DNA of 64,000 nucleotides from Hyphomicrobiales bacterium (GTDB lineage: Bacteria; Pseudomonadota; Alphaproteobacteria; Rhizobiales; Beijerinckiaceae), in contig JAIXUP010000040.1 in the NCBI GenBank assembly GCA_027483505.1, positions 1-64,000 of the forward strand, read 5' to 3'. The notes beneath the pieces were generated by a model, which was not told the origin of the DNA, searched no databases, and saw nothing but the letters and a program-made list of their open reading frames with translations. The translations under genes were made by a program, and so were the position numbers. Position 1 is the stretch's first letter. Each line of letters begins with the position of its first letter. This document shows, one piece after another, positions 1 through 64,000 of this stretch.

Positions 1-132
1 GGCAACGGCTACATCAACGACTATCCCACCGGCCGCCTGCTGCGCGACGCCAAGCTCTACGAAATCGGCGCGGGCACCAGCGAGATCAGGCGCATGCTGA
101 TCGGACGGGAACTGTTCGAAAAAACGCGGTGA
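1..132 (+). CDS. acyl-CoA dehydrogenase, C-terminal fragment (gene starts before window)
   Basis: Frame 1 reads [43 protein letters not shown], the typical acyl-CoA dehydrogenase C-terminus. Confidence 0.9.
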
Positions 133-138
133 CCATTT

Positions 139-645
139 GTGGACAAGCCAGATTACATCAGCGGAGATATCTTTGTACTAAATCCAAATCCGCAAACACT
201 AAAGGCTTGGGAGCCGTTTTGGGACTGCGTTTCAATTCTTCTTGAAATGCAAAACTCTGATTTTGTCGATGATGGCAATCAACTCCCTGAGTGGCGCACT
301 CATTGGATAACGGGTATTACGTTGTTAAGGGCTGTGGGCCATGTCTTAGTAAAAGTAGATGCCGCTCAATCAATATCGCATCGATCCGCAATCGGCCAGC
401 TGTGGTCAAACATGAGACGCGACCGTGAAAAATACGCGATATTTTGGGAGTTTATCAACAAGGAGCGAAATAATATTCTCAAGACATATCAATTCGGCGC
501 AAGATTTATGACTGTCGATGGAGAGTATAGAATTATCTACAGCGATGGCACTGATGCATTTCAAATATTCAGATGGGCTGTTTATTGGTGGCGTAAGGAG
601 TTGATACTCCTAGAAAACTCCCTGATATGCTCCACGCCATCCTGA
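139..645 (+). CDS. hypothetical protein, AT-rich ORF
   Basis: 168-aa ORF with GTG start, clearly more AT-rich than its neighbours; no family recognised. Confidence 0.6.
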   Translation: MDKPDYISGDIFVLNPNPQTLKAWEPFWDCVSILLEMQNSDFVDDGNQLPEWRTHWITGITLLRAVGHVLVKVDAAQSISHRSAIGQLWSNMRRDREKYAIFWEFINKERNNILKTYQFGARFMTVDGEYRIIYSDGTDAFQIFRWAVYWWRKELILLENSLICSTPS

Positions 646-1001
646 TCCTCCTCGGTTGCCAGCTCCTCGGCGAAGTGCTGGCGCGCGGGCTTGGCCTGCC
701 CGTCCCCGGCCCTGTCATCGGCATGGCGCTGCTGTTCGCGGCGCTTCAACTGCGCGCGCGGTTGACGCCGGAGGCGGCTGAGATCGGCACCCTCCCCTTG
801 GGCGCGGTCGCAGCGTTCCTGCTGGCGAACCTGTCGCTTCTGTTTGTCCCCGCAGGCACCGGCATCATCCGGCAGACGGCGGTGCTGACGGCCCATGGGC
901 CGGGGCTGGTCATCGCGCTGGTCGGCTCGACCGCCCTGACCCTGATCGTGACAGCGCTGGTGTTCGTCGCCGTGGCGCGCCGCACGGATCGGAAGCCATG
1001 A
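627..1001 (+). CDS. CidA/LrgA family holin-like membrane protein
   Basis: Small hydrophobic protein with LGxPVPGPVIGM motif; ATGA overlap with downstream LrgB. Confidence 0.85.
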   Translation: MLHAILILLGCQLLGEVLARGLGLPVPGPVIGMALLFAALQLRARLTPEAAEIGTLPLGAVAAFLLANLSLLFVPAGTGIIRQTAVLTAHGPGLVIALVGSTALTLIVTALVFVAVARRTDRKP

Positions 1002-1714
1002 CCGACCCTGCCCGCCTTTGGGTCTTTCTGGCCGCAAGCCCGCTGTTCTGGCTGACGGCGACACTTGCAGCCTATGCCGTGGCGGATTGGCTGTCGCAGC
1101 GCGCCGACCGCAACCCGTTGGTGAACCCGGTGCTCATCGCGGTGCTGCTGCTGGCGGCGCTGCTGACGCTCACACGCACGCCCTATGAAACCTATTTTGA
1201 AGGCGCGCAGTTCGTGCACTTCCTGCTCGGCCCTGCGACGGTTGCGCTGGCCGTGCCGCTGCATCGCAACTGGGCGACCGTTCGCAAGGCACTGGCGCCG
1301 ATCTTTGCCGCCCTGCTGGCCGGGGCGGCAACAGCGGTTGTCTCCGCTGTCGGCATCGCCTGGGCCTTTGGCGCCCCATTCGACGTGCTCGCCTCGCTGG
1401 CGCCGAAATCCGTGACAGCCGCGATCGCCATGGGCATCTCGCAGGAGATCGGCGGCAATCCGGCCCTCACCGCCACGCTGGTGATCAGCACCGGCGTTCT
1501 CGGCGCGATCATGGTGACGCCGCTGATGAACGCCATGGGCCTGACCGACTATCGCGCGCGCGGCTTTGCGGTCGGTGTTGCGTCACACGGCATCGGCACT
1601 GCCCGCGCCTTCCAGGTCGATCCGGTGGCCGGCACCTTCGCCGGCATCGCGCTCGGCCTCAACGGCTTGCTCACGGCGCTGATCGCGCCCGTGATCATCG
1701 GATGGATTCGTTAG
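998..1714 (+). CDS. LrgB family membrane protein
   Basis: PKSVTAAIAMGISQEIGG and SHGIGTARAF motifs typical of LrgB/YohK. Confidence 0.9.
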   Translation: MTDPARLWVFLAASPLFWLTATLAAYAVADWLSQRADRNPLVNPVLIAVLLLAALLTLTRTPYETYFEGAQFVHFLLGPATVALAVPLHRNWATVRKALAPIFAALLAGAATAVVSAVGIAWAFGAPFDVLASLAPKSVTAAIAMGISQEIGGNPALTATLVISTGVLGAIMVTPLMNAMGLTDYRARGFAVGVASHGIGTARAFQVDPVAGTFAGIALGLNGLLTALIAPVIIGWIR

Positions 1715-1881
1715 GCTTGCACGGCTTCACAGTGCGGCACGCAGTTTTTTCTTTGCGCCGATCCCCTTATGCCGCTGGCAAGTTGCGGGAGGCTGCGCTA
1801 TCTCCGCAACGCCAGTCGCCCCGCTGGCGTCCGGTGCGGTCGAAGCCACTGGAAAGTCTCCGGAATGGATAGCCGAACATC

Positions 1882-2460
1882 ATGCTCAAGCGAGCCTATG
1901 ACTGGGTTGTGTCCTATGCCAGCCACCCGCGCGCCGTCTGGGTGCTGTTCGCCGTCACCTTTCTCGAAAGCTCGGTCAGCCCGATCCCGCCGCTGCCGCT
2001 GCTGATCCCGATGTGCCTGGCCCGGCCGGATCGGGCCTGGTACTACGCCTTCGTCTGCTCGGTCGGCGCGCTGCTCGGCGGCTACATGGGCTACGCCATC
2101 GGCTACCTGCTCTACGAATCCGTCGGCCTGTGGGTGATGAACCTGTACGGCATGGCCGACGACGCCAAGAAGATGGTCAATGAATCGCAGCACATCTGGT
2201 TCTGGGTGCTGCTCACCAAGGGCCTGACGCCGATCCCCTTCAAGATTGTCACCATCATGTCGGGCTTCATCCACTTCGACCTGAAGCTGTTCACCATCGG
2301 CGCCTTTGTCTCCCGCATCACCTTCTTCATGATGTTCGCAGTGGCGCTCCGCTTCTACGGCGACAACATCCGCATCTTCATGGAGAAGCACCTGCCGCTG
2401 GCGACAGGCATCCTGCTGTTCTTCATCATCGGCGGCTTCCTGTTGCCGGCGCTGCTCTGA
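1882..2460 (+). CDS. YqaA/DedA-like (VTT domain) membrane protein
   Basis: Hydrophobic protein with FLESSVSPIPPLPLLIPM motif. Confidence 0.75.
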   Translation: MLKRAYDWVVSYASHPRAVWVLFAVTFLESSVSPIPPLPLLIPMCLARPDRAWYYAFVCSVGALLGGYMGYAIGYLLYESVGLWVMNLYGMADDAKKMVNESQHIWFWVLLTKGLTPIPFKIVTIMSGFIHFDLKLFTIGAFVSRITFFMMFAVALRFYGDNIRIFMEKHLPLATGILLFFIIGGFLLPALL

Positions 2461-2500
2461 GCCGGCGAAAGCGTTCAGCCAGGTCAGATCGATTTAGATT

Positions 2501-2518
2501 TGTGACATTTCGGTCACA
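2501..2518. promoter_or_regulatory. perfect inverted repeat TGTGAC-N6-GTCACA upstream of ilvD, possible regulator site
   Basis: Sequence read directly: tgtgacatttcggtcaca. Confidence 0.35.
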
Positions 2519-2770
2519 GGCTGGAATTGTTCCGGAACGGACATCCTGAGGCGCGATCACTGCCCCGATTGCGCCACAAAGCCAAAGCCTTTCTGCAGTT
2601 GTTAAACTGCTGATTTCCAGTCGCTTTGTCTCCCGAGGTTTGTCTTCGCGCCCTCTGTTCGGATCTGGATGCCGACGGCAGCTCTGATTGCCGGGAAGCA
2701 CCCGAACGTGGCAAACGGACAACAGCCGCAAAACGGCAACGGGTTGATGAATCGTCTGGAGGGGAAAACG

Positions 2771-4501
2771 ATGGACGCCAAGGTTTTTGACAAGTCGAAG
2801 CTGCCGAGCCGCCATGTCTCGGTTGGCCCGGCCCGCGCGCCGCACCGCTCCTACTATTACGCGATGGGCATGACCGCGAAGCAGATCGCGCAGCCGTTCG
2901 TCGGCGTCGCCAGTTGCTGGAACGAGGCCGCCCCCTGCAACATCGCGCTGATGCGTCAGGCCCAGGCCGTCAAGAAAGGCGTCTCCGCTGCCGGCGGCAC
3001 CCCGCGCGAGTTCTGCACCATCACCGTGACCGACGGCATCGCCATGGGCCACCAGGGCATGAAAGCGTCGCTGGCCTCGCGGGAGGTGATCGCCGACTCG
3101 GTCGAACTCACCATGCGCGGCCATTGCTACGACGCGCTTGTAGGCCTGGCCGGCTGCGACAAGTCACTGCCCGGCATGATGATGGCGATGGTCCGCCTGA
3201 ACGTGCCGTCGGTGTTCATCTATGGCGGCTCGATCCTGCCTGGCCGCTTCAAGGGCAAGCCCGTCACCGTGCAGGACGTGTTCGAGGCCGTCGGCAAGCA
3301 CTCGGTCGGCGCCATGTCGGACGAGGACCTCAAGGAACTCGAGGAAGCAGCCTGCCCGTCCGCCGGGTCCTGCGGCGCGCAGTTCACCGCCAACACCATG
3401 GCGACGGTCGCCGAAGCGATCGGCCTTGCGATGCCATATTCCTGTGGCGCGCCCGCCCCCTACGAGGTGCGCGACACCTTCTGCTACACCGCCGGCGAAC
3501 TGGTCATGGACCTCGTTGCCCGCCAGATCCGCCCGCGCGACATCGTCACGCTCAAGGCGCTGGAGAACGCGGCCACCGTGGTGGCGGCGTCCGGCGGCTC
3601 GACCAATGCGGCGCTGCACCTGCCGGCCATCGCGCATGAGTGCGGCATCAAGTTCGACCTGTTCGATGTCGCGGAAATCTTCAAGAAGACCCCCTACATC
3701 GCGGACCTCAAGCCTGGCGGAAAATATGTCGCCAAGGACATGTTCGAGGTCGGCGGCATTCCGCTCCTGATGAAGACGCTGCTCGACCACGGCTTCCTGC
3801 ATGGCGACTGCATGACCGTGACCGGCCGCACCATGGCCGAGAACATGGCCTCGGTGCAGTGGAACAGCGATCAGGACGTCGTCTATCCGGCGAACAAGCC
3901 CCTGACGAAGACCGGCGGCGTGGTCGGCCTCAAGGGCAACCTTGCGCCGGAGGGCGCGATCGTGAAGGTCGCCGGCATGCCCAAATCCAAGCAGAAGTTT
4001 TCGGGCCCGGCCCGCTGCTTCGACAACGAGGAACTGTGCTTCGAAGCGGTCAAGAACAAGCAGTACAAGGAAGGCGACGTGCTCGTCATCCGTTACGAAG
4101 GGCCGAAGGGCGGCCCCGGCATGCGCGAGATGCTGGCCACCACCGCCGCGCTCTATGGGCAGGGCATGGGCGACAAGGTCGCGCTGATCACCGACGGGCG
4201 TTTCTCGGGCGCGACCCGCGGCTTCTGCGTCGGCCATGTCGGACCGGAAGCCGCCGTCGGCGGGCCGATCGGGCTCATCCAGGATGGCGACATCATCGAT
4301 CTTGATGCGGTCAAGGGAACGCTCAAGGTTCGCCTTACGGCCGCCGAATTGCGGGCGCGTAAGAAGCTCTGGAAGCCGCGCGAAACGGAGTTCGCCTCCG
4401 GCGCCCTTTGGAAATACGCGCAGACCGTCGGCTCGGCCGTCGGCGGCGCCGTAACGCACCCCGGGGGGGCCTTCGAGAAGCATTGCTATGCGGATATCTG
4501 A
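2771..4501 (+). CDS. ilvD: dihydroxy-acid dehydratase / IlvD family
   Basis: GCDKSLPGMMMAM, PSAGSCGAQFTANTMA and TDGRFSGATRGFCVGHVGPEA motifs. Confidence 0.9.
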   Translation: MDAKVFDKSKLPSRHVSVGPARAPHRSYYYAMGMTAKQIAQPFVGVASCWNEAAPCNIALMRQAQAVKKGVSAAGGTPREFCTITVTDGIAMGHQGMKASLASREVIADSVELTMRGHCYDALVGLAGCDKSLPGMMMAMVRLNVPSVFIYGGSILPGRFKGKPVTVQDVFEAVGKHSVGAMSDEDLKELEEAACPSAGSCGAQFTANTMATVAEAIGLAMPYSCGAPAPYEVRDTFCYTAGELVMDLVARQIRPRDIVTLKALENAATVVAASGGSTNAALHLPAIAHECGIKFDLFDVAEIFKKTPYIADLKPGGKYVAKDMFEVGGIPLLMKTLLDHGFLHGDCMTVTGRTMAENMASVQWNSDQDVVYPANKPLTKTGGVVGLKGNLAPEGAIVKVAGMPKSKQKFSGPARCFDNEELCFEAVKNKQYKEGDVLVIRYEGPKGGPGMREMLATTAALYGQGMGDKVALITDGRFSGATRGFCVGHVGPEAAVGGPIGLIQDGDIIDLDAVKGTLKVRLTAAELRARKKLWKPRETEFASGALWKYAQTVGSAVGGAVTHPGGAFEKHCYADI

Positions 4502-5348
4502 CCTCACCGTTTCATTGTTGATCCTTGGCGCCATGGCGGGGCCTGCGCTGGCGCAGGACGCGGGCCGGACAGGCGTGGGGTCGCCGCCGCGCGCCGTGCT
4601 TGCGCCCTCGCCCGGCGCAGCGCAGCCCGTGCCGCTCGCGCCGTTCTCCTCGGCGCGCGACGCGCTCAGGGCCGGCGTCAAGGACTACAATGCGGGTGAC
4701 AAGCTTGGCGCGGCCCGTGCGCTTGAGTACGCCGCAGGTCAGGGCGACGCCCTGGCCTTGTGGAAGCTCGGCAGGATGCATTCCATCGGTGATGGCGTGC
4801 CGCATGACGATCTGAAAGCCTTCGAGTACTTCTCGAAGGTGGCCGATGAATATGCAGACGAAACGCCCGGCACGGCGAGCGCCCGCATCGTTGCCTCCGC
4901 CTTCGTGCAGCTCGGCCTTTACATGCGCGACGGCATCAAGGGCACCTATGTCAAGCCCAACGCGGCGAAGGCGGTGGAGCTGTTCCAGTATGCAGCGAGC
5001 TATTATGGCGACGCGGATGCGCAGTTTGAGCTGAGCCGTCTGCATCTGGAAGGGCGGGGCGTCGCCAGGGACCCCCGTCAGGCGGCGCGCTGGTTGAACC
5101 TGTCGGCCGAGAAAGGCCATATCCGCTCGCAGGCGCTGCTTGGCCAGCTCATGCTGGCCGGCGAATCCGGCATGCCGCGTCAGGCGGCCCGCGGACTGAT
5201 GTGGCTCACACTGGCGCGCGACAGCGCCGACCCTGTGGCGAACGCCGACATCATCGAAGCCCAGAAGAAGGCCTTCGAGGCTGCCAGCCAGGAAGACCGC
5301 GAGGCTGCGCTGATCTTCCTCAAGCGCCAGATGGAACGCCGGCGCTGA
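4488..5348 (+). CDS. exoR: Sel1/TPR repeat secreted protein, ExoR-like
   Basis: Signal peptide plus Sel1 repeats (KAFEYFSKVADEYADE, DPRQAARWLNLSAEKGHIRSQALLG); resembles rhizobial ExoR. Confidence 0.6.
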   Translation: MRISDLTVSLLILGAMAGPALAQDAGRTGVGSPPRAVLAPSPGAAQPVPLAPFSSARDALRAGVKDYNAGDKLGAARALEYAAGQGDALALWKLGRMHSIGDGVPHDDLKAFEYFSKVADEYADETPGTASARIVASAFVQLGLYMRDGIKGTYVKPNAAKAVELFQYAASYYGDADAQFELSRLHLEGRGVARDPRQAARWLNLSAEKGHIRSQALLGQLMLAGESGMPRQAARGLMWLTLARDSADPVANADIIEAQKKAFEAASQEDREAALIFLKRQMERRR

Positions 5349-5353
5349 GGCGC

Positions 5354-6136
5354 CTATTCCGCGAGCTCCACGCCGACCGGCACATGGTCCGAAGGCTTTT
5401 CCCAGGCCCGCGTGTGTTTGTGGATCACAGTGCTGACCAGACGGTCCGTCGCCTGCGGTGACAGCAGCAGGTGATCGATCCGGATGCCGTTGTTCTTCTG
5501 CCAAGCGCCGGCCTGATAATCCCAGAAGGTGTAAAGCTTGTCGGCCTCGGTGGTCGCGCGCACGGCCTCCGTCAGGCCAATGTTCAGCAGTTCGCGGAAC
5601 TTCGCCCGCGTCTGCGGCAGGAACAGCGCGTCATTGGCCCACACCGCCGGATCATGGCAGTCGCGCGGCTCGGGGATGACGTTGTAGTCGCCGGCCAACA
5701 CCAGCGGCTCCTCCAGTTTCATCAGGTCGCGTGCATGCCGGATCAGCCGGTCCATCCAGGCGACCTTGTAGGTGTACTTGTCGGTCCCGGTCGGATTGCC
5801 GTTGGGCAAATAGATCGAGGCGACGCGAACGGCGCCGGAGCCAAACGGCACCACGCCCTCCAGATAGCGCGCCTGCTCGTCCGAATCATCGCCGGGAAGG
5901 CCGCGCCGCACATCCTCCAGCCTGTGTTTTGACAGGATGGCCACGCCGTTGAAGGTCTTTTGTCCGAGCATCTCGACCTGATAGCCCGCAGCTTCGATCT
6001 CCAGCCGCGGAAAGCTGTCATCCTGCGTCTTGATCTCCTGCAGGCAAAGCACGTCGGGCTCATCTTCCTTGAGGAAGGCAAGGAGATGATCAAGCCGCTG
6101 GCGGATCGAATTGACGTTCCAGGTGGTGATGCGCAT
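5354..6136 (-). CDS. xthA: exodeoxyribonuclease III
   Basis: MRITTWNVNSIRQRLDHLLAFL, LQEIKTQD, GDYNVIPEPRD and SDHVPV motifs. Confidence 0.92.
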   Translation of the reverse strand: MRITTWNVNSIRQRLDHLLAFLKEDEPDVLCLQEIKTQDDSFPRLEIEAAGYQVEMLGQKTFNGVAILSKHRLEDVRRGLPGDDSDEQARYLEGVVPFGSGAVRVASIYLPNGNPTGTDKYTYKVAWMDRLIRHARDLMKLEEPLVLAGDYNVIPEPRDCHDPAVWANDALFLPQTRAKFRELLNIGLTEAVRATTEADKLYTFWDYQAGAWQKNNGIRIDHLLLSPQATDRLVSTVIHKHTRAWEKPSDHVPVGVELAE

Positions 6137-6214
6137 CAGGCTAATGAGCAGATGTGCTGCGGTTTCTCAAGGCGTTGTTGATCGACGGCCCCGCACCATC
6201 CACGCTTCGCCCCC

Positions 6215-8920
6215 TCACCCCAGCCGCTCGAGCGCGTCCCGGATTTTCACCTGCCGCGCCCTAGCCTCGGCGACGCGTTCGCGATTCTCCTCGATCACCT
6301 CTTCGGGCGCCTTGGCGACGAAATCCGGGTTGGAGAGCTTGCGCTCGACGCCGGCGATCTCGCCGTCAAGCTTGCCGAGTTCCTTGACGAGGCGTGTTTT
6401 CTCGGCGCCAAGGTCGATCAGGCCTGCGAGCGGCATGGCGATGGTCTCGCCGCGCACCACGATCTGGGCGGATTGCGGCGGCGCGGCGTCGGCGAAGCGG
6501 ATCGAGGATGCCCGCGCCTGACGGGCGATCATGGCGTCCCAGTTGCCGACGATGGCGCGCGTCGCGGGCTTCGCGCCGACGAGGACGAGTTCGACCTGCG
6601 CACCTCCTGCCACATTGACTTCGGTACGGACCGAGCGGATTTCAGAAATCAGATCGACCACGAAGCCGATCTCGGCCTCTGCTTCGGGATTTTCGAGTCC
6701 CGCCATATCCGGCCACGCGGCATGACACAGCAGGCTTGTCCGGGCCGGACCCGCCTCGCCCTTCACGGCCCAGAGCTCCTCGGTCATGAACGGCATGAAC
6801 GGGTGCAGTATCTTGGCGATGATGTCGATGACGTACGCCACCGTGGCGCGGGTCTCGTCCTTGGCGGCGCTATCACCCTCCGCCTGCAGCACGGGCTTGG
6901 ATAACTCCACATACCAGTCGCAGAACGTGCCCCAGACGAAACGGTAGGCCACATCCGCCGCATCGCTGAAGCGGAAGGCTTCGATGGCGGAGGCGACATC
7001 GCGAGCCGCTACAGCGGCCTCCGCGATCACCCATCTGTTGAGCGTCTCGCGCACGGCGCTGGGATTGAAATCGGCCACGCGCCCGCAGCCGTTCATCTCG
7101 GCAAAACGGGCTGCATTCCAGATCTTGGTCGCGAAGTTGCGGTAGCCCTCGACGCGGGCCATCGACAGCTTGATGTCGCGCCCGCCGCTGGTCATCGCGG
7201 CCAGCGTGAAGCGCATCGCGTCCGCGCCATACTGGTCGATGACGGTGAGCGGGTCGATGACGTTGCCCGTCGTCTTCGACATCTTCTTGCCCTTCTCGTC
7301 GCGGACGATCCCGTGCAGGATCACGTCGGCGAACGGGGCCTGACCCATGAACTCCTCGCCCATCATCATCATCCGCGCCACCCAGAAGAACAGGATGTCG
7401 GCCGCCGTGACGAGGGTGTTGGTCGGGTAGAATTTGTCTAGTTCAGGCGTTGTTTCAGGCCAGCCGAGCGTCGAGAACGGCCAAAGAGCGGACGAAAACC
7501 AGGTATCGAGGACGTCTTCGTCGCGGCGCAGCGCGACCGGTCCGCCATAGTGCCGCATCGCCGCAGCCTGAGCCGCCGCCTCGTCAAGTTCGACGAAATG
7601 GGTTCCATCCGGTCCATACCATGCCGGGATCTGGTGCCCCCACCACAATTGCCGCGAAACACACCACGGCTCGATGTTCTCCATCCAGTTGAAGAAGACC
7701 TTGTCCCGCTCGGGCGGATGCAGCTTGGTCCGGCCCTCACGGACGGCAGCCATGGCCTTCTCGGCCATCGGCTTCACGTCGACATACCATTGCTCCGTCA
7801 GCCAGGGCTCGATCACGACGCCGGAACGGTCGCCATGCGGCACGGAGTGCACATGCGGCTCGATCTTCGCCACGAGCCCCATGGCGTCAAGATCAGCCAC
7901 CAGGCGCTTGCGGCACTCGTAGCGATCAAGGCCGCGATACTGCTCCGGCATGTGCGGCTCGTCGACCATCTGCGCCGTCGCCGTGAACAGGTTGATCAGC
8001 GGAACCACATCCGAATGGCGCTTGTAGACTTCATAGTCGTTGAAATCATGGGCCGCAGTGATCTTCACGGCGCCAGTGCCCTTCTCGGGATCGGCATAGC
8101 TGTCGCCGATGATCGGCAGGCGGCGGTTGACCAGCGGCAGGATCGCGGTCTTGCCAATCATCCAGCCGATCTTGTCGTTGTCGGGGTGGACCGCGACTGC
8201 GCCATCGCCCAGCATCGTCTCGGGCCGCGTGGTCGCGATCGTGATGAACGTAGTCTCATCCTCCGGGTTGAAGGCGACGCCCTCAAGCGGATAGCGGAAG
8301 TACCACATATGCCCCTTGATCTCGCGCTGTTCGACCTCGAGGTCGGAGATCGCGGTGAGCAGCTTGGGGTCCCAGTTCACCAGCCGCCTTGCCTTGTAGA
8401 TCAAGCCCTTGCGGTGCAGTTCCACGAACACCTTGAGCACAGCCTCGCTGAGGCCGGGGTCCATGGTGAAGCGCTCGCGGCTCCAGTCGCAAGATGCGCC
8501 GAGCCGCTTGAGCTGGTTGACGATGGTGCCGCCGCTTTCTTCCTTCCAGGCCCAGACCTCCTTGAGGAAGGCTTCACGGCCCATACTGCGGCGGTCGGTG
8601 CGATTCTCGGCGGCCAGTTTGCGCTCCACCATCATCTGGGTCGCAATGCCGGCATGATCCGTGCCGGGCTGCCAGAGCACGTCCCGGCCCTTCATGCGCC
8701 AGTAGCGGCACAGCACATCCTGCAGCGTATTGTTGAGCGCGTGGCCGATGTGCAGCGAGCCCGTGACATTCGGCGGCGGGATGACGATGCAGTACGGCTC
8801 GGCGGTCTCGCGGCCCGGCCGCATGGCCGAAAATGCCTTGGCCTCGGACCAGCGCGACGCGATGCGCGCCTCGATCGCCGAGGGGTCGAACCTGTTGTCC
8901 ATCATGGGAGCGGACCTCAA
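6215..8920 (-). CDS. valS: valine--tRNA ligase
   Basis: PPPNVTGSLHIGHALNNTLQD and KMSKTTGNVIDP signatures, 901 aa. Confidence 0.97.
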   Translation of the reverse strand: MRSAPMMDNRFDPSAIEARIASRWSEAKAFSAMRPGRETAEPYCIVIPPPNVTGSLHIGHALNNTLQDVLCRYWRMKGRDVLWQPGTDHAGIATQMMVERKLAAENRTDRRSMGREAFLKEVWAWKEESGGTIVNQLKRLGASCDWSRERFTMDPGLSEAVLKVFVELHRKGLIYKARRLVNWDPKLLTAISDLEVEQREIKGHMWYFRYPLEGVAFNPEDETTFITIATTRPETMLGDGAVAVHPDNDKIGWMIGKTAILPLVNRRLPIIGDSYADPEKGTGAVKITAAHDFNDYEVYKRHSDVVPLINLFTATAQMVDEPHMPEQYRGLDRYECRKRLVADLDAMGLVAKIEPHVHSVPHGDRSGVVIEPWLTEQWYVDVKPMAEKAMAAVREGRTKLHPPERDKVFFNWMENIEPWCVSRQLWWGHQIPAWYGPDGTHFVELDEAAAQAAAMRHYGGPVALRRDEDVLDTWFSSALWPFSTLGWPETTPELDKFYPTNTLVTAADILFFWVARMMMMGEEFMGQAPFADVILHGIVRDEKGKKMSKTTGNVIDPLTVIDQYGADAMRFTLAAMTSGGRDIKLSMARVEGYRNFATKIWNAARFAEMNGCGRVADFNPSAVRETLNRWVIAEAAVAARDVASAIEAFRFSDAADVAYRFVWGTFCDWYVELSKPVLQAEGDSAAKDETRATVAYVIDIIAKILHPFMPFMTEELWAVKGEAGPARTSLLCHAAWPDMAGLENPEAEAEIGFVVDLISEIRSVRTEVNVAGGAQVELVLVGAKPATRAIVGNWDAMIARQARASSIRFADAAPPQSAQIVVRGETIAMPLAGLIDLGAEKTRLVKELGKLDGEIAGVERKLSNPDFVAKAPEEVIEENRERVAEARARQVKIRDALERLG

Positions 8921-8947
8921 AACAAAGCCGGGCAGAGCATGCCCGGC
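8920..8947 (-). terminator. Rho-independent terminator downstream of popZ-like gene
   Basis: Stem GCCGGGCA/TGCCCGGC followed on the minus strand by TTTGTTTT. Confidence 0.7.
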
Positions 8948-9027
8948 TGCAAATCACGAAAACCGATGCTGGCTGTCTAAAAGCCGAACATGAGCCGGTT
9001 CGTCAACGCTGTTTGTCGCCGGCCGCG

Positions 9028-9591
9028 TCAGCGCCCGCCGCGCGCCACGCGCTCGATCTCGGCCTTGACCAGACGCTCGACGATGGACGGCAGGTTGTCA
9101 TCCAGCCAGCCCTTGAGCATCGGCTTCATCATGTCCTTGACCAGATCCTCGAGCGTCCGCGCGTTTCCGGTCAGCAGGGTGTTTGACAGCGACGAGAACG
9201 CGCCGGCGATGGATGCGCTTGTCGCGGCGGACATCAGGGCCGTGTCCTCGATCGCGGGAACCGGCGCTGCTGCCACCGGAGGAGGAGGAGGCGCAACAGG
9301 AGCGGGAGGCGGCGCAGGCGGGGGCGCGGGTGGCTCCGGCTCAGGCTCAGGCTCAAGAAACAGCAGGTCGACATCATCCTGCCCCTGTGGCTCGGGTTCA
9401 GGCTCGACCTGGGCGGGAGGCGGCGGAGCCGGCTTGGCTTCGATGGCCAAATCAAGCACGACCGGCGGAGCCGGCGCGTTCGCCGGCTCGGGCGTTGCGA
9501 GCGCGGCCTGTTGATCATCGGCAATGATGCGCCGGATCGAGGCCAGAATCTCCTCCATGGAGGGTTCACTGCTTTTCGAAAGAGCGTTCAT
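9028..9591 (-). CDS. popZ: DUF2497/PopZ-like polar organizing protein
   Basis: N-terminal SMEEILASIRRIIADD, Pro/Glu-rich linker, C-terminal LVKDMMKPMLKGWLDDNLPSIVERLVKAEIERVA. Confidence 0.8.
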   Translation of the reverse strand: MNALSKSSEPSMEEILASIRRIIADDQQAALATPEPANAPAPPVVLDLAIEAKPAPPPPAQVEPEPEPQGQDDVDLLFLEPEPEPEPPAPPPAPPPAPVAPPPPPVAAAPVPAIEDTALMSAATSASIAGAFSSLSNTLLTGNARTLEDLVKDMMKPMLKGWLDDNLPSIVERLVKAEIERVARGGR

Positions 9592-9719
9592 ACTCAACCC
9601 AGTGTGCCGCACCGGAGCGAACCCGGACGGAATCGCTCACATATGTTGGTTGTAGTGGACTTCTGGTTGTCTTCCCAGCCGGTTGCGTCGCCGGTTCACA
9701 GGATTTTCACGCCTGTGTC

Positions 9720-11117
9720 TCAGCGCCCGTCCGGCGTTTGCGTGCCGATCCACTTGTCGCGCACCTGCTCGTAGTGGAGCTTTTCGTCATAGCGCGCAGC
9801 CTTCAGGCCTAGGGTGTCAGGCCCCAGACGCCCGATGCTCTGCAGCACGGTGTAAGAGGCCACCACACGGTCACGCTGGGCAGTTACGAGCGACGACCGC
9901 GCCGAGAGAAGCTCCTGCTGCGCGTTGAGAACATCGAGCGTGGTCCGCTGGCCGACCTTCGCTTCCTCGCGCACGCCATTCAGCGCCGTCTCGGCCGCGA
10001 CGACCTGTGCCTGGGCGGCGATTGTCTGCTCCTTGGCTGCTTCGAGCGCACCCCAGGCGACCACGACATCCGACCGGACCTGCTCGCGCGCCACATCGGC
10101 ATCGAGCCTGCGCTGACCGGCCGTCTCCTTGGCCTGACGGGTGCGCGAATAGGTCTGCCCGCCTTCGTAGATCGGTACTGTCAGCCGCGCCACCATCGAG
10201 GCAGTGGTCCGCTGATCGTTGAGAGCCGTCGAATCATACCGCTGGGTCAGCGCGCCGGTCAGACCCAGAGTCGGGTACAGGTCTGCCTCGGCCACCTTCA
10301 CCGCGATGTCCGCCGCATCGACATTGTGCAGCGCCGCCAGGATCGACGGGTGCCGGGACTGAGCGATCCGGCCCGCCTCTTCGAGACTTTTGGGCAAAAC
10401 CCGGTCAAGGGGACGGCCTGGAGCCAGACGCCTTGGCTGAATGCCCACGGTCTGGCGATAGCGGCCAAGGCTCGACTTGAGATTCGATTGCGCCAGCGCC
10501 GCCTGGGAGCGCGACTGGGCCAGACGGGCTTCGGACTGCGCAACGTCGGTCCGTGTCACCTCGCCCACGTTGAACCGGTCGCGGGTCTGCCGCAACTGCT
10601 CTTCCAGGACCTCGACGTTGTTGGTGTTGAGATTCAGGATTGCGGTGTCGCGCAGAACGTTCATGTAAACCGTCGCTGCGGTGATCAGCACGGTCTGCTC
10701 GGAGTTCCGCAGCGTCTCGCGCCCGGCGAGAACGAGCGCCTCGGCCTGGCTCACGGTGTTTGCGGTCTTTCCCGCATTCCACAAGGTCTGGTCAAGCTGC
10801 ACGCCGACGCCGCGCGGAGCCTGTCGGATGCTCGACGCGCGGGTTCGGGGCGTATTGTACTCATTGTAGGCGACACCGATGTCGGCCGACCCCGTCACGC
10901 GTGGCCTGTAGCCTGACAACGCCTGCGGAACGCCTTCATTGGCGGCGCGCAAAGCGGCGCGCTGCGAATTCAGCGTCGGATTGGTGGAATAGGCTTTCGA
11001 CAGCGCGCTTTCGAGGGTTTCCTGGGCCAGGGCAGGGACAGTCGCAATCAACGAACAGGAGCCCACGGCCACAGCAGCCATGGCAGACCTGAAAGGATGA
11101 CGGGTTCTGACACGCAT
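9720..11117 (-). CDS. tolC: TolC family outer-membrane efflux protein
   Basis: Signal peptide, LDQTLWNAGKTANTVSQAEA and GQRTTLDVLNAQQELL motifs. Confidence 0.9.
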   Translation of the reverse strand: MRVRTRHPFRSAMAAVAVGSCSLIATVPALAQETLESALSKAYSTNPTLNSQRAALRAANEGVPQALSGYRPRVTGSADIGVAYNEYNTPRTRASSIRQAPRGVGVQLDQTLWNAGKTANTVSQAEALVLAGRETLRNSEQTVLITAATVYMNVLRDTAILNLNTNNVEVLEEQLRQTRDRFNVGEVTRTDVAQSEARLAQSRSQAALAQSNLKSSLGRYRQTVGIQPRRLAPGRPLDRVLPKSLEEAGRIAQSRHPSILAALHNVDAADIAVKVAEADLYPTLGLTGALTQRYDSTALNDQRTTASMVARLTVPIYEGGQTYSRTRQAKETAGQRRLDADVAREQVRSDVVVAWGALEAAKEQTIAAQAQVVAAETALNGVREEAKVGQRTTLDVLNAQQELLSARSSLVTAQRDRVVASYTVLQSIGRLGPDTLGLKAARYDEKLHYEQVRDKWIGTQTPDGR

Positions 11118-11283
11118 TGACCATTGCCTCAATTCGCGAAAGACCGAAGAGGCTCAGCCAACCAGCCGCCGACTCCCGGTCATGGGCGTTAGCTAGCATG
11201 AGTGCTGGCTGAAAAAAAACTAATTTAAGCCTTGGTTAAGATGATGTTGGTGCGGTGCCGCAAAAAGGTGACACCAGAGCCGC

Positions 11284-11931
11284 TTAAAGAACAAAGGCCG
11301 GAATGCGGGAAAATTCCGCCAATTCCGGCCCCGCAGCATCGAAAATCGCGCGCCCTGACACTGTGCTGCCCGCGTTCTGGTAAAGCATGACCTTTCCGGA
11401 ACGCCCGGCGCCCTCGACGACAACCAGTCTGCCCCGTTCCGACAGCAGCGCCATCAGCGATTCGGGAGCCACGGCGCAGGCGCCGTTGATGAAGATGTGG
11501 TCAAAGCGTGCCGACGGCAGTCCGTCAACGACGGTGACGGCGCCATCAGCGCGGCCCGCCAAGGCTTTGCGCATCTCGGTGCGCAAGGCCGGATCGGCTT
11601 CGAATGCCGTCACCCTGGCGCCCAATTCGGCGGCGAGCGCCGCTGTGTAGCCGGTCCCGCCGGCGTAATCGAGAAAGCTTTGACCCCGCTGCACGTCGAG
11701 CGTCTGAAGCATGCGTCCGCACGTCATCGGCGCAAGAAGCGCCCTGCCCGCAGCGCCAAACGCATCGAGCGCGACCGGCTGGTCCAGATACGCCAGAGGC
11801 TTGCGCGCTTCGGGAACGAAATCTTCGCGCGGGACGCTGTCCATGGCAGCCAGCACGGCGCGGTCGGTGACGTCATAGGTCCGGAGCTGGCAATCGACCA
11901 TGTTGCGCCGGAGAGCGGCAAAATCTGTCAT
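11284..11931 (-). CDS. protein-L-isoaspartate O-methyltransferase family protein
   Basis: RRNMVDCQLRTYDVTDRAVLAAMDSVPREDFVPE and LDYAGGTGYTAALAAELGA motifs. Confidence 0.85.
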   Translation of the reverse strand: MTDFAALRRNMVDCQLRTYDVTDRAVLAAMDSVPREDFVPEARKPLAYLDQPVALDAFGAAGRALLAPMTCGRMLQTLDVQRGQSFLDYAGGTGYTAALAAELGARVTAFEADPALRTEMRKALAGRADGAVTVVDGLPSARFDHIFINGACAVAPESLMALLSERGRLVVVEGAGRSGKVMLYQNAGSTVSGRAIFDAAGPELAEFSRIPAFVL

Positions 11932-12065
11932 CATCAACCCCGTTACCATGCGTTCCGCCTCTCCCGGATGCCGGTCCGTTTCGGGCCGGAGCCGTCCGGG
12001 CGATCTGCCTGCGCCCTTCGACTATCACGGGCCGGCCCGGATGTCGCCGTCCGGCGCCGGGCCCA

Positions 12066-12139
12066 TGGAGGCCTCGGAGGGAATCGAACCCCCGTACAAG
12101 GATTTGCAGTCCTCTGCGTAACCACTCCGCCACGAGGCC
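12066..12139 (-). tRNA. tRNA-Cys (GCA), CCA encoded
   Basis: Minus strand GGCCTCGTGGCGGAGTGGTTACGCAGAGGACTGCAAATCC...GGTTCGATTCCCTCCGAGGCCTCCA folds as cloverleaf. Confidence 0.93.
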
Positions 12140-12344
12140 ATCAGGGCGAGTTGCGCCGAAGCGCCGTCACGCGGCTATAACAACATCCATCCGCAAACCG
12201 CAAGGCACGATCAACGATTTGCTGGACGGGGTTCGTCGGCGCTCGAGCGCGGTTGACAATCCATTAAGCGTGCCCGTGCGAGGGATAATGCATGAGCGGG
12301 GCTTGCATGCTGCACGATGCGTCTGTATGCACGCGTTCCGTTGA

Positions 12345-12419
12345 TCCTGGATAGCTCAGCGGTAGAGCAACCGGCTGTTAACCGGTTGGTCGCAGGTTCG
12401 AATCCTGCTCCAGGAGCCA
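12345..12419 (+). tRNA. tRNA-Asn (GTT), CCA encoded
   Basis: TCCTGGATAGCTCAGCGGTAGAGCAACCGGCTGTTAACCGGTTGGTCGCAGGTTCGAATCCTGCTCCAGGAGCCA. Confidence 0.95.
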
Positions 12420-12632
12420 TTTCGAGAACCGGGCATCGCAGGATGTCCGGTTCTTTTGATTTTTGCGCCGGCTCTGCGGCAGAATTTCGCAGCCCGGTCC
12501 TGCGTGATCCATGCGATGGTCCGCGAAGTTTGTTGCTGTCTGCAATGGCGCAGCCTGTTGCCCCCTTCGGTGTCGGGGCTCCATCGCGCAGCTTCGGACG
12601 CCTCACTTGTTTCATCCTGCCAAGCACCCGAA

Positions 12633-14105
12633 ATGACCGCCAGCCACGTGACACTCGTCTGGTTCCGCGACGATTTGCGGATCGCGGACAATCCTGCCCT
12701 GCACGATGCGGTCAGCCGCGGAGCGCCGGTGCTCTGCATCTACGTCTTCGATGAGGAAGCGCACGGACTGCGCCCGCTCGGCGGCGCGGCACGCTGGTGG
12801 CTTGCGGGCTCGTTGCGCGCGCTGCGCGATTCGTTGCGCGCCAAAGGCGGGGATCTGGTCGTGCTCCGCGGCGACACGCGCACCCTCGTGCCGCGTGTCG
12901 CCCGGCAGGCGGGAGCGAGCCACGCAGTCTGGAGCCGCCGCTACGGCGCGGCGGAGCAGGCGGTGGACGCCGCCATCAAGGCGGAGCTGCGCGCCGGCGG
13001 CATCGAGGCGTCGAGCGTCAACAGCCATCTGCTCAATGAACCCTGGACGGTGAGCAGCAAGGCCGGTGAGCCGCTGAAGGTTTTCACACCCTATTGGCGC
13101 GCGGCGCTGGCAAAAGGCGGTCCCGACCTGCCGCTGTCTGCGCCATCACGGATCAACGGCGCAGAATGGCCCGCCGGTCTCGACAGCCTTCGTCTCGATA
13201 TCGACGCGCTCGGGCTTGAACCCCACGCCCCGGACTGGGCCGGTGCCATGCGCGCCGAGTGGGCCCGCGGCGAGGCTGGCGCGCGTGACCGGCTTGAGCG
13301 CTTCGTGCGGTACAACATGGCGGGCTATGCGGAGGGCCGCAACCGGCCTGATCTGCCCTCGACCTCGAAGCTGTCTCCACATCTGCGCTTTGGCGAGATC
13401 AGCATCCGGCAATGCTGGCATGCGGCGTTGCAGGCGCAGGCCAGCGGCGAAAGCGCGGCGAGCGGGGCAGATGTCGAGACGTTTCTCAAAGAACTGGGCT
13501 GGCGGGAGTTCTCCTACTATCTGCTGCACTCCAACCCCGATCTCGCCCGCCGGAACTACGCGCAGCGCTTCGACGCCTTTCCGTGGTGCGAGAACCCGGA
13601 CGCGTTGAAGGCCTGGCAACGGGGGCGCACGGGCTATCCGATCGTTGATGCAGGCATGCGCGAGCTGTATGCGACAGGCTGGATGCACAATCGTGTGCGC
13701 ATGATTGTTGCGTCCTTCCTGATCAAGCACCTGCTGGTGGACTGGCGGCGTGGCGAGGAATGGTTCTGGGACACCCTGGTCGACGCCGATCCGGCCAGCA
13801 ACGCCGCGAGCTGGCAATGGGTCGCCGGAACGGGCGCGGACTCGGCTCCGTTTTTCCGGATCTTCAATCCGATCATCCAGGGAGAGAAATTCGATCCCGA
13901 CGGAGCCTACGTGCGCAGATGGGTGCCGGAACTTGCGAGGGTCCCAAACAGCCTGTTGCACAAGCCGTGGACCGCGCCAACGCCACTGCTCGAGGCCGCA
14001 GGCGTGCGCCTCGGCCAATCCTATCCACGGCCGATCGTCGAACATGAGATGGCGCGGGACCGCGCGCTGACGGCCTTCCAGGCGCTCACCCCTGCGGCTT
14101 CTTGA
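12633..14105 (+). CDS. phrB: deoxyribodipyrimidine photo-lyase / cryptochrome family
   Basis: VTLVWFRDDLRIADNPAL, GYPIVDAGMRELYATGWMHNRVRMIVASFLIKHLLVDWRRGE motifs. Confidence 0.95.
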   Translation: MTASHVTLVWFRDDLRIADNPALHDAVSRGAPVLCIYVFDEEAHGLRPLGGAARWWLAGSLRALRDSLRAKGGDLVVLRGDTRTLVPRVARQAGASHAVWSRRYGAAEQAVDAAIKAELRAGGIEASSVNSHLLNEPWTVSSKAGEPLKVFTPYWRAALAKGGPDLPLSAPSRINGAEWPAGLDSLRLDIDALGLEPHAPDWAGAMRAEWARGEAGARDRLERFVRYNMAGYAEGRNRPDLPSTSKLSPHLRFGEISIRQCWHAALQAQASGESAASGADVETFLKELGWREFSYYLLHSNPDLARRNYAQRFDAFPWCENPDALKAWQRGRTGYPIVDAGMRELYATGWMHNRVRMIVASFLIKHLLVDWRRGEEWFWDTLVDADPASNAASWQWVAGTGADSAPFFRIFNPIIQGEKFDPDGAYVRRWVPELARVPNSLLHKPWTAPTPLLEAAGVRLGQSYPRPIVEHEMARDRALTAFQALTPAAS

Positions 14106-14192
14106 TCGCGACCTGCAACCGAAACACAATTGGCTGCGTATCCCATTCGACGAACCATGTTTCGAGACCCTCCCGGAAGGAATGTCCCCCTC

Positions 14193-15491
14193 ATGAGAAT
14201 TGCAGTTGTCGGCTCGGGCATCGCGGGAAATGCGGCGGCCTGGGCCCTGTCCACGGGGTCGGGCCATGAGGTGACCGTCTACGAGAAAGACAGCCGGACC
14301 GGCGGGCATTCGGCGACGGTCGACATCGACTATGACGGAACGCCGCTGGCGGTCGACACAGGCTTCATTGTCTACAACGAGTTGAACTACCCCAATCTCG
14401 TACAGCTCTTCGCGCATCTCTGCGTCGCAACCGAGGCCTCGGACATGGGCTTTTCGGTCTCGTCGCGCAACGGCGCGCTCGAATGGGCCGGCCGCACCAC
14501 GGGTATCCTCGACGGGCTGTTCGCGCGCCGCCGCAACATCATGTCGCTGGCGCATCTGAACATGATCCGCGAGATGTTCCGCTTCAACCGCTCGGCCCTG
14601 GAAGACCGCGCGGCAGGCCGCCTGACCAGCGAAAGCATTGGCAGCTATCTCGAACGGGGCCGCTATTCGCAACGCTTCCGCGAGGAGTATCTCGTGCCGA
14701 TGGGCGCGGCGATCTGGTCAATGCCGCCAAGTTCGCTTGTCGAGTTCCCGGCTGACAGCTTCATCGCCTTCTTCGACAACCATCGGCTGCTGCACTGGAA
14801 CCGGCCAGTGTGGCGAACGGTGACAGGCGGCAGCCGGGCCTATGTCGAGAAGATCACCCGCCCGTTCGCCGACCGCATCCGCATTGGCGTGGGCGTCACG
14901 TCCATCCAGCGGCATGACCTCGGCGCAACGGTCACCGACACCACAGGCCGCGCCGAGCGCTTTGATCAGGTGATCGTCGCCACGCACCCCGATCAGGCGC
15001 TGGACCTGCTGACAGACGCCACCGACGCCGAGCGCGCCGTGCTCGGCGCCATTCCCTACCGCTCCAATGATGTCTGGCTGCACCGCGACCCGGCGCTCAT
15101 GCCACGCAGGAAAGCAGCCTGGGCGGCGTGGAATGTCCTGCAGGGTCGTGACGGCGCAGAGATCACCCTCACCTACTGGATGAACGCACTGCAGAATATC
15201 GACCGCCGGAAGCCCGTCTTCGTGACCCTGAATCCCGAAACACCGCCGCGGCCCGAGCTGACCTTCGGCCGCTACAGCTATGCCCATCCGCAATACCGCA
15301 CGGGCGTGACGGCCGCGCAGGCGGCGCTGCCGGGCATCCAGGGCCGGCATCACACCTGGTTCTGCGGCGCCTGGGCCGGCTACGGCTTTCATGAGGACGG
15401 GCTCATCGCCGGCCTGTCCGTCGCCGAGACGCTGGGCGCCGTTGTGCCCTGGCGGATCGCGGCCCGCAATCTGGCCTCGGCAGCGGAGTGA
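14193..15491 (+). CDS. FAD-dependent amine-oxidase-like protein (COG2907 type)
   Basis: MRIAVVGSGIAGNAAAWAL Rossmann motif; position between phr and DUF1365. Confidence 0.85.
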   Translation: MRIAVVGSGIAGNAAAWALSTGSGHEVTVYEKDSRTGGHSATVDIDYDGTPLAVDTGFIVYNELNYPNLVQLFAHLCVATEASDMGFSVSSRNGALEWAGRTTGILDGLFARRRNIMSLAHLNMIREMFRFNRSALEDRAAGRLTSESIGSYLERGRYSQRFREEYLVPMGAAIWSMPPSSLVEFPADSFIAFFDNHRLLHWNRPVWRTVTGGSRAYVEKITRPFADRIRIGVGVTSIQRHDLGATVTDTTGRAERFDQVIVATHPDQALDLLTDATDAERAVLGAIPYRSNDVWLHRDPALMPRRKAAWAAWNVLQGRDGAEITLTYWMNALQNIDRRKPVFVTLNPETPPRPELTFGRYSYAHPQYRTGVTAAQAALPGIQGRHHTWFCGAWAGYGFHEDGLIAGLSVAETLGAVVPWRIAARNLASAAE

Positions 15492-16372
15492 GCCTGTTGG
15501 CAGCCAATGGCGTACGGAGCGGCGAAGCAGCGGAGCGGCCCGGCCCCGAGGCCGGTGGCGTGCTGTTCCCGCCGCCCGCTGGCGCGGTCTGGCTGTATCC
15601 GGGAAATGTCATGCATGCGCGCATGAAGCCCAGGACGCACCGCTTCGCCTACAAGGTGTTCTGCCTGCTGATCGACATCGACCGGCTGGCGGAAGCCTCT
15701 CGAAAGGCGCGGCTTTTCTCGGTTGGCCGATTCAATCTGCTGAGCTTTCGCGAGAGCGATCATGGTGCGGAATTGCAGTACGCGCCGGCGGGACATTTGC
15801 GCCGCCACGTCGACGAGCTTCTGGCCCCGACGTCCGTCGATGCCCGCGGCGGACGCGTGCTGCTGCTGTGCTATCCGCGCCTGCTGGGCTTCGTCTTCAA
15901 CCCGATCTCGGTCTACTATGTCTACGACGTCCATGAGGACCTGGTGGCCTTGATCTACGAGGTCCGCAACACCTTCGGCGAGATGCACACCTATGTCTGC
16001 CCGCTCGAGCCCGGACAGGCCTCGGAGGCCGGCATTCGTCAGGAGCGCGACAAGCTGTTCTACGTGTCGCCTTTCATGGCCCAAACAATGCGGTATCACT
16101 TCCGTATGCTGCCGCCCGGGGACCGGGTGAATGTCCGGATCCTCGAAACTGACGAGGCCGGCCCGATCCTGGCCGCCACATTTACGGGTGCAAGGCGAGA
16201 CTTGACCTCTGCAGCAATTGTGAAAGCATGCGCGGCGATGCCCTTCATGACCCTCAAGGTCGTGGCCGGGATTCACTGGGAGGCGATGAAGCTCTGGTTC
16301 AAGGGCATCGAATTCTACAATCGCCCGAACCGCCCCGAACCTGTTTCTTACCGCGACCCGCAACACCGTTGA
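15488..16372 (+). CDS. DUF1365 domain-containing protein
   Basis: VMHARMKPRTHRFAYKVFCLLIDID and PRLLGFVFNPISVYYVYD motifs; overlaps upstream stop by 4 bp. Confidence 0.9.
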   Translation: MSLLAANGVRSGEAAERPGPEAGGVLFPPPAGAVWLYPGNVMHARMKPRTHRFAYKVFCLLIDIDRLAEASRKARLFSVGRFNLLSFRESDHGAELQYAPAGHLRRHVDELLAPTSVDARGGRVLLLCYPRLLGFVFNPISVYYVYDVHEDLVALIYEVRNTFGEMHTYVCPLEPGQASEAGIRQERDKLFYVSPFMAQTMRYHFRMLPPGDRVNVRILETDEAGPILAATFTGARRDLTSAAIVKACAAMPFMTLKVVAGIHWEAMKLWFKGIEFYNRPNRPEPVSYRDPQHR

Positions 16373-16428
16373 CCACCAGTAGCTGGCGAACACCGCCTTC
16401 AGTCTGCGTACCCCGTTCAGAGGACTTG

Positions 16429-17691
16429 ATGACACAAACAGTGACCGGCAGCCCCGTTGAGACTGTGCCAGCACAATTGGTCACTCCGGAGAATCTTGCG
16501 AGCCTGACGGCGGCCATGCCCGCAGTCCTGCGCGGCGCACTCGCCTACGGCACCAGGATCGAACGCGGCAGCCTTACAGTGAGCCTGCCGAACGGAGAAT
16601 CATATCTGTTCCGGGGCGCTCGGAGCGGGCCGGACGCGGTGTTTCAGGTCAAGGACTTCGCGTTTGCAAGGCGGCTGGCGCTCGGCGGCGACATCGGCTT
16701 TGCCGAGGCTTACCTCAACGGCGAGTGGGACACGCCGAACCTCGCCCGGTTTCTTGAGCTGTTCGCGACCAACTACAGCGCGATCGAAACGATGCTTGCG
16801 GGCAAGCCGCTGGCGCGTCTGTGGCAGATCCTGCGGCACTTCCTCAACCGCAATACGCGTGCCGGCTCGCGGCGGAACATCCACGCCCATTACGACCTCG
16901 GCAACCGCTTCTACTCGTCCTGGCTGGACGAGAGCATGACCTACTCCTCTGGCATCTACGCGCCGGGCGACAACGATCTCATGTCGGCGCAGACCCGCAA
17001 GTACCGCGAACTGGCCGAGAAGACTGGCATCCGCGCCGGCGATCGCGTGCTTGAGATCGGCTGCGGCTGGGGCGGTTTCGCCGAGTTCGCCGCCGCCGAG
17101 ATCGGGGCCAGGGTCACCGGTCTGACCATCTCGAAGGAGCAGTACGATTTCGCCGTGGCCCGCATCGCCAAGGCGGGGCTAAACGACCGCGTCGAGATCA
17201 AGCTGCTCGACTATCGCGATGAGGGGGGGACCTATGACCGCATCGCCTCGATCGAGATGTTCGAGGCGGTGGGTGAACAGTATTGGCCGACCTACTTCCA
17301 GCAGGTGCGCGACCGCCTGCGTGACGGCGGCACAGCCGGCCTGCAGGTGATCACCATCCGTGATGAGAGCTTCCGCTTCTACAAGCGCGAGATGGACTTC
17401 ATCCGCGCCTACATCTTTCCGGGCGGCATGTTGCCGACTCCAACGCACATGCGCGACCTGGGCCGGAAATTCGGCGTGCCCATGGTCAACGAGCGCGAGT
17501 TCGGGCTCGACTATGCCCAGACTTTGGCAGATTGGCGCGACCGCTTCCGCATCGCTTGGCCGCACCTGATGCCGCTGGGCTTCGACGAACGCTTCCGCCG
17601 AATGTGGGAGTATTACCTCGCCTATTGCGAGGCAGGCTTCCGATCGGGCAACATCGACGTCCGCCAGATGGTGTTCGCCAAGAACGGATGA
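16429..17691 (+). CDS. cyclopropane-fatty-acyl-phospholipid synthase family methyltransferase
   Basis: HYDLGNRFYSSWLDESMTYSSGIY and RVLEIGCGWGGFAEFAA motifs. Confidence 0.92.
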   Translation: MTQTVTGSPVETVPAQLVTPENLASLTAAMPAVLRGALAYGTRIERGSLTVSLPNGESYLFRGARSGPDAVFQVKDFAFARRLALGGDIGFAEAYLNGEWDTPNLARFLELFATNYSAIETMLAGKPLARLWQILRHFLNRNTRAGSRRNIHAHYDLGNRFYSSWLDESMTYSSGIYAPGDNDLMSAQTRKYRELAEKTGIRAGDRVLEIGCGWGGFAEFAAAEIGARVTGLTISKEQYDFAVARIAKAGLNDRVEIKLLDYRDEGGTYDRIASIEMFEAVGEQYWPTYFQQVRDRLRDGGTAGLQVITIRDESFRFYKREMDFIRAYIFPGGMLPTPTHMRDLGRKFGVPMVNEREFGLDYAQTLADWRDRFRIAWPHLMPLGFDERFRRMWEYYLAYCEAGFRSGNIDVRQMVFAKNG

Positions 17692-17715
17692 CGTGCCTGC
17701 GGGCTTGGCGCGCCG

Positions 17716-18813
17716 TCAGATCAGGCGGCCGAGCGGCGCCAGCGCACTGACGATGGGCATGTCCACCTTGCCTTGCATGGCGGCAAGGACTTCGAAGGCA
17801 GCCTCGCCGGACAAGGGCGCCTTGTAGGGGCGCTTTTCGATCAACGCGGCCACGATGTCGGCGATCGTGGTCAGGCGCACCAGATCATCGATGCGTTCGC
17901 TCCCAACGCCGTCCGGATAGCCTGATCCGTCGAGAGCCTCGTGATGGCTGCGCACAACCCGCAAAATCTCGGGCTCGATCCCTGATTCCAGTCGCAGCAC
18001 CTGCTCACCATAGGCCGGATGTTGCCGCATCATTGCGCTTTCGGCCTCGGTGAGTTCCCCCGGCTTGTCAAGGATATCCAATGGCACGCGTGCCTTGCCG
18101 ATGTCGTGCAGCAGGGCCCCTTTCGCGACCAGCAGCAGATCGCTCTGGCGGAACCCCAGCTTCAGCCCAAACCCAACGGCCAGTCCGGCCACGAGAAGGC
18201 AGTGCTGATAGGTTCGGTCATGGTGTTGCCGCACGCCCCGGACCCAACTGTTCAGTCCGCCCTCGGAAAGCGAGCCTATCAGGAGATCGCCTGCCTTGAT
18301 CAGCTCGGGCTGTTTCAGCCGCGACTGCCCTTTCGCGAACGAGAAAAGCGTTGAGAGCGCCTTCTCACCGGCCACCATCGCGAGCGCATGTTCATCAACA
18401 ATCCATGCAGGGCTGTCTTCGGCGGCAGGCGCAGGCTCATCCGCGCGCGGCTGGCTGGACAGGAACTGCACGATGTCCAGCAAGGAAGCGGCGCTGAAGG
18501 GCCGAAACACGAAGCTGCCGAAGCGAAGCAGGTTGTGCGCTGCCAGTGGAGTCCTGCTCTTTGCCTGTCCGACAAAGATCAGGGGCCGGGCAGGCCTGAT
18601 CTGGTTCAGCACAAGATTCTCGATATCGTCGGGCGAGAACGATGCGGCTCTGTCGGCATCGATGATCACGACGGTCCCCGTGCCGATTTCGACAACCTCG
18701 CGCGCCTTGATCCGGATATGCCGGACGCTGACGAGACCCGCGAAAGCACGGCGCAAGTCCTCCGGAAGGTGTTCGCTCTCACCGAGCACGGCGACATGAA
18801 CGCCCGACAGCAT
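17716..18813 (-). CDS. HD-GYP domain phosphodiesterase with degenerate receiver-like N-terminus
   Basis: HDIGKARVPLDILDKPGELTEAE and SHHEALDGSGYPDGV motifs. Confidence 0.85.
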   Translation of the reverse strand: MLSGVHVAVLGESEHLPEDLRRAFAGLVSVRHIRIKAREVVEIGTGTVVIIDADRAASFSPDDIENLVLNQIRPARPLIFVGQAKSRTPLAAHNLLRFGSFVFRPFSAASLLDIVQFLSSQPRADEPAPAAEDSPAWIVDEHALAMVAGEKALSTLFSFAKGQSRLKQPELIKAGDLLIGSLSEGGLNSWVRGVRQHHDRTYQHCLLVAGLAVGFGLKLGFRQSDLLLVAKGALLHDIGKARVPLDILDKPGELTEAESAMMRQHPAYGEQVLRLESGIEPEILRVVRSHHEALDGSGYPDGVGSERIDDLVRLTTIADIVAALIEKRPYKAPLSGEAAFEVLAAMQGKVDMPIVSALAPLGRLI

Positions 18814-19086
18814 TCCTTATTCCTCCGCTTGCGGCCCGCCATTCCTGCAAGGGCACACGCGCTTTTCTGGGCCAGCACAAGACGATCGAAAAAGAGCACC
18901 CGTTTGTGCCGCAAAAATCGCCCTGAACAAGACTGCAATCAAGTTGGGATCGCGATATCTCAAAAAATTCGTTTAAATTTAGTATTTATTTTGCAAATTA
19001 CGAACCGCGATCCATCAAAATCGAAAACTAAAATTGAATATTATATAGAACAGCAAAAAGGCATAATTTACTTGTATTTGAATGTC

Positions 19087-19115
19087 TGATCTCTGGGTCA
19101 CTTGCTACGATAAGT
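19087..19115 (+). promoter_or_regulatory. ECF11-like promoter motif TGATCT-N18-TAAGT upstream of MFS gene
   Basis: tgatct ctgggtcacttgctacga taagt; same 18-bp spacing as the site at 22311. Confidence 0.3.
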
Positions 19116-19209
19116 CACGGCTCTGGATCGGAAGCAAACCACGCGGCGCGAACATGCGTAACAGGGTAGACGGTCGATTGCCCTGATCACCGATGTCGAA
19201 GTTTTGATC

Positions 19210-20535
19210 ATGCTGCAAACCCCGGAACCGACCTCGCGCCAGTTGCTCGCCTACGCCCTGCCGGCCCTGCCGGTCGCGGCGCTGAGCCTGCCCTTCTATG
19301 TCATGGTCCCGGAGTTCTACACCAAGGAGGTCGGCATCCCGATCGCGACGGTGGGCTTCGTCCTGCTTCTGGTCCGCATCATCGATGCTGTCACCGATCC
19401 GGTCGCCGGTGCGCTGGCCGACTGGACGCGGCCTGCCTTTGGCCGGCGGCGCAGCTGGGTGATGGGCGCGGCGCCGCTGGTCGCCCTCTGTACCTGGTTT
19501 GTGATGCGCCCGGCGGATGGCGCGGGCGCGCTTTACCTGTTCGCATGGGCCACCGCGCTCTCGCTGGCGTGGACGGCGATCTCGGTGCCCTACCAGGCTT
19601 GGGGAACCGAGCTTTCGCGCAGCTACGAGGGCCGCACGCGCGTTGCAGCCTACCGCGAGAGCTTCACCGTGGTTGGCACGCTGCTGGCGCTGCTGGTGCC
19701 AGCCATCATCCAGATGCAGGGAGGCGGCAGCCGCGAGGGCCTGGCGGGCCTTGCCATGATGATCGCGGTTCTGCTGCCTGTCGGCGCAGTCATGGCTGTA
19801 TGGATGGCGCCGGAACCCCGGGAACGGGTCCGCGTCAGCATAGATATCAGGCAGGGCATGGCCCATCTTGCCGCAAACCGCCCGTTCAGGCGTCTGCTCG
19901 CGGCCTTTTTCGTCAACGCACTGGCGAATGGCCTGCCCGCCACCCTGTTCCTGTTCTTTGTGGCCGACAGGCTCGGCACGGCACAGGCGGCCGGACCGCT
20001 GCTGGTGCTGTACTTCATCTGCGGTGTCGCCGGCGTCCCCTTCTGGCTCTGGTTGGCACGGCGCACCACAAAGCACCGGGCCTGGGCGCTCGGCATGCTG
20101 CTGGCCTGCCTTGGCTTCGCTGCCGCCCCCTTTCTGGGCCCCGGCCAGATCGGGCTGTTCGCCGCCGTCTGCATCGTCACCGGTCTGGCGCTGGGCGCCG
20201 ACGTCGTCCTGCCGGCGGCGGTCCAGGGCGATGTGATCGATGTCGATACGGCAGCTTCTGGCCAGGAGCGTGCCGGGCTGTATCTCGGGCTTTGGGCGCT
20301 CGCTACCAAGCTAGCCTATGCCGGAGCCGTCGGGCTGGCCTTTCCGCTTCTGGCGCTGGCGGGCTATGATCCGGGTGCGGGCGTCCGGACGGAAACCGGC
20401 CTGCTCACGCTCGGGCTGCTCTATGCCGCCCTTCCGGTCCTGCTCAAGTTGCTTGCCACCGCGATGATCTGGAACTTCCCGCTTGACCGGGCGGAACTGG
20501 CTGAGATCGCCCGCACGATCGGGGCGCGTGCCTGA
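19210..20535 (+). CDS. MFS transporter, GPH/MelB-like
   Basis: RIIDAVTDPVAGALADWT and FGRRRSWVMGAAP motifs, multiple hydrophobic helices. Confidence 0.85.
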   Translation: MLQTPEPTSRQLLAYALPALPVAALSLPFYVMVPEFYTKEVGIPIATVGFVLLLVRIIDAVTDPVAGALADWTRPAFGRRRSWVMGAAPLVALCTWFVMRPADGAGALYLFAWATALSLAWTAISVPYQAWGTELSRSYEGRTRVAAYRESFTVVGTLLALLVPAIIQMQGGGSREGLAGLAMMIAVLLPVGAVMAVWMAPEPRERVRVSIDIRQGMAHLAANRPFRRLLAAFFVNALANGLPATLFLFFVADRLGTAQAAGPLLVLYFICGVAGVPFWLWLARRTTKHRAWALGMLLACLGFAAAPFLGPGQIGLFAAVCIVTGLALGADVVLPAAVQGDVIDVDTAASGQERAGLYLGLWALATKLAYAGAVGLAFPLLALAGYDPGAGVRTETGLLTLGLLYAALPVLLKLLATAMIWNFPLDRAELAEIARTIGARA

Positions 20536-20538
20536 GCC

Positions 20539-21390
20539 TCACCCCTTGCCGGTGACGATGACCGCATCGGGGCGCGAGCCGTATTCGGCCCATGACCCGT
20601 CATACAGGGCCTTCGCCGGCTTGCCGACGATCTCCATGGCCGTCGACAGGATGGCCGCCGTCACACCGGAGCCGCAGCTGGTAATCACGGGCTTGTCGAG
20701 ATCGACGCCAGCCGCCGCAAAGGCCGCAGCCAGCGCCGCTTGATCCTTCAGCTTGCCATTCTCGATGATCGCGCCGTAGGGCAGATTGATCGCCCCGGGC
20801 ATATGGCCGGATGGCAGGTTCGGACGAGGCTCCGGGGCCTCACCGGAAAACCGGTTGGCCGGGCGCGCATCCACCACCTGAGCCGTCCGCCCCGAAAGAG
20901 CAGCCTTTACGTCGTCCAGCGACGCGACGGCAGAGGGGTCGAGGACGGCGTTGAACGTCCGGGCCGGGCGCACCTTCGCTGGGCCGGCCTCGACGGCGCG
21001 CCCCTCGGCCAGCCACTGCGGAAATCCGCCATCGAGGATGAACACGCGCTTGGCGCCGAAGCTGCGGAAGGTCCAGCGTACCCGGGGGGCGGCAAACAGC
21101 CCGGCCCCGTCATAGACGACGATGGTCATGTCGTCCGAAATGCCCATTGCGCCGACGGTTGCGGCGAACGCGGCCGCAGTGGGCAACATGTGTGGCAAGG
21201 GTGAGGTCTTGTCCTTGACGGCATCGATGTCAAAGCCGACCGCGCCCGGAATGTGGCTGACAAGAAACTCCTCGGTCCCATTCCGGTTCATGGTCGACAG
21301 GTAATACGAGCCGTCGACCACGATCACCTCATCCTGGCCGAGATGGCCCTCAAGCCACTCAGTCGAGACAAACACATCGTCACGCGCCAT
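20539..21390 (-). CDS. sseA: 3-mercaptopyruvate sulfurtransferase (two rhodanese domains)
   Basis: CGSGVTAAI active-site loop and VDARPANRFSGEAPEPR motifs. Confidence 0.93.
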   Translation of the reverse strand: MARDDVFVSTEWLEGHLGQDEVIVVDGSYYLSTMNRNGTEEFLVSHIPGAVGFDIDAVKDKTSPLPHMLPTAAAFAATVGAMGISDDMTIVVYDGAGLFAAPRVRWTFRSFGAKRVFILDGGFPQWLAEGRAVEAGPAKVRPARTFNAVLDPSAVASLDDVKAALSGRTAQVVDARPANRFSGEAPEPRPNLPSGHMPGAINLPYGAIIENGKLKDQAALAAAFAAAGVDLDKPVITSCGSGVTAAILSTAMEIVGKPAKALYDGSWAEYGSRPDAVIVTGKG

Positions 21391-21402
21391 GATGGTGTCC
21401 TT

Positions 21403-22122
21403 TCAGGCCAGGGATATCCGCACACGGCGGTTCTGCTTGCCCTTTTTCTCGATATCCGTGACCAGCACGGTGCCGATTTCGCTGGTGTTTCGGACATGCG
21501 TCCCGCCGCAGGGCTGCAGGTCGATACCGTCGATCGCAACGAGGCGGACGCGCCCCGAGCCGCGAGGCGGCTTGACCGACATGGTTTTCACAAGGGCCGG
21601 ATTGGCATCGAGTTCCTCGTCGGTGATCCACCGCTCGGTCACGGCCGCGTTGCGCCCGATCAGCTCCGCCAGCTTCGCAGCGATATCCGCCTTGTCGAGG
21701 CCCGCTTCAGGGATGTCGAAATCGAGCCGGCCCTCGCCGTCGCCGATCGCGCCGCCTGTGACCGGATAGGCAAGGACGCAGCTCAGCAGATGCAGCGCGG
21801 TATGGACACGCATGCGCCTGAAGCGTGGCGCCCAGTCGAGGTGCAGCGTCACGGCTTCGCCGACGGCCGGAAGGTCCTGCCCTTCCAGCGGCACATGGAT
21901 GACCTGGGATTTGTCGGCAGGATTATAGACTGTCGCACCGATGGCGACCGCAGCGCCGTTCGCACGTTCAAGCCGGCCCGTGTCGCCCGGCTGCCCGCCG
22001 CCTGTCGCATAGAAATTACTGCGGTCGAGAATGATTCCGCCCCGTTCATTGATCGAGATCACACTCGCCGCGGCCTCCCTGAGATAGGCGTCATCGCGAA
22101 ACAGCAGTGTGGTGGCGGACAT
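21403..22122 (-). CDS. alanyl-tRNA editing protein (AlaX type)
   Basis: HTALHLLS and CGGTHVRNTSEIG metal-binding motifs; ggQpgDTG motif. Confidence 0.9.
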   Translation of the reverse strand: MSATTLLFRDDAYLREAAASVISINERGGIILDRSNFYATGGGQPGDTGRLERANGAAVAIGATVYNPADKSQVIHVPLEGQDLPAVGEAVTLHLDWAPRFRRMRVHTALHLLSCVLAYPVTGGAIGDGEGRLDFDIPEAGLDKADIAAKLAELIGRNAAVTERWITDEELDANPALVKTMSVKPPRGSGRVRLVAIDGIDLQPCGGTHVRNTSEIGTVLVTDIEKKGKQNRRVRISLA

Positions 22123-22310
22123 TTCGGCGAGCCAGTCGGTGGAGGATCAGGGGAGCGGACGTTACGGTGCGGCCCCGCGTCGCGCAAGGCGCCGCGCGGG
22201 GCAGAAGCGTCGGGACTCGCGCAGAACCGCGCCTAGGTAAAAATACCAATGTGGACTTTCAAATTTTTAAGCCATTCTGATCATTAACCAAAGAAGTCGA
22301 CTCGGTCTGG

Positions 22311-22339
22311 TGATCCAGCATGGTTCAAAGCGCGTAAGA
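22311..22339 (+). promoter_or_regulatory. ECF11 (RpoE/ChrR)-like promoter motif TGATCC-N18-TAAGA
   Basis: tgatcc agcatggttcaaagcgcg taaga, about 80 bp upstream of the ChrR-like gene. Confidence 0.45.
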
Positions 22340-22420
22340 CTCCATGCTAAAGACGTTAGAACCGACAGATTGCCCTTAGGGCAACTTTGCGATCTGTGAG
22401 CTGACACAGGAATTGCAGAA

Positions 22421-23086
22421 TTGAAACACCACGCCCCCACATCGTCGCCCGCGCGCCCGCTTGATGCGCTCCTTGCCCAGTATGCATCGGGCGCGCTTCC
22501 GCCTGCGTTGCATGTGCTCGTTGCGTCCCATCTCGACCTGCACAGCGAAAGCGAGGCCTTTGTCGGCCAACTCGAAACGCTTGGCGGGCTCGAATTGGCG
22601 CGTCAGGCACCGCACCCTCTCACTTCGCGCGACCGGATGCTGGCGGATATCATGAAGCTTGGTCAGATTGATGTCGGCGCAGAAGACGCCCGGGCGGCAG
22701 ACCCGGTGTTCACCCCCGCCTTGCTGGATTACGTCGGCTGCTCGTCGGCTGAGGTGCCGTGGCGGACGGTCCTGCCCGGCGTGAAGGAATATGTCATCTC
22801 TGATCGCAACGGCGTCGAGGCCAAGCTTTTCTGGATCAAGGCCGGGCGAAAGATCCCGTCGCACACCCATGAAGGGCAGGAAGTGACCCTTGTGCTCAAG
22901 GGCGGGTTCGCCGATATCTCGGGCCATTACCGGCGCGGGGAAGTTGCCGTTGCGGACGAGGATGTAGACCACAAGCCGGTCGCGGACATGGACGAAGATT
23001 GCATCTGCTTCGCCGTGACCGATGCGCCGCTCAAGCTGACTGGACCGGTCGCCCGCTTCTTCCAAGGCCTGCTCAGCAAGCATTGA
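22421..23086 (+). CDS. ChrR-like cupin anti-sigma factor with substituted CxxC
   Basis: LLAQYASGALPPALHVLVASHLDLHSESEAF plus cupin HTHEGQEVTLVLKGGFAD; TTG start with upstream AGGAA. Confidence 0.8.
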   Translation: MKHHAPTSSPARPLDALLAQYASGALPPALHVLVASHLDLHSESEAFVGQLETLGGLELARQAPHPLTSRDRMLADIMKLGQIDVGAEDARAADPVFTPALLDYVGCSSAEVPWRTVLPGVKEYVISDRNGVEAKLFWIKAGRKIPSHTHEGQEVTLVLKGGFADISGHYRRGEVAVADEDVDHKPVADMDEDCICFAVTDAPLKLTGPVARFFQGLLSKH

Positions 23087-23156
23087 ACCACCCGGATCTG
23101 ATATCGGCTGTCGCGGGGGATCGATCCGTCTCTCGCGACTTTTCTTTGGAGTGTGT

Positions 23157-23948
23157 ATGCCCGTTGCGACCATGAAACCGGCCGACGGCGTGGCCTGGCT
23201 CACCGGCGCCAGCTCCGGAATTGGCCGCGCCACCGCGCTTGAACTCGCCAGGCGCGGCTGGACCGTCTGCGCCACGGCGCGAAGGCTTTCGGAACTGGAA
23301 CAGCTTGCATCCGATGCGCAAGGCCTGCCGGGCCGGATCATAGCTCATGTCGGCGATGTGACCGACACGGACGGGATGGCGCAACTCGTCGACGCGATCG
23401 AGCGCGTCCATGGTCCCATCGCCCTCGCCTTCTTCAACGCCGGCGTGGCACCCTATACGCGGGCCGGCGCGCTAGACGTTGAAGCGTTTCGCACGGCGCT
23501 CAATGTCAACGTGCTGGGCGTGGCCAATGGACTCGCACCGATGCTGGCGCGCATGGGCGAGCGCCGCAAGGGCCAGGTCGCCGTCAACGCCTCGATCGCG
23601 GGCTATCGCGGCCTGCCCAAGGCAGCGGCTTACGGCGCCTCGAAGGCAGCGGCGATCCATCTGTGCGAAGCGCTGAAGTTCGATTGCGACAATCTCGGGC
23701 TGACCATGCAGGTCGTCAATCCGGGCTTCATCGACACGCCGCTGACGCGCAAGAACGACTTTCCGATGCCGTTCCTGATGTCGATGGAGGACGCCGCCCG
23801 CCGGGTGGTGGACGGCTTCGAGCGTGGTCGGTTCGAGATCATCTTTCCGAAGCGACTCGCACTGATCCTGAAAGTCATGCGCCTCCTGCCCTACGCCTGG
23901 TATTTCCCACTGGTGGCGCGGCAGACTGGCTGGGACAAGCAGGGCTAG
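23157..23948 (+). CDS. SDR family oxidoreductase
   Basis: LTGASSGIGRATALELARRG and YGASKAA motifs. Confidence 0.9.
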   Translation: MPVATMKPADGVAWLTGASSGIGRATALELARRGWTVCATARRLSELEQLASDAQGLPGRIIAHVGDVTDTDGMAQLVDAIERVHGPIALAFFNAGVAPYTRAGALDVEAFRTALNVNVLGVANGLAPMLARMGERRKGQVAVNASIAGYRGLPKAAAYGASKAAAIHLCEALKFDCDNLGLTMQVVNPGFIDTPLTRKNDFPMPFLMSMEDAARRVVDGFERGRFEIIFPKRLALILKVMRLLPYAWYFPLVARQTGWDKQG

Positions 23949-24005
23949 CGTCCGGGATGCACCGAAGCGCGCAGGCCGGCCCATCGCCGCCTGCGCCGCC
24001 TTTCC

Positions 24006-24794
24006 TCAATGCAGGATCTGGCTGAGGAACAGCTTCGTCCGCTCGTGCTGCGGGTTCTTGAAGAACTCGTTCGGCTCGTTCATCTCGACGATCTGGCCTG
24101 CATCCATGAAGATGACCCGGTTTGCGACCTGCCGGGCAAAGCCCATTTCGTGGGTTACGCACAGCATGGTCATGCCTTCCTCCGCGAGGCTCACCATGGT
24201 GTCGAGCACCTCCTTGACCATTTCCGGGTCAAGCGCCGAGGTCGGCTCGTCGAACAGCATGATCTTCGGGCTCATGCAAAGCGAGCGGGCGATAGCCACG
24301 CGCTGCTGCTGGCCACCGGAGAGCTGGCCGGGATACTTCGCCGCCTGCTCCGGGATCTTGACCCGGGTCAGGTAATGCATCGCGATTTCCTCGGCGTCCT
24401 TCTTCGGCAGCTTTTTCACCCAGATCGGCGCCAGCGTGAGGTTCTCGAGGATGGTCAGGTGCGGGAACAGGTTGAAGTGCTGGAACACCATGCCGACATC
24501 GCGGCGGATTTCATCGATCTTCTTGAGGTCGTTGGTGAGTTCCGTGCCATCGACGATGATGTTGCCCTTCTGGTGCTCTTCCAGCCGGTTGATGCAACGG
24601 ATCATCGTCGACTTGCCCGAGCCCGACGGCCCGCAGATAACGAGGCGTTCGCCACGCGCGACCTTGATGTTGATGTCGCCCAGGACATGGAAATCGCCAT
24701 ACCACTTGTTCACGCCGATCATCTCGACGGCGGTTTCGGTGTTCAGTGTGGTCGGCTTGAGCCCGGCAGGCTTGGAGGCAAGTGCGGTGGCCAT
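24006..24794 (-). CDS. aapP: amino-acid ABC transporter ATP-binding protein (AapP-like)
   Basis: Walker [25 protein letters not shown], next to AapM/Q-like permeases. Confidence 0.9.
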
Positions 24795-24825
24795 ATGGGA
24801 GAGCTCCTCTGGATGACGGATCGAT

Positions 24826-26151
24826 CTATCGCTTTTGCCCTGCGGCCAGCTTCTTCTCGACCGAAATCGAGTAGCGCGACATGCCCCAGCAGCAGATGAA
24901 GTAGAAGATGGCAGCGAAGGCGTAGCCTGTCGCGCGCGTGGTCGGCGTGGCCCACAACGGATCGGCGAACGAGGCCTCGATCGTCTTCATGAAGTCGAAG
25001 ATGCCAATGATCGTCACCAGCGTCGTGTCCTTGAACAGGCCGATGAAAGTATTGACGATGCCGGGAATGACAATCCGCAACGCCTGCGGCAACACGATCA
25101 GACGCATCATCTTGCCGTAGCCGAGGCCAAGCGACATCGCGCCTTCATACTGCCCTTTCGGGATCGCCTGCAGGCCGCCGCGGACCACTTCCGCCATGTA
25201 GGCCGACGCAAACAGCGCGACGCCGATCAGCGGCCGCAGCAGCCGGTCGGGCGACCATTCCTGCGGCACGAACAGCGGCAGCATCACGTTGGCCATGAAC
25301 AGCACCGTGATCAGCGGCACGCCGCGCACGAACTCGATGAAGACCACCGAAAACAGCTTGATGATCGGCAGCTTCGAGCGGCGCCCCAGCGCCAGCGCGA
25401 TGCCGAACGGCAGCGAGAACACGATGCCTGCCGAAGCGATCAGCAATGTCACCAGGATACCGCCCCACAGCCCCGTTTCGACGACAGGCAATTCGCCCGG
25501 GCCGACCTGAACATACAGGCCGAACAGGAGCATGGCTGCCAGAATGCCGTAGCGGATCAGGCTCTCGGGCCGCGTGAAGACACCGGTCTCGCCCTTGCGT
25601 GTGGCGCTCACATCGCCCCAGATCGTCCACGCCAGAAGCGCGAAGCCCGCGATCAGGAACCAGAACTCGGCGCGCGCGCCGCCATAGAGCAGCATCCAGG
25701 CGGAGATCGGCAGGATGCCGAAAAAGAACAGGAAGCCGACGGACTTGAACGGCGCCTTGTCCCACAGCAGCCAGACGATCGAAATCCCGAAGCCAAGGAA
25801 CACGAGGTTGACGCGCCAGCGCTCAGCCTGCGTGTAGGACCCATAGATGAAATACTGCAGGCGGTCGCCAACGAACGCCCAGCAGGCTCCGACCTCGCGG
25901 CCGACCTTGTCGCTCAGGCAGGCGTCCCGGCCCGAGCCCGACCAGACCGCATCGAACACGTAGAACTTGAGCAGGGCGGGCACAGTGGTCGCGATCAGGT
26001 AGAGCGCGACCAATGTCAGCAGTGTGTTGGCCGGCGACGCGAACAGGTTCGCCCGCATCCAGTGGATTGGTCCCTTGGTGTTGGACGGGGCCGGCAGTTG
26101 CGGCAGGCTCTGTGCCTGCACATAGGCGGAAGCATTGGCGGAGACGTTCAT
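24826..26151 (-). CDS. aapM: amino-acid ABC transporter permease (AapM-like)
   Basis: Long N-terminal extension plus [22 protein letters not shown] and EAA loop. Confidence 0.9.
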
Positions 26152-26162
26152 GATCCGTCACC

Positions 26163-27347
26163 TCACCGTTCGACCAGCGCCATGCGCTGATTATAGTAGT
26201 TCATGAAGGCCGACGTCAGCAGGCTGATGGTCAGATAGACCGCCATGGTGATGCCGACGATTTCAATCGCACGGCCGGTCTGGTTCAGCACCGTTCCGAG
26301 GAACACCTGCGCAAGGTCAGGATAGCCGATCACGACTGCCAGCGAGGAATTCTTGGTCAGGTTGAGGTAGTTCGACGTCAGCGGCGGGATGATGACCCGC
26401 AGCGCCTGCGGGATCACGACATTGCTGAGCGTTCGGGAATAGGGCAAGCCGAGCGAGTCCGCCGCTTCCCATTGTCCCTTCGAGACTGCCAGGATGCCGG
26501 CGCGGACAACTTCGGCGATGAAGCCGGCGGTATAGGTGGTAAGCCCCAGCAGAAGCGCGATGAACTCCGGATAGACGGTGATGCCGCCACGCACGTTGAG
26601 CCCGCCCATCGCGGGGTAGTTGAAACTGATGGGCCCGCCCGTCACGACATAGGCGACAGCCGGCAGGCCTATGAGCGCTCCGAGCGACAGCCACCCGATC
26701 GGATAGATGCGCCCCGTCGCCGCCTGCTGCTGCTTGGCCCAGAGGTAAAAGGCGATGGAGCCGAACACGGCGAGCAGGAAGGCGGCGCCGATGAGCCCCG
26801 CGCCTGCGCTGAACACCGGCTCGGGCACATAAAGGCCGCGATTGTTCAGCAGCGCCCCGCCCGGAATGGCGATAGAGTCGCGCGGCCGGGGCAGCGGTTC
26901 GAGCACGGCCTTGTACCAGAACAGCAACTGCAGCAGCAGCGGCAGGTTGCGGATCACCTCGACATAGACCATCGCCGCCTTGGCAACGATCCAGTTTTTC
27001 GAAAGGCGCGCGATCCCGACCAGAAAGCCGAGGATGGTGGCGAAGAAAATGCCGAACGCGGCGACCAGCAGCGTGTTCAGCAGGCCGACCCAGAACGCGT
27101 CGCCATAGCTGGATCGCGCGCTGTAGGGGAACAGCGCCTGATTGATGTCGAACCCCGCCTGCGAGTCCCAGAAGTCGAGACCGAACGGAATGCGCTGCCG
27201 CGCCAGGTTCTGGCTGACATTCGAGATCATCGTGTAGCCGATATAGACCACCGCTCCGATCAGCAGCGCCTGATAGACGTAGCCGCGGATTTTGGGGTCA
27301 TACCAGAGCGATGCCTTGCCGGTTTCCGGCGCGGACTGCATGGACAC
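26163..27347 (-). CDS. aapQ: amino-acid ABC transporter permease (AapQ-like)
   Basis: VIRNLPLLLQLLFWY, AEVVRAGILAVSKGQWEAADSLGL motifs. Confidence 0.9.
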   Translation of the reverse strand: MSMQSAPETGKASLWYDPKIRGYVYQALLIGAVVYIGYTMISNVSQNLARQRIPFGLDFWDSQAGFDINQALFPYSARSSYGDAFWVGLLNTLLVAAFGIFFATILGFLVGIARLSKNWIVAKAAMVYVEVIRNLPLLLQLLFWYKAVLEPLPRPRDSIAIPGGALLNNRGLYVPEPVFSAGAGLIGAAFLLAVFGSIAFYLWAKQQQAATGRIYPIGWLSLGALIGLPAVAYVVTGGPISFNYPAMGGLNVRGGITVYPEFIALLLGLTTYTAGFIAEVVRAGILAVSKGQWEAADSLGLPYSRTLSNVVIPQALRVIIPPLTSNYLNLTKNSSLAVVIGYPDLAQVFLGTVLNQTGRAIEIVGITMAVYLTISLLTSAFMNYYNQRMALVER

Positions 27348-27498
27348 GTGTCTTCCCCCTCAGTTCTCGGACTGCCTCCGGCCGTTCGGCCTGTTCTGGG
27401 CCCGGTCTTGATCGTCTGCAGCGGCGGGCCGCGTCATACGATGTCATGCTGGCGCAATTGCGCGCAACGCGCAACCGACGGCGCGGGGTCAACTGCAC

Positions 27499-27527
27499 AA
27501 AAAAGCGCCCGACACTGTCGGGCGCTT
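27499..27527 (-). terminator. Rho-independent terminator/attenuator between aapJ and aapQ
   Basis: AAGCGCCCGACA/TGTCGGGCGCTT stem with A6 on the plus strand (U6 in the minus-strand transcript). Confidence 0.75.
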
Positions 27528-27545
27528 GGCATCGCGGCTGATTTT

Positions 27546-28577
27546 TCAGCGGATCGGCGGTGCGTACTGCAGACCGCCATTCGACCACAACGCGTTCACG
27601 CCGCGGGAGATCTTCAGCGGCGAGCCGGCGCCGACATTGCGCTCGAAGCTCTCGCTGTAGTTGCCGACATGACGGATGATCCGGGCGGCCCAGTCATTCG
27701 TCAGGCCGATGCCTTCGCCGAGCTTGCTCTCGACGCCGAGCAAACGCCGGATTTCCGGGTTGTTCGACTGCAGCGACTGGGCGAGGTTGGCGCGTGTCAC
27801 GCCGAGTTCCTCGGCATTCAGCATCGCATAATGCGTCCACTTGACGATGTTCGCCCACTGGCTGTCGCCATTGGCGCGCACGGCGGAACCGAGCGGTTCC
27901 TTGGAAATCACTTCCGGCAGGACGATGTGGTCATCCGGACGCGACAGCTTCAGGCGCTCAGAATACAGGCCGGACGCATCGGTGGTGAAGGCGTCGCAAC
28001 GGCCGGCCTCGTAGGCCGAGCGGGTCTCGTCGGCGGTCGCGAAGGTCACGGGCGTGTACTTGAGGTTGTTCTTGCGGAAGAAGTCGGCGAGGTTGAGCTC
28101 GGTCGTGGTGCCCTGCTGCGTGCAGACTTGGGCGCCTTCAAGCTTCAGCGCGGAGGTCACGCCGAGGCTCTTGCGGACCATGAAGCCCTGGCCGTCATAG
28201 TAGTTCGTCGCCAAGAAGGCGATGCCCAGCGTGGTGTCGCGCGTCATCGTCCAGGTCGAGTTGCGGACCAGCACATCGACTTCGCCGGACTGGAGCGCGG
28301 TGAAGCGGGCCTGGGCTGTCAGCGGGATGAACTTCACCTTGCTCGGATCATCGAAGATCGCGGCGGCAATCGCGCGGCAATAGTCGACATCGAGGCCGGA
28401 CCAGTTGCCCTGGGCGTCTGGAACGCCGAAGCCGGCCAACCCGGTGTTCGAACCGCAGTTCAGCACGCCGCGGGCCTTGACCTGATCGAGGGTCGAGCGC
28501 TGCGCCTGGGCGGCAGCAGCCGAAATGGTCAGCGCGAGGGCCGCGCCAGCCAGAAGGCCGGTCATGATCGTCTTCAT
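27546..28577 (-). CDS. aapJ: amino-acid ABC transporter substrate-binding protein (AapJ-like)
   Basis: Signal peptide, RGVLNCGSNTGLAGF, WSGLDVDYCRAIAAAIFDD motifs. Confidence 0.92.
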   Translation of the reverse strand: MKTIMTGLLAGAALALTISAAAAQAQRSTLDQVKARGVLNCGSNTGLAGFGVPDAQGNWSGLDVDYCRAIAAAIFDDPSKVKFIPLTAQARFTALQSGEVDVLVRNSTWTMTRDTTLGIAFLATNYYDGQGFMVRKSLGVTSALKLEGAQVCTQQGTTTELNLADFFRKNNLKYTPVTFATADETRSAYEAGRCDAFTTDASGLYSERLKLSRPDDHIVLPEVISKEPLGSAVRANGDSQWANIVKWTHYAMLNAEELGVTRANLAQSLQSNNPEIRRLLGVESKLGEGIGLTNDWAARIIRHVGNYSESFERNVGAGSPLKISRGVNALWSNGGLQYAPPIR

Positions 28578-28850
28578 ACTCTTCTCCCACGTTGTCCGAT
28601 CAGCTCACGCGCCGTCGGCTTTGATGCTTTTCGCCCAAATCTCAGGCAGCACATGCGCCTTGGGCATTGCCGCCATCGACTTTTGTATGACCTGCCCCTG
28701 ACAGACTGCCAGCGGGCCGTCAAGCCCGTGACACTGCAGATGACGGACGCATCCTTGCGGCCGTGAGTCCGGATCGGAAGCAGTTTGACCTTGTCGTCAA
28801 CCAGCCTCACAATACCTCTCCCGCCGGTTTGATCAAGAAGTACCCAGTCC

Positions 28851-30041
28851 ATGAAGAAAGTCTCGCTCGAAGGCCTCAAGCGCTTCCGTGAACGCACGCG
28901 CGTCGTACTGGCAGGCCGCGATCCGGAGGACAGCTACGGATTCGTCAACACCCCGATCGTGCGCGGCTCGACCGTCGTCTACCAGTCGCTCGACGCCTTC
29001 ATGGCCCGCAAGTCGCGTTATATGTATGGCACAATGGGCAATCCGACGCTCGATGCGCTGGAGATGGCCTGCAACACGATGGAAGGCGGCGCAGGCGTGG
29101 TGGTCTGCCCGTCCGGGCTGCTCGCCTGCACGCTCCCGCTTCTGGCGACGCTGTCTGCCGGCGATCACATGCTGGTCACCGACAGCGTCTACCGACCGAC
29201 GCGCAACTTCAGCGAGAACATGCTCAAGCGCATGGGCGTCGAGGTCAGTTACTATGACCCGCTGATCGGCAAAGGCATCGAGACGCTGTTCAAGCCCAAC
29301 ACGAAGGTCGTCTTCACAGAGGCGCCAGGCTCGCAGACCTTCGAGATGCAGGACATTCCGGCCATCGCGAAAGTCGCCCACAAGCATGGCGCACTGGTGA
29401 TCATGGACAACACCTGGGCGACGCCGCTGTTTTTCGACAGCCACGCCGCCGGGGTCGATCTGTCGATCCAGGCTGGCACGAAGTACTATGCCGGTCACTC
29501 AGACGTGCTGATCGGAACGGTCTCCGCGCGCACACCCGAACTCTACAAACAGTTGCGCGCCACCTGGGAGCAGCTTGGCGTCATTGTGGCGCCAGAGGAT
29601 GCGTTCCTGACTCTGCGCGGCATCCGCACCATGCCGCTGCGGCTGAAGGAACAGGAGAAAGCCGGTCTCGAAATGGCGAAGTGGCTCCAGAAAAGGCCCG
29701 AGGTGAAGCAGGTGCTGCACCCTGCCCTGAAGGACGACCCGGGCCACAAGATTTGGAAGCGCGACTTCACCGGCGCATCATCCCTGTTCTCGATCGTGCT
29801 GAACCCGGCGCCGCACAAGGCTGTCGCCGCCTTCGTCGATCACCTGTCGCTGTTCGGCATGGGCGCGTCCTGGGGCGGCTATGAGAGCCTTGTCCTGCCG
29901 TTCGACTGTTCGAGCTACCGGACGGTCACCAGGTGGGAGCCCGGCGGCCCGTGCATCCGCATCCATATCGGTCTCGAAGATGTCGAGGACCTGAAAGAGG
30001 ATCTGGACGCAGGCTTCACGCGCCTCAAGGCGGCGCTATGA
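28851..30041 (+). CDS. metC: cystathionine beta-lyase, PLP-dependent
   Basis: TPIVRGSTVVYQSLDAF, SIQAGTKYYAGHSDVLIGTVS PLP-lysine region. Confidence 0.9.
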   Translation: MKKVSLEGLKRFRERTRVVLAGRDPEDSYGFVNTPIVRGSTVVYQSLDAFMARKSRYMYGTMGNPTLDALEMACNTMEGGAGVVVCPSGLLACTLPLLATLSAGDHMLVTDSVYRPTRNFSENMLKRMGVEVSYYDPLIGKGIETLFKPNTKVVFTEAPGSQTFEMQDIPAIAKVAHKHGALVIMDNTWATPLFFDSHAAGVDLSIQAGTKYYAGHSDVLIGTVSARTPELYKQLRATWEQLGVIVAPEDAFLTLRGIRTMPLRLKEQEKAGLEMAKWLQKRPEVKQVLHPALKDDPGHKIWKRDFTGASSLFSIVLNPAPHKAVAAFVDHLSLFGMGASWGGYESLVLPFDCSSYRTVTRWEPGGPCIRIHIGLEDVEDLKEDLDAGFTRLKAAL

Positions 30042-30421
30042 AGCCGATGCGGGATCTGCGACCGGGAAGGGCCGCAAGGCTGATGGTCATCGCCCTCATG
30101 GGCACCTTTCTCCTGACGCCACGGCCTGCCATGGCGCAGGCCATGCGCCTGAACGGCTGGTGGGTCGTGCTGACATCGATCCGGGACGACGGCTCGATGG
30201 CGCCGCACAACCAGATGCGCGCGTTCAGCAGCCAGATGCGAGCCTGCAGGATCGACGTGTTCAGCGATCTGACCACCAAGTTCCAGGGGTTTGCCCCTGG
30301 CTATCTTGTCGGCGTCGTCGGAGCATTTCCGACCGAGGCGGAGGCGCAGCAGCAACTGGCGAATGCAAGGCGATGCGCGCCCGGAGCCTACATCAAGCGG
30401 GCGCGGCATCTGGGCGAGTGA
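30038..30421 (+). CDS. hypothetical small exported protein
   Basis: 127-aa ORF with signal peptide, start overlaps metC stop (ATGA); SPOR-like composition only. Confidence 0.6.
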   Translation: MKPMRDLRPGRAARLMVIALMGTFLLTPRPAMAQAMRLNGWWVVLTSIRDDGSMAPHNQMRAFSSQMRACRIDVFSDLTTKFQGFAPGYLVGVVGAFPTEAEAQQQLANARRCAPGAYIKRARHLGE

Positions 30422-30433
30422 GACCGCCCAATG

Positions 30434-31033
30434 CTAGGGCGTGAGCCAGACGCCCTGCCCGCCGGAGGCCAGTTCGAAACGGGCGCGCCTGTGCCCGGCA
30501 TGCGCCAGATAGAGCCATTCCAGCGTCCTTGCCCGGATCACGACCGTGCTGAAATTGGCCCGGCCGGCGGCGATCTCGGCATCTCCCGCAGGCAGTGAGA
30601 AATCGCCCCCTTCGCCGAGCGTGACCCCGGGGGCCGGCACGGTGCCGTAGCAGATGCGGCTGAACGGACGAGAGGCCTGCCAGGCCGCATCCGCGACCGC
30701 GTCATCGCTGTGCAGAGACGCTTCGCCTTCGATCCGGATCTGGATCTTCGAGCCGGCATCGTACCCGGTCAGCGCCACGCGCGGATCGCGGGCAAGCTCC
30801 GCGAATTTCTCGGTGCGCCTGTCGGTGTTGAAGCGCAGCGTCGCACCTGTCGCATCGCAGCCGCGCAGGATCACCACCCGCGCCCGGGGCCGGCCATCAA
30901 GCCCGAGGCTCGCCACGGTTGGCGCATGAAACGGGGAGCGTCTGTCAGCCACGCCTTGCGCCAGCAGGGCCCAAGCCTGCGCGCGTGTCTCGGCAAGGTC
31001 ATTGTAGAAGGACGGGATCGGTTGATCTGGCAT
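30434..31033 (-). CDS. pyridoxamine 5'-phosphate oxidase family flavoprotein
   Basis: RARVVILRGCDATGATLRFNTDRRTEKFAEL motif. Confidence 0.85.
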   Translation of the reverse strand: MPDQPIPSFYNDLAETRAQAWALLAQGVADRRSPFHAPTVASLGLDGRPRARVVILRGCDATGATLRFNTDRRTEKFAELARDPRVALTGYDAGSKIQIRIEGEASLHSDDAVADAAWQASRPFSRICYGTVPAPGVTLGEGGDFSLPAGDAEIAAGRANFSTVVIRARTLEWLYLAHAGHRRARFELASGGQGVWLTP

Positions 31034-31066
31034 GCTGCTCTACCGCTGCGCTCATAAACTGGAACT

Positions 31067-31092
31067 CATCCTTCGACAGGCTCAGGATGAGG
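31067..31092. repeat. REP-like palindromic element CATCCTTCGACAGGCTCAGGATGAGG
   Basis: Related copies at 61351-61431. Confidence 0.6.
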
Positions 31093-31196
31093 ATTGACGA
31101 TGAAGCAGCTGTCCGGACTTCGGCAGCACGCGGGACCAGGCTCCCCATCCAGAGCCAGTCGACGGATGGACGCCAGTGGACAAGGCCGGTCAGCAC

Positions 31197-31273
31197 TGGC
31201 GACCCCAGCAGGATTCGAACCTGCGACCCACAGCTTAGAAGGCTGTTGCTCTATCCTGCTGAGCTATGGGGTC
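31197..31273 (-). tRNA. tRNA-Arg (TCT), CCA encoded
   Basis: Minus strand GACCCCATAGCTCAGCAGGATAGAGCAACAGCCTTCTAAGCTGTGGGTCGCAGGTTCGAATCCTGCTGGGGTCGCCA. Confidence 0.95.
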
Positions 31274-31351
31274 TGAAACCCGTGCCGACCAGACGCTTTT
31301 GCCAGAGTCTGGCGCTCGGGTCTATCCGGCTTCGACGCACGATGCCCGACG

Positions 31352-31657
31352 TCAGTGCGTCCACTGGCCGACGCGGCTGAACTTGAAATTATCTGAGTAA
31401 GACAGCCCCTTGCGCGGCCCGGCTTCGGTGGCCGGCTCGACGACATAGGCGATGCCATTGCGCGTGGCATAGGCAATCGCCTCCTCCGCACTGTCGAACC
31501 AGAGCTTGAGCTGGCTTTTCATGTCGGACGAGGACGTCCAGCCCATCAGCGGCTCGACGGCGCGCGGCGCTTCAGGCTCATACTCGAGGAGCCAGCGCGT
31601 CTTGGACGCTCCCGACTGCATGGCCGTTTTGGCAGGGCGGTAAATCCGTGCTGTCAT
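31352..31657 (-). CDS. ETC complex I subunit, NDUFS4-like
   Basis: ARIYRPAKTAMQSG...WLLEYEPEAPR...LMGWTSSSDMKSQLKLWFDSAEEAIAYA. Confidence 0.9.
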   Translation of the reverse strand: MTARIYRPAKTAMQSGASKTRWLLEYEPEAPRAVEPLMGWTSSSDMKSQLKLWFDSAEEAIAYATRNGIAYVVEPATEAGPRKGLSYSDNFKFSRVGQWTH

Positions 31658-31693
31658 GGCTCGGTTCTTCGCAAACGATGGAAACCCGGTCGA

Positions 31694-31770
31694 TGGTCGG
31701 GGTACTAGGATTCGAACCTAGGACCTCAAGTACCCAAAACTCGCGCGCTACCAGACTGCGCCACACCCCG
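31694..31770 (-). tRNA. tRNA-Pro (TGG), CCA encoded
   Basis: Minus strand CGGGGTGTGGCGCAGTCTGGTAGCGCGCGAGTTTTGGGTACTTGAGGTCCTAGGTTCGAATCCTAGTACCCCGACCA. Confidence 0.94.
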
Positions 31771-31846
31771 AAACATCGACCGGTGCGGAGCGGATACCAT
31801 GCGATGTCGACATCGGCAAGGAAAACAGCGTCCCGCCGGAAAGCGT

Positions 31847-32314
31847 TTAGCGCGGCCTGAAAAGGCTGTGCTCGACCTTGTCTCCGGGCTTCAGGCCGAT
31901 CTTTTCGGCGATTCCGCCATTGATTTCCAGAACGCTCAGGACAGGCTCGCCGGAGGGAATCGTGCGGGTCGACAAAGGCTCGGTGCGCTCGGCGATCCGC
32001 GCCACGGTGCCGTCGGCGCGGATGAAAACCATGTCGAGGGAGATGTAGGTGTTCTGCATCCACATCGACACGGGCTCGCTGCGCTGGAAGTCAAACAGCA
32101 TGCCGCGGTCCGCCGGCATGAAACGCCTGAACATCAGCCCGCGGGCGCGTTCATCGGGCGTCCGCATCACCTCGACCTGGAAGCTGTGCCGCCCTGACGA
32201 GGTGACCAACGTCAGGCTTTCAAGGGCCTGGGCCGACGCAGAGACAAGGCCCGCAACGAGCGCTGCACAGCACAGTTGCAGCATGATGCCGACCCTGATC
32301 GCGGTGCGGCCCAT
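31847..32314 (-). CDS. DUF192 domain-containing exported protein
   Basis: ERARGLMFRRFMPADRGMLFDF and VSMWMQNTYISLDMVFI motifs. Confidence 0.9.
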   Translation of the reverse strand: MGRTAIRVGIMLQLCCAALVAGLVSASAQALESLTLVTSSGRHSFQVEVMRTPDERARGLMFRRFMPADRGMLFDFQRSEPVSMWMQNTYISLDMVFIRADGTVARIAERTEPLSTRTIPSGEPVLSVLEINGGIAEKIGLKPGDKVEHSLFRPR

Positions 32315-32323
32315 CGCTGCCGC

Positions 32324-32929
32324 TCAGCTGACCGTTGGGCCGGACGAACTGCCGTCCAGCCGGACTTCTGCGGCCATCTGCCCCTTCGGTCCGTCGCCGA
32401 ATCGGACGAACACGAACTGGCCGGGCGTCAGGTCCTGAATGCCGTAGCGCCGCAGCACCTCCATGTGCACGAAGATGTCTGGCTGTCCCTCGCCCTTGGT
32501 CACGAAGCCGAAGCCGCGCAGGCGGTTGAACCATTTGACCATGACCCGCTCGTAGCCGCTGGTCGGCGTGACGTGCACATGGGTGCGCGGCGGCGGCAGT
32601 TCGGCCGGATGCAGGGCGGTGGAGTTATCCACCGAAATCACGCGGATCGCCTGCAGCCCCTTCTGCCGCGGCACGGCCTCAACCACCACGCGGGCTCCCT
32701 CCGCCACGGCGCCAAAGCCATCGCGCTTGAGAATGGTGACATGCAGGAGAATGTCCGCGCCGCCGATGTCCGGCACGAGAAAGCCGAAGCCTTTCGCAAC
32801 GTCGAACCATTTGACGCGTCCGCCAACTTCGATGCCGTGTTCAATGCCGCCAACATCATGCGACGAGCCGGAACTTGAGAGTTCTTTGCCCCTTTCACCA
32901 GATACTCTGCCGTCACGCTCGTCGATCAT
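32324..32929 (-). CDS. cold-shock protein with two CSD domains (start uncertain)
   Basis: [13 protein letters not shown] and [16 protein letters not shown] motifs in one ORF. Confidence 0.85.
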
Positions 32930-33012
32930 CGACTGCCGCCCCACTGTACACCGCGAATCGTTGACTGAGGATAGCATTGAAGTGCCGAACGCATAGCCCG
33001 CACTACAACCTA

Positions 33013-33846
33013 TCACATCTCAGAAACACCGCCTTGCTCAACCCAGAGCAGTGGTTCCAGCGCCGCGCCGATGTCACCGCGCACCACGAGGTCTGCAATC
33101 GGGTCGAACTCCGTCGGCTCGCCGTTGACGATGACCAGTGTGGCCCCCGCCCGCTTCGCGAGCAATGGCAATGTCGCTGCCGGATAGACGACCAGTGACG
33201 ACCCGACCACCAGAAACAGGTCGCAGGCCTGGGCAAGGTCCTGCGCCTGCCGCAGTTTGGAGGCGGGCATCTGCTGACCAAAGCTGATGGTCGCACTTTT
33301 GACGATCCCGCCGCAGTCCTCACAGCGCGGCAGCGAACGGCGTGCCTCGAACGCGTGGCGGATGACGCCAAGTTCGTGGCGCAGGCCGCACTGCAGGCAG
33401 GTTGCATAGGTGCCGTTGCCGTGCAGTTCGATAACCTGGCCGGAGTCCAGCCCGGACGCCTGGTGCAGCCCGTCGATGTTCTGCGTCACGACTGCCTGCA
33501 TGCGGCCGAGCGAGACCAGCCGGGCAAGCGCCCGGTGCCCCCGTCCCGGACTTGCACCGGCAAATTCATCATCCATGGCGAACTTGCGCCGCCAGGCTTC
33601 CGCGCGGGCTTCTTCGCTCGCGATGAAGGCGTCGAAGGGGATCGGCTTGTTTCGCATCCACGGGCTTCCCGGCGAACGGAAATCGGGCACACCGCACTCG
33701 GTGGAAATGCCCGCGCCGGTGAACGCCACCATGGCACGGGCCTTCCCGACCAGGGCAAGCAGCGCTTCGATTGACCCTGCTTCGGGCGGCAGCCGCACGT
33801 GGCGCTCCTGGTTCGGTTCCGGCGTCAAGAGGCCTCGTGATGGCAT
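33013..33846 (-). CDS. Sir2 family NAD-dependent deacylase
   Basis: [34 protein letters not shown] motifs, four-Cys zinc module. Confidence 0.92.
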
Positions 33847-33999
33847 GGCTCCGGTCAGAACCCAAGAGGGCTCAGCGGAGAGGGCTCAGCCGACAGCCCG
33901 CCTCCGGAATGCCGCAGGCACCAGATGCATCCCCGCTGTGCACATGCCGGACGACGCGGAGCCTTGCGCATCGCGCCGGGCTCGCATTGAGTAGCGGCA

Positions 34000-35178
34000 A
34001 TGACAACCACCGTGATCAACCCGCTGCTGGTCGACACCGGCACCCCGCCCATACCGGCCGCGAAGGCCTGGCTCCAGTCCTATGACGGGCGCCACGGTCC
34101 GGCCATCGACCTCAGCCAGGCTGCGCCGGGCTCGCCCCCGCCAGATGTGCTGCTTGAGCGCGCCGGTCTTGCGGCTGCGTCGCCCGACCATGCCCGTTAT
34201 GGCCCGATTCAGGGTGATCCCGCGCTGCGCGCCGCGCTGGCGGCGGACATCAGCGCCGTCTATGCGGCCGATGTCGGCCCATCCGACATCGCCATCACGG
34301 CGGGCTGCAACCAGGCCTTTGTCACCGTGATGATGGGGCTGGCCAAGGCCGGAGATGCGGTGCTGCTGCCGACGCCCTGGTACTTCAACCACCAGATGAC
34401 GCTGCAGATGCTCGGCATCGAGGCGCGCGCCCTGCCGACAACCGCAGCGGGCGGCTTCGTCCCAGATCTCGCCGCCGCGCGCGCGCTGATCGACGCGAGG
34501 GTCAAGGCGATCGTGCTGGTCACGCCGAACAATCCGACCGGCGCGGTCTATCCGCCGCAGACCATTGCCGCCTTTGCGGACCTCGCCCGCGAGGCCGGGC
34601 TCGCGCTGGTGCTGGATGAGACCTATCGCGATTTCATGCCGGCGGGTCATGACCGGCCGCATCAGGTGCTGTCGCGGAACGATTGGCGCAGCCATGTGAT
34701 CCAGCTCTACAGCTTCTCCAAGGCCTATGCGGTGCCGGGCTGGAGGCTTGGCGCCATCGTCGCGGGGGCGGACATCCAAGCGGAGATCGGCAAGGTTCTC
34801 GACTGCGTGCAGATCTGCCCGGCGCGGCCCGGACAGGAGGCCGTCGCCTGGGCCGTGCCCGAACTCAAGTCCTGGCGGGAGGCGAACCGCGCCGACATCA
34901 ACGCCCGCGCCGACGCATTCCGGCGCGCGATGAGTGGGCTGAACGGCTGGTCGGTCGATCAGGTCGGCGCCTACTTCGCCTATGTGCGTCATCCGATGGA
35001 GGGCGTGCCCGCCGCCGAGGTGGCCGAAGCGCTGGCGCGGCGCTGGGGCGTCTTGGCACTGCCGGGCAGCTACTTCGGACCGGGGCAGGAACAGCATCTG
35101 CGCATGGCCTTTGCCAATGCCGCGACGCCGGCCATAACGGATGCCGTGACGCGGCTGGCCCTGTTCGGGCGCTCGTGA
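34000..35178 (+). CDS. class I/II PLP-dependent aminotransferase
   Basis: [25 protein letters not shown] motifs. Confidence 0.9.
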
Positions 35179-35191
35179 GGACGAGGATCGG

Positions 35192-36175
35192 GTGATGGAA
35201 CTGGGAATGATCGGCCTTGGCCGTATGGGCGCCAATCTGGTGCGCCGCGTGATGCGCGCCGGCCACGGCGCCGTCGTCTTCGACAAGGACCCCGCGCCGG
35301 CAGCGGCGCTGGCTGCGGAAGGCGCCCGCGCTGTCGCTTCCATGCGGGAGATGGTCGCGGCCCTTGCCGCACCGCGCACCATCTGGGTCATGCTGCCGGC
35401 AGGAACTGCGACCGAGACCGCGATTACCGCCCTTGCGCCGCTGCTCTCCCCCGGAGACACGATCATCGACGGCGGCAACACCTTCTGGAAGGACGACATC
35501 CGGCGCGCGCGGGACCTGTCGGCCAGGGGCATCCACTATCTCGACATCGGCACCAGCGGCGGCGTTCATGGGTTGACGCGCGGCTATTGCCTGATGATCG
35601 GCGGTGACAAGGCCGTCGTCGAGCGCCTCGACCCGATCTTCCGCGCCCTCGCCCCGGGGCTTGGCGAGATCGAACGGACCACAGGACGGGACGGCCGCGA
35701 CGGGAGGCCGGAACAGGGTTACATCCATGCCGGGCGCGCCGGCGCGGGGCATTTCGTCAAGATGATCCATAACGGCATCGAGTACGGCATGATGCAGGCC
35801 TTCGCCGAGGGCTTCGACATCATGCGCAATGTCGGCGCGGCCACGATGCCGGAGGAGCACCGGCTTGATCTCAACGTGGCGGACATTGCCGAGACCTGGC
35901 GTCGCGGCAGCGTGGTCACGTCGTGGCTCCTCGACCTGACGGCGCAGGCTTTGGCCGAAGACGAGAACCTCGACAGCTATTCGGGACATGTCGACGATTC
36001 CGGCGAAGGCCGCTGGACCGTCCAGGCGGCCGTGGAAACCGCGACGCCCGCCGAGGTGCTGACAAGCGCGCTCTACACACGCTTCCGCTCGCGCAAGGAT
36101 CACACCTTCGCCGAGAAAGTCCTCAGCGCCATGCGCAAGGGCTTCGGCGGCCATGTGGAGCCCAGGAAGCCATGA
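35192..36175 (+). CDS. gnd: 6-phosphogluconate dehydrogenase (decarboxylating), short form
   Basis: [54 protein letters not shown] motifs. Confidence 0.92.
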
Positions 36176-36696
36176 CGATCATCGTGATCATGGGCGTCGC
36201 CTCTTCGGGGAAGACCACCGTTGCCGCCGGGCTGGCGGAACGGCTTGGCTGGGCCTTCCGTGACGCCGACAGCTTTCATCCCCCCGCCAACGTCGCCAAG
36301 ATGAGCGCCGGCACGCCGCTGGTCGACGCGGATCGCTGGCCCTGGCTTGACGCCATCGTGGGCTGGATGAACGAATGCGCCGACAGGGGCGAGAACGGCG
36401 TCGTCACCTGCTCCGCGCTGAGGCGCGCCTATCGCGACCGGCTGCGCACGTCGCGTGCCGCGATCCGGCTCGTCCATCTCAAGGGCTCGCAGGAACTGCT
36501 GGCGGCGCGCATCGCCGCGCGGCAGGCGCATTTCATGCCGCCTGCCCTTCTGGCCAGCCAGTTCGCGACCCTCGAAGAGCCAGGCGCCGACGAAGGCGCC
36601 ATCACCATCGGGGTTGAACACGCGCCCGAGCGCATCATCGCGGAACTCTCGCGCCTTGTATCCGCGCAGGACGACAGGACGGCGCAGACCGGCTGA
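36172..36696 (+). CDS. gntK: gluconokinase
   Basis: [48 protein letters not shown] overlap with gnd. Confidence 0.93.
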
Positions 36697-36703
36697 CGTG
36701 CCC

Positions 36704-38320
36704 TTATCCCAGCCCGAAGCCGAAGCCGCGGCCTGGAGCAGCCTCCAGCAGCGCGCGGCTGTACGGGTGCTTCGGCGCGGCATAGACCTCGGCGGTCGGC
36801 CCCTGCTCCACGACCTCGCCTTTGCTCATCACCACGATGCGGTCGCAGATCTGCGCCGCGACGCGCAGGTCATGGGTAATGAACAGCACCGCGAGATCAA
36901 AGCGCTTGCGCACATCATCCAGCAGCTTGAGCACCTGCGCCTGCACCGACACGTCAAGCGCCGAGACCGCCTCGTCGGCGATCAGCAGTTCCGGCTCCAT
37001 CATCAGTGCGCGGGCGATGCAGATGCGTTGGCGCTGGCCGCCCGAGAACTGGTGCGGATAGCGATCGATGGCGTCCGGCTTGAGCCCGACCAGGGACATG
37101 AGGTCACCGGCCTTCCGCAAGGCGTCGGACCGCGACATCCCGAAATTCATGGGCCCCTCGACGAGGCTCTGCCCGACCGTGCGGCGCGGATTGAGGGAGC
37201 GGTACGGGTCCTGGAACACGATCTGCACCTTGCGGCGATAGGGCCTGAGTTCGCCCTGCCCCATCTTGGCGACATCAACGCCGGCGATGCGCACCTCGCC
37301 GCTGGTCGGGTCGATCAGCCGGGCAATGCAGCGCGCAACGGTGGATTTCCCTGAACCCGACTCGCCGACGATGCCGAGGGTCTCGCCACGGCGGATTTCG
37401 ATCGTGACGTCGCTGGCTGCCCGCACCACGCGGCCCTTGCCGAACAGGCTCGTGCCGCCATAGGTCTTGGCCAGCGCCGTGGTCTTGAGCGCCACTTCGC
37501 CTCCGGTGATGGCGGCGCGCCCGGGCGGCTCAAGGCTAGGCACCGAACCGATCAGCATCCTGGTGTAGTCCTCGCGCGGCCGGCGCAGCACCTCCGCTAC
37601 CGGGCCTTCCTCGACCAGCTTGCCGTAGCGCATGACAGCGACACGGTCGGCGATTTCCGCGACGACGCCAAAATCATGGGTGATGAACAGAACGCCCGTG
37701 CCGCGCCGCTGCTGGAGCTCGCGGATCAGTTGCAGGATCTGCTTCTGGGTCGTCACATCGAGAGCGGTCGTCGGCTCGTCGGCGATCAGCAAAGCCGGAT
37801 CGAGCACGAGCGCGGACGCGATCATCACACGCTGCCGCTGACCGCCCGAGAGCTGGTGCGGATAGGCGTCGAAGAGCTGGGCAACATCCGGAAGCCCCGT
37901 GGCCGCCATGATGTCGAGCACCTTCGCCTTGCGCGCGTCGCTGCCCAGATCGGTATGGATCGACAGAACCTCATCGATCTGGTCGCCGCAGGTCATCACC
38001 GGGTTGAGCGCCGTCATCGGCTCCTGGAAGATCATCGCCATGCGGCTGCCGCGCAGGTCACGCAGGCGATCCATGCTGACATGGCTGATGTCTTCGCCCT
38101 CAAGGATGATCCGGCCGGCGCTGCGCGTGAGCTGGCCCTTGGGCAGAAGCCCCATCACCGCCTGCGCGGTGACCGACTTGCCCGATCCGCTTTCGCCGAC
38201 CACGCAGAGGATCTCGCCCGGATTGACGGCGAGCGACAGCCCTTCGACGGCATGGACGCGATCGGCCCCGCGCGGCAGCTGGACAGACAGGTTGTCAATG
38301 ACAAGGACAGGATCAGCCAC
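36704..38320 (-). CDS. dipeptide/oligopeptide ABC transporter, fused double ATP-binding protein
   Basis: Two Walker A (GESGSGKS) and two [16 protein letters not shown] signatures in 538 aa. Confidence 0.92.
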
Positions 38321-38323
38321 GGC

Positions 38324-39172
38324 TCACATCCGCTTCGCGAGCTTGGGGTCGAGCCTGTCGCGCAGCCCGTCGCCGAGGATATTGACGGCCAGGATCGTGA
38401 CCGCAAGCGCGATGCCGGGCCAGAGCAGATTCCACGGCGCGATCTGGAACAGCAGCCGCGCCTCGGCGACCATGTTGCCCCAGCTTGGAATCGTCGGCGG
38501 CGTGCCCGCGCCCAGGAACGACAGGATCGCCTCGGTCAGCATGGCAGAGGCGCAGACATAGGTCGCCTGGACGATCAGCGGCGGAATGCAGTTGGGCAGG
38601 ATGTGGCGAATGAGGATCGCCGGCAGCGGCGTGCCGACCGATACGGCCGCCTCCACATAGGGCTCCTCGCGCACCGTCAGCACCACCGAGCGCACCAGCC
38701 GGACGACACGCGGGATCTCCGGAACCATGATGGCGACGATCACCGTGGTCAGGCTGGCGCCGGAGACGGAAACCAGCGCGATGGCCAGCAGAATGCCGGG
38801 AATGGCCATCAGCCCATCCATGATGCGCATCACGATGGCGTCGAGCCAGCGGATGTAGCCCGCCACCAGACCGATCACGAGGCCAAGCAGGATCGACAGC
38901 ATCGCGACCGACAGGCCGACCATGACCGAGACGCGTGCGCCGTAGACGAGCCTGCTCCAGATATCGCGGCCAAGATGGTCGGTGCCGAGCCAATAGGCCT
39001 CGGAGGCGGGCCTGAGACGTTGCAACGGCGTGATCGCAGTCGGATCGCGCGTGAACATGAACGGCGCAAACACGGCGGCGAGCACGATGACGCCGAGGAC
39101 CACGCCCGCAATGGCCACCAGCGGATAGCGCTTGAGGAACGGGAACAACCCGGTCAGCCGCTCCCGCGGCAT
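38324..39172 (-). CDS. peptide-type ABC transporter permease (DppC-like)
   Basis: GTDHLGRDIWSRLVYGARVS motif; upstream part of the longer ORF is antisense-like. Confidence 0.88.
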   Translation of the reverse strand: MPRERLTGLFPFLKRYPLVAIAGVVLGVIVLAAVFAPFMFTRDPTAITPLQRLRPASEAYWLGTDHLGRDIWSRLVYGARVSVMVGLSVAMLSILLGLVIGLVAGYIRWLDAIVMRIMDGLMAIPGILLAIALVSVSGASLTTVIVAIMVPEIPRVVRLVRSVVLTVREEPYVEAAVSVGTPLPAILIRHILPNCIPPLIVQATYVCASAMLTEAILSFLGAGTPPTIPSWGNMVAEARLLFQIAPWNLLWPGIALAVTILAVNILGDGLRDRLDPKLAKRM

Positions 39173-39189
39173 GGCTGCGGCAGGCGCGG

Positions 39190-40128
39190 TCAATAGCGGA
39201 TCCTCGGATCGACGAGGGTGTAGATGATGTCGATGATCAGGTTCAGCACGATGTAGATCAGGGCGAAGAACAGGATCAGCCCCTGGATGATCGGATAGTC
39301 GCGCCGGGTGATCGCGTCGACGACGAGGCGGCCAAGTCCGGGAATATTGTAGACACTCTCGGTCACCACCACGCCGCCGATCAGGAGCGCCACGCCCAGG
39401 CCGATGACGGTCACGATCGGCACTGCGGCGTTCTTGAGGGCATGGCGGAACAGAACCTTGGCCTCGATCTGGCCCTTGGCGCGGGCAGTACGGATATAGT
39501 CCTCGCCGAGCACCTCGATGACACTCGCCCGCGTGATGCGCGCGATCAGCGCCACATAGATGAAGGACAGGGTGATGGTCGGCAGCGTGATCTGCGTCAG
39601 GAAACGCCCGAAATCGACGAACGGGCTGGTGTAGCCCTGCACCGGAAACCAGCGCAGCGTGATCGCGAAATTGAAGATCAGGAAGTAGCCCATCACGAAG
39701 ACGGGCACCGAGAAGCCTAGCACGCAGATCACCATCACCAGCCGGTCGATCCAGCCGCCGGACTTCCACGCCGCCAGCACGCCCATCGGAACCGCGACGC
39801 AGACCGAGAAGATGATCGTGGTGAGGGCCAGCATCGCCGTCGGCTCGATGCGCTGCGCGATCAGCGTCGTCACCGGCAAGCCTGTGAACAGCGAAGTGCC
39901 AAGGTCGAAGCGCAGCAACTGCACGACCCAGCCGAAAAACTGCTCGTAAAGCGGCTTCGTCAGCCCCAGCGAGACGCGGATCTTCTCGACCTGCTCGGAC
40001 GACGCCGTATCGCCCGCGAGAATGGCGGCCGGATCACCCGAGAGCCGCAGCATGAAGAACACGATGAGCGCCACCACCCCCATGACGGGGATGGTCGAGA
40101 GCACGCGTGTGGCGATCAGGCGAAGCAT
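39190..40128 (-). CDS. peptide-type ABC transporter permease (DppB-like)
   Basis: MLRLIATRVLSTIPVM, RTARAKG(Q) permease loop. Confidence 0.9.
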   Translation of the reverse strand: MLRLIATRVLSTIPVMGVVALIVFFMLRLSGDPAAILAGDTASSEQVEKIRVSLGLTKPLYEQFFGWVVQLLRFDLGTSLFTGLPVTTLIAQRIEPTAMLALTTIIFSVCVAVPMGVLAAWKSGGWIDRLVMVICVLGFSVPVFVMGYFLIFNFAITLRWFPVQGYTSPFVDFGRFLTQITLPTITLSFIYVALIARITRASVIEVLGEDYIRTARAKGQIEAKVLFRHALKNAAVPIVTVIGLGVALLIGGVVVTESVYNIPGLGRLVVDAITRRDYPIIQGLILFFALIYIVLNLIIDIIYTLVDPRIRY

Positions 40129-40180
40129 GGGTGACTTTCAGGGGCTCCAGGCTGATGGGAAGAACCCAACAAGCAGTATC

Positions 40181-40203
40181 ATGGCCGGCCTTTTGCCGGC
40201 CAT
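40181..40203. repeat. intergenic hairpin, 9-bp arms ATGGCCGGC/GCCGGCCAT
   Basis: atggccggccttttgccggccat read directly. Confidence 0.8.
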
Positions 40204-40231
40204 CTCGGAGGGAGAAGCGCTGGCCTTGGTC

Positions 40232-40260
40232 GTCATCACCGGCACAGGGCCGGTGATGAC
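40232..40260. repeat. intergenic hairpin, perfect 12-bp arms GTCATCACCGGC/GCCGGTGATGAC
   Basis: gtcatcaccggcacagggccggtgatgac read directly. Confidence 0.85.
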
Positions 40261-40271
40261 GTTGCCGGCCT

Positions 40272-41876
40272 TCAAGACTTCTTGATGTTCCAGAAGAACG
40301 GCGGCGCATTGAGAATGCCGGAGACGTTCTCGCGGAAGCCGGTCGGCACGTAGAACATGCCGGTGTAGATGCTGAAGCTCTGCTCGAAAGCGCGGGCCTG
40401 CACCTGCGCGGCGATCGCCTTCTGTTCAGCCACCGAACCGGACTCGGCATAGGCGGTGCGCAGCTTCTCGAGTTCGTCGTCCTTCGACCATCCGACCCAG
40501 GCGCCCTGCTCCCCGAGTCCCGAGAGCGCGAACTGGATCACGGGATCGAGCAGATCCGCCCCTTCCCACCAGGTGAAGAACATGTTCCAGCCACCCTGGT
40601 CGACAGGGTTCTTGCTGGTGCGCCGCTGCAGCACGGTCGCCCAGTCCATCGCCTGCGCGTCGACATTCATGCCGATGCGCTTCAGAACGTCCGCCGTGTA
40701 CTGGGCCATGGCGCTCTGCACCGGGATATCCGTCGTGGCGAGCAGGACGATCTTCTCGCCATTATAGCCGGACGCCCTGAGCATGGCCCGCGCCTCGTCG
40801 AGCGACGACTTCGACACCAGATCGGAGCCCGACGTGTTCTCGAAGGTCGTGCCGCACGGATAGACCGAGGCACAGGTCTTGTAGAATTCGGGGTTGCCGA
40901 TGGCGACCTTGAGCAGTTCGCTCTGGTTGATCGCCTTGGCGATGGCGCGGCGGACGCCGGGATTGTTCGTCGGCGCGACCAGCGAGTTGAACCGGCCCAT
41001 GCCCAGATTGCCGAGCGGGTTGAAGTTGGCGACCTTGACGCCGGGCGCGCGGCTGACGATCGGCAGCAGATCTGCCGGAACCTGCTCGTAATAGTCTACC
41101 TCGCCCGAAACGAGCGCGTTCAAGGCCGTGTTCGGATCCGGGAAGTTGACCCATTCGACGCGGTCGAGATGAACGACCTTGCCGCCCGAGGCGTTCGAGG
41201 CGGGTTCGGAGCGGGGCACATACTTGGCGTTGCGTTCATAGACGACACGCGCGCCCGGACGGTACTCGGCCTTGTTCCAGCGGAACGGGCCAGAGCCCAT
41301 CATGTCGTCGGCGCCAAGGCGGTCGGTGACCGCCTTTTCGGCGAAGCGCTTCGGCATCATGAACGGCACGTTGGTCGAGAGCTTGCCGATCGATTCGAGC
41401 ACGAGGCCATAGGGCCGCTTCAGCTTGATCACGATGACCTTCGGGCCATCGGTGGTGACGCTGTCGATATAGGTGAACAGGCGACGGCCCATGCCGTCGG
41501 CCTGCCCCCAGCGCACCAGCGAGGGCACGCAGTCGGCGGAGGTGACTTCGGTGTCATCATGCCAGGCGAGGCCGTCGCGCAGCGTGATCCGATAGGTCAG
41601 CTTGTCGGCGGAGACCTCGACGCCGCTTGCCATCTGCGGCTTCACGGCCAGTTGCTCATCCTGCGCAAACAGCGTGTCCCAGACCATGTAGCCATGGTTG
41701 CGCACGATGTAGCCGGTGGTGGCGACAGGATCGAGCGTGGTCAGCGCGGCGTGCGGGATCACCCGCAGCGTTCCCCTCGGAGCAGCCTGCGCCAATGCAG
41801 CCTGCGAGCCTGGAAGGGCCAGGCCGCCGGTCAGCGCCGCAGCACCCGCCATCAATTCACGCCTCGAAATGCTCAT
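40272..41876 (-). CDS. peptide-type ABC transporter substrate-binding protein (family 5)
   Basis: Tat-like leader MSISRRELMAGAAALTGG, YRITLRDGLAWHDDTEVTSADCV motif. Confidence 0.92.
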   Translation of the reverse strand: MSISRRELMAGAAALTGGLALPGSQAALAQAAPRGTLRVIPHAALTTLDPVATTGYIVRNHGYMVWDTLFAQDEQLAVKPQMASGVEVSADKLTYRITLRDGLAWHDDTEVTSADCVPSLVRWGQADGMGRRLFTYIDSVTTDGPKVIVIKLKRPYGLVLESIGKLSTNVPFMMPKRFAEKAVTDRLGADDMMGSGPFRWNKAEYRPGARVVYERNAKYVPRSEPASNASGGKVVHLDRVEWVNFPDPNTALNALVSGEVDYYEQVPADLLPIVSRAPGVKVANFNPLGNLGMGRFNSLVAPTNNPGVRRAIAKAINQSELLKVAIGNPEFYKTCASVYPCGTTFENTSGSDLVSKSSLDEARAMLRASGYNGEKIVLLATTDIPVQSAMAQYTADVLKRIGMNVDAQAMDWATVLQRRTSKNPVDQGGWNMFFTWWEGADLLDPVIQFALSGLGEQGAWVGWSKDDELEKLRTAYAESGSVAEQKAIAAQVQARAFEQSFSIYTGMFYVPTGFRENVSGILNAPPFFWNIKKS

Positions 41877-42064
41877 GCCTGAAGACCCTCCCAAGGTCGG
41901 TTCGGAAACACTGGACAGCCATGCGCGAAGCGCACGCGCCGTCTGTCGCGAATGATTACAGGACGGCATTGCGCCCCATGTCAACTTGGCGTCAGAATGA
42001 TCATGTGAAGCCCTGATCCTGGGCACGCGTCCACCCGCAAAAAACGACCGCCGAAAGTCCGCCG

Positions 42065-43534
42065 ATGCGCCTGCTGCTCGCCATGATGAAGCACGAGACG
42101 AACACGTTCTCGCCAGTTCCGACGCCGCTGCAGCGTTTCCGGGACTGGGGCCTTCAGGAGGGCGATGCAGTGGTCTCCGCCTATCGCGGCACCAACCATC
42201 CGCTCGCGGCCTATCTCGACCTCGCCGCCGAAATCGGCGCGGAAATCGTCACGCCCATCGCAGCCGAGGGCATGCCGTCGGGACCGGTCGCGCCGGAGGC
42301 CTACGGTTACCTGACCGGAAAGATCCTCGATGCGCTGGCGACGCAGGGGCCGTTCGACGCCGCGCTGCTTGATCTGCACGGCGCGATGGTTCCCGAGGGC
42401 ATGGTCGACGGCGAGGGGCCGCTGCTCCAGCGCATGCGCGAGATCGCTCCCGGCCTGCCGATCGGGGTCACCTTCGACATGCACGGCAACATGACCGATG
42501 CGATCATGGACAATGCGACGGTCGTGGTCGGCTACAAGACCTATCCGCATGTCGACATGTACAAGGCCGGCGAACAGTGTGGCCGCATCATGCTGCGCGC
42601 CTTGCGCGGCGAGGTCAGGCCAGTCATTTCCTGGGGCCAGGCCGGTATTCTTGCCCAGACCCTGCGCATGGGCAGCGACGAGGAGCCGATGCAGGGTGCG
42701 ATCGCGGCCTGCGTCGCCGAGGAGAGCCGCGCCGGCATCCTCGCCGCCTCGATCTTCGGCGGCTTCCCGATGGCCGATATCCCCGACGCGGGCCTGTCCA
42801 TGGTCGTCGTATCGGATGGCGACAAGCCGACCGGCGATGCGGCACGAGATCGCTTGCTGCGCTACGCGCGGGACACACGGACAGACTGGTTCCATGTCCA
42901 TCAGCCGCTGGAAGCTGCTGTGGCGCGGGCCAAGGCCCTGTCCGATGGTCCGGTCGTGCTGCTCGACCATGCCGACAATGTCGGTTCGGGCGGCACATCC
43001 GATGTGATGACCGTGATCGCGGAGGTTTTGCGGCAGGACCTGCAAGGCGTGATCATGGCCGCGGTCTGGGACCCGGCGGCGGTTCAGGCCATGCAGAAGG
43101 CCGGCGTGGGCGCGACGGTGACTCTGGATCTCGGCGGCAAATCGCCGATGCCGTCGATCGGCTTTCCGGCGAAGCCCCTCACCCTGACGGGCCGGGTCCG
43201 GCGCTTGTCAGACGGCGAGTGGACCGTTCGTGGCCCAATGTACACCGGCTCGAAGGTAACGGCCGGGCCGACAGCCGTGTTCGAAACGGGTGGCATGCAG
43301 ATCGTCGTGACCAGCCTGCACCACGAGCCATGGGATGCCGGCATTTTCACCCATATCGGGATCGACCCGGCCCACAGTCGGTACATCCTGCTGAAAAGCA
43401 GGGTTCACTACCGGGCTGGCTTCCGGCCGTTCGAAAAGCACCGCATCACGCTCGATGGCGACGGCGTCACCACCTCGGACAACACCCGGTTGAGCTACTC
43501 GAAGCTCAAGCCGGGCATCTATCCGTTCAACTGA
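42065..43534 (+). CDS. M81 family metallopeptidase (MlrC-like)
   Basis: MRLLLAMMKHETNTFSPVPTPL, LDLHGAMV, FDMHGNM motifs. Confidence 0.92.
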   Translation: MRLLLAMMKHETNTFSPVPTPLQRFRDWGLQEGDAVVSAYRGTNHPLAAYLDLAAEIGAEIVTPIAAEGMPSGPVAPEAYGYLTGKILDALATQGPFDAALLDLHGAMVPEGMVDGEGPLLQRMREIAPGLPIGVTFDMHGNMTDAIMDNATVVVGYKTYPHVDMYKAGEQCGRIMLRALRGEVRPVISWGQAGILAQTLRMGSDEEPMQGAIAACVAEESRAGILAASIFGGFPMADIPDAGLSMVVVSDGDKPTGDAARDRLLRYARDTRTDWFHVHQPLEAAVARAKALSDGPVVLLDHADNVGSGGTSDVMTVIAEVLRQDLQGVIMAAVWDPAAVQAMQKAGVGATVTLDLGGKSPMPSIGFPAKPLTLTGRVRRLSDGEWTVRGPMYTGSKVTAGPTAVFETGGMQIVVTSLHHEPWDAGIFTHIGIDPAHSRYILLKSRVHYRAGFRPFEKHRITLDGDGVTTSDNTRLSYSKLKPGIYPFN

Positions 43535-43546
43535 CCGGCAACTGGA

Positions 43547-43882
43547 TCACTGCCCCGCAGCCTTCAGCCGCGCACGGCAGTCGACGTTGAACTTGCGCCA
43601 GGTCTGGCCCTGCGCGGTCAGCGCGGCCTTGTTGGCGCGCCATTCGGCGCCGCACTTGCGCATGCGGTCGTCATTGGCGAGTTGCGCCGCCGAGCGCTGG
43701 CGGGCCGGCTTCGCGGGTGCGGCTTGGGCGGGCGCGGGCGTGGCCTGCGCCGGTGCGCCCGGCGCCGGGCGCACCACGCGCGGCTGCAGCGGATTGGCCT
43801 GCGCCGGCTGTGCGGTCTGTGCGATGGCGCCGCTTGCGCCGAAGGCAAGGCCTGCAGCCAGAATGGCAAGACGAAGTTTCAT
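43547..43882 (-). CDS. small exported Ala/Pro-rich protein, PsiF-like
   Basis: Signal peptide; MRKCGAEWRANKAALTAQGQTWRKFNVDCRARL. Confidence 0.6.
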   Translation of the reverse strand: MKLRLAILAAGLAFGASGAIAQTAQPAQANPLQPRVVRPAPGAPAQATPAPAQAAPAKPARQRSAAQLANDDRMRKCGAEWRANKAALTAQGQTWRKFNVDCRARLKAAGQ

Positions 43883-44090
43883 GTCGACAATCCTTCCCGA
43901 TGTCTTGTGCCGGCACACGTCTCAACCCCTGGCCGGATGCGGAGAATTCCCACAGGAGGAAGGTGTAATCGCAGGGATGTGAATTGCAACTGAACCGTTT
44001 GCGTCGATTTCACGGCTGCCCCGCGCATTTGGGCCGTCGCAAAACGCCGCCGTCATGGTTAGGTTCTGATGATCCCCTCAGGAGAGCACC

Positions 44091-44798
44091 ATGGCAGCAG
44101 CCCCGAACACCCCGATCGACCTGTATTACTGGCCAACACCGAACGGGTGGAAGATTTCCATCGCGCTCGAGGAGATGGGGCTCCCCTACAACGTCATCCC
44201 GGTGAACATCTCGAAAGGTGACCAGTTCAAGCCCGAATTCCTTGCTTTCTCGCCGAACAACCGCATGCCGGCGATCATAGACCCCGATGGTCCGGGTGGG
44301 CAGCCGATTTCCGTGTTCGAGTCAGGCGCTATCCTGCAATATCTCGGGCGCAAGACCGGGAAGTTCTATCCGGGCGACGAAAGAAAGCGCGTCCAGGTCG
44401 AAGAGTGGCTGATGTGGCAGATGGGTGGCTTCGGCCCCATGCTTGGACAGAACCACCACTTCAATCACTACGCGCCGGAAAAGATCCCCTACGCGATCGA
44501 CCGATACGTCAAGGAGACCAACCGGCTCTACGGCGTCCTGAACAGGCGTCTTGCAGATCACGCGTTCGTGGCCGGCGACTATTCGATCGCCGACATGGCC
44601 ATCGTCGGTTGGGCCAAATTGTGGGAGCGGCAAGGCCAGACGATTACGGACTTCCCCCATGTGCAGCGTTGGCTCGACACGCTCCTGGCGCGTCCCGCCG
44701 TGCAGCGCGGCCTCGCTGTCGCGGGCGAACTGCGCAACACCTCGAACATGCAGGATCCGGCCGTCCGGGCTGTCCTGTTCGGGCAGACCGCGCGCTGA
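44091..44798 (+). CDS. glutathione S-transferase family protein
   Basis: IDLYYWPTPNGWKISIALEEMGLPYNVIPVNI, FESGAILQYLG motifs. Confidence 0.93.
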   Translation: MAAAPNTPIDLYYWPTPNGWKISIALEEMGLPYNVIPVNISKGDQFKPEFLAFSPNNRMPAIIDPDGPGGQPISVFESGAILQYLGRKTGKFYPGDERKRVQVEEWLMWQMGGFGPMLGQNHHFNHYAPEKIPYAIDRYVKETNRLYGVLNRRLADHAFVAGDYSIADMAIVGWAKLWERQGQTITDFPHVQRWLDTLLARPAVQRGLAVAGELRNTSNMQDPAVRAVLFGQTAR

Positions 44799-44865
44799 GC
44801 ACGGCACGCCTGCGCCATGCCCTCTCCCGACGGGTAGGGCGTGGCGCAGTTCGCAGGCAGACCTG

Positions 44866-45237
44866 TCAGTTCGAACGTGTCCAGTTGACGGACCGGCAAA
44901 TGAACCCGCCGGCCACGCAGCCAGCGGTGGTCAACGCGTTGCCCGACAGGCTCATCTTGCCCGCATAGGTCCTGCCGTCTTCCGGATTGAAGGCCTGGCC
45001 CGCCCAGGAGTTGGCGCCGTTCGGCTTCATGTCGAAGAAGACGCGCTGTCCGACCTTGCCCTTTGATGTGGCCGGGTCCTTCAGCCATGAGATTGAGCCG
45101 CACAGGGCATCCCCGCACTTGGTGAAACGCACCCGGGATTCGCCATTCTCCCGCAACCACACACCGGTCGGGTCGGCCAAGGCCGGCGCTGCGCTGAGAA
45201 CCAGGGCAGCCGCAACGAAACAGACAGTCTTCATCAT
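44866..45237 (-). CDS. DUF2147 domain-containing exported protein
   Basis: DPTGVWLRENGESRVRFTKCGDALCGSISWL motif. Confidence 0.9.
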   Translation of the reverse strand: MMKTVCFVAAALVLSAAPALADPTGVWLRENGESRVRFTKCGDALCGSISWLKDPATSKGKVGQRVFFDMKPNGANSWAGQAFNPEDGRTYAGKMSLSGNALTTAGCVAGGFICRSVNWTRSN

Positions 45238-45394
45238 GCTTCCTCCGATGCAGCCCTGTTTGCGGGCCGCTTGTTGTTCATATGTAAACTTTAGGGCAGC
45301 CATTGCCGCATTTCAACAGGCCCTCGGTTGCCGCGGACCGATTCCGGCGTCATGAATGCGGTGCTAAGGGTTTCCACGGGATCAGGACAACAGA

Positions 45395-46903
45395 ATGCCG
45401 ATGACCTATGACCTTGCCATCATCGGTGGCGGCATCAACGGCTGCGGAATCGCCCGGGATGCCGCGGGACGGGGCCTCAGCGTTCACCTCAGCGAAATGA
45501 ACGACCTGGCCAGCGGCACGTCGTCCTGGTCCACCAAGCTCATCCATGGCGGCCTGCGCTATCTCGAATACTACGAGTTCCGCCTCGTGCGCGAGGCGTT
45601 GATCGAGCGTGAACGGCTCTGGGCCATCGCGCCGCACATTATCCGCCCGCTGCGCTTCGTGCTGCCGCACCACAAGGGCCTGCGGCCGGCCTGGCTGCTG
45701 CGCCTCGGCCTGTTCCTTTATGACCATATCGGCGGCCGGAAGCTGCTTCCCGCCACGACGACACTGGATCTGGGCAGCGATGCCGCAGGCAAGCCACTGA
45801 AGCCGTGCCTGTTCACGAAAGGCTTCGAATACTCCGATTGCTGGGTCGACGACGCCCGTCTGGTCGCGCTCAACGCGCGCGATGCGGCGGCACGCGGCGC
45901 CGTGATCCGGACCCGGACGAAAGTCACCTCCGCGACACGCGAGAACGGCCTGTGGCAGTTGACAACGCAGGACATGCGCACGGGGACATCGGAGACCGTG
46001 GCTGCAAGGGCCCTCGTCAATGCAGCCGGGCCCTGGGTGGCGGAGGTGTTGAGCGGCGCCTTGCGGTCGAATTCGAAGGCGCGTGTGCGGCAGGTGCAGG
46101 GCTCCCACATCATCGTGCCGCGCATCTTCGACCATGACCGTGCCTACATTTTCCAGAATGCCGATGGCCGGATCATCTTCGCCATCCCGTATGAGCAGGA
46201 GTTCACCCTGATCGGCACCACCGATCAGGACTATCACGGCGATCCGGCGAAGGTGGCCATCACGCAAGGCGAGATCGACTATCTCTGCGCGGCGGCGAGC
46301 GAGTACTTCGCCAAGCCGGTCCTGCCGGAGCAGGTCGTCTGGACCTATTCCGGCGTCAGGCCACTCTACGATGACGGCGCCAGCGAGGCCAAGGCCGCCA
46401 CCCGGGACTATGTGTTCGAGATGGAGGCGCCTGACGGGGCGCCACCGCTGCTCTCGATCTTCGGCGGCAAGATCACCACCTACCGCCGCCTCGCCGAGGA
46501 GGCGCTCGAACGGCTTGAGCCGCACCTGCCCCATGCCGGCGCACGCAAGGCGGGCTGGACTGCGGACGAGCCGTTGCCCGGCGGGAACTTCGCACGCGGC
46601 GGGACCGAGGGCCTCGCTCGAGAACTGAAGGCCACGCACCCGTTCCTGTCGGAGAGGGACGCCCTGCGCCTTGCCCGCGCCTATGGCCATGAGGCCCGCA
46701 CCATCCTTGGCCAGGCGGCCTCTCGCGCAGATCTCGGCGCCGATTTCGGCGGAGGCCTCAGCGAGGCCGAAATCCGCCACCTGATCAGCCATGAATGGGC
46801 CATCGAAGCGGATGACGTCCTGTGGCGCCGCTCCAAGCTCGGCCTGCACCTCAACGCGGACCAGAAGCAGCATGTAGATGATTTCATGAGGAAACTGTCA
46901 TGA
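45395..46903 (+). CDS. glpD: glycerol-3-phosphate dehydrogenase
   Basis: DLAIIGGGINGCGIARDAAGRGLSVHLSEMNDLASGTSSWSTKLIHGGLRYLEYYEF. Confidence 0.95.
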   Translation: MPMTYDLAIIGGGINGCGIARDAAGRGLSVHLSEMNDLASGTSSWSTKLIHGGLRYLEYYEFRLVREALIERERLWAIAPHIIRPLRFVLPHHKGLRPAWLLRLGLFLYDHIGGRKLLPATTTLDLGSDAAGKPLKPCLFTKGFEYSDCWVDDARLVALNARDAAARGAVIRTRTKVTSATRENGLWQLTTQDMRTGTSETVAARALVNAAGPWVAEVLSGALRSNSKARVRQVQGSHIIVPRIFDHDRAYIFQNADGRIIFAIPYEQEFTLIGTTDQDYHGDPAKVAITQGEIDYLCAAASEYFAKPVLPEQVVWTYSGVRPLYDDGASEAKAATRDYVFEMEAPDGAPPLLSIFGGKITTYRRLAEEALERLEPHLPHAGARKAGWTADEPLPGGNFARGGTEGLARELKATHPFLSERDALRLARAYGHEARTILGQAASRADLGADFGGGLSEAEIRHLISHEWAIEADDVLWRRSKLGLHLNADQKQHVDDFMRKLS

Positions 46904-48306
46904 CCGACGCCTTCGATCACCACGCCGGTGTCGCCGAACTCCTGACCGCCTACCGCCGCAGGACGGTCTCGCCGGTGGAGGTTCTGACCGACGCCTACAG
47001 GCGGCTCGACGCCATTGCCGCAACGCTGAACCCGGTATCGTATGAGGATCGCGACGCAGCCTTCGTCGCCGCCCGCGCCTCGGAGGCGCGCTGGGCGCGC
47101 GGCGAACCGTGCGGTCAACTCGACGGCGTGGTCGGCAGCATCAAGTCGAACGTGATGAAGAACGGCTGGCCGATGCAGCGCGGCTCGAAGCTCTCGGCGC
47201 CTGTTCCCATGACCTTCGACAGCCCTGCCGTGGCCAGCCTTGAGCGCGCCGGAATGGTGGTGCTGTGCCAGACCACGATGCCGGAATTCGGCTGGAAAGG
47301 CGTAGGCGACAGCCCGCTCACCGGCATCACCCGCAACCCGCATGATCCATCGCGCACGACGGGCGGCTCATCTGCCGGTGCAGCGGTACTGGCCGCGCTC
47401 GGCATCGGGCACCTCCACCTTGGCACGGACGGCCTCGGCTCGGTCCGCATTCCGTCGAGCTTTTCCGGCGTCTTTGGCCTCAAGCCCAGCTTCGGCCGTG
47501 TTCCCGCCTATCCCGCCTCCCCATTCGGCATCCTGGCGCATCTCGGCCCGATGGCCCGCAGCGTCAGCGACGCGGCCCTCATGCTCAACGCCATGGCCCA
47601 GCCGGACGAGCGCGACATGCTGGCATGGAACACCACGCCCCCTGATTTCCGCATCGCGCTTGAGGACGGCGTCGCCGGCCTCAGGATCGGCTGGTCGCCG
47701 CGCCTCGGCTTCGTCGAAGGGCTCGACCCCGAGGTTGAACACATCTGCGCCGCTGCCGCGCGCCGCTTTGAACTGCTTGGCGCCAATGTCGAGGCGGCTG
47801 ATCCCGGCTTTGCCTATGAGGACGCCCGCCGTGCCGCCGATGTGATGTGGCAGGCCGGCGCCTCCGCCTTGTTGGGCGGCCTGCCGGAACAACGCAGGCC
47901 TGAACAGGATCCGGGCTTTGTCGCGGCCGGCCTTGCGGGGCAGGATCACAGCGCTGCGACGCTTGTCGCCGGGTTCCAGACCAGGGCGGTCATCGCCGAG
48001 ACCATGCGCCGCTACCATGAGCGCTACGACCTGCTCCTCACCCCGACGATGCCCGTCCCTGCCATCGAGGCCGGGCGCGACACGCCGGCCGATGGCAGCT
48101 TCGGCAATGATTGGGTGAACTGGTCGCCCTACACCTACCCGTTCAATCTCACGGGGCAGCCAGCGGCGTCGGTGCCGGTCGGCAAGACGGCATCTGGTCT
48201 GCCGGTCGGCCTGCAGATCGTCGGGCCGGCGCGCAAGGACCAGTTGGTGATGAAGGCAGCCCGCGCGCTCGAGAGCGCCGTGGGCTATGCCCATCTCAGC
48301 GACTGA
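46900..48306 (+). CDS. amidase family protein
   Basis: TRNPHDPSRTTGGSSAGAAV amidase signature; ATGA overlap with glpD. Confidence 0.9.
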   Translation: MTDAFDHHAGVAELLTAYRRRTVSPVEVLTDAYRRLDAIAATLNPVSYEDRDAAFVAARASEARWARGEPCGQLDGVVGSIKSNVMKNGWPMQRGSKLSAPVPMTFDSPAVASLERAGMVVLCQTTMPEFGWKGVGDSPLTGITRNPHDPSRTTGGSSAGAAVLAALGIGHLHLGTDGLGSVRIPSSFSGVFGLKPSFGRVPAYPASPFGILAHLGPMARSVSDAALMLNAMAQPDERDMLAWNTTPPDFRIALEDGVAGLRIGWSPRLGFVEGLDPEVEHICAAAARRFELLGANVEAADPGFAYEDARRAADVMWQAGASALLGGLPEQRRPEQDPGFVAAGLAGQDHSAATLVAGFQTRAVIAETMRRYHERYDLLLTPTMPVPAIEAGRDTPADGSFGNDWVNWSPYTYPFNLTGQPAASVPVGKTASGLPVGLQIVGPARKDQLVMKAARALESAVGYAHLSD

Positions 48307-49108
48307 GGTCGAAGGACCAGGACGTCGAGAAGCCAAGTTCGAGTTGGTGCCGCGAGCCCAGCGGGCTCACCACGATCGGCGCCCGCGACGCCCCGCCCGT
48401 CAGGTAGTCGTACTTGACGTAGGCCGTCGACTTGACCGCCGGAGTCCAGCGATAGGTGGCTTGGGCCAGGGCGCCAACGCTGTGGACGCCGCCCTTGCCG
48501 CGATAGACCGGATAACCGGATGCGGCCGCTTCCGCCGGGCTGACCGAGTAGTAGCTGTCGATGTAACGCGTGTTGACGATGGTGAGGCGCGGCCCGGCGC
48601 CGAATGACCAGACCGCGTTCGGGTCTGTGAAGGCATCAAGCTTGAGTTCGCTGACGAGGCCCTGATGGCCACGCACGGCCTGCCTGAGGTCAGCGCGGGC
48701 ACGCAGCCAATGCGTCGGATAGTATTCCCCGAATCCGCCGATCTCGACGCCGAACGGCACCTTGTCGAGGCCGTTGAGGCGGCGCTGGTCCTTGCCGGAG
48801 CGCGGCATCACCACAGCCGCCCCGGCCCCGGCGCGCCAGTTGTCGCCGTTCACGAGCCCGAAGCTGATCGCGTCATCCTCCGCCGACCACCAGCGCACGG
48901 CGCCGGCCCGGCCGAAACTGATGATCGGGCGAAAGGCGATCGAAAAGCGGTCCGCGCCGGCATAGGTCGGCTGCATCCGCACGCCTGCGCCGACTGTCAT
49001 CTGCCAGGGATTCTGCGAATTGCCTTGGGCATGGCCGGACTGGCCGAGCGAAACAAGAAGACCACACCCTGCAAGCAAGGCCAGCACAAACCGACGGAAG
49101 ATCGCCAT
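48296..49108 (-). CDS. MipA/OmpV family outer-membrane protein
   Basis: VGAGVRMQPTYAGADRFSIAFRPIISFG, beta-barrel ending in aromatic-rich C-terminus. Confidence 0.85.
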   Translation of the reverse strand: MAIFRRFVLALLAGCGLLVSLGQSGHAQGNSQNPWQMTVGAGVRMQPTYAGADRFSIAFRPIISFGRAGAVRWWSAEDDAISFGLVNGDNWRAGAGAAVVMPRSGKDQRRLNGLDKVPFGVEIGGFGEYYPTHWLRARADLRQAVRGHQGLVSELKLDAFTDPNAVWSFGAGPRLTIVNTRYIDSYYSVSPAEAAASGYPVYRGKGGVHSVGALAQATYRWTPAVKSTAYVKYDYLTGGASRAPIVVSPLGSRHQLELGFSTSWSFDLSR

Positions 49109-49219
49109 GGACGCAGACACCCGGACACGATACGCGATCCGGCGCTCGTGCCCGGACCCTGCATTTATCCTGAATGAAAGATGTAAGGCGATGGCTAACG
49201 AATGTGGTTAAGCGACTGT

Positions 49220-49801
49220 TTATCGCTGACCGTCCCATTTGCTGATGGCATCGGCGGCAAGCCCCCCCATGCGGGCATGTGGACGGCCGCCGGTCGACAT
49301 GCAAAGCGCGAACAGGATTTCGTCGGGCCGTGGCGCATCCGGCACCACGCAGGTGATCGCATCGAAATGCGAGCGCACATAGGCCGCATCCTTGTGATGG
49401 ATCGGCAGGTCGATCCCCGTCCCCATCGCCGCGACCTTGGCGGCGGACGGCACAATGGCCAGCGCCTGACCGATCAGTTCGCGCATCGCGTAGCCGCCGG
49501 GAACATGCCAGAGCGCGCCGTGCTCCACTTCGCCGTTCACGCCCACGATCGAGCCCTTGCCGTAGGCCTCGACCTCCGCCGGCTTGAGGCCCATGGCGGC
49601 GCACAGCCGCGTCGAGCATTCGAGCCCGAGCGGCTTGAGCTCATCCATGAACCATTGCAGGTCCGGCTCATAGCGGCCTGCGAACGGATTCTGGATCACG
49701 GCCGCCACCCAGCCCTTGCGCACGGGAGTGGCGAGGTCCGGTCCGCCGTCATGGCGGATGTCTTCGACACAGGTGACGAGCTTGCGCAGCCTGACGGTCA
49801 T
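49220..49801 (-). CDS. DUF1185 ('amino acid synthesis') family protein, function unknown
   Basis: VAAVIQNPFAGRYEPDLQWFMDELKPLG, last gene of overlapping operon. Confidence 0.8.
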   Translation of the reverse strand: MTVRLRKLVTCVEDIRHDGGPDLATPVRKGWVAAVIQNPFAGRYEPDLQWFMDELKPLGLECSTRLCAAMGLKPAEVEAYGKGSIVGVNGEVEHGALWHVPGGYAMRELIGQALAIVPSAAKVAAMGTGIDLPIHHKDAAYVRSHFDAITCVVPDAPRPDEILFALCMSTGGRPHARMGGLAADAISKWDGQR

Positions 49802-50673
49802 TTGTCGATTCCTGAACGGGTCTGGAGAAAGGTGTCTAGGGTTGTCGTGCGGCCCTGAAGCGTGAGGGCCGCATCCACGATCAACCCGCGGTCACGGAAG
49901 CTTCGCGCGAGCGCCACGCCATTATCGAGCGCAAGGTCGATCTCCGCCGTGGACAGAGGCGGAACAAGCACCGTCACCGGGCGCTCGCCGAGATCGCTGT
50001 CTGGATCGAGGTCGCGCGCGGGCCGGCGGACCACACGCGGATGATCCAGGTTGACGGCATTGGCCACAAGGCTGGCCGCCGCATCTGCGGCTGCAGCGTT
50101 CCGGGCCAGGACAGTCACCGAATCTGCGATCCCGAGCGAAAAGGACCGGCCCTGCGCGCCGGACGTGGCGATGCCGCGAACCGGCATCTCCGCCTTCAGG
50201 AACAGCTCCGCACTCTCGACCGGAATGGTGGAGCGCGAAAAATCGCCGACCACGCCCACCGTCAGGCTTTCCCCCGGGCTCATGTGAACGGCGACATCAC
50301 CGCCGTCATTGACAAAGGCGCGGCGCAGCCGGGCCGCGCCGAGCATGACAGCCAGCATTTCGTCGGCGACAGCGCCAGCCACGGCCGCCATCGGCGTGAT
50401 GAAAAAGCCGTCGAAGGGGGCGCAGGCATCACACATCCGCCGCGCGGTCGGCAGCGCCACCTCGGGCCGCGCCGCCATCGGCTTGCGCAGCTCCGGCAAC
50501 TCCGAGACGAGTTCATCCAGAATGGTCTGAAAACGGATGGCAGCGGCGCGATAGGCCGCCTCGACGTCGCTCTCGGCGCCCCAGGCGCGCAGCACCAGAT
50601 CGATCGGGCCGTGTTGCATGTGCACCTGCCCGCCGACCAGTTCCTGTACCAGCGGTCGCTGGACCATCGCCAT
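49798..50673 (-). CDS. UPF0280 family protein (ApbE-like fold expected)
   Basis: AVAGAVADEMLAVMLGAARLRRAFVNDGGDVAVHM. Confidence 0.8.
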   Translation of the reverse strand: MAMVQRPLVQELVGGQVHMQHGPIDLVLRAWGAESDVEAAYRAAAIRFQTILDELVSELPELRKPMAARPEVALPTARRMCDACAPFDGFFITPMAAVAGAVADEMLAVMLGAARLRRAFVNDGGDVAVHMSPGESLTVGVVGDFSRSTIPVESAELFLKAEMPVRGIATSGAQGRSFSLGIADSVTVLARNAAAADAAASLVANAVNLDHPRVVRRPARDLDPDSDLGERPVTVLVPPLSTAEIDLALDNGVALARSFRDRGLIVDAALTLQGRTTTLDTFLQTRSGIDK

Positions 50674-51134
50674 CAGCCAAGTTTCCCGATCAAGCCAAGC
50701 AACAGGTTTGCCTCGCTCGGCGTCAAGGGCGCAAGCGTCTTCTGCGACACCTTCGGAGCGAGGTGAATCATTTTCCGCGCGGCCTGTTCGCCTTCCGGCG
50801 TCAGGCTGATCATCACCAGCCGGGCGTCGAGCGGATCAGTGGACTGCGCGACCCAGCCTCTCCTGGCGAGACGGCCGACGACGCTGAAGATCGTCGCAGG
50901 GTCCATGGCCGTCAGCCGCCCCAGCAGGTTCTGGGAGGTCGGCCCAAGCTCGTGCAGCTTGGCGAGCGCCGCGAACTGCGTCGGCGTCACCCCGAACTGC
51001 TCCATCACCGCATTGAAGTGTTCGGTCGCCCGCTGCTGCGCCTTGCGCAGGAGGAACCCGACCTGATCTTCGAGGATGTATGGCGGGACAGCGCCAGCCG
51101 CGCCCTGGCTCTTTCGTCTGGCAAGCGCGCTCAT
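50673..51134 (-). CDS. MarR family transcriptional regulator
   Basis: FGVTPTQFAALAKLHELGPTSQNLLGRLTAMDPATIFSVVGRLARRGWVAQSTDPLDAR wHTH. Confidence 0.9.
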   Translation of the reverse strand: MSALARRKSQGAAGAVPPYILEDQVGFLLRKAQQRATEHFNAVMEQFGVTPTQFAALAKLHELGPTSQNLLGRLTAMDPATIFSVVGRLARRGWVAQSTDPLDARLVMISLTPEGEQAARKMIHLAPKVSQKTLAPLTPSEANLLLGLIGKLG

Positions 51135-52630
51135 CTCAGCCGGTCCTTTGGCCACGGGTTGCCATCGGGCCATGGCTCGATCCGGGCATCGGACGCAAAG
51201 GCGCGGATCATCTCGTCCATGCTGACAATGTCACCGCCATGGCCGCCAAGCTTCTCATAGAGCGCGCGCGGCAGCGTAAATTCGATCGGCGCCACGATGG
51301 CAGGGGTCGGCACATATCCGAACGAGCCTTTCGGCATGCGCGTCACATCCGCCATCACGGTGATGCCGCCGCCCGCCCAGATGTACGCCGGCGCGCCGCC
51401 CAGCGTCACCCGCGTCTCGCCCTTCGCCACAGAGCGGGTCAGCAGCACCGGATTCTCGCTGACCCCGGCCCGGAGGCTCCCGCCTGCACCAGCCATGAAC
51501 AGCACCGAGCACAGCGAAGGCTCGCAGTTCTCGCCGATGCGGGCCACAACCAGGCGCACCGCATCCGGCATCTCGGCGGGCACCGGCACGAGATTGTCGT
51601 CGAGAACGCAGTAGAGCGCGTCCTCGCCCGTCGTCGAGGTCAGCAACAGCCGCATGCCCGGCCATGCCACCGCCGGGTCGATCTTCTGGATGATCGACAG
51701 CGGATCGGAAATGTCGGTGCCGCCCCAGCCAAGCCCCGGATTGGCCACCTGGAAGTAACGCCCTGGCGTCGACTTGCGCCCGCGTACGCGGATGCCGCCG
51801 GGCCGCATGTCGAGCACGCGGCCGGCCTGATGCTCGGTCAGAACGCCGGTGATGTGGTCATCGACCACGATCACCTCATCGACATTCCCAAGCCATTGCT
51901 TGGCGAAGATGCCGACGGTGGCCGAGCCGCAGCCCACCCGCATGCGCTCCTCCGGCTTGCCGTCGACAATCGGAGCGGCGTTCGCCTGCACGATCACGCT
52001 GTGCCCGCCCGGAATGCTCATCTCGACCGCCTCGCCGGAGCAGAGCTTCAGCAAGGTGTCGCAGGTGACATTGCCCTCCTTCTTCGAGCCCCCGGTAAGG
52101 TGGCGCACGCCGCCGATCGAGAGCATCTGCGAGCCATATTCTGCCGTGGTCACATGGCCGACCTGCTCGCCGCCGACCATGACCGGCGCGGCTTCAGGCC
52201 CGAGATGCCGGTCGGTGTCGATCTTCACCTTGACGCCGCAATAGGAGAAAATGCCCTCCGTCACGACCGTGACGGTGTCGACGCCCTCGTGCTGTGACGA
52301 GACGATGAAAGGCGCGGGCTTATAGTCCGGATAGGTTGTGCCGGAACCGACGCCGGTGATGAAGGTGCGCGACGCATCGAGCGGCTGGCCATCCCAGTCC
52401 GTGCCGGCAAACTCGACCAGCTTGCCGCCGCCATCCACCGTCCGCTGCATCAAGAGCACCGGGTCTGTCCGGACCAATTGACCCTCGACATTCGCATAGC
52501 GCGAGCAAGCACCGGCCCGACCCGGCCTGATCCGGCACAGCACCGGACACGCGTCGCAACGCACGATGCCCTCGCCCTCGGCAGCGCCGAACTTGGCCGA
52601 GCGCGCGGCGGTGGAGAGGCTGTCGGTCAT
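51131..52630 (-). CDS. 6-hydroxynicotinate reductase-like Fe-S protein
   Basis: N-terminal CDACPVLCRIRPGRAGACSRY Fe-S motif and overall resemblance to Hnr family. Confidence 0.75.
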   Translation of the reverse strand: MTDSLSTAARSAKFGAAEGEGIVRCDACPVLCRIRPGRAGACSRYANVEGQLVRTDPVLLMQRTVDGGGKLVEFAGTDWDGQPLDASRTFITGVGSGTTYPDYKPAPFIVSSQHEGVDTVTVVTEGIFSYCGVKVKIDTDRHLGPEAAPVMVGGEQVGHVTTAEYGSQMLSIGGVRHLTGGSKKEGNVTCDTLLKLCSGEAVEMSIPGGHSVIVQANAAPIVDGKPEERMRVGCGSATVGIFAKQWLGNVDEVIVVDDHITGVLTEHQAGRVLDMRPGGIRVRGRKSTPGRYFQVANPGLGWGGTDISDPLSIIQKIDPAVAWPGMRLLLTSTTGEDALYCVLDDNLVPVPAEMPDAVRLVVARIGENCEPSLCSVLFMAGAGGSLRAGVSENPVLLTRSVAKGETRVTLGGAPAYIWAGGGITVMADVTRMPKGSFGYVPTPAIVAPIEFTLPRALYEKLGGHGGDIVSMDEMIRAFASDARIEPWPDGNPWPKDRLR

Positions 52631-52645
52631 GCCGCAAACCCTACC

Positions 52646-52804
52646 CGCGCGTTTCCGGGGCCGAGTAGCGCAAGCGGATCGGAACCCGGAATCCAGGCAT
52701 TGTCTTGTGAGCGCAGCGAACACAGAATTTCGAGCGCTTCGCGCGAAACGATCTCTGGATTCCGGGTTCCATTCCGCTGCGCTGCATGGCCCCGGAAACG
52801 CGCG
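52646..52804. repeat. long imperfect inverted repeat (arms about 50 bp, loop about 58 bp)
   Basis: Left CGCGCGTTTCCGGGGCC...GGAACCCGGAATCCAG (52646-52696) vs reverse complement of right arm (52755-52804). Confidence 0.9.
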
Positions 52805-52817
52805 AAAGTTTCGGCCA

Positions 52818-55570
<2,753 letters not shown>

Positions 55571-55571
<1 letters not shown>

Positions 55572-56431
55572 CAGGCAACGCTCCGGACGGCACCGCCCGC
55601 AAAGCCGGCCAGCACATCGCGAACCAGCGTCAGCGCCGCGTCCTGTCGGTATGCACCCGTACTGCGCACGTCGTTGATGGGCCGAAGCCCGGCGAGATGG
55701 TCCACCGCGACGATGTCAGGCGCATCGGCAAGGCTCTTCCCTTGCAAGGCGGCCTCAAGAGCGGTCAATCGCTGCGCCACCGCCGAGCATGAGCCGACAG
55801 CCAGACGCGCAGCCGTAATTGCGCCCTTGTCCGCCTCAATCACCGCAGCAACCATGACGATCGAGATCACCAGATACTTTCGCGCGCCGAGCTTCAGGAA
55901 CCGTCCCTGGCCCGCCGATTTCGGCACCAGCAGCGCGGTCACGATCTCGTCTGCTTCCACCGCTGTCGCGCGATAGCCCGTGATGAAGTCCGGGATGGGC
56001 ACAAGCCGCACCCCGCGCTGCGAGCTGAGTTCCACTTCGGCATCCAGCGTCAGCAGGCACGGAATGCCGTCCCCGGCAGGCGATGCGGTGCAGATATTCC
56101 CCGCCAGCGTGCCGCGGTTCTGGATCTGCACGCCGCCGACCTCGCGCGCCGCCATGCGGTAGCCATCGAACAGCGGCGGCAGGTCTGCACGGATCAGATC
56201 GGTCCAGGTCGTCAGCGCCCCGAACCGCCAGTGGTCAGCATGCTCGCTTATCCCGCGCAATGCGCTGAGAGCGGACATGTCGAGCACGTCCTTGTGGGCA
56301 GGATCGCCCCAGGCGCGCCGCGTTGCGAAGGCTGGATAGACATCCGTGCCGCCCGCCAAAACCTGCACGTCGTGTCGGGCGCGGATTGCGAGCGCGTCAG
56401 TGAGCGTAGCGGGACGATGATAGCCGATCAT
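55571..56431 (-). CDS. FAD-binding subunit of molybdenum hydroxylase
   Basis: LAGGTDVYPAF, VQIQNRGTLAGNICTASPAGD motifs. Confidence 0.93.
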
Positions 56432-58119
56432 GCATGCTCCCGAAACAAGCGGGCCGCCTCGTCCGCCGTGAAATACCCCCGCAGGACATCACGCGCCACC
56501 AGCGCGGGGTCACGCGCCGAGGCCGGGCCATAGCCCCCGCCGCCCGGCGTCATCACCTCGACACGGTCACCGGCCTTCAGCGGCACATCCTGATCCTTCG
56601 ACAGATGCTCGGGCGTGAACACCTCTCCGCCACGATGGATGCGCACAATGTTTGGCGCACCGTCCTGCCCGCCTTGCACGCCGGGCGGGCCAAACCGGCC
56701 ATGGTCCATCACGAACGAGGCCCGTGCCTCCCCGCGCAGCAACTCTACCTCGTAGTGCACGCCGAAGCCGCCGCGATGCTGACCCGCCCCACCCGAGCCT
56801 TCGCGCAGGGCAAAGCGCCGGAACAAGATCGGGTAGTACTGCTCCATCACCTCGACAGGCGCGGTCTTGGAAATCCCGATGGTCGAGCAGCCATTGCTCA
56901 ATCCGTCATGCTCGATGTTGCCGCCATAGCCCCCGCCGGAGATCTGGTACATCACATAGGCCGCGCCCTTGGCCGGATCGAAGCCGCCAAGCGCAAAGTT
57001 GCCGGAAGACCCCGCCGGCGCCGCCGTCACCTTTTCGGGGATCGCCTTGGCCAGCGCCAGGAACACCGCTTCGGCAATGCGCTGCGAAACCTCGGCCGCA
57101 CAGCCTGACACCGGGCGCGGATAGCGGGCGTCGAGGAATGTGCCTTCCGGCCTGACGATCTTGAGCGGCTCGAACGCCCCGGCATTCAGCGGCGTATCGG
57201 GAAAAATGTGACGGATGGCGAGGTAGACGGCGGAATAGGTCGTCGCCACGACCGAGTTCATCGGCCCCCGGCACGGCGGCGACGAGCCGGTAAAATCGAA
57301 TCCAAGTTCAGTGCCTTGTACCGTAACCTTCAAGGCGATCGTGAGCGGCTCGTTGACCACGCCATCGGAGTCGACGAACGCCTCGGACGTGTAGACGCCA
57401 TCCGGAATTCCCGCGATGTGGGCCCGCATCAGTTCCGCAGCCCGGACGCGCATGTCTGCGATCGCGGCCCTCAGGGTTGCCGCGCCATAGCGCGCGACCA
57501 GTTCGGCCAGCCTGTTTGCGCCGACCTTCAGCGCCGACGCCTGCGCCTTGATATCTCCAATGCGCTGGTCAGCCACACGGATGTTGGAGGTGATGATCGA
57601 ATAGATCTCCTGATCCATCACTCCGCGCTTGAACAGCTTGACCGGCGGCAGGCGCAGGCCCTCCTGCTCGACTTCGGTCGCCTTGGCCGAGAAGCCTCCT
57701 GGCACCATGCCGCCGATGTCAGGCCAGTGACCCGTATTCTGCAGCCAGCAGAACAGTTCGCCATCGACATGGAACGGCATCGCGAAGCGCACATCCATGA
57801 GGTGCGTGCCGCCGAGATAGGGGTCGTTGACAATGTAGATGTCCTCGGGCTCGGGCGGAGCCACCCGTCCTTCGCGGATCAGCCGGATGATGGCGGCGGT
57901 CGAATGCTGCATTGTGCCGACGAAGACCGGCAGGCCGAACTCGCCCTGTGCGATCAGGGCGCCATCCTCGATCGCGTAGATGCCGGATGACCGGTCATCG
58001 GCCTCAGCGATCACGGGCGAGAAGGCCGAGCGGGTGAAAGCGATGTCCATCTCGTTGCAGACCTGCGTCAGGCCCGCCTGGATGACTGCAATGGTGAGGG
58101 CATCGGGTTTTTCGGTCAT
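56428..58119 (-). CDS. hydantoinase B/oxoprolinase family protein
   Basis: FTRSAFSPVIAEADDRSSGIYA, NDPYLGGTHLMDV motifs. Confidence 0.95.
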   Translation of the reverse strand: MTEKPDALTIAVIQAGLTQVCNEMDIAFTRSAFSPVIAEADDRSSGIYAIEDGALIAQGEFGLPVFVGTMQHSTAAIIRLIREGRVAPPEPEDIYIVNDPYLGGTHLMDVRFAMPFHVDGELFCWLQNTGHWPDIGGMVPGGFSAKATEVEQEGLRLPPVKLFKRGVMDQEIYSIITSNIRVADQRIGDIKAQASALKVGANRLAELVARYGAATLRAAIADMRVRAAELMRAHIAGIPDGVYTSEAFVDSDGVVNEPLTIALKVTVQGTELGFDFTGSSPPCRGPMNSVVATTYSAVYLAIRHIFPDTPLNAGAFEPLKIVRPEGTFLDARYPRPVSGCAAEVSQRIAEAVFLALAKAIPEKVTAAPAGSSGNFALGGFDPAKGAAYVMYQISGGGYGGNIEHDGLSNGCSTIGISKTAPVEVMEQYYPILFRRFALREGSGGAGQHRGGFGVHYEVELLRGEARASFVMDHGRFGPPGVQGGQDGAPNIVRIHRGGEVFTPEHLSKDQDVPLKAGDRVEVMTPGGGGYGPASARDPALVARDVLRGYFTADEAARLFREHA

Positions 58120-60167
58120 GTCAGACCCGCCACAATGCGCAGATTGCCGATCGCGTCCACCCGCGCGCTCCAGCCCGGCTCGATGATCGTGGTGGCGTCG
58201 ATCTGCTGCACGACTGCAGGACCCGCCACCAGCGCGCCGATGGGGAGCATCTCGCGCTGATAGACCTTGGCATCATGCCAAACGCCATCCGCAAAGAGCG
58301 GCCGCAGGCCGACCACCGCTTCGTCAGCGGTGGCCTTGCGCCCATCTGAATCAATCAGGCTCGCCAGCGGCAGCGCCCGGCGCTTGCCGATCACCGAAGT
58401 GATGAGATTGACCAGCACCGCGCGGATTTCCGGCAACGTGACCTGAAAGCGCTTGAAGTAAGCAGCCTCGAACAGCGCCTGCAAAGCCTCGCGGCTGACC
58501 TCGCCGGCAGGCAAAGCCACGCGGATCAGATGCGTCTGCCCGCGGAACTGCATGTCGGCCCCGTGCAGCACCACGGTTTCGACGATCTCGTCCTGCTCAT
58601 CGGCGTTGATCGCCAGCCCCTGCGCCCTCTGCGCTGCCAGCACCGTAGCGACATGGCCCATGTCGGCCTGATCAAGCCCGATGTTCAGCGTTTGCACGAA
58701 ATCCTGGCGCAGGTCCGCGACGAGGCACCCCAGCGCATTGGTCAGTCCCGGCCTGGCCGGCACCAGCACTTCAGCCAGACCAAGCTCCCGCGCCAACGCC
58801 ACGGCATGAAGCGGCCCCGCACCACCGAAGGCGAACAGCGCGAAATCGCGCGGATCATGCCCGCGCGAGAGCGACACCATGCGGATCGCCCCTGCCATGT
58901 GCATGTTGCCAAGGGTCAGCACGGCAGATGCTGCCGCTTCGATGCTGAGCCCAAGCGGCCTGGCCAGCTTCGCCTCCACGATGGCCCGCACATGGTCGAC
59001 CGTGACGGGGTTCTTCACCGCGAGCAGCTTGCCCGGATCAAGCCGCCCGAGCACGAGATTGGCATCGGTGATGGTGACGTCGGCGCCGCCGCGCCCGTAG
59101 CAGATCGGGCCGGGCTCCGAGCCAGCCGAATGCGGGCCGACAGTCAGCATGCCGGCGGCATTCAGCGTTGCGATGGAGCCGCCGCCCGCGCCGACCGTGC
59201 GCACATCGACCATCGGCACATGGATCGGCAGGCCATAGGCGATGGTGAGTTCAGCCGACACCTCCGGCACGCCGCCATGGATCAGCGCCACATCCGTCGA
59301 GGTGCCGCCCATGTCATAGGTGATGGCGTTGGCGAGGCCGGATTGCTCCAGCGTCGCGGCTGCTGCCATCACGCCCGAGGCCGGGCCGCTCATCACCGTC
59401 TTCGCGGCATCGCGCGCCACAAGACGGGCGGAGACCGTGCCGCCATTGCCGTTCATGACCAAGAGGTCACGCCTGAAGCCCCGCGCTTCAAGCTCGCCTT
59501 GAAGCCGACGGATGTAGCGATCAAGGATCGGTTGCACGGCGGCGTTGACGCTCGCCGTCGTGCCGCGTTCATACTCGCGGTATTCGGAGAGCAGCGCATG
59601 GCCGAGCGTGATGTAGCCATTCGGCCAGATGTCGCGCGCGATCTCGCCGGCGCGCAATTCATGCGACGGGTTGGCATAGGCGTGCAGGAAGTGGATCACC
59701 AGCGCCTCGCAGCCATCGGCGATCAGCCTTTGCGCGGCCTCCCGCACGGCGCCTTCTTCAAGCGCTGTGACCACCTGCCCGCGCGCATCCATCCGCTCGG
59801 GAATTTCGATGCGAAGCTCGCGCGGTATCAGCGGCTCGAAGGTGCCGAACAGGCCATAGGGCTTGGGCCGCGTCCGGCGGCCAAGCTCCAGCGTGTCACG
59901 GAAACCCATGGTGGTGATCAGGCCGACGCGGGCCAGCTTGCGTTCCAGCACGGCATTTGTGGTGGCCGTGGTGCCGTGGATGATCAAGTCGAGATCAGCA
60001 GGCAAAACCCCGGTCGCCTCAATGGCGGCGATCACGCCATGCGCCTGGTTGCCCGCCGTGGTGGGGATTTTCGCCAGCCTGACGGTTCCCGCCTCACCTG
60101 CAACCGCCTCGTAAAGCAGCAGATCGGTGAACGTGCCCCCCACATCGATGCCAGCCACACGGCGCAA
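58116..60167 (-). CDS. hydantoinase A/oxoprolinase family protein
   Basis: GIDVGGTFTDLLLYE, IHGTTATTNAVLERK, YDMGGTSTDVALI motifs. Confidence 0.95.
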   Translation of the reverse strand: MRRVAGIDVGGTFTDLLLYEAVAGEAGTVRLAKIPTTAGNQAHGVIAAIEATGVLPADLDLIIHGTTATTNAVLERKLARVGLITTMGFRDTLELGRRTRPKPYGLFGTFEPLIPRELRIEIPERMDARGQVVTALEEGAVREAAQRLIADGCEALVIHFLHAYANPSHELRAGEIARDIWPNGYITLGHALLSEYREYERGTTASVNAAVQPILDRYIRRLQGELEARGFRRDLLVMNGNGGTVSARLVARDAAKTVMSGPASGVMAAAATLEQSGLANAITYDMGGTSTDVALIHGGVPEVSAELTIAYGLPIHVPMVDVRTVGAGGGSIATLNAAGMLTVGPHSAGSEPGPICYGRGGADVTITDANLVLGRLDPGKLLAVKNPVTVDHVRAIVEAKLARPLGLSIEAAASAVLTLGNMHMAGAIRMVSLSRGHDPRDFALFAFGGAGPLHAVALARELGLAEVLVPARPGLTNALGCLVADLRQDFVQTLNIGLDQADMGHVATVLAAQRAQGLAINADEQDEIVETVVLHGADMQFRGQTHLIRVALPAGEVSREALQALFEAAYFKRFQVTLPEIRAVLVNLITSVIGKRRALPLASLIDSDGRKATADEAVVGLRPLFADGVWHDAKVYQREMLPIGALVAGPAVVQQIDATTIIEPGWSARVDAIGNLRIVAGLT

Positions 60168-60193
60168 TCGGCAGACCCCTCATTCGGATGAGA

Positions 60194-60211
60194 TCATTTG
60201 TGCACGAATGA
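60194..60211. promoter_or_regulatory. near-perfect 18-bp palindrome TCATTTGTGCACGAATGA, candidate MarR operator
   Basis: Half-sites TCATTTGTG / TCATTCGTG match 8 of 9; lies 26 bp upstream of hyuA-like start. Confidence 0.5.
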
Positions 60212-60268
60212 GTTTGGCGGGCAAGGTGGGTGATGACTTTTGAAGCTGGCTGCGCAATTCTTAAGTCC

Positions 60269-60601
60269 ATGATCATTGCGACGCGCCGACTGACGATCGA
60301 CACAGGCACAGACCAGCACGCGCTTGAGATACGCATTTATGCTCCGGTAGCAACAGACGTCGATTTTTGCTGTTCTTACGAGATTGACTGGCCCGGACGT
60401 GTCGAAAAAACAGCGATGTTTGGTCTCGACAGCGCGCAAGCCCTGATCCTTGAGTTCAATGCCATAGGCAGCACTTTGTATAGCAGCGAGTATCACGAAA
60501 ACGGTCAATTGAGTTGGAACGATGAGGCGTCGGGTTATGGGTTTCCCGTGGTACCGACATTGCGGCAGATGCTCGTCGGCGACGACGCCCGTTTCTTCTG
60601 A
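60269..60601 (+). CDS. small protein of unknown function (DUF6968-like)
   Basis: MIIATRRLTIDTGTDQHALEIRIYAPV...FCCSYEIDWPG; opposite strand to flanking operons. Confidence 0.6.
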   Translation: MIIATRRLTIDTGTDQHALEIRIYAPVATDVDFCCSYEIDWPGRVEKTAMFGLDSAQALILEFNAIGSTLYSSEYHENGQLSWNDEASGYGFPVVPTLRQMLVGDDARFF

Positions 60602-60606
60602 CCCAA

Positions 60607-61320
60607 TCAGACCGTCAGATATGCTTCCCTGACCTCATCATTCGCCTCAAGCTCCGCCATCGTGCCCGAAAAGCGGATCGCGCCTTTTTCGATGACATAG
60701 GCGCGGTCGGAGACAGCCGCCGCGAAGTGCAGGTTCTGCTCGCATAGCAGCACCGCTATACCTGTCGCCTTCATGGCAATCACGGCTTCGGCCATCTGCT
60801 CGACGATGACAGGGGCCAGCCCTTCGGACGGCTCGTCCAGCAGCACCATGTCGGGGTTGCCCATCAGCGTGCGGGCGATTGTCAGCATCTGCTGCTCGCC
60901 GCCCGACATGGCCGAGGCGCGGCGGCCCTCCATTTCTGCGAGATTGGGAAAGATCGCGTAGAGCTTTTCCAGCGTCCACGCCTTACGGCCATCACGCGCC
61001 GGGCGGCGGCCCACTTCAAGGTTCTCCTGCACGGTGAGGTCCGTGAAGATGCGGCGTTCCTCTGGCACATAGCCGAGGCCGAGCCGGGCGATACGGTAGG
61101 ATGGCAGCCTGCGGATGTCCTCGCCGGCGAAGCTCAAGGCCTCTGCACTCGCCTCAACCATGCCAATGATCGCCTTCAGCGTCGTGGTCTTGCCGGCGCC
61201 ATTGCGGCCCATCAGCGCCACCACCTCGCCGCGCCGCGCATCAAGCGAGACGCCGAACAGCACCTCCGCCATGCCATAGGCGGCGCTGAGATTGCGGATG
61301 CTCAGGAGGGCTTCGGTCAT
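60607..61320 (-). CDS. branched-chain amino-acid-type ABC transporter ATP-binding protein (LivF-like)
   Basis: GRNGAGKTTTLKAIIG, MSGGEQQMLTIARTLMGNPDMVLLDEPSEGLAP. Confidence 0.95.
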   Translation of the reverse strand: MTEALLSIRNLSAAYGMAEVLFGVSLDARRGEVVALMGRNGAGKTTTLKAIIGMVEASAEALSFAGEDIRRLPSYRIARLGLGYVPEERRIFTDLTVQENLEVGRRPARDGRKAWTLEKLYAIFPNLAEMEGRRASAMSGGEQQMLTIARTLMGNPDMVLLDEPSEGLAPVIVEQMAEAVIAMKATGIAVLLCEQNLHFAAAVSDRAYVIEKGAIRFSGTMAELEANDEVREAYLTV

Positions 61321-61350
61321 CGTGGAACGCGCCTGCTTCGTTCACCCGCC

Positions 61351-61431
61351 ATCCTCATCCTGAGCTTGTCGAAGGAGGAGAAGTCAGCCTGCATCACACT
61401 GGAAGCATCCGACGACGGGCTCAGGATGAGA
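61351..61431. repeat. pair of inverted REP-like elements (BIME-like)
   Basis: CTCATCCTGAGCTTGTCGAAGGAG and, inverted, CATCCGACGACGGGCTCAGGATGAG. Confidence 0.65.
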
Positions 61432-61456
61432 ATGGTGGGGCTCGGACGGGCGGCCA

Positions 61457-62236
61457 TCACACCCGCCCCCGCCGTGCCCGCATCGCAGCCGCCACGCCCA
61501 TGTCGCCGAGGTATACCTGCTTGACGCGCGCGTTGGAGCGGACCTCGTCGGGCTTGCCGTCGGCGATGATCTCGCCGCGCACCAGCACCAGGATGCGGTC
61601 GGCATGGGCGAAGACCGCGTCCATGTCATGCTCGGTGAACAGCACGCCGATCTTGCGCTGCCGCGCGATGGTCGCGGTGATGTCCATCAGTTGCGCCCTC
61701 TCCTTCGGCGCCATGCCGGCGGTCGGCTCGTCCATCAGCAAGAGCTTTGGCGCGGAAGCGAGCGCGATCGCCAGCTCCACGCGCTTGACGTCGCCATAGG
61801 CCAACTCACGCACCGGACGGTCGGCGTCCGCGCGCATGCCGACGAGATCGAGCAGGTCCAGCGCCTCGGGCCGATAGCGGGTCTCGGCCCGCGCGCCAAC
61901 TGACATGATCTGGTCATGCCACGAGATCAGCGCCATCTGCACATTCTCGGCCACGCTCATCGACACGAAGGTCTGCGCAATCTGGAAGGTGCGCCCGATG
62001 CCGCGCCGCCAGACCTCGCGCGGCGCGAGGCCCGAGATCGGCTGGCCCGCCAGCAGCACTTGCCCTGAATCAGGGCGAAGCTGCCCGCCGACCATGTTGA
62101 ACGTGGTCGATTTGCCCGCCCCGTTCGGCCCGATGATGGCCAGCATGTCGCCGGCCTCCAGCGCGAAGGCCACGTCCTTGGCGGCCACCACGCCGCCGAA
62201 GCGCTTGTTGAGGCCTGTGACCTTGAGCAGCGTCAT
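61457..62236 (-). CDS. branched-chain amino-acid-type ABC transporter ATP-binding protein (LivG-like)
   Basis: MTLLKVTGLNKRFGGVVAAKDVAF, GPNGAGKSTTFNMVGG. Confidence 0.93.
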   Translation of the reverse strand: MTLLKVTGLNKRFGGVVAAKDVAFALEAGDMLAIIGPNGAGKSTTFNMVGGQLRPDSGQVLLAGQPISGLAPREVWRRGIGRTFQIAQTFVSMSVAENVQMALISWHDQIMSVGARAETRYRPEALDLLDLVGMRADADRPVRELAYGDVKRVELAIALASAPKLLLMDEPTAGMAPKERAQLMDITATIARQRKIGVLFTEHDMDAVFAHADRILVLVRGEIIADGKPDEVRSNARVKQVYLGDMGVAAAMRARRGRV

Positions 62237-64000
62237 GAGGGCGCGACCGCAGGCTTTGGCGCCGGTTTGAAACGGTCCGTCAGCGAGGCCGCGGCCCCCG
62301 AAATCCCGCGCGGGAAGACCAGCACCATGAGGATGATCGAAGCCCCGAGGAACATCCGCCAGAAATCCGTCAGCGGCATGAAGAAGTCCTTGATCGAGTG
62401 AAACGCAGCCGCCCCGACCAGCGGGCCAATCACCGTCTGGATGCCGCCCAGCAGCACCATCACCAGAAAGTCCACCGACATCGGGATCGAGATCATCGTC
62501 GGGTCGATCGAGCCCTTCGAGAAAGAGTAAAGGCCTCCCGCAAGGCCCGCCGCCGCTCCCGACAGCGTGAAGGCAAACCAGCGGATGCGGCGCACATCGA
62601 TTCCAATGGCGTCGGCGCGCGTCGCGCTGTCGCGTGCCGCCCGCAAGGCATAGCCGAACGGCGCGTAGATGGCATGGCGCAGCGCGATGATGGCGCTCAG
62701 CGTGAAGGCAAGCACGACGCAGAAATACACCTGCCGGCTTGACGCCCAGCTTGAGGGCCAGACGCCGACGACGCCATTGTCGCCTCCGGTGAACTCGACC
62801 CACTGGAAGCACACCGCATAGACGATCTGCGCGAAGGCCAGCGTCAGCATGGCGAGATAGATGCCGGACAGCCGCACAACGAAATAGCCGAACAGGGCGG
62901 CGAACGCCCCCGCGATGATCGGCGCCAGCAGGATCGACGGCTCCATGGAGAGGCCACCCTTTGTTACAAGCAGCCCGGCGGCATAGGCGCCGAGTCCGAA
63001 ATAGGCTGCATGCCCGAACGAGACGATGCCGCCGACACCGATCAGGAAATGCAGCGAAAACGCTGCCAGCGCCAGCACCAGCACCTCGATGCCGACCTTG
63101 ACCATGTAGTTGTCGCCGAACACGGGCAATGCCAGCAGCACGGCGATGGCCAAGCCCGCCACGATGTTGTCGACCGTGCCGAAGCGCTTCAGCGACAGGA
63201 TGCCCTCGGGCAGGATCGCCCTCCCCGCCGCAGCATCAGATTTGCCGAACAGGCCCCACGGCTTGACCACGAGCACCACCGCCATCAGCAGGAACACCAG
63301 CACCAGCGTGATCTTCGGGAAGATGAGGATGCCGAAGGCTTGCAATTGCCCGATGATCAGCGCTGCGATGAAGGCGCCGGGCACCGACCCCATGCCCCCG
63401 ATCACGGTGACCACAAAGACCTCGGTGATGATCGAGATGTCCATCTGCGTGTTGATCGCCACACGCGGGATCTGCAGCGCGCCGCCAAGGCCCGCCAGGA
63501 AAGCGCCGAGGAACAGCGTGCCGGTGAACAGCCAGGCCTGGTTGACGCCGAGCGCAGCCACCATCTCGCGGTCCTGCGTCGCGGCGCGGATCAGCACGCC
63601 GAAACGCGTCTTCTGCATCAGCAGCCATAGCACAGCCAGAACCACGATCCCGGCTGCGATCAGGAAGAGTTCATAGGCGGGAAAGCGCTGGTCCATGATG
63701 AACACGCCATGGCGCAGGGATGGCGCACGCGGACCGGGGATTTCGACCGCGCCCCAGATCTTGATGACAAGGTCCTGCACGATCAGCACGACGCCGAAAG
63801 TCGCAAGCAACTGAAAGAGTTCCGGTACGTGGTAGATTCGGCGCAGGAGGATGATTTCCATCAAGGCGCCGAACACGCCGACGATCAGCGCGGAGATGAG
63901 GACGCCGAGCAGGAACATCGGCAGCGAGCGGTCGACATCGAGCAGCAGCGGCACGATCGTGACGGCGAGATAGGCCCCCAGCATGTACAGCGAGCCATGG
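62233..64000 (-). CDS. fused LivH-LivM ABC transporter permease (start beyond window)
   Basis: LivH-type N half continues in frame upstream (HGSLYMLGAYLA) to the window edge; LivM-type GGIVSFGHAAYFGLGAYAAGLL C half. Confidence 0.9.
   Translation of the reverse strand, partial: HGSLYMLGAYLAVTIVPLLLDVDRSLPMFLLGVLISALIVGVFGALMEIILLRRIYHVPELFQLLATFGVVLIVQDLVIKIWGAVEIPGPRAPSLRHGVFIMDQRFPAYELFLIAAGIVVLAVLWLLMQKTRFGVLIRAATQDREMVAALGVNQAWLFTGTLFLGAFLAGLGGALQIPRVAINTQMDISIITEVFVVTVIGGMGSVPGAFIAALIIGQLQAFGILIFPKITLVLVFLLMAVVLVVKPWGLFGKSDAAAGRAILPEGILSLKRFGTVDNIVAGLAIAVLLALPVFGDNYMVKVGIEVLVLALAAFSLHFLIGVGGIVSFGHAAYFGLGAYAAGLLVTKGGLSMEPSILLAPIIAGAFAALFGYFVVRLSGIYLAMLTLAFAQIVYAVCFQWVEFTGGDNGVVGVWPSSWASSRQVYFCVVLAFTLSAIIALRHAIYAPFGYALRAARDSATRADAIGIDVRRIRWFAFTLSGAAAGLAGGLYSFSKGSIDPTMISIPMSVDFLVMVLLGGIQTVIGPLVGAAAFHSIKDFFMPLTDFWRMFLGASIILMVLVFPRGISGAAASLTDRFKPAPKPAVAPS

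What the first reader, a model, noticed from the sequence alone, without database searches (positions are those of the whole stretch)
49220..60167. Eight-gene overlapping operon suggesting an undescribed reductive N-heterocycle degradation pathway
Seen: minus-strand order hyuA, hyuB, FAD subunit, fused 2Fe2S/Mo hydroxylase, Hnr-like reductase, MarR, UPF0280, DUF1185. All neighbours overlap by 1-4 bp except one gap. Known: Mo hydroxylases hydroxylate N-heterocycles; 6-hydroxynicotinate reductase of Eubacterium barkeri reduces the resulting pyridone ring to a lactam; HyuA/HyuB-type enzymes hydrolyse cyclic amides with ATP. Inference: the operon encodes hydroxylation, partial ring reduction and ATP-dependent lactam opening of an unknown substrate. 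This combination differs from the Eubacterium route, which opens the ring with an enamidase, and from the classic aerobic nicotinate route. UPF0280 and DUF1185 would be pathway parts of unknown role.
Basis: partly seen in the sequence, partly recalled or inferred. Interest (0 to 1): 0.82.

Follow-up and report, generated by a model that had tools for sequence, protein, structure and literature searches.

The report
Nicotinate operon with ATP-driven ring opening
This Bosea-type bacterium carries an operon that very probably breaks down vitamin B3 (nicotinate) by hydroxylating and then reducing its ring; it belongs to a known route, except that an ATP-consuming enzyme pair replaces the usual ring-opening enzyme, and one helper protein of unknown function turns out to accompany the ring reductase everywhere.

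Summary
The operon is real. Its substrate is very probably nicotinate, not an unknown compound. The route (6-hydroxylation, Hnr reduction to THON = 1,4,5,6-tetrahydro-6-oxonicotinate, ring opening) is known from Eubacterium barkeri and Azorhizobium, and a conserved proteobacterial cluster was described in 2012 (PMC3511419).

What differs is ring opening. In 141 distinct Hnr loci, 47 carry an enamidase homologue, 50 carry HyuA/HyuB, 44 show neither in the stretch held, and none carries both. The two swap repeatedly on the Hnr tree. All four combinations of hydroxylase type (XDH or NicAB) and ring opener occur. Several HyuAB loci hold a nicotinamidase or NicAB. So HyuAB most likely opens THON with ATP in place of enamidase. 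No held paper reports this.

UPF0280 occurs in exactly the same genomes as Hnr (33 of 33; 0 of the other 366 in a phylum sample), always adjacent. Its model matches the ApbE/FmnB flavin-transferase fold, and the own genome has no ApbE. E. barkeri Hnr carries covalent flavin (from memory). I propose flavin maturation of Hnr, but the ApbE general-base histidine is missing. DUF1185 accompanies either ring opener; its role is inferred only.

Verdict: new variant of a known kind.

The parts
58116..60167 (-). HyuA-type ATP-binding subunit; proposed THON-activating subunit of an ATP-dependent lactamase (start TTG 60167 or GTG 60158)
   Evidence: Pfam Hydantoinase_A 293 bits; NCBIfam caprolactamase alpha 490 bits, below its equivalog cut-off of 1000; PDB 7hk5 and 6yra; ATP motifs DVGGTFTD, DMGGTSTD, GSEPGP conserved
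56428..58119 (-). HyuB-type metal-binding subunit; proposed hydrolytic ring-opening subunit
   Evidence: Pfam Hydantoinase_B 541 bits; CapB metal tetrad D41/H99/D102/H124 aligns with D42/H106/D109/H131
55571..56431 (-). FAD subunit of the molybdenum hydroxylase
   Evidence: Pfam FAD_binding_5 and CO_deh_flav_C
52818..55571 (-). Fused [2Fe-2S]/molybdopterin hydroxylase subunit, proposed nicotinate 6-hydroxylase
   Evidence: Fer2, Fer2_2, Ald_Xan_dh_C, MoCoBD_1 and MoCoBD_2; fused in frame to Hnr in several relatives
52646..52804 (.). Palindromic repeat element that makes up most of the only gap in the operon
   Evidence: Self-inverted match and partial or full copies on contigs C22, C25 and C28
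51131..52630 (-). Hnr-like reductase (6-hydroxynicotinate reductase); likely start ATG 52630
   Evidence: 61-78% identity to plasmid homologues, most of the annotated ones named 6-hydroxynicotinate reductase; 8 Cys conserved in at least 97% of 136 homologues
50673..51134 (-). MarR-family regulator (likely start ATG 51134)
   Evidence: Pfam MarR; ATGA overlap with hnr; best match in the Paracoccaceae La 6 locus, which carries a MarR-type gene labelled nicR, is 48% identical
49798..50673 (-). UPF0280 protein, ApbE-like fold; proposed flavin-maturation partner of Hnr
   Evidence: NF003322 374 bits; same 33 of 399 genomes as Hnr, always adjacent; model pLDDT 92 matching 2o34 and ApbE/FmnB/Ftp
49220..49801 (-). 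DUF1185/AA_synth protein; proposed enamine deaminase or 2-formylglutarate-processing step
   Evidence: PF06684 233 bits; solved relatives 3byq and 2qtp; near 46 of 47 enamidase loci and 36 of 50 HyuAB loci
60607..61320 (-). LivF/UrtE-type ABC ATPase, putative nicotinate uptake
   Evidence: Pfam ABC_tran; same-strand ABC genes recur beside Hnr loci
61457..62236 (-). LivG-type ABC ATPase
   Evidence: Pfam ABC_tran and BCA_ABC_TP_C; gene start from coding-score analysis
62233..64000 (-). ABC permease of 628 aa with two BPD_transp_2 stretches; continues to contig position 64119, followed by the binding protein at 64303-65568
   Evidence: BPD_transp_2 and Peripla_BP_6

Best explanation
The operon encodes a reductive nicotinate catabolic route. 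The FAD + [2Fe-2S]/Mo hydroxylase makes 6-hydroxynicotinate. Hnr, matured by the ApbE-fold protein UPF0280, reduces it to 1,4,5,6-tetrahydro-6-oxonicotinate (THON). HyuA/HyuB then open the six-membered lactam with ATP, replacing the metal-dependent enamidase of Eubacterium barkeri. Lactam hydrolysis would release the enamine 2-(aminomethylene)glutarate, which must lose ammonia to give 2-formylglutarate; DUF1185 is a candidate for that or the next step. The Liv-type ABC transporter would import nicotinate and MarR would regulate. Shown by comparison: gene content, the Hnr/UPF0280 pairing, enamidase/HyuAB alternation, conserved HyuAB active-site motifs, the UPF0280 fold. Inferred: every reaction, the substrate, and the roles of UPF0280 and DUF1185.
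For: (1) In 141 distinct Hnr loci, 47 have an enamidase homologue, 50 HyuA/B, 44 neither in the stretch held, 0 both. The enamidase homologue hits E. barkeri enamidase 2vun with 348 bits. (2) Genome-wide in relatives: of 29 Hnr genomes, 23 have strong enamidase (over 500 bits) and no HyuB above 45% identity; the other 6 have HyuB at 72-100% and no strong enamidase. All eight HyuAB-type genomes of a phylum sample lack enamidase at E 1e-30. (3) On the Hnr tree the partner changes 10 times, at least 4 forced by supported branches; likewise on the Mo tree, 6 changes, at least 4 forced. (4) All four hydroxylase x ring-opener combinations occur: XDH+Ena 29, XDH+Hyu 37, NicAB+Ena 13, NicAB+Hyu 4. (5) Nicotinamidase lies by Hnr in 7 HyuAB loci; the two HyuAB-locus copies tested pass NCBI's curated cut-off. 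nicA/nicB annotations stand in HyuAB loci. (6) HyuA ATP motifs and HyuB metal ligands are intact; a relative, OplAB, hydrolyses the six-ring lactam delta-valerolactam (PMC11033972). (7) Mo hydroxylase and Hnr are one reading frame in several relatives. (8) The known pathway and cluster: PMC3511419, PMC9304392.
Against: No reaction is demonstrated. Forty-four loci show neither ring opener in the stretch held, and six Hnr genomes have no enamidase and no HyuAB within about 20 kb where contigs allow, so a third opener or unlinked HyuAB exists. G040 and G056 hold both local HyuAB and a distant enamidase paralogue (40-43%) elsewhere. The nicA/nicB names are submitters' annotation. HyuAB could still carboxylate or act on a related lactam. 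Counts of loci are not corrected for relatedness except by the tree tests.
Confidence: 0.76

Rival explanations
1. The operon degrades a different N-heterocycle (another pyridine carboxylate, hydroxypyridine or pyrimidine); HyuAB opens that compound's reduced ring.
For: HyuAB-type loci near the window form one Hnr clade (22 all-Hyu rows), so a substrate shift within that clade is possible; substrate specificity of the Mo subunit cannot be read from sequence.
Against: Repeated interchange with enamidase on Hnr and Mo trees, NicAB and nicotinamidase in HyuAB loci, shared transporter family.
Confidence: 0.14
2. HyuAB does not open THON: it acts later or sideways (ATP-dependent carboxylase, 5-oxoprolinase or other lactamase), and an unrecognised enzyme, possibly DUF1185, opens the ring.
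For: The family includes acetone and acetophenone carboxylases; DUF1185 has conserved His/Glu/Asp residues; some Hnr genomes show neither enamidase nor nearby HyuAB.
Against: DUF1185 accompanies enamidase as well (46 of 47), so it does not replace it; HyuAB is the gene that alternates with enamidase; it scores much nearer to lactamases than to carboxylases (NCBIfam beta subunit 301 against 103 bits).
Confidence: 0.1

Closest known systems
Eubacterium barkeri nicotinate fermentation cluster (ndh, hnr, ena; Alhapel 2006)
   Same: Mo nicotinate hydroxylase, Hnr, hydrolytic opening of THON
   Different: Window has HyuAB instead of enamidase, an FAD + fused 2Fe2S/Mo hydroxylase instead of the split two-subunit Mo protein, and UPF0280/DUF1185. 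Whether E. barkeri has UPF0280 was not tested.
Nicotinate cluster of Azorhizobium caulinodans, Bradyrhizobium japonicum, Rhodopseudomonas palustris HaA2 and strain SG-6C (PMC3511419)
   Different: Genes there were found by BLAST with the E. barkeri cluster, so enamidase type is implied; HyuAB is not mentioned in the text (the figure itself was not readable)
Pseudomonas jessenii caprolactamase CapAB and Pseudomonas OplAB (PMC8453981, PMC11033972)
   Same: Same two-subunit ATP-dependent lactamase family; motifs and metal ligands conserved; six-ring lactams are substrates of OplAB
   Different: No member is recorded in the papers read as acting in pyridine or nicotinate breakdown
ApbE/FmnB/Ftp flavin transferases
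   Same: UPF0280 model matches this fold; the Ser and Asp of the conserved Ser/His/Asp set align
   Different: Cytosolic-type short protein, lacks the ApbE general-base His, and Hnr lacks the canonical flavinylation motif

Membership tests
Reductive (THON) nicotinate catabolic pathway | 6-hydroxynicotinate reductase (Hnr) | tested here: met
   61-78% identity to 26 plasmid homologues, most of the annotated ones named 6-hydroxynicotinate reductase; strain SG-6C Hnr is reported 42% identical to E. barkeri Hnr (PMC3511419). Window protein not compared directly with E. barkeri.
Reductive (THON) nicotinate catabolic pathway | Molybdenum nicotinate hydroxylase | tested here: inconclusive
   Mo hydroxylase subunits present, fused to Hnr in relatives; substrate not determinable from sequence
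Reductive (THON) nicotinate catabolic pathway | Enamidase opening THON | tested here: not met
   No enamidase in the own genome: only a 22-bit partial hit; HyuAB stands in its place
Reductive (THON) nicotinate catabolic pathway | THON and 2-formylglutarate or glutarate as intermediates | not testable with these tools
   Needs metabolite analysis
Oxoprolinase/hydantoinase ATP-dependent hydrolases | ATP-phosphate and adenosine motifs in the A subunit | tested here: met
   DVGGTFTD, DMGGTSTD, GSEPGP aligned with CapA
Oxoprolinase/hydantoinase ATP-dependent hydrolases | Asp-His-Asp-His metal tetrad in the B subunit | tested here: met
   D42, H106, D109, H131, conserved in at least 97% of 43 homologues
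Oxoprolinase/hydantoinase ATP-dependent hydrolases | ATP-dependent lactam hydrolysis | not testable with these tools
   Enzyme assay needed
ApbE flavin transferase family (for UPF0280) | ApbE fold | tested here: met
   AF2 model pLDDT 92.3; after 2o34 all Foldseek hits up to E 0.03 are ApbE/FmnB/Ftp, though global TM-scores are only 0.33-0.50; hhalign to ApbE E 4.8e-5, probability 68%
ApbE flavin transferase family (for UPF0280) | Conserved Ser, His (general base) and Asp of the active site | tested here: not met
   Ser (S171) and Asp (D197) align and are conserved; the His does not. UPF0280 is therefore not filed as an ApbE.
ApbE flavin transferase family (for UPF0280) | Target protein with D-x-x-[ST]-G-A-[ST] motif | tested here: not met
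   Absent in all 105 Hnr sequences; D[DE]HITGV-x-[ST] is nearly universal instead
P. putida-type aerobic nic pathway | Decarboxylating 6-hydroxynicotinate monooxygenase and dioxygenase ring cleavage | not tested
   Not searched for in the own genome; the operon itself holds none of these genes

The most novel reading that the evidence does not exclude
UPF0280 is a new kind of flavin transferase or flavin-loading chaperone dedicated to Hnr, distinct from ApbE. In addition, hydroxylase and Hnr form one redox loop: electrons released by 6-hydroxylation are passed directly to Hnr, so that nicotinate + H2O gives THON with no net redox change. The hydroxylase-Hnr fusions, and the rarer presence of ferredoxin-NADP reductase beside adjacent XDH-type hydroxylases (11 of 76 against 11 of 20 NicAB-type loci), point that way.
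Probability: 0.33. Interest if true: 0.78.

Novelty: new variant of a known kind. Interest (0 to 1): 0.62.

Why it matters
It gives a testable enzyme for ring opening in many nicotinate-degrading soil and marine bacteria that lack enamidase. It assigns a first substrate to a large group of genes called 'hydantoinase' or 'acetophenone carboxylase'. It also links two structurally solved families of unknown function (UPF0280/DUF375 and DUF1185) to defined biochemical steps. The perfect Hnr-UPF0280 pairing is a strong functional lead, and Hnr itself has no solved structural relative that these searches could find.

Tried and rejected
Hnr against the PDB by sequence and by fold (model pLDDT 78): no credible match. 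NCBIfam equivalog names for HyuAB (caprolactamase, acetophenone carboxylase) are all below cut-off, so they do not name the substrate. Canonical ApbE motif in Hnr: absent. Rfam on 48000-64000: nothing. Promoter-like sites are no more frequent than in shuffles. A first ORF picker by length chose antisense shadow ORFs and was replaced by a codon-score picker. The codon picker fails on lower-GC loci (L113, L115, L131, L133), so all final counts use tblastn. The primary papers (Alhapel 2006; Kitts 1989 and 1992) are not held. No paper found joins hydantoinase with 6-hydroxynicotinate, and none in the held library contains 'UPF0280'.
Full report
OBSERVATION. Start choices give overlaps of 4 (HyuA/HyuB), 4 (HyuB/FAD), 1 (FAD/Mo), a gap, then 4 (Hnr/MarR, ATG at 51134), 1 and 4 bp. 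The gap between the Mo subunit and Hnr is mostly a palindromic repeat of about 160 bp (52646-52804) with other copies in the genome. In most relatives these two genes lie closer or are one reading frame, so the gap looks like a later insertion (inference). The genome is of the Bosea group: one same-genus handle, G001, has the Hnr contig of Bosea psychrotolerans. Directly upstream on the same strand stand LivF, LivG, a 628-aa permease and a Peripla_BP_6 binding protein.

WHAT THE HNR-LIKE GENE IS. It has no Pfam or NCBIfam hit. It is 61-78% identical over 84-93% of its length to genes on 26 plasmids, most of the annotated ones named 6-hydroxynicotinate reductase. Eight cysteines are conserved in at least 97% of 136 homologues. 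No solved structure resembles it by sequence or by fold (model pLDDT 78).

NEIGHBOURHOODS. Ninety-nine loci from relatives and named genomes were compared first; plasmid loci and 32 loci from a phylum sample were added. One 400-aa family next to many Hnr genes hits the E. barkeri enamidase 2vun with 348 bits, so those loci carry the known THON ring opener. In 141 distinct Hnr loci, 47 carry enamidase, 50 carry HyuA/HyuB (HyuB above 60% identity, or HyuA above 54% where HyuB is cut off), 44 show neither in the stretch held, and none carries both. A first count of 74 resolved loci gave 38 HyuAB and 36 enamidase, with none holding both.

COMPLEMENTARITY. Among 61 whole relatives, 29 have Hnr. Twenty-three of these have enamidase above 500 bits and no HyuB above 45% identity. 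The other six, including the own genome, have HyuB at 72-100% and no strong enamidase. Two of the six (G040, G056) hold a distant enamidase paralogue (40-43%) on another contig. In the phylum sample, none of eight HyuAB-type genomes has enamidase at E 1e-30, while seven of thirteen without a nearby opener do. Six Hnr genomes remain without a recognised opener; about 20 kb on either side, where contigs allow, showed none.

REPEATED SWAPS. On the Hnr tree the partner label changes 10 times, at least 4 forced by supported branches. On the Mo tree it changes 6 times (at least 4 forced), on the transporter binding-protein tree 3 (3 forced), on the UPF0280 tree 8 (at least 2 forced). All four combinations of hydroxylase and opener exist: XDH-type + enamidase 29, XDH-type + HyuAB 37, NicAB-type + enamidase 13, NicAB-type + HyuAB 4. 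Sulfitobacter pontiacus (enamidase) and Sagittula or Pseudosulfitobacter (HyuAB) have closely similar plasmid operons otherwise. This is what replacement of one enzyme by another at the same step would leave behind.

SUBSTRATE. HyuAB loci contain nicA/nicB, annotated nicotinate dehydrogenase, in Neorhizobium and Paracoccaceae La 6. Seven HyuAB loci hold a nicotinamidase-like gene; the two such copies tested from HyuAB loci pass NCBI's curated nicotinamidase cut-off, 219 and 224 against 174 bits. The homologue in L183 matches solved nicotinamidase 2wt9 with 263 bits. In the own contig a nicotinate phosphoribosyltransferase fragment lies about 9 kb upstream of the operon; this linkage may be accidental. 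The route nicotinate - 6-hydroxynicotinate - THON is known from E. barkeri and Azorhizobium (PMC3511419; PMC9304392). [quoted passage not shown]

HOW HYUAB WOULD WORK. The caprolactamase paper (PMC8453981) assigns ATP activation to CapA and hydrolysis at a metal site to CapB. The window proteins keep the ATP motifs and the Asp-His-Asp-His metal tetrad (D42, H106, D109, H131). OplAB hydrolyses delta-valerolactam (PMC11033972), a six-membered lactam like THON. Hydrolysis of THON at the lactam bond would give 2-(aminomethylene)glutarate, an enamine, and then 2-formylglutarate and ammonia (chemical inference). Enamidase is reported to do both steps (PMC9304392).

UPF0280. In 399 genomes across the phylum, Hnr is found in 33 and UPF0280 in exactly the same 33, each time next to it; among 61 relatives, 29 and the same 29. 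In the 141 loci it is missing only where the contig ends just after Hnr (L116, L121). Its predicted structure (pLDDT 92) matches DVU1097 (2o34) and then only ApbE, FmnB and Ftp flavin transferases up to E 0.03, with modest global TM-scores (0.33-0.50 for the ApbE group). Profile comparison with ApbE gives E 4.8e-5, probability 68%. The own genome has no ApbE. From memory (Alhapel 2006, not held), E. barkeri Hnr carries covalently bound flavin. A flavin-loading role for UPF0280 is therefore the best guess, at about 0.5. Against it: of the three ApbE residues named as conserved (Ser241, His257, Asp285; PMC12052999), Ser and Asp have counterparts (S171, D197) but His does not, and Hnr lacks the ApbE target motif. 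It is not filed as an ApbE.

DUF1185. It accompanies both ring openers (46 of 47 and 36 of 50 loci), often in two copies. Structures of the family are chorismate-mutase-like hexamers of unknown function (PMC2954203). Conserved E91, E93, H94, H99, D131, H136 and H145 suggest an enzyme. RidA-type imine deaminases have a similar fold (from memory), so enamine deamination or a step on 2-formylglutarate is proposed; confidence is low, about 0.3.

ELECTRON FLOW. Hydroxylation yields two electrons and Hnr uses two, so nicotinate + water = THON overall. In several relatives the hydroxylase and Hnr are one protein of 1441-1527 aa. Ferredoxin-NADP reductase is found beside 11 of 76 loci with an adjacent XDH-type hydroxylase but 11 of 20 NicAB-type loci (Fisher p 0.0004, relatedness not corrected). 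The own contig does have one about 8 kb upstream. A direct electron loop is possible and unproven.

VERDICT. A known pathway with one replaced step and a newly tied helper protein: new variant of a known kind.

Noticed in passing
52646-52804: Palindromic repeat of about 160 bp with full or partial copies on contigs C22, C25 and C28; it separates the Mo subunit from Hnr and creates a false upstream GTG start for Hnr.
   Followed up: partly
G000:C17:67817-69336 (L034:11818-13337): Ferredoxin-NADP reductase and a contig-end fragment of nicotinate phosphoribosyltransferase stand upstream of the transporter genes, beyond the window's end; a GGDEF/EAL gene on the other strand lies between.
   Followed up: partly
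L038, L041, L042, L043, L055, L067: Mo hydroxylase and Hnr are fused in one reading frame of 1441-1527 aa, in both enamidase-type and HyuAB-type loci.
   Followed up: partly
L045, L046, L048, L049 (about 5800-8800) and L086 (5319-8216): A quinolinate phosphoribosyltransferase and a fused P-loop/thymidine-phosphorylase-like protein lie next to Hnr in one Bosea group and in an unrelated MAG.
   Followed up: no
G110, G130, G332, G255, G391, G425 (L183-L185, L193, L191, L194): Hnr genomes with no enamidase anywhere and no HyuAB within about 20 kb; a third ring opener or an unlinked HyuAB is expected.
   Followed up: partly
G076:C1:2969781-2971261 (L195): Hnr appears split into two overlapping reading frames near residue 250 of the query; a frameshift or a real split.
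   Followed up: no
window 42065-48306: Plus-strand genes for an M81-family metallopeptidase, a glutathione transferase, a DAO-type oxidoreductase and an amidase; not part of the conserved cluster.
   Followed up: no
L137, L143, L145, L096, L106, L110: A VanA-type Rieske oxygenase recurs beside Hnr in marine and other loci; role unknown.
   Followed up: no
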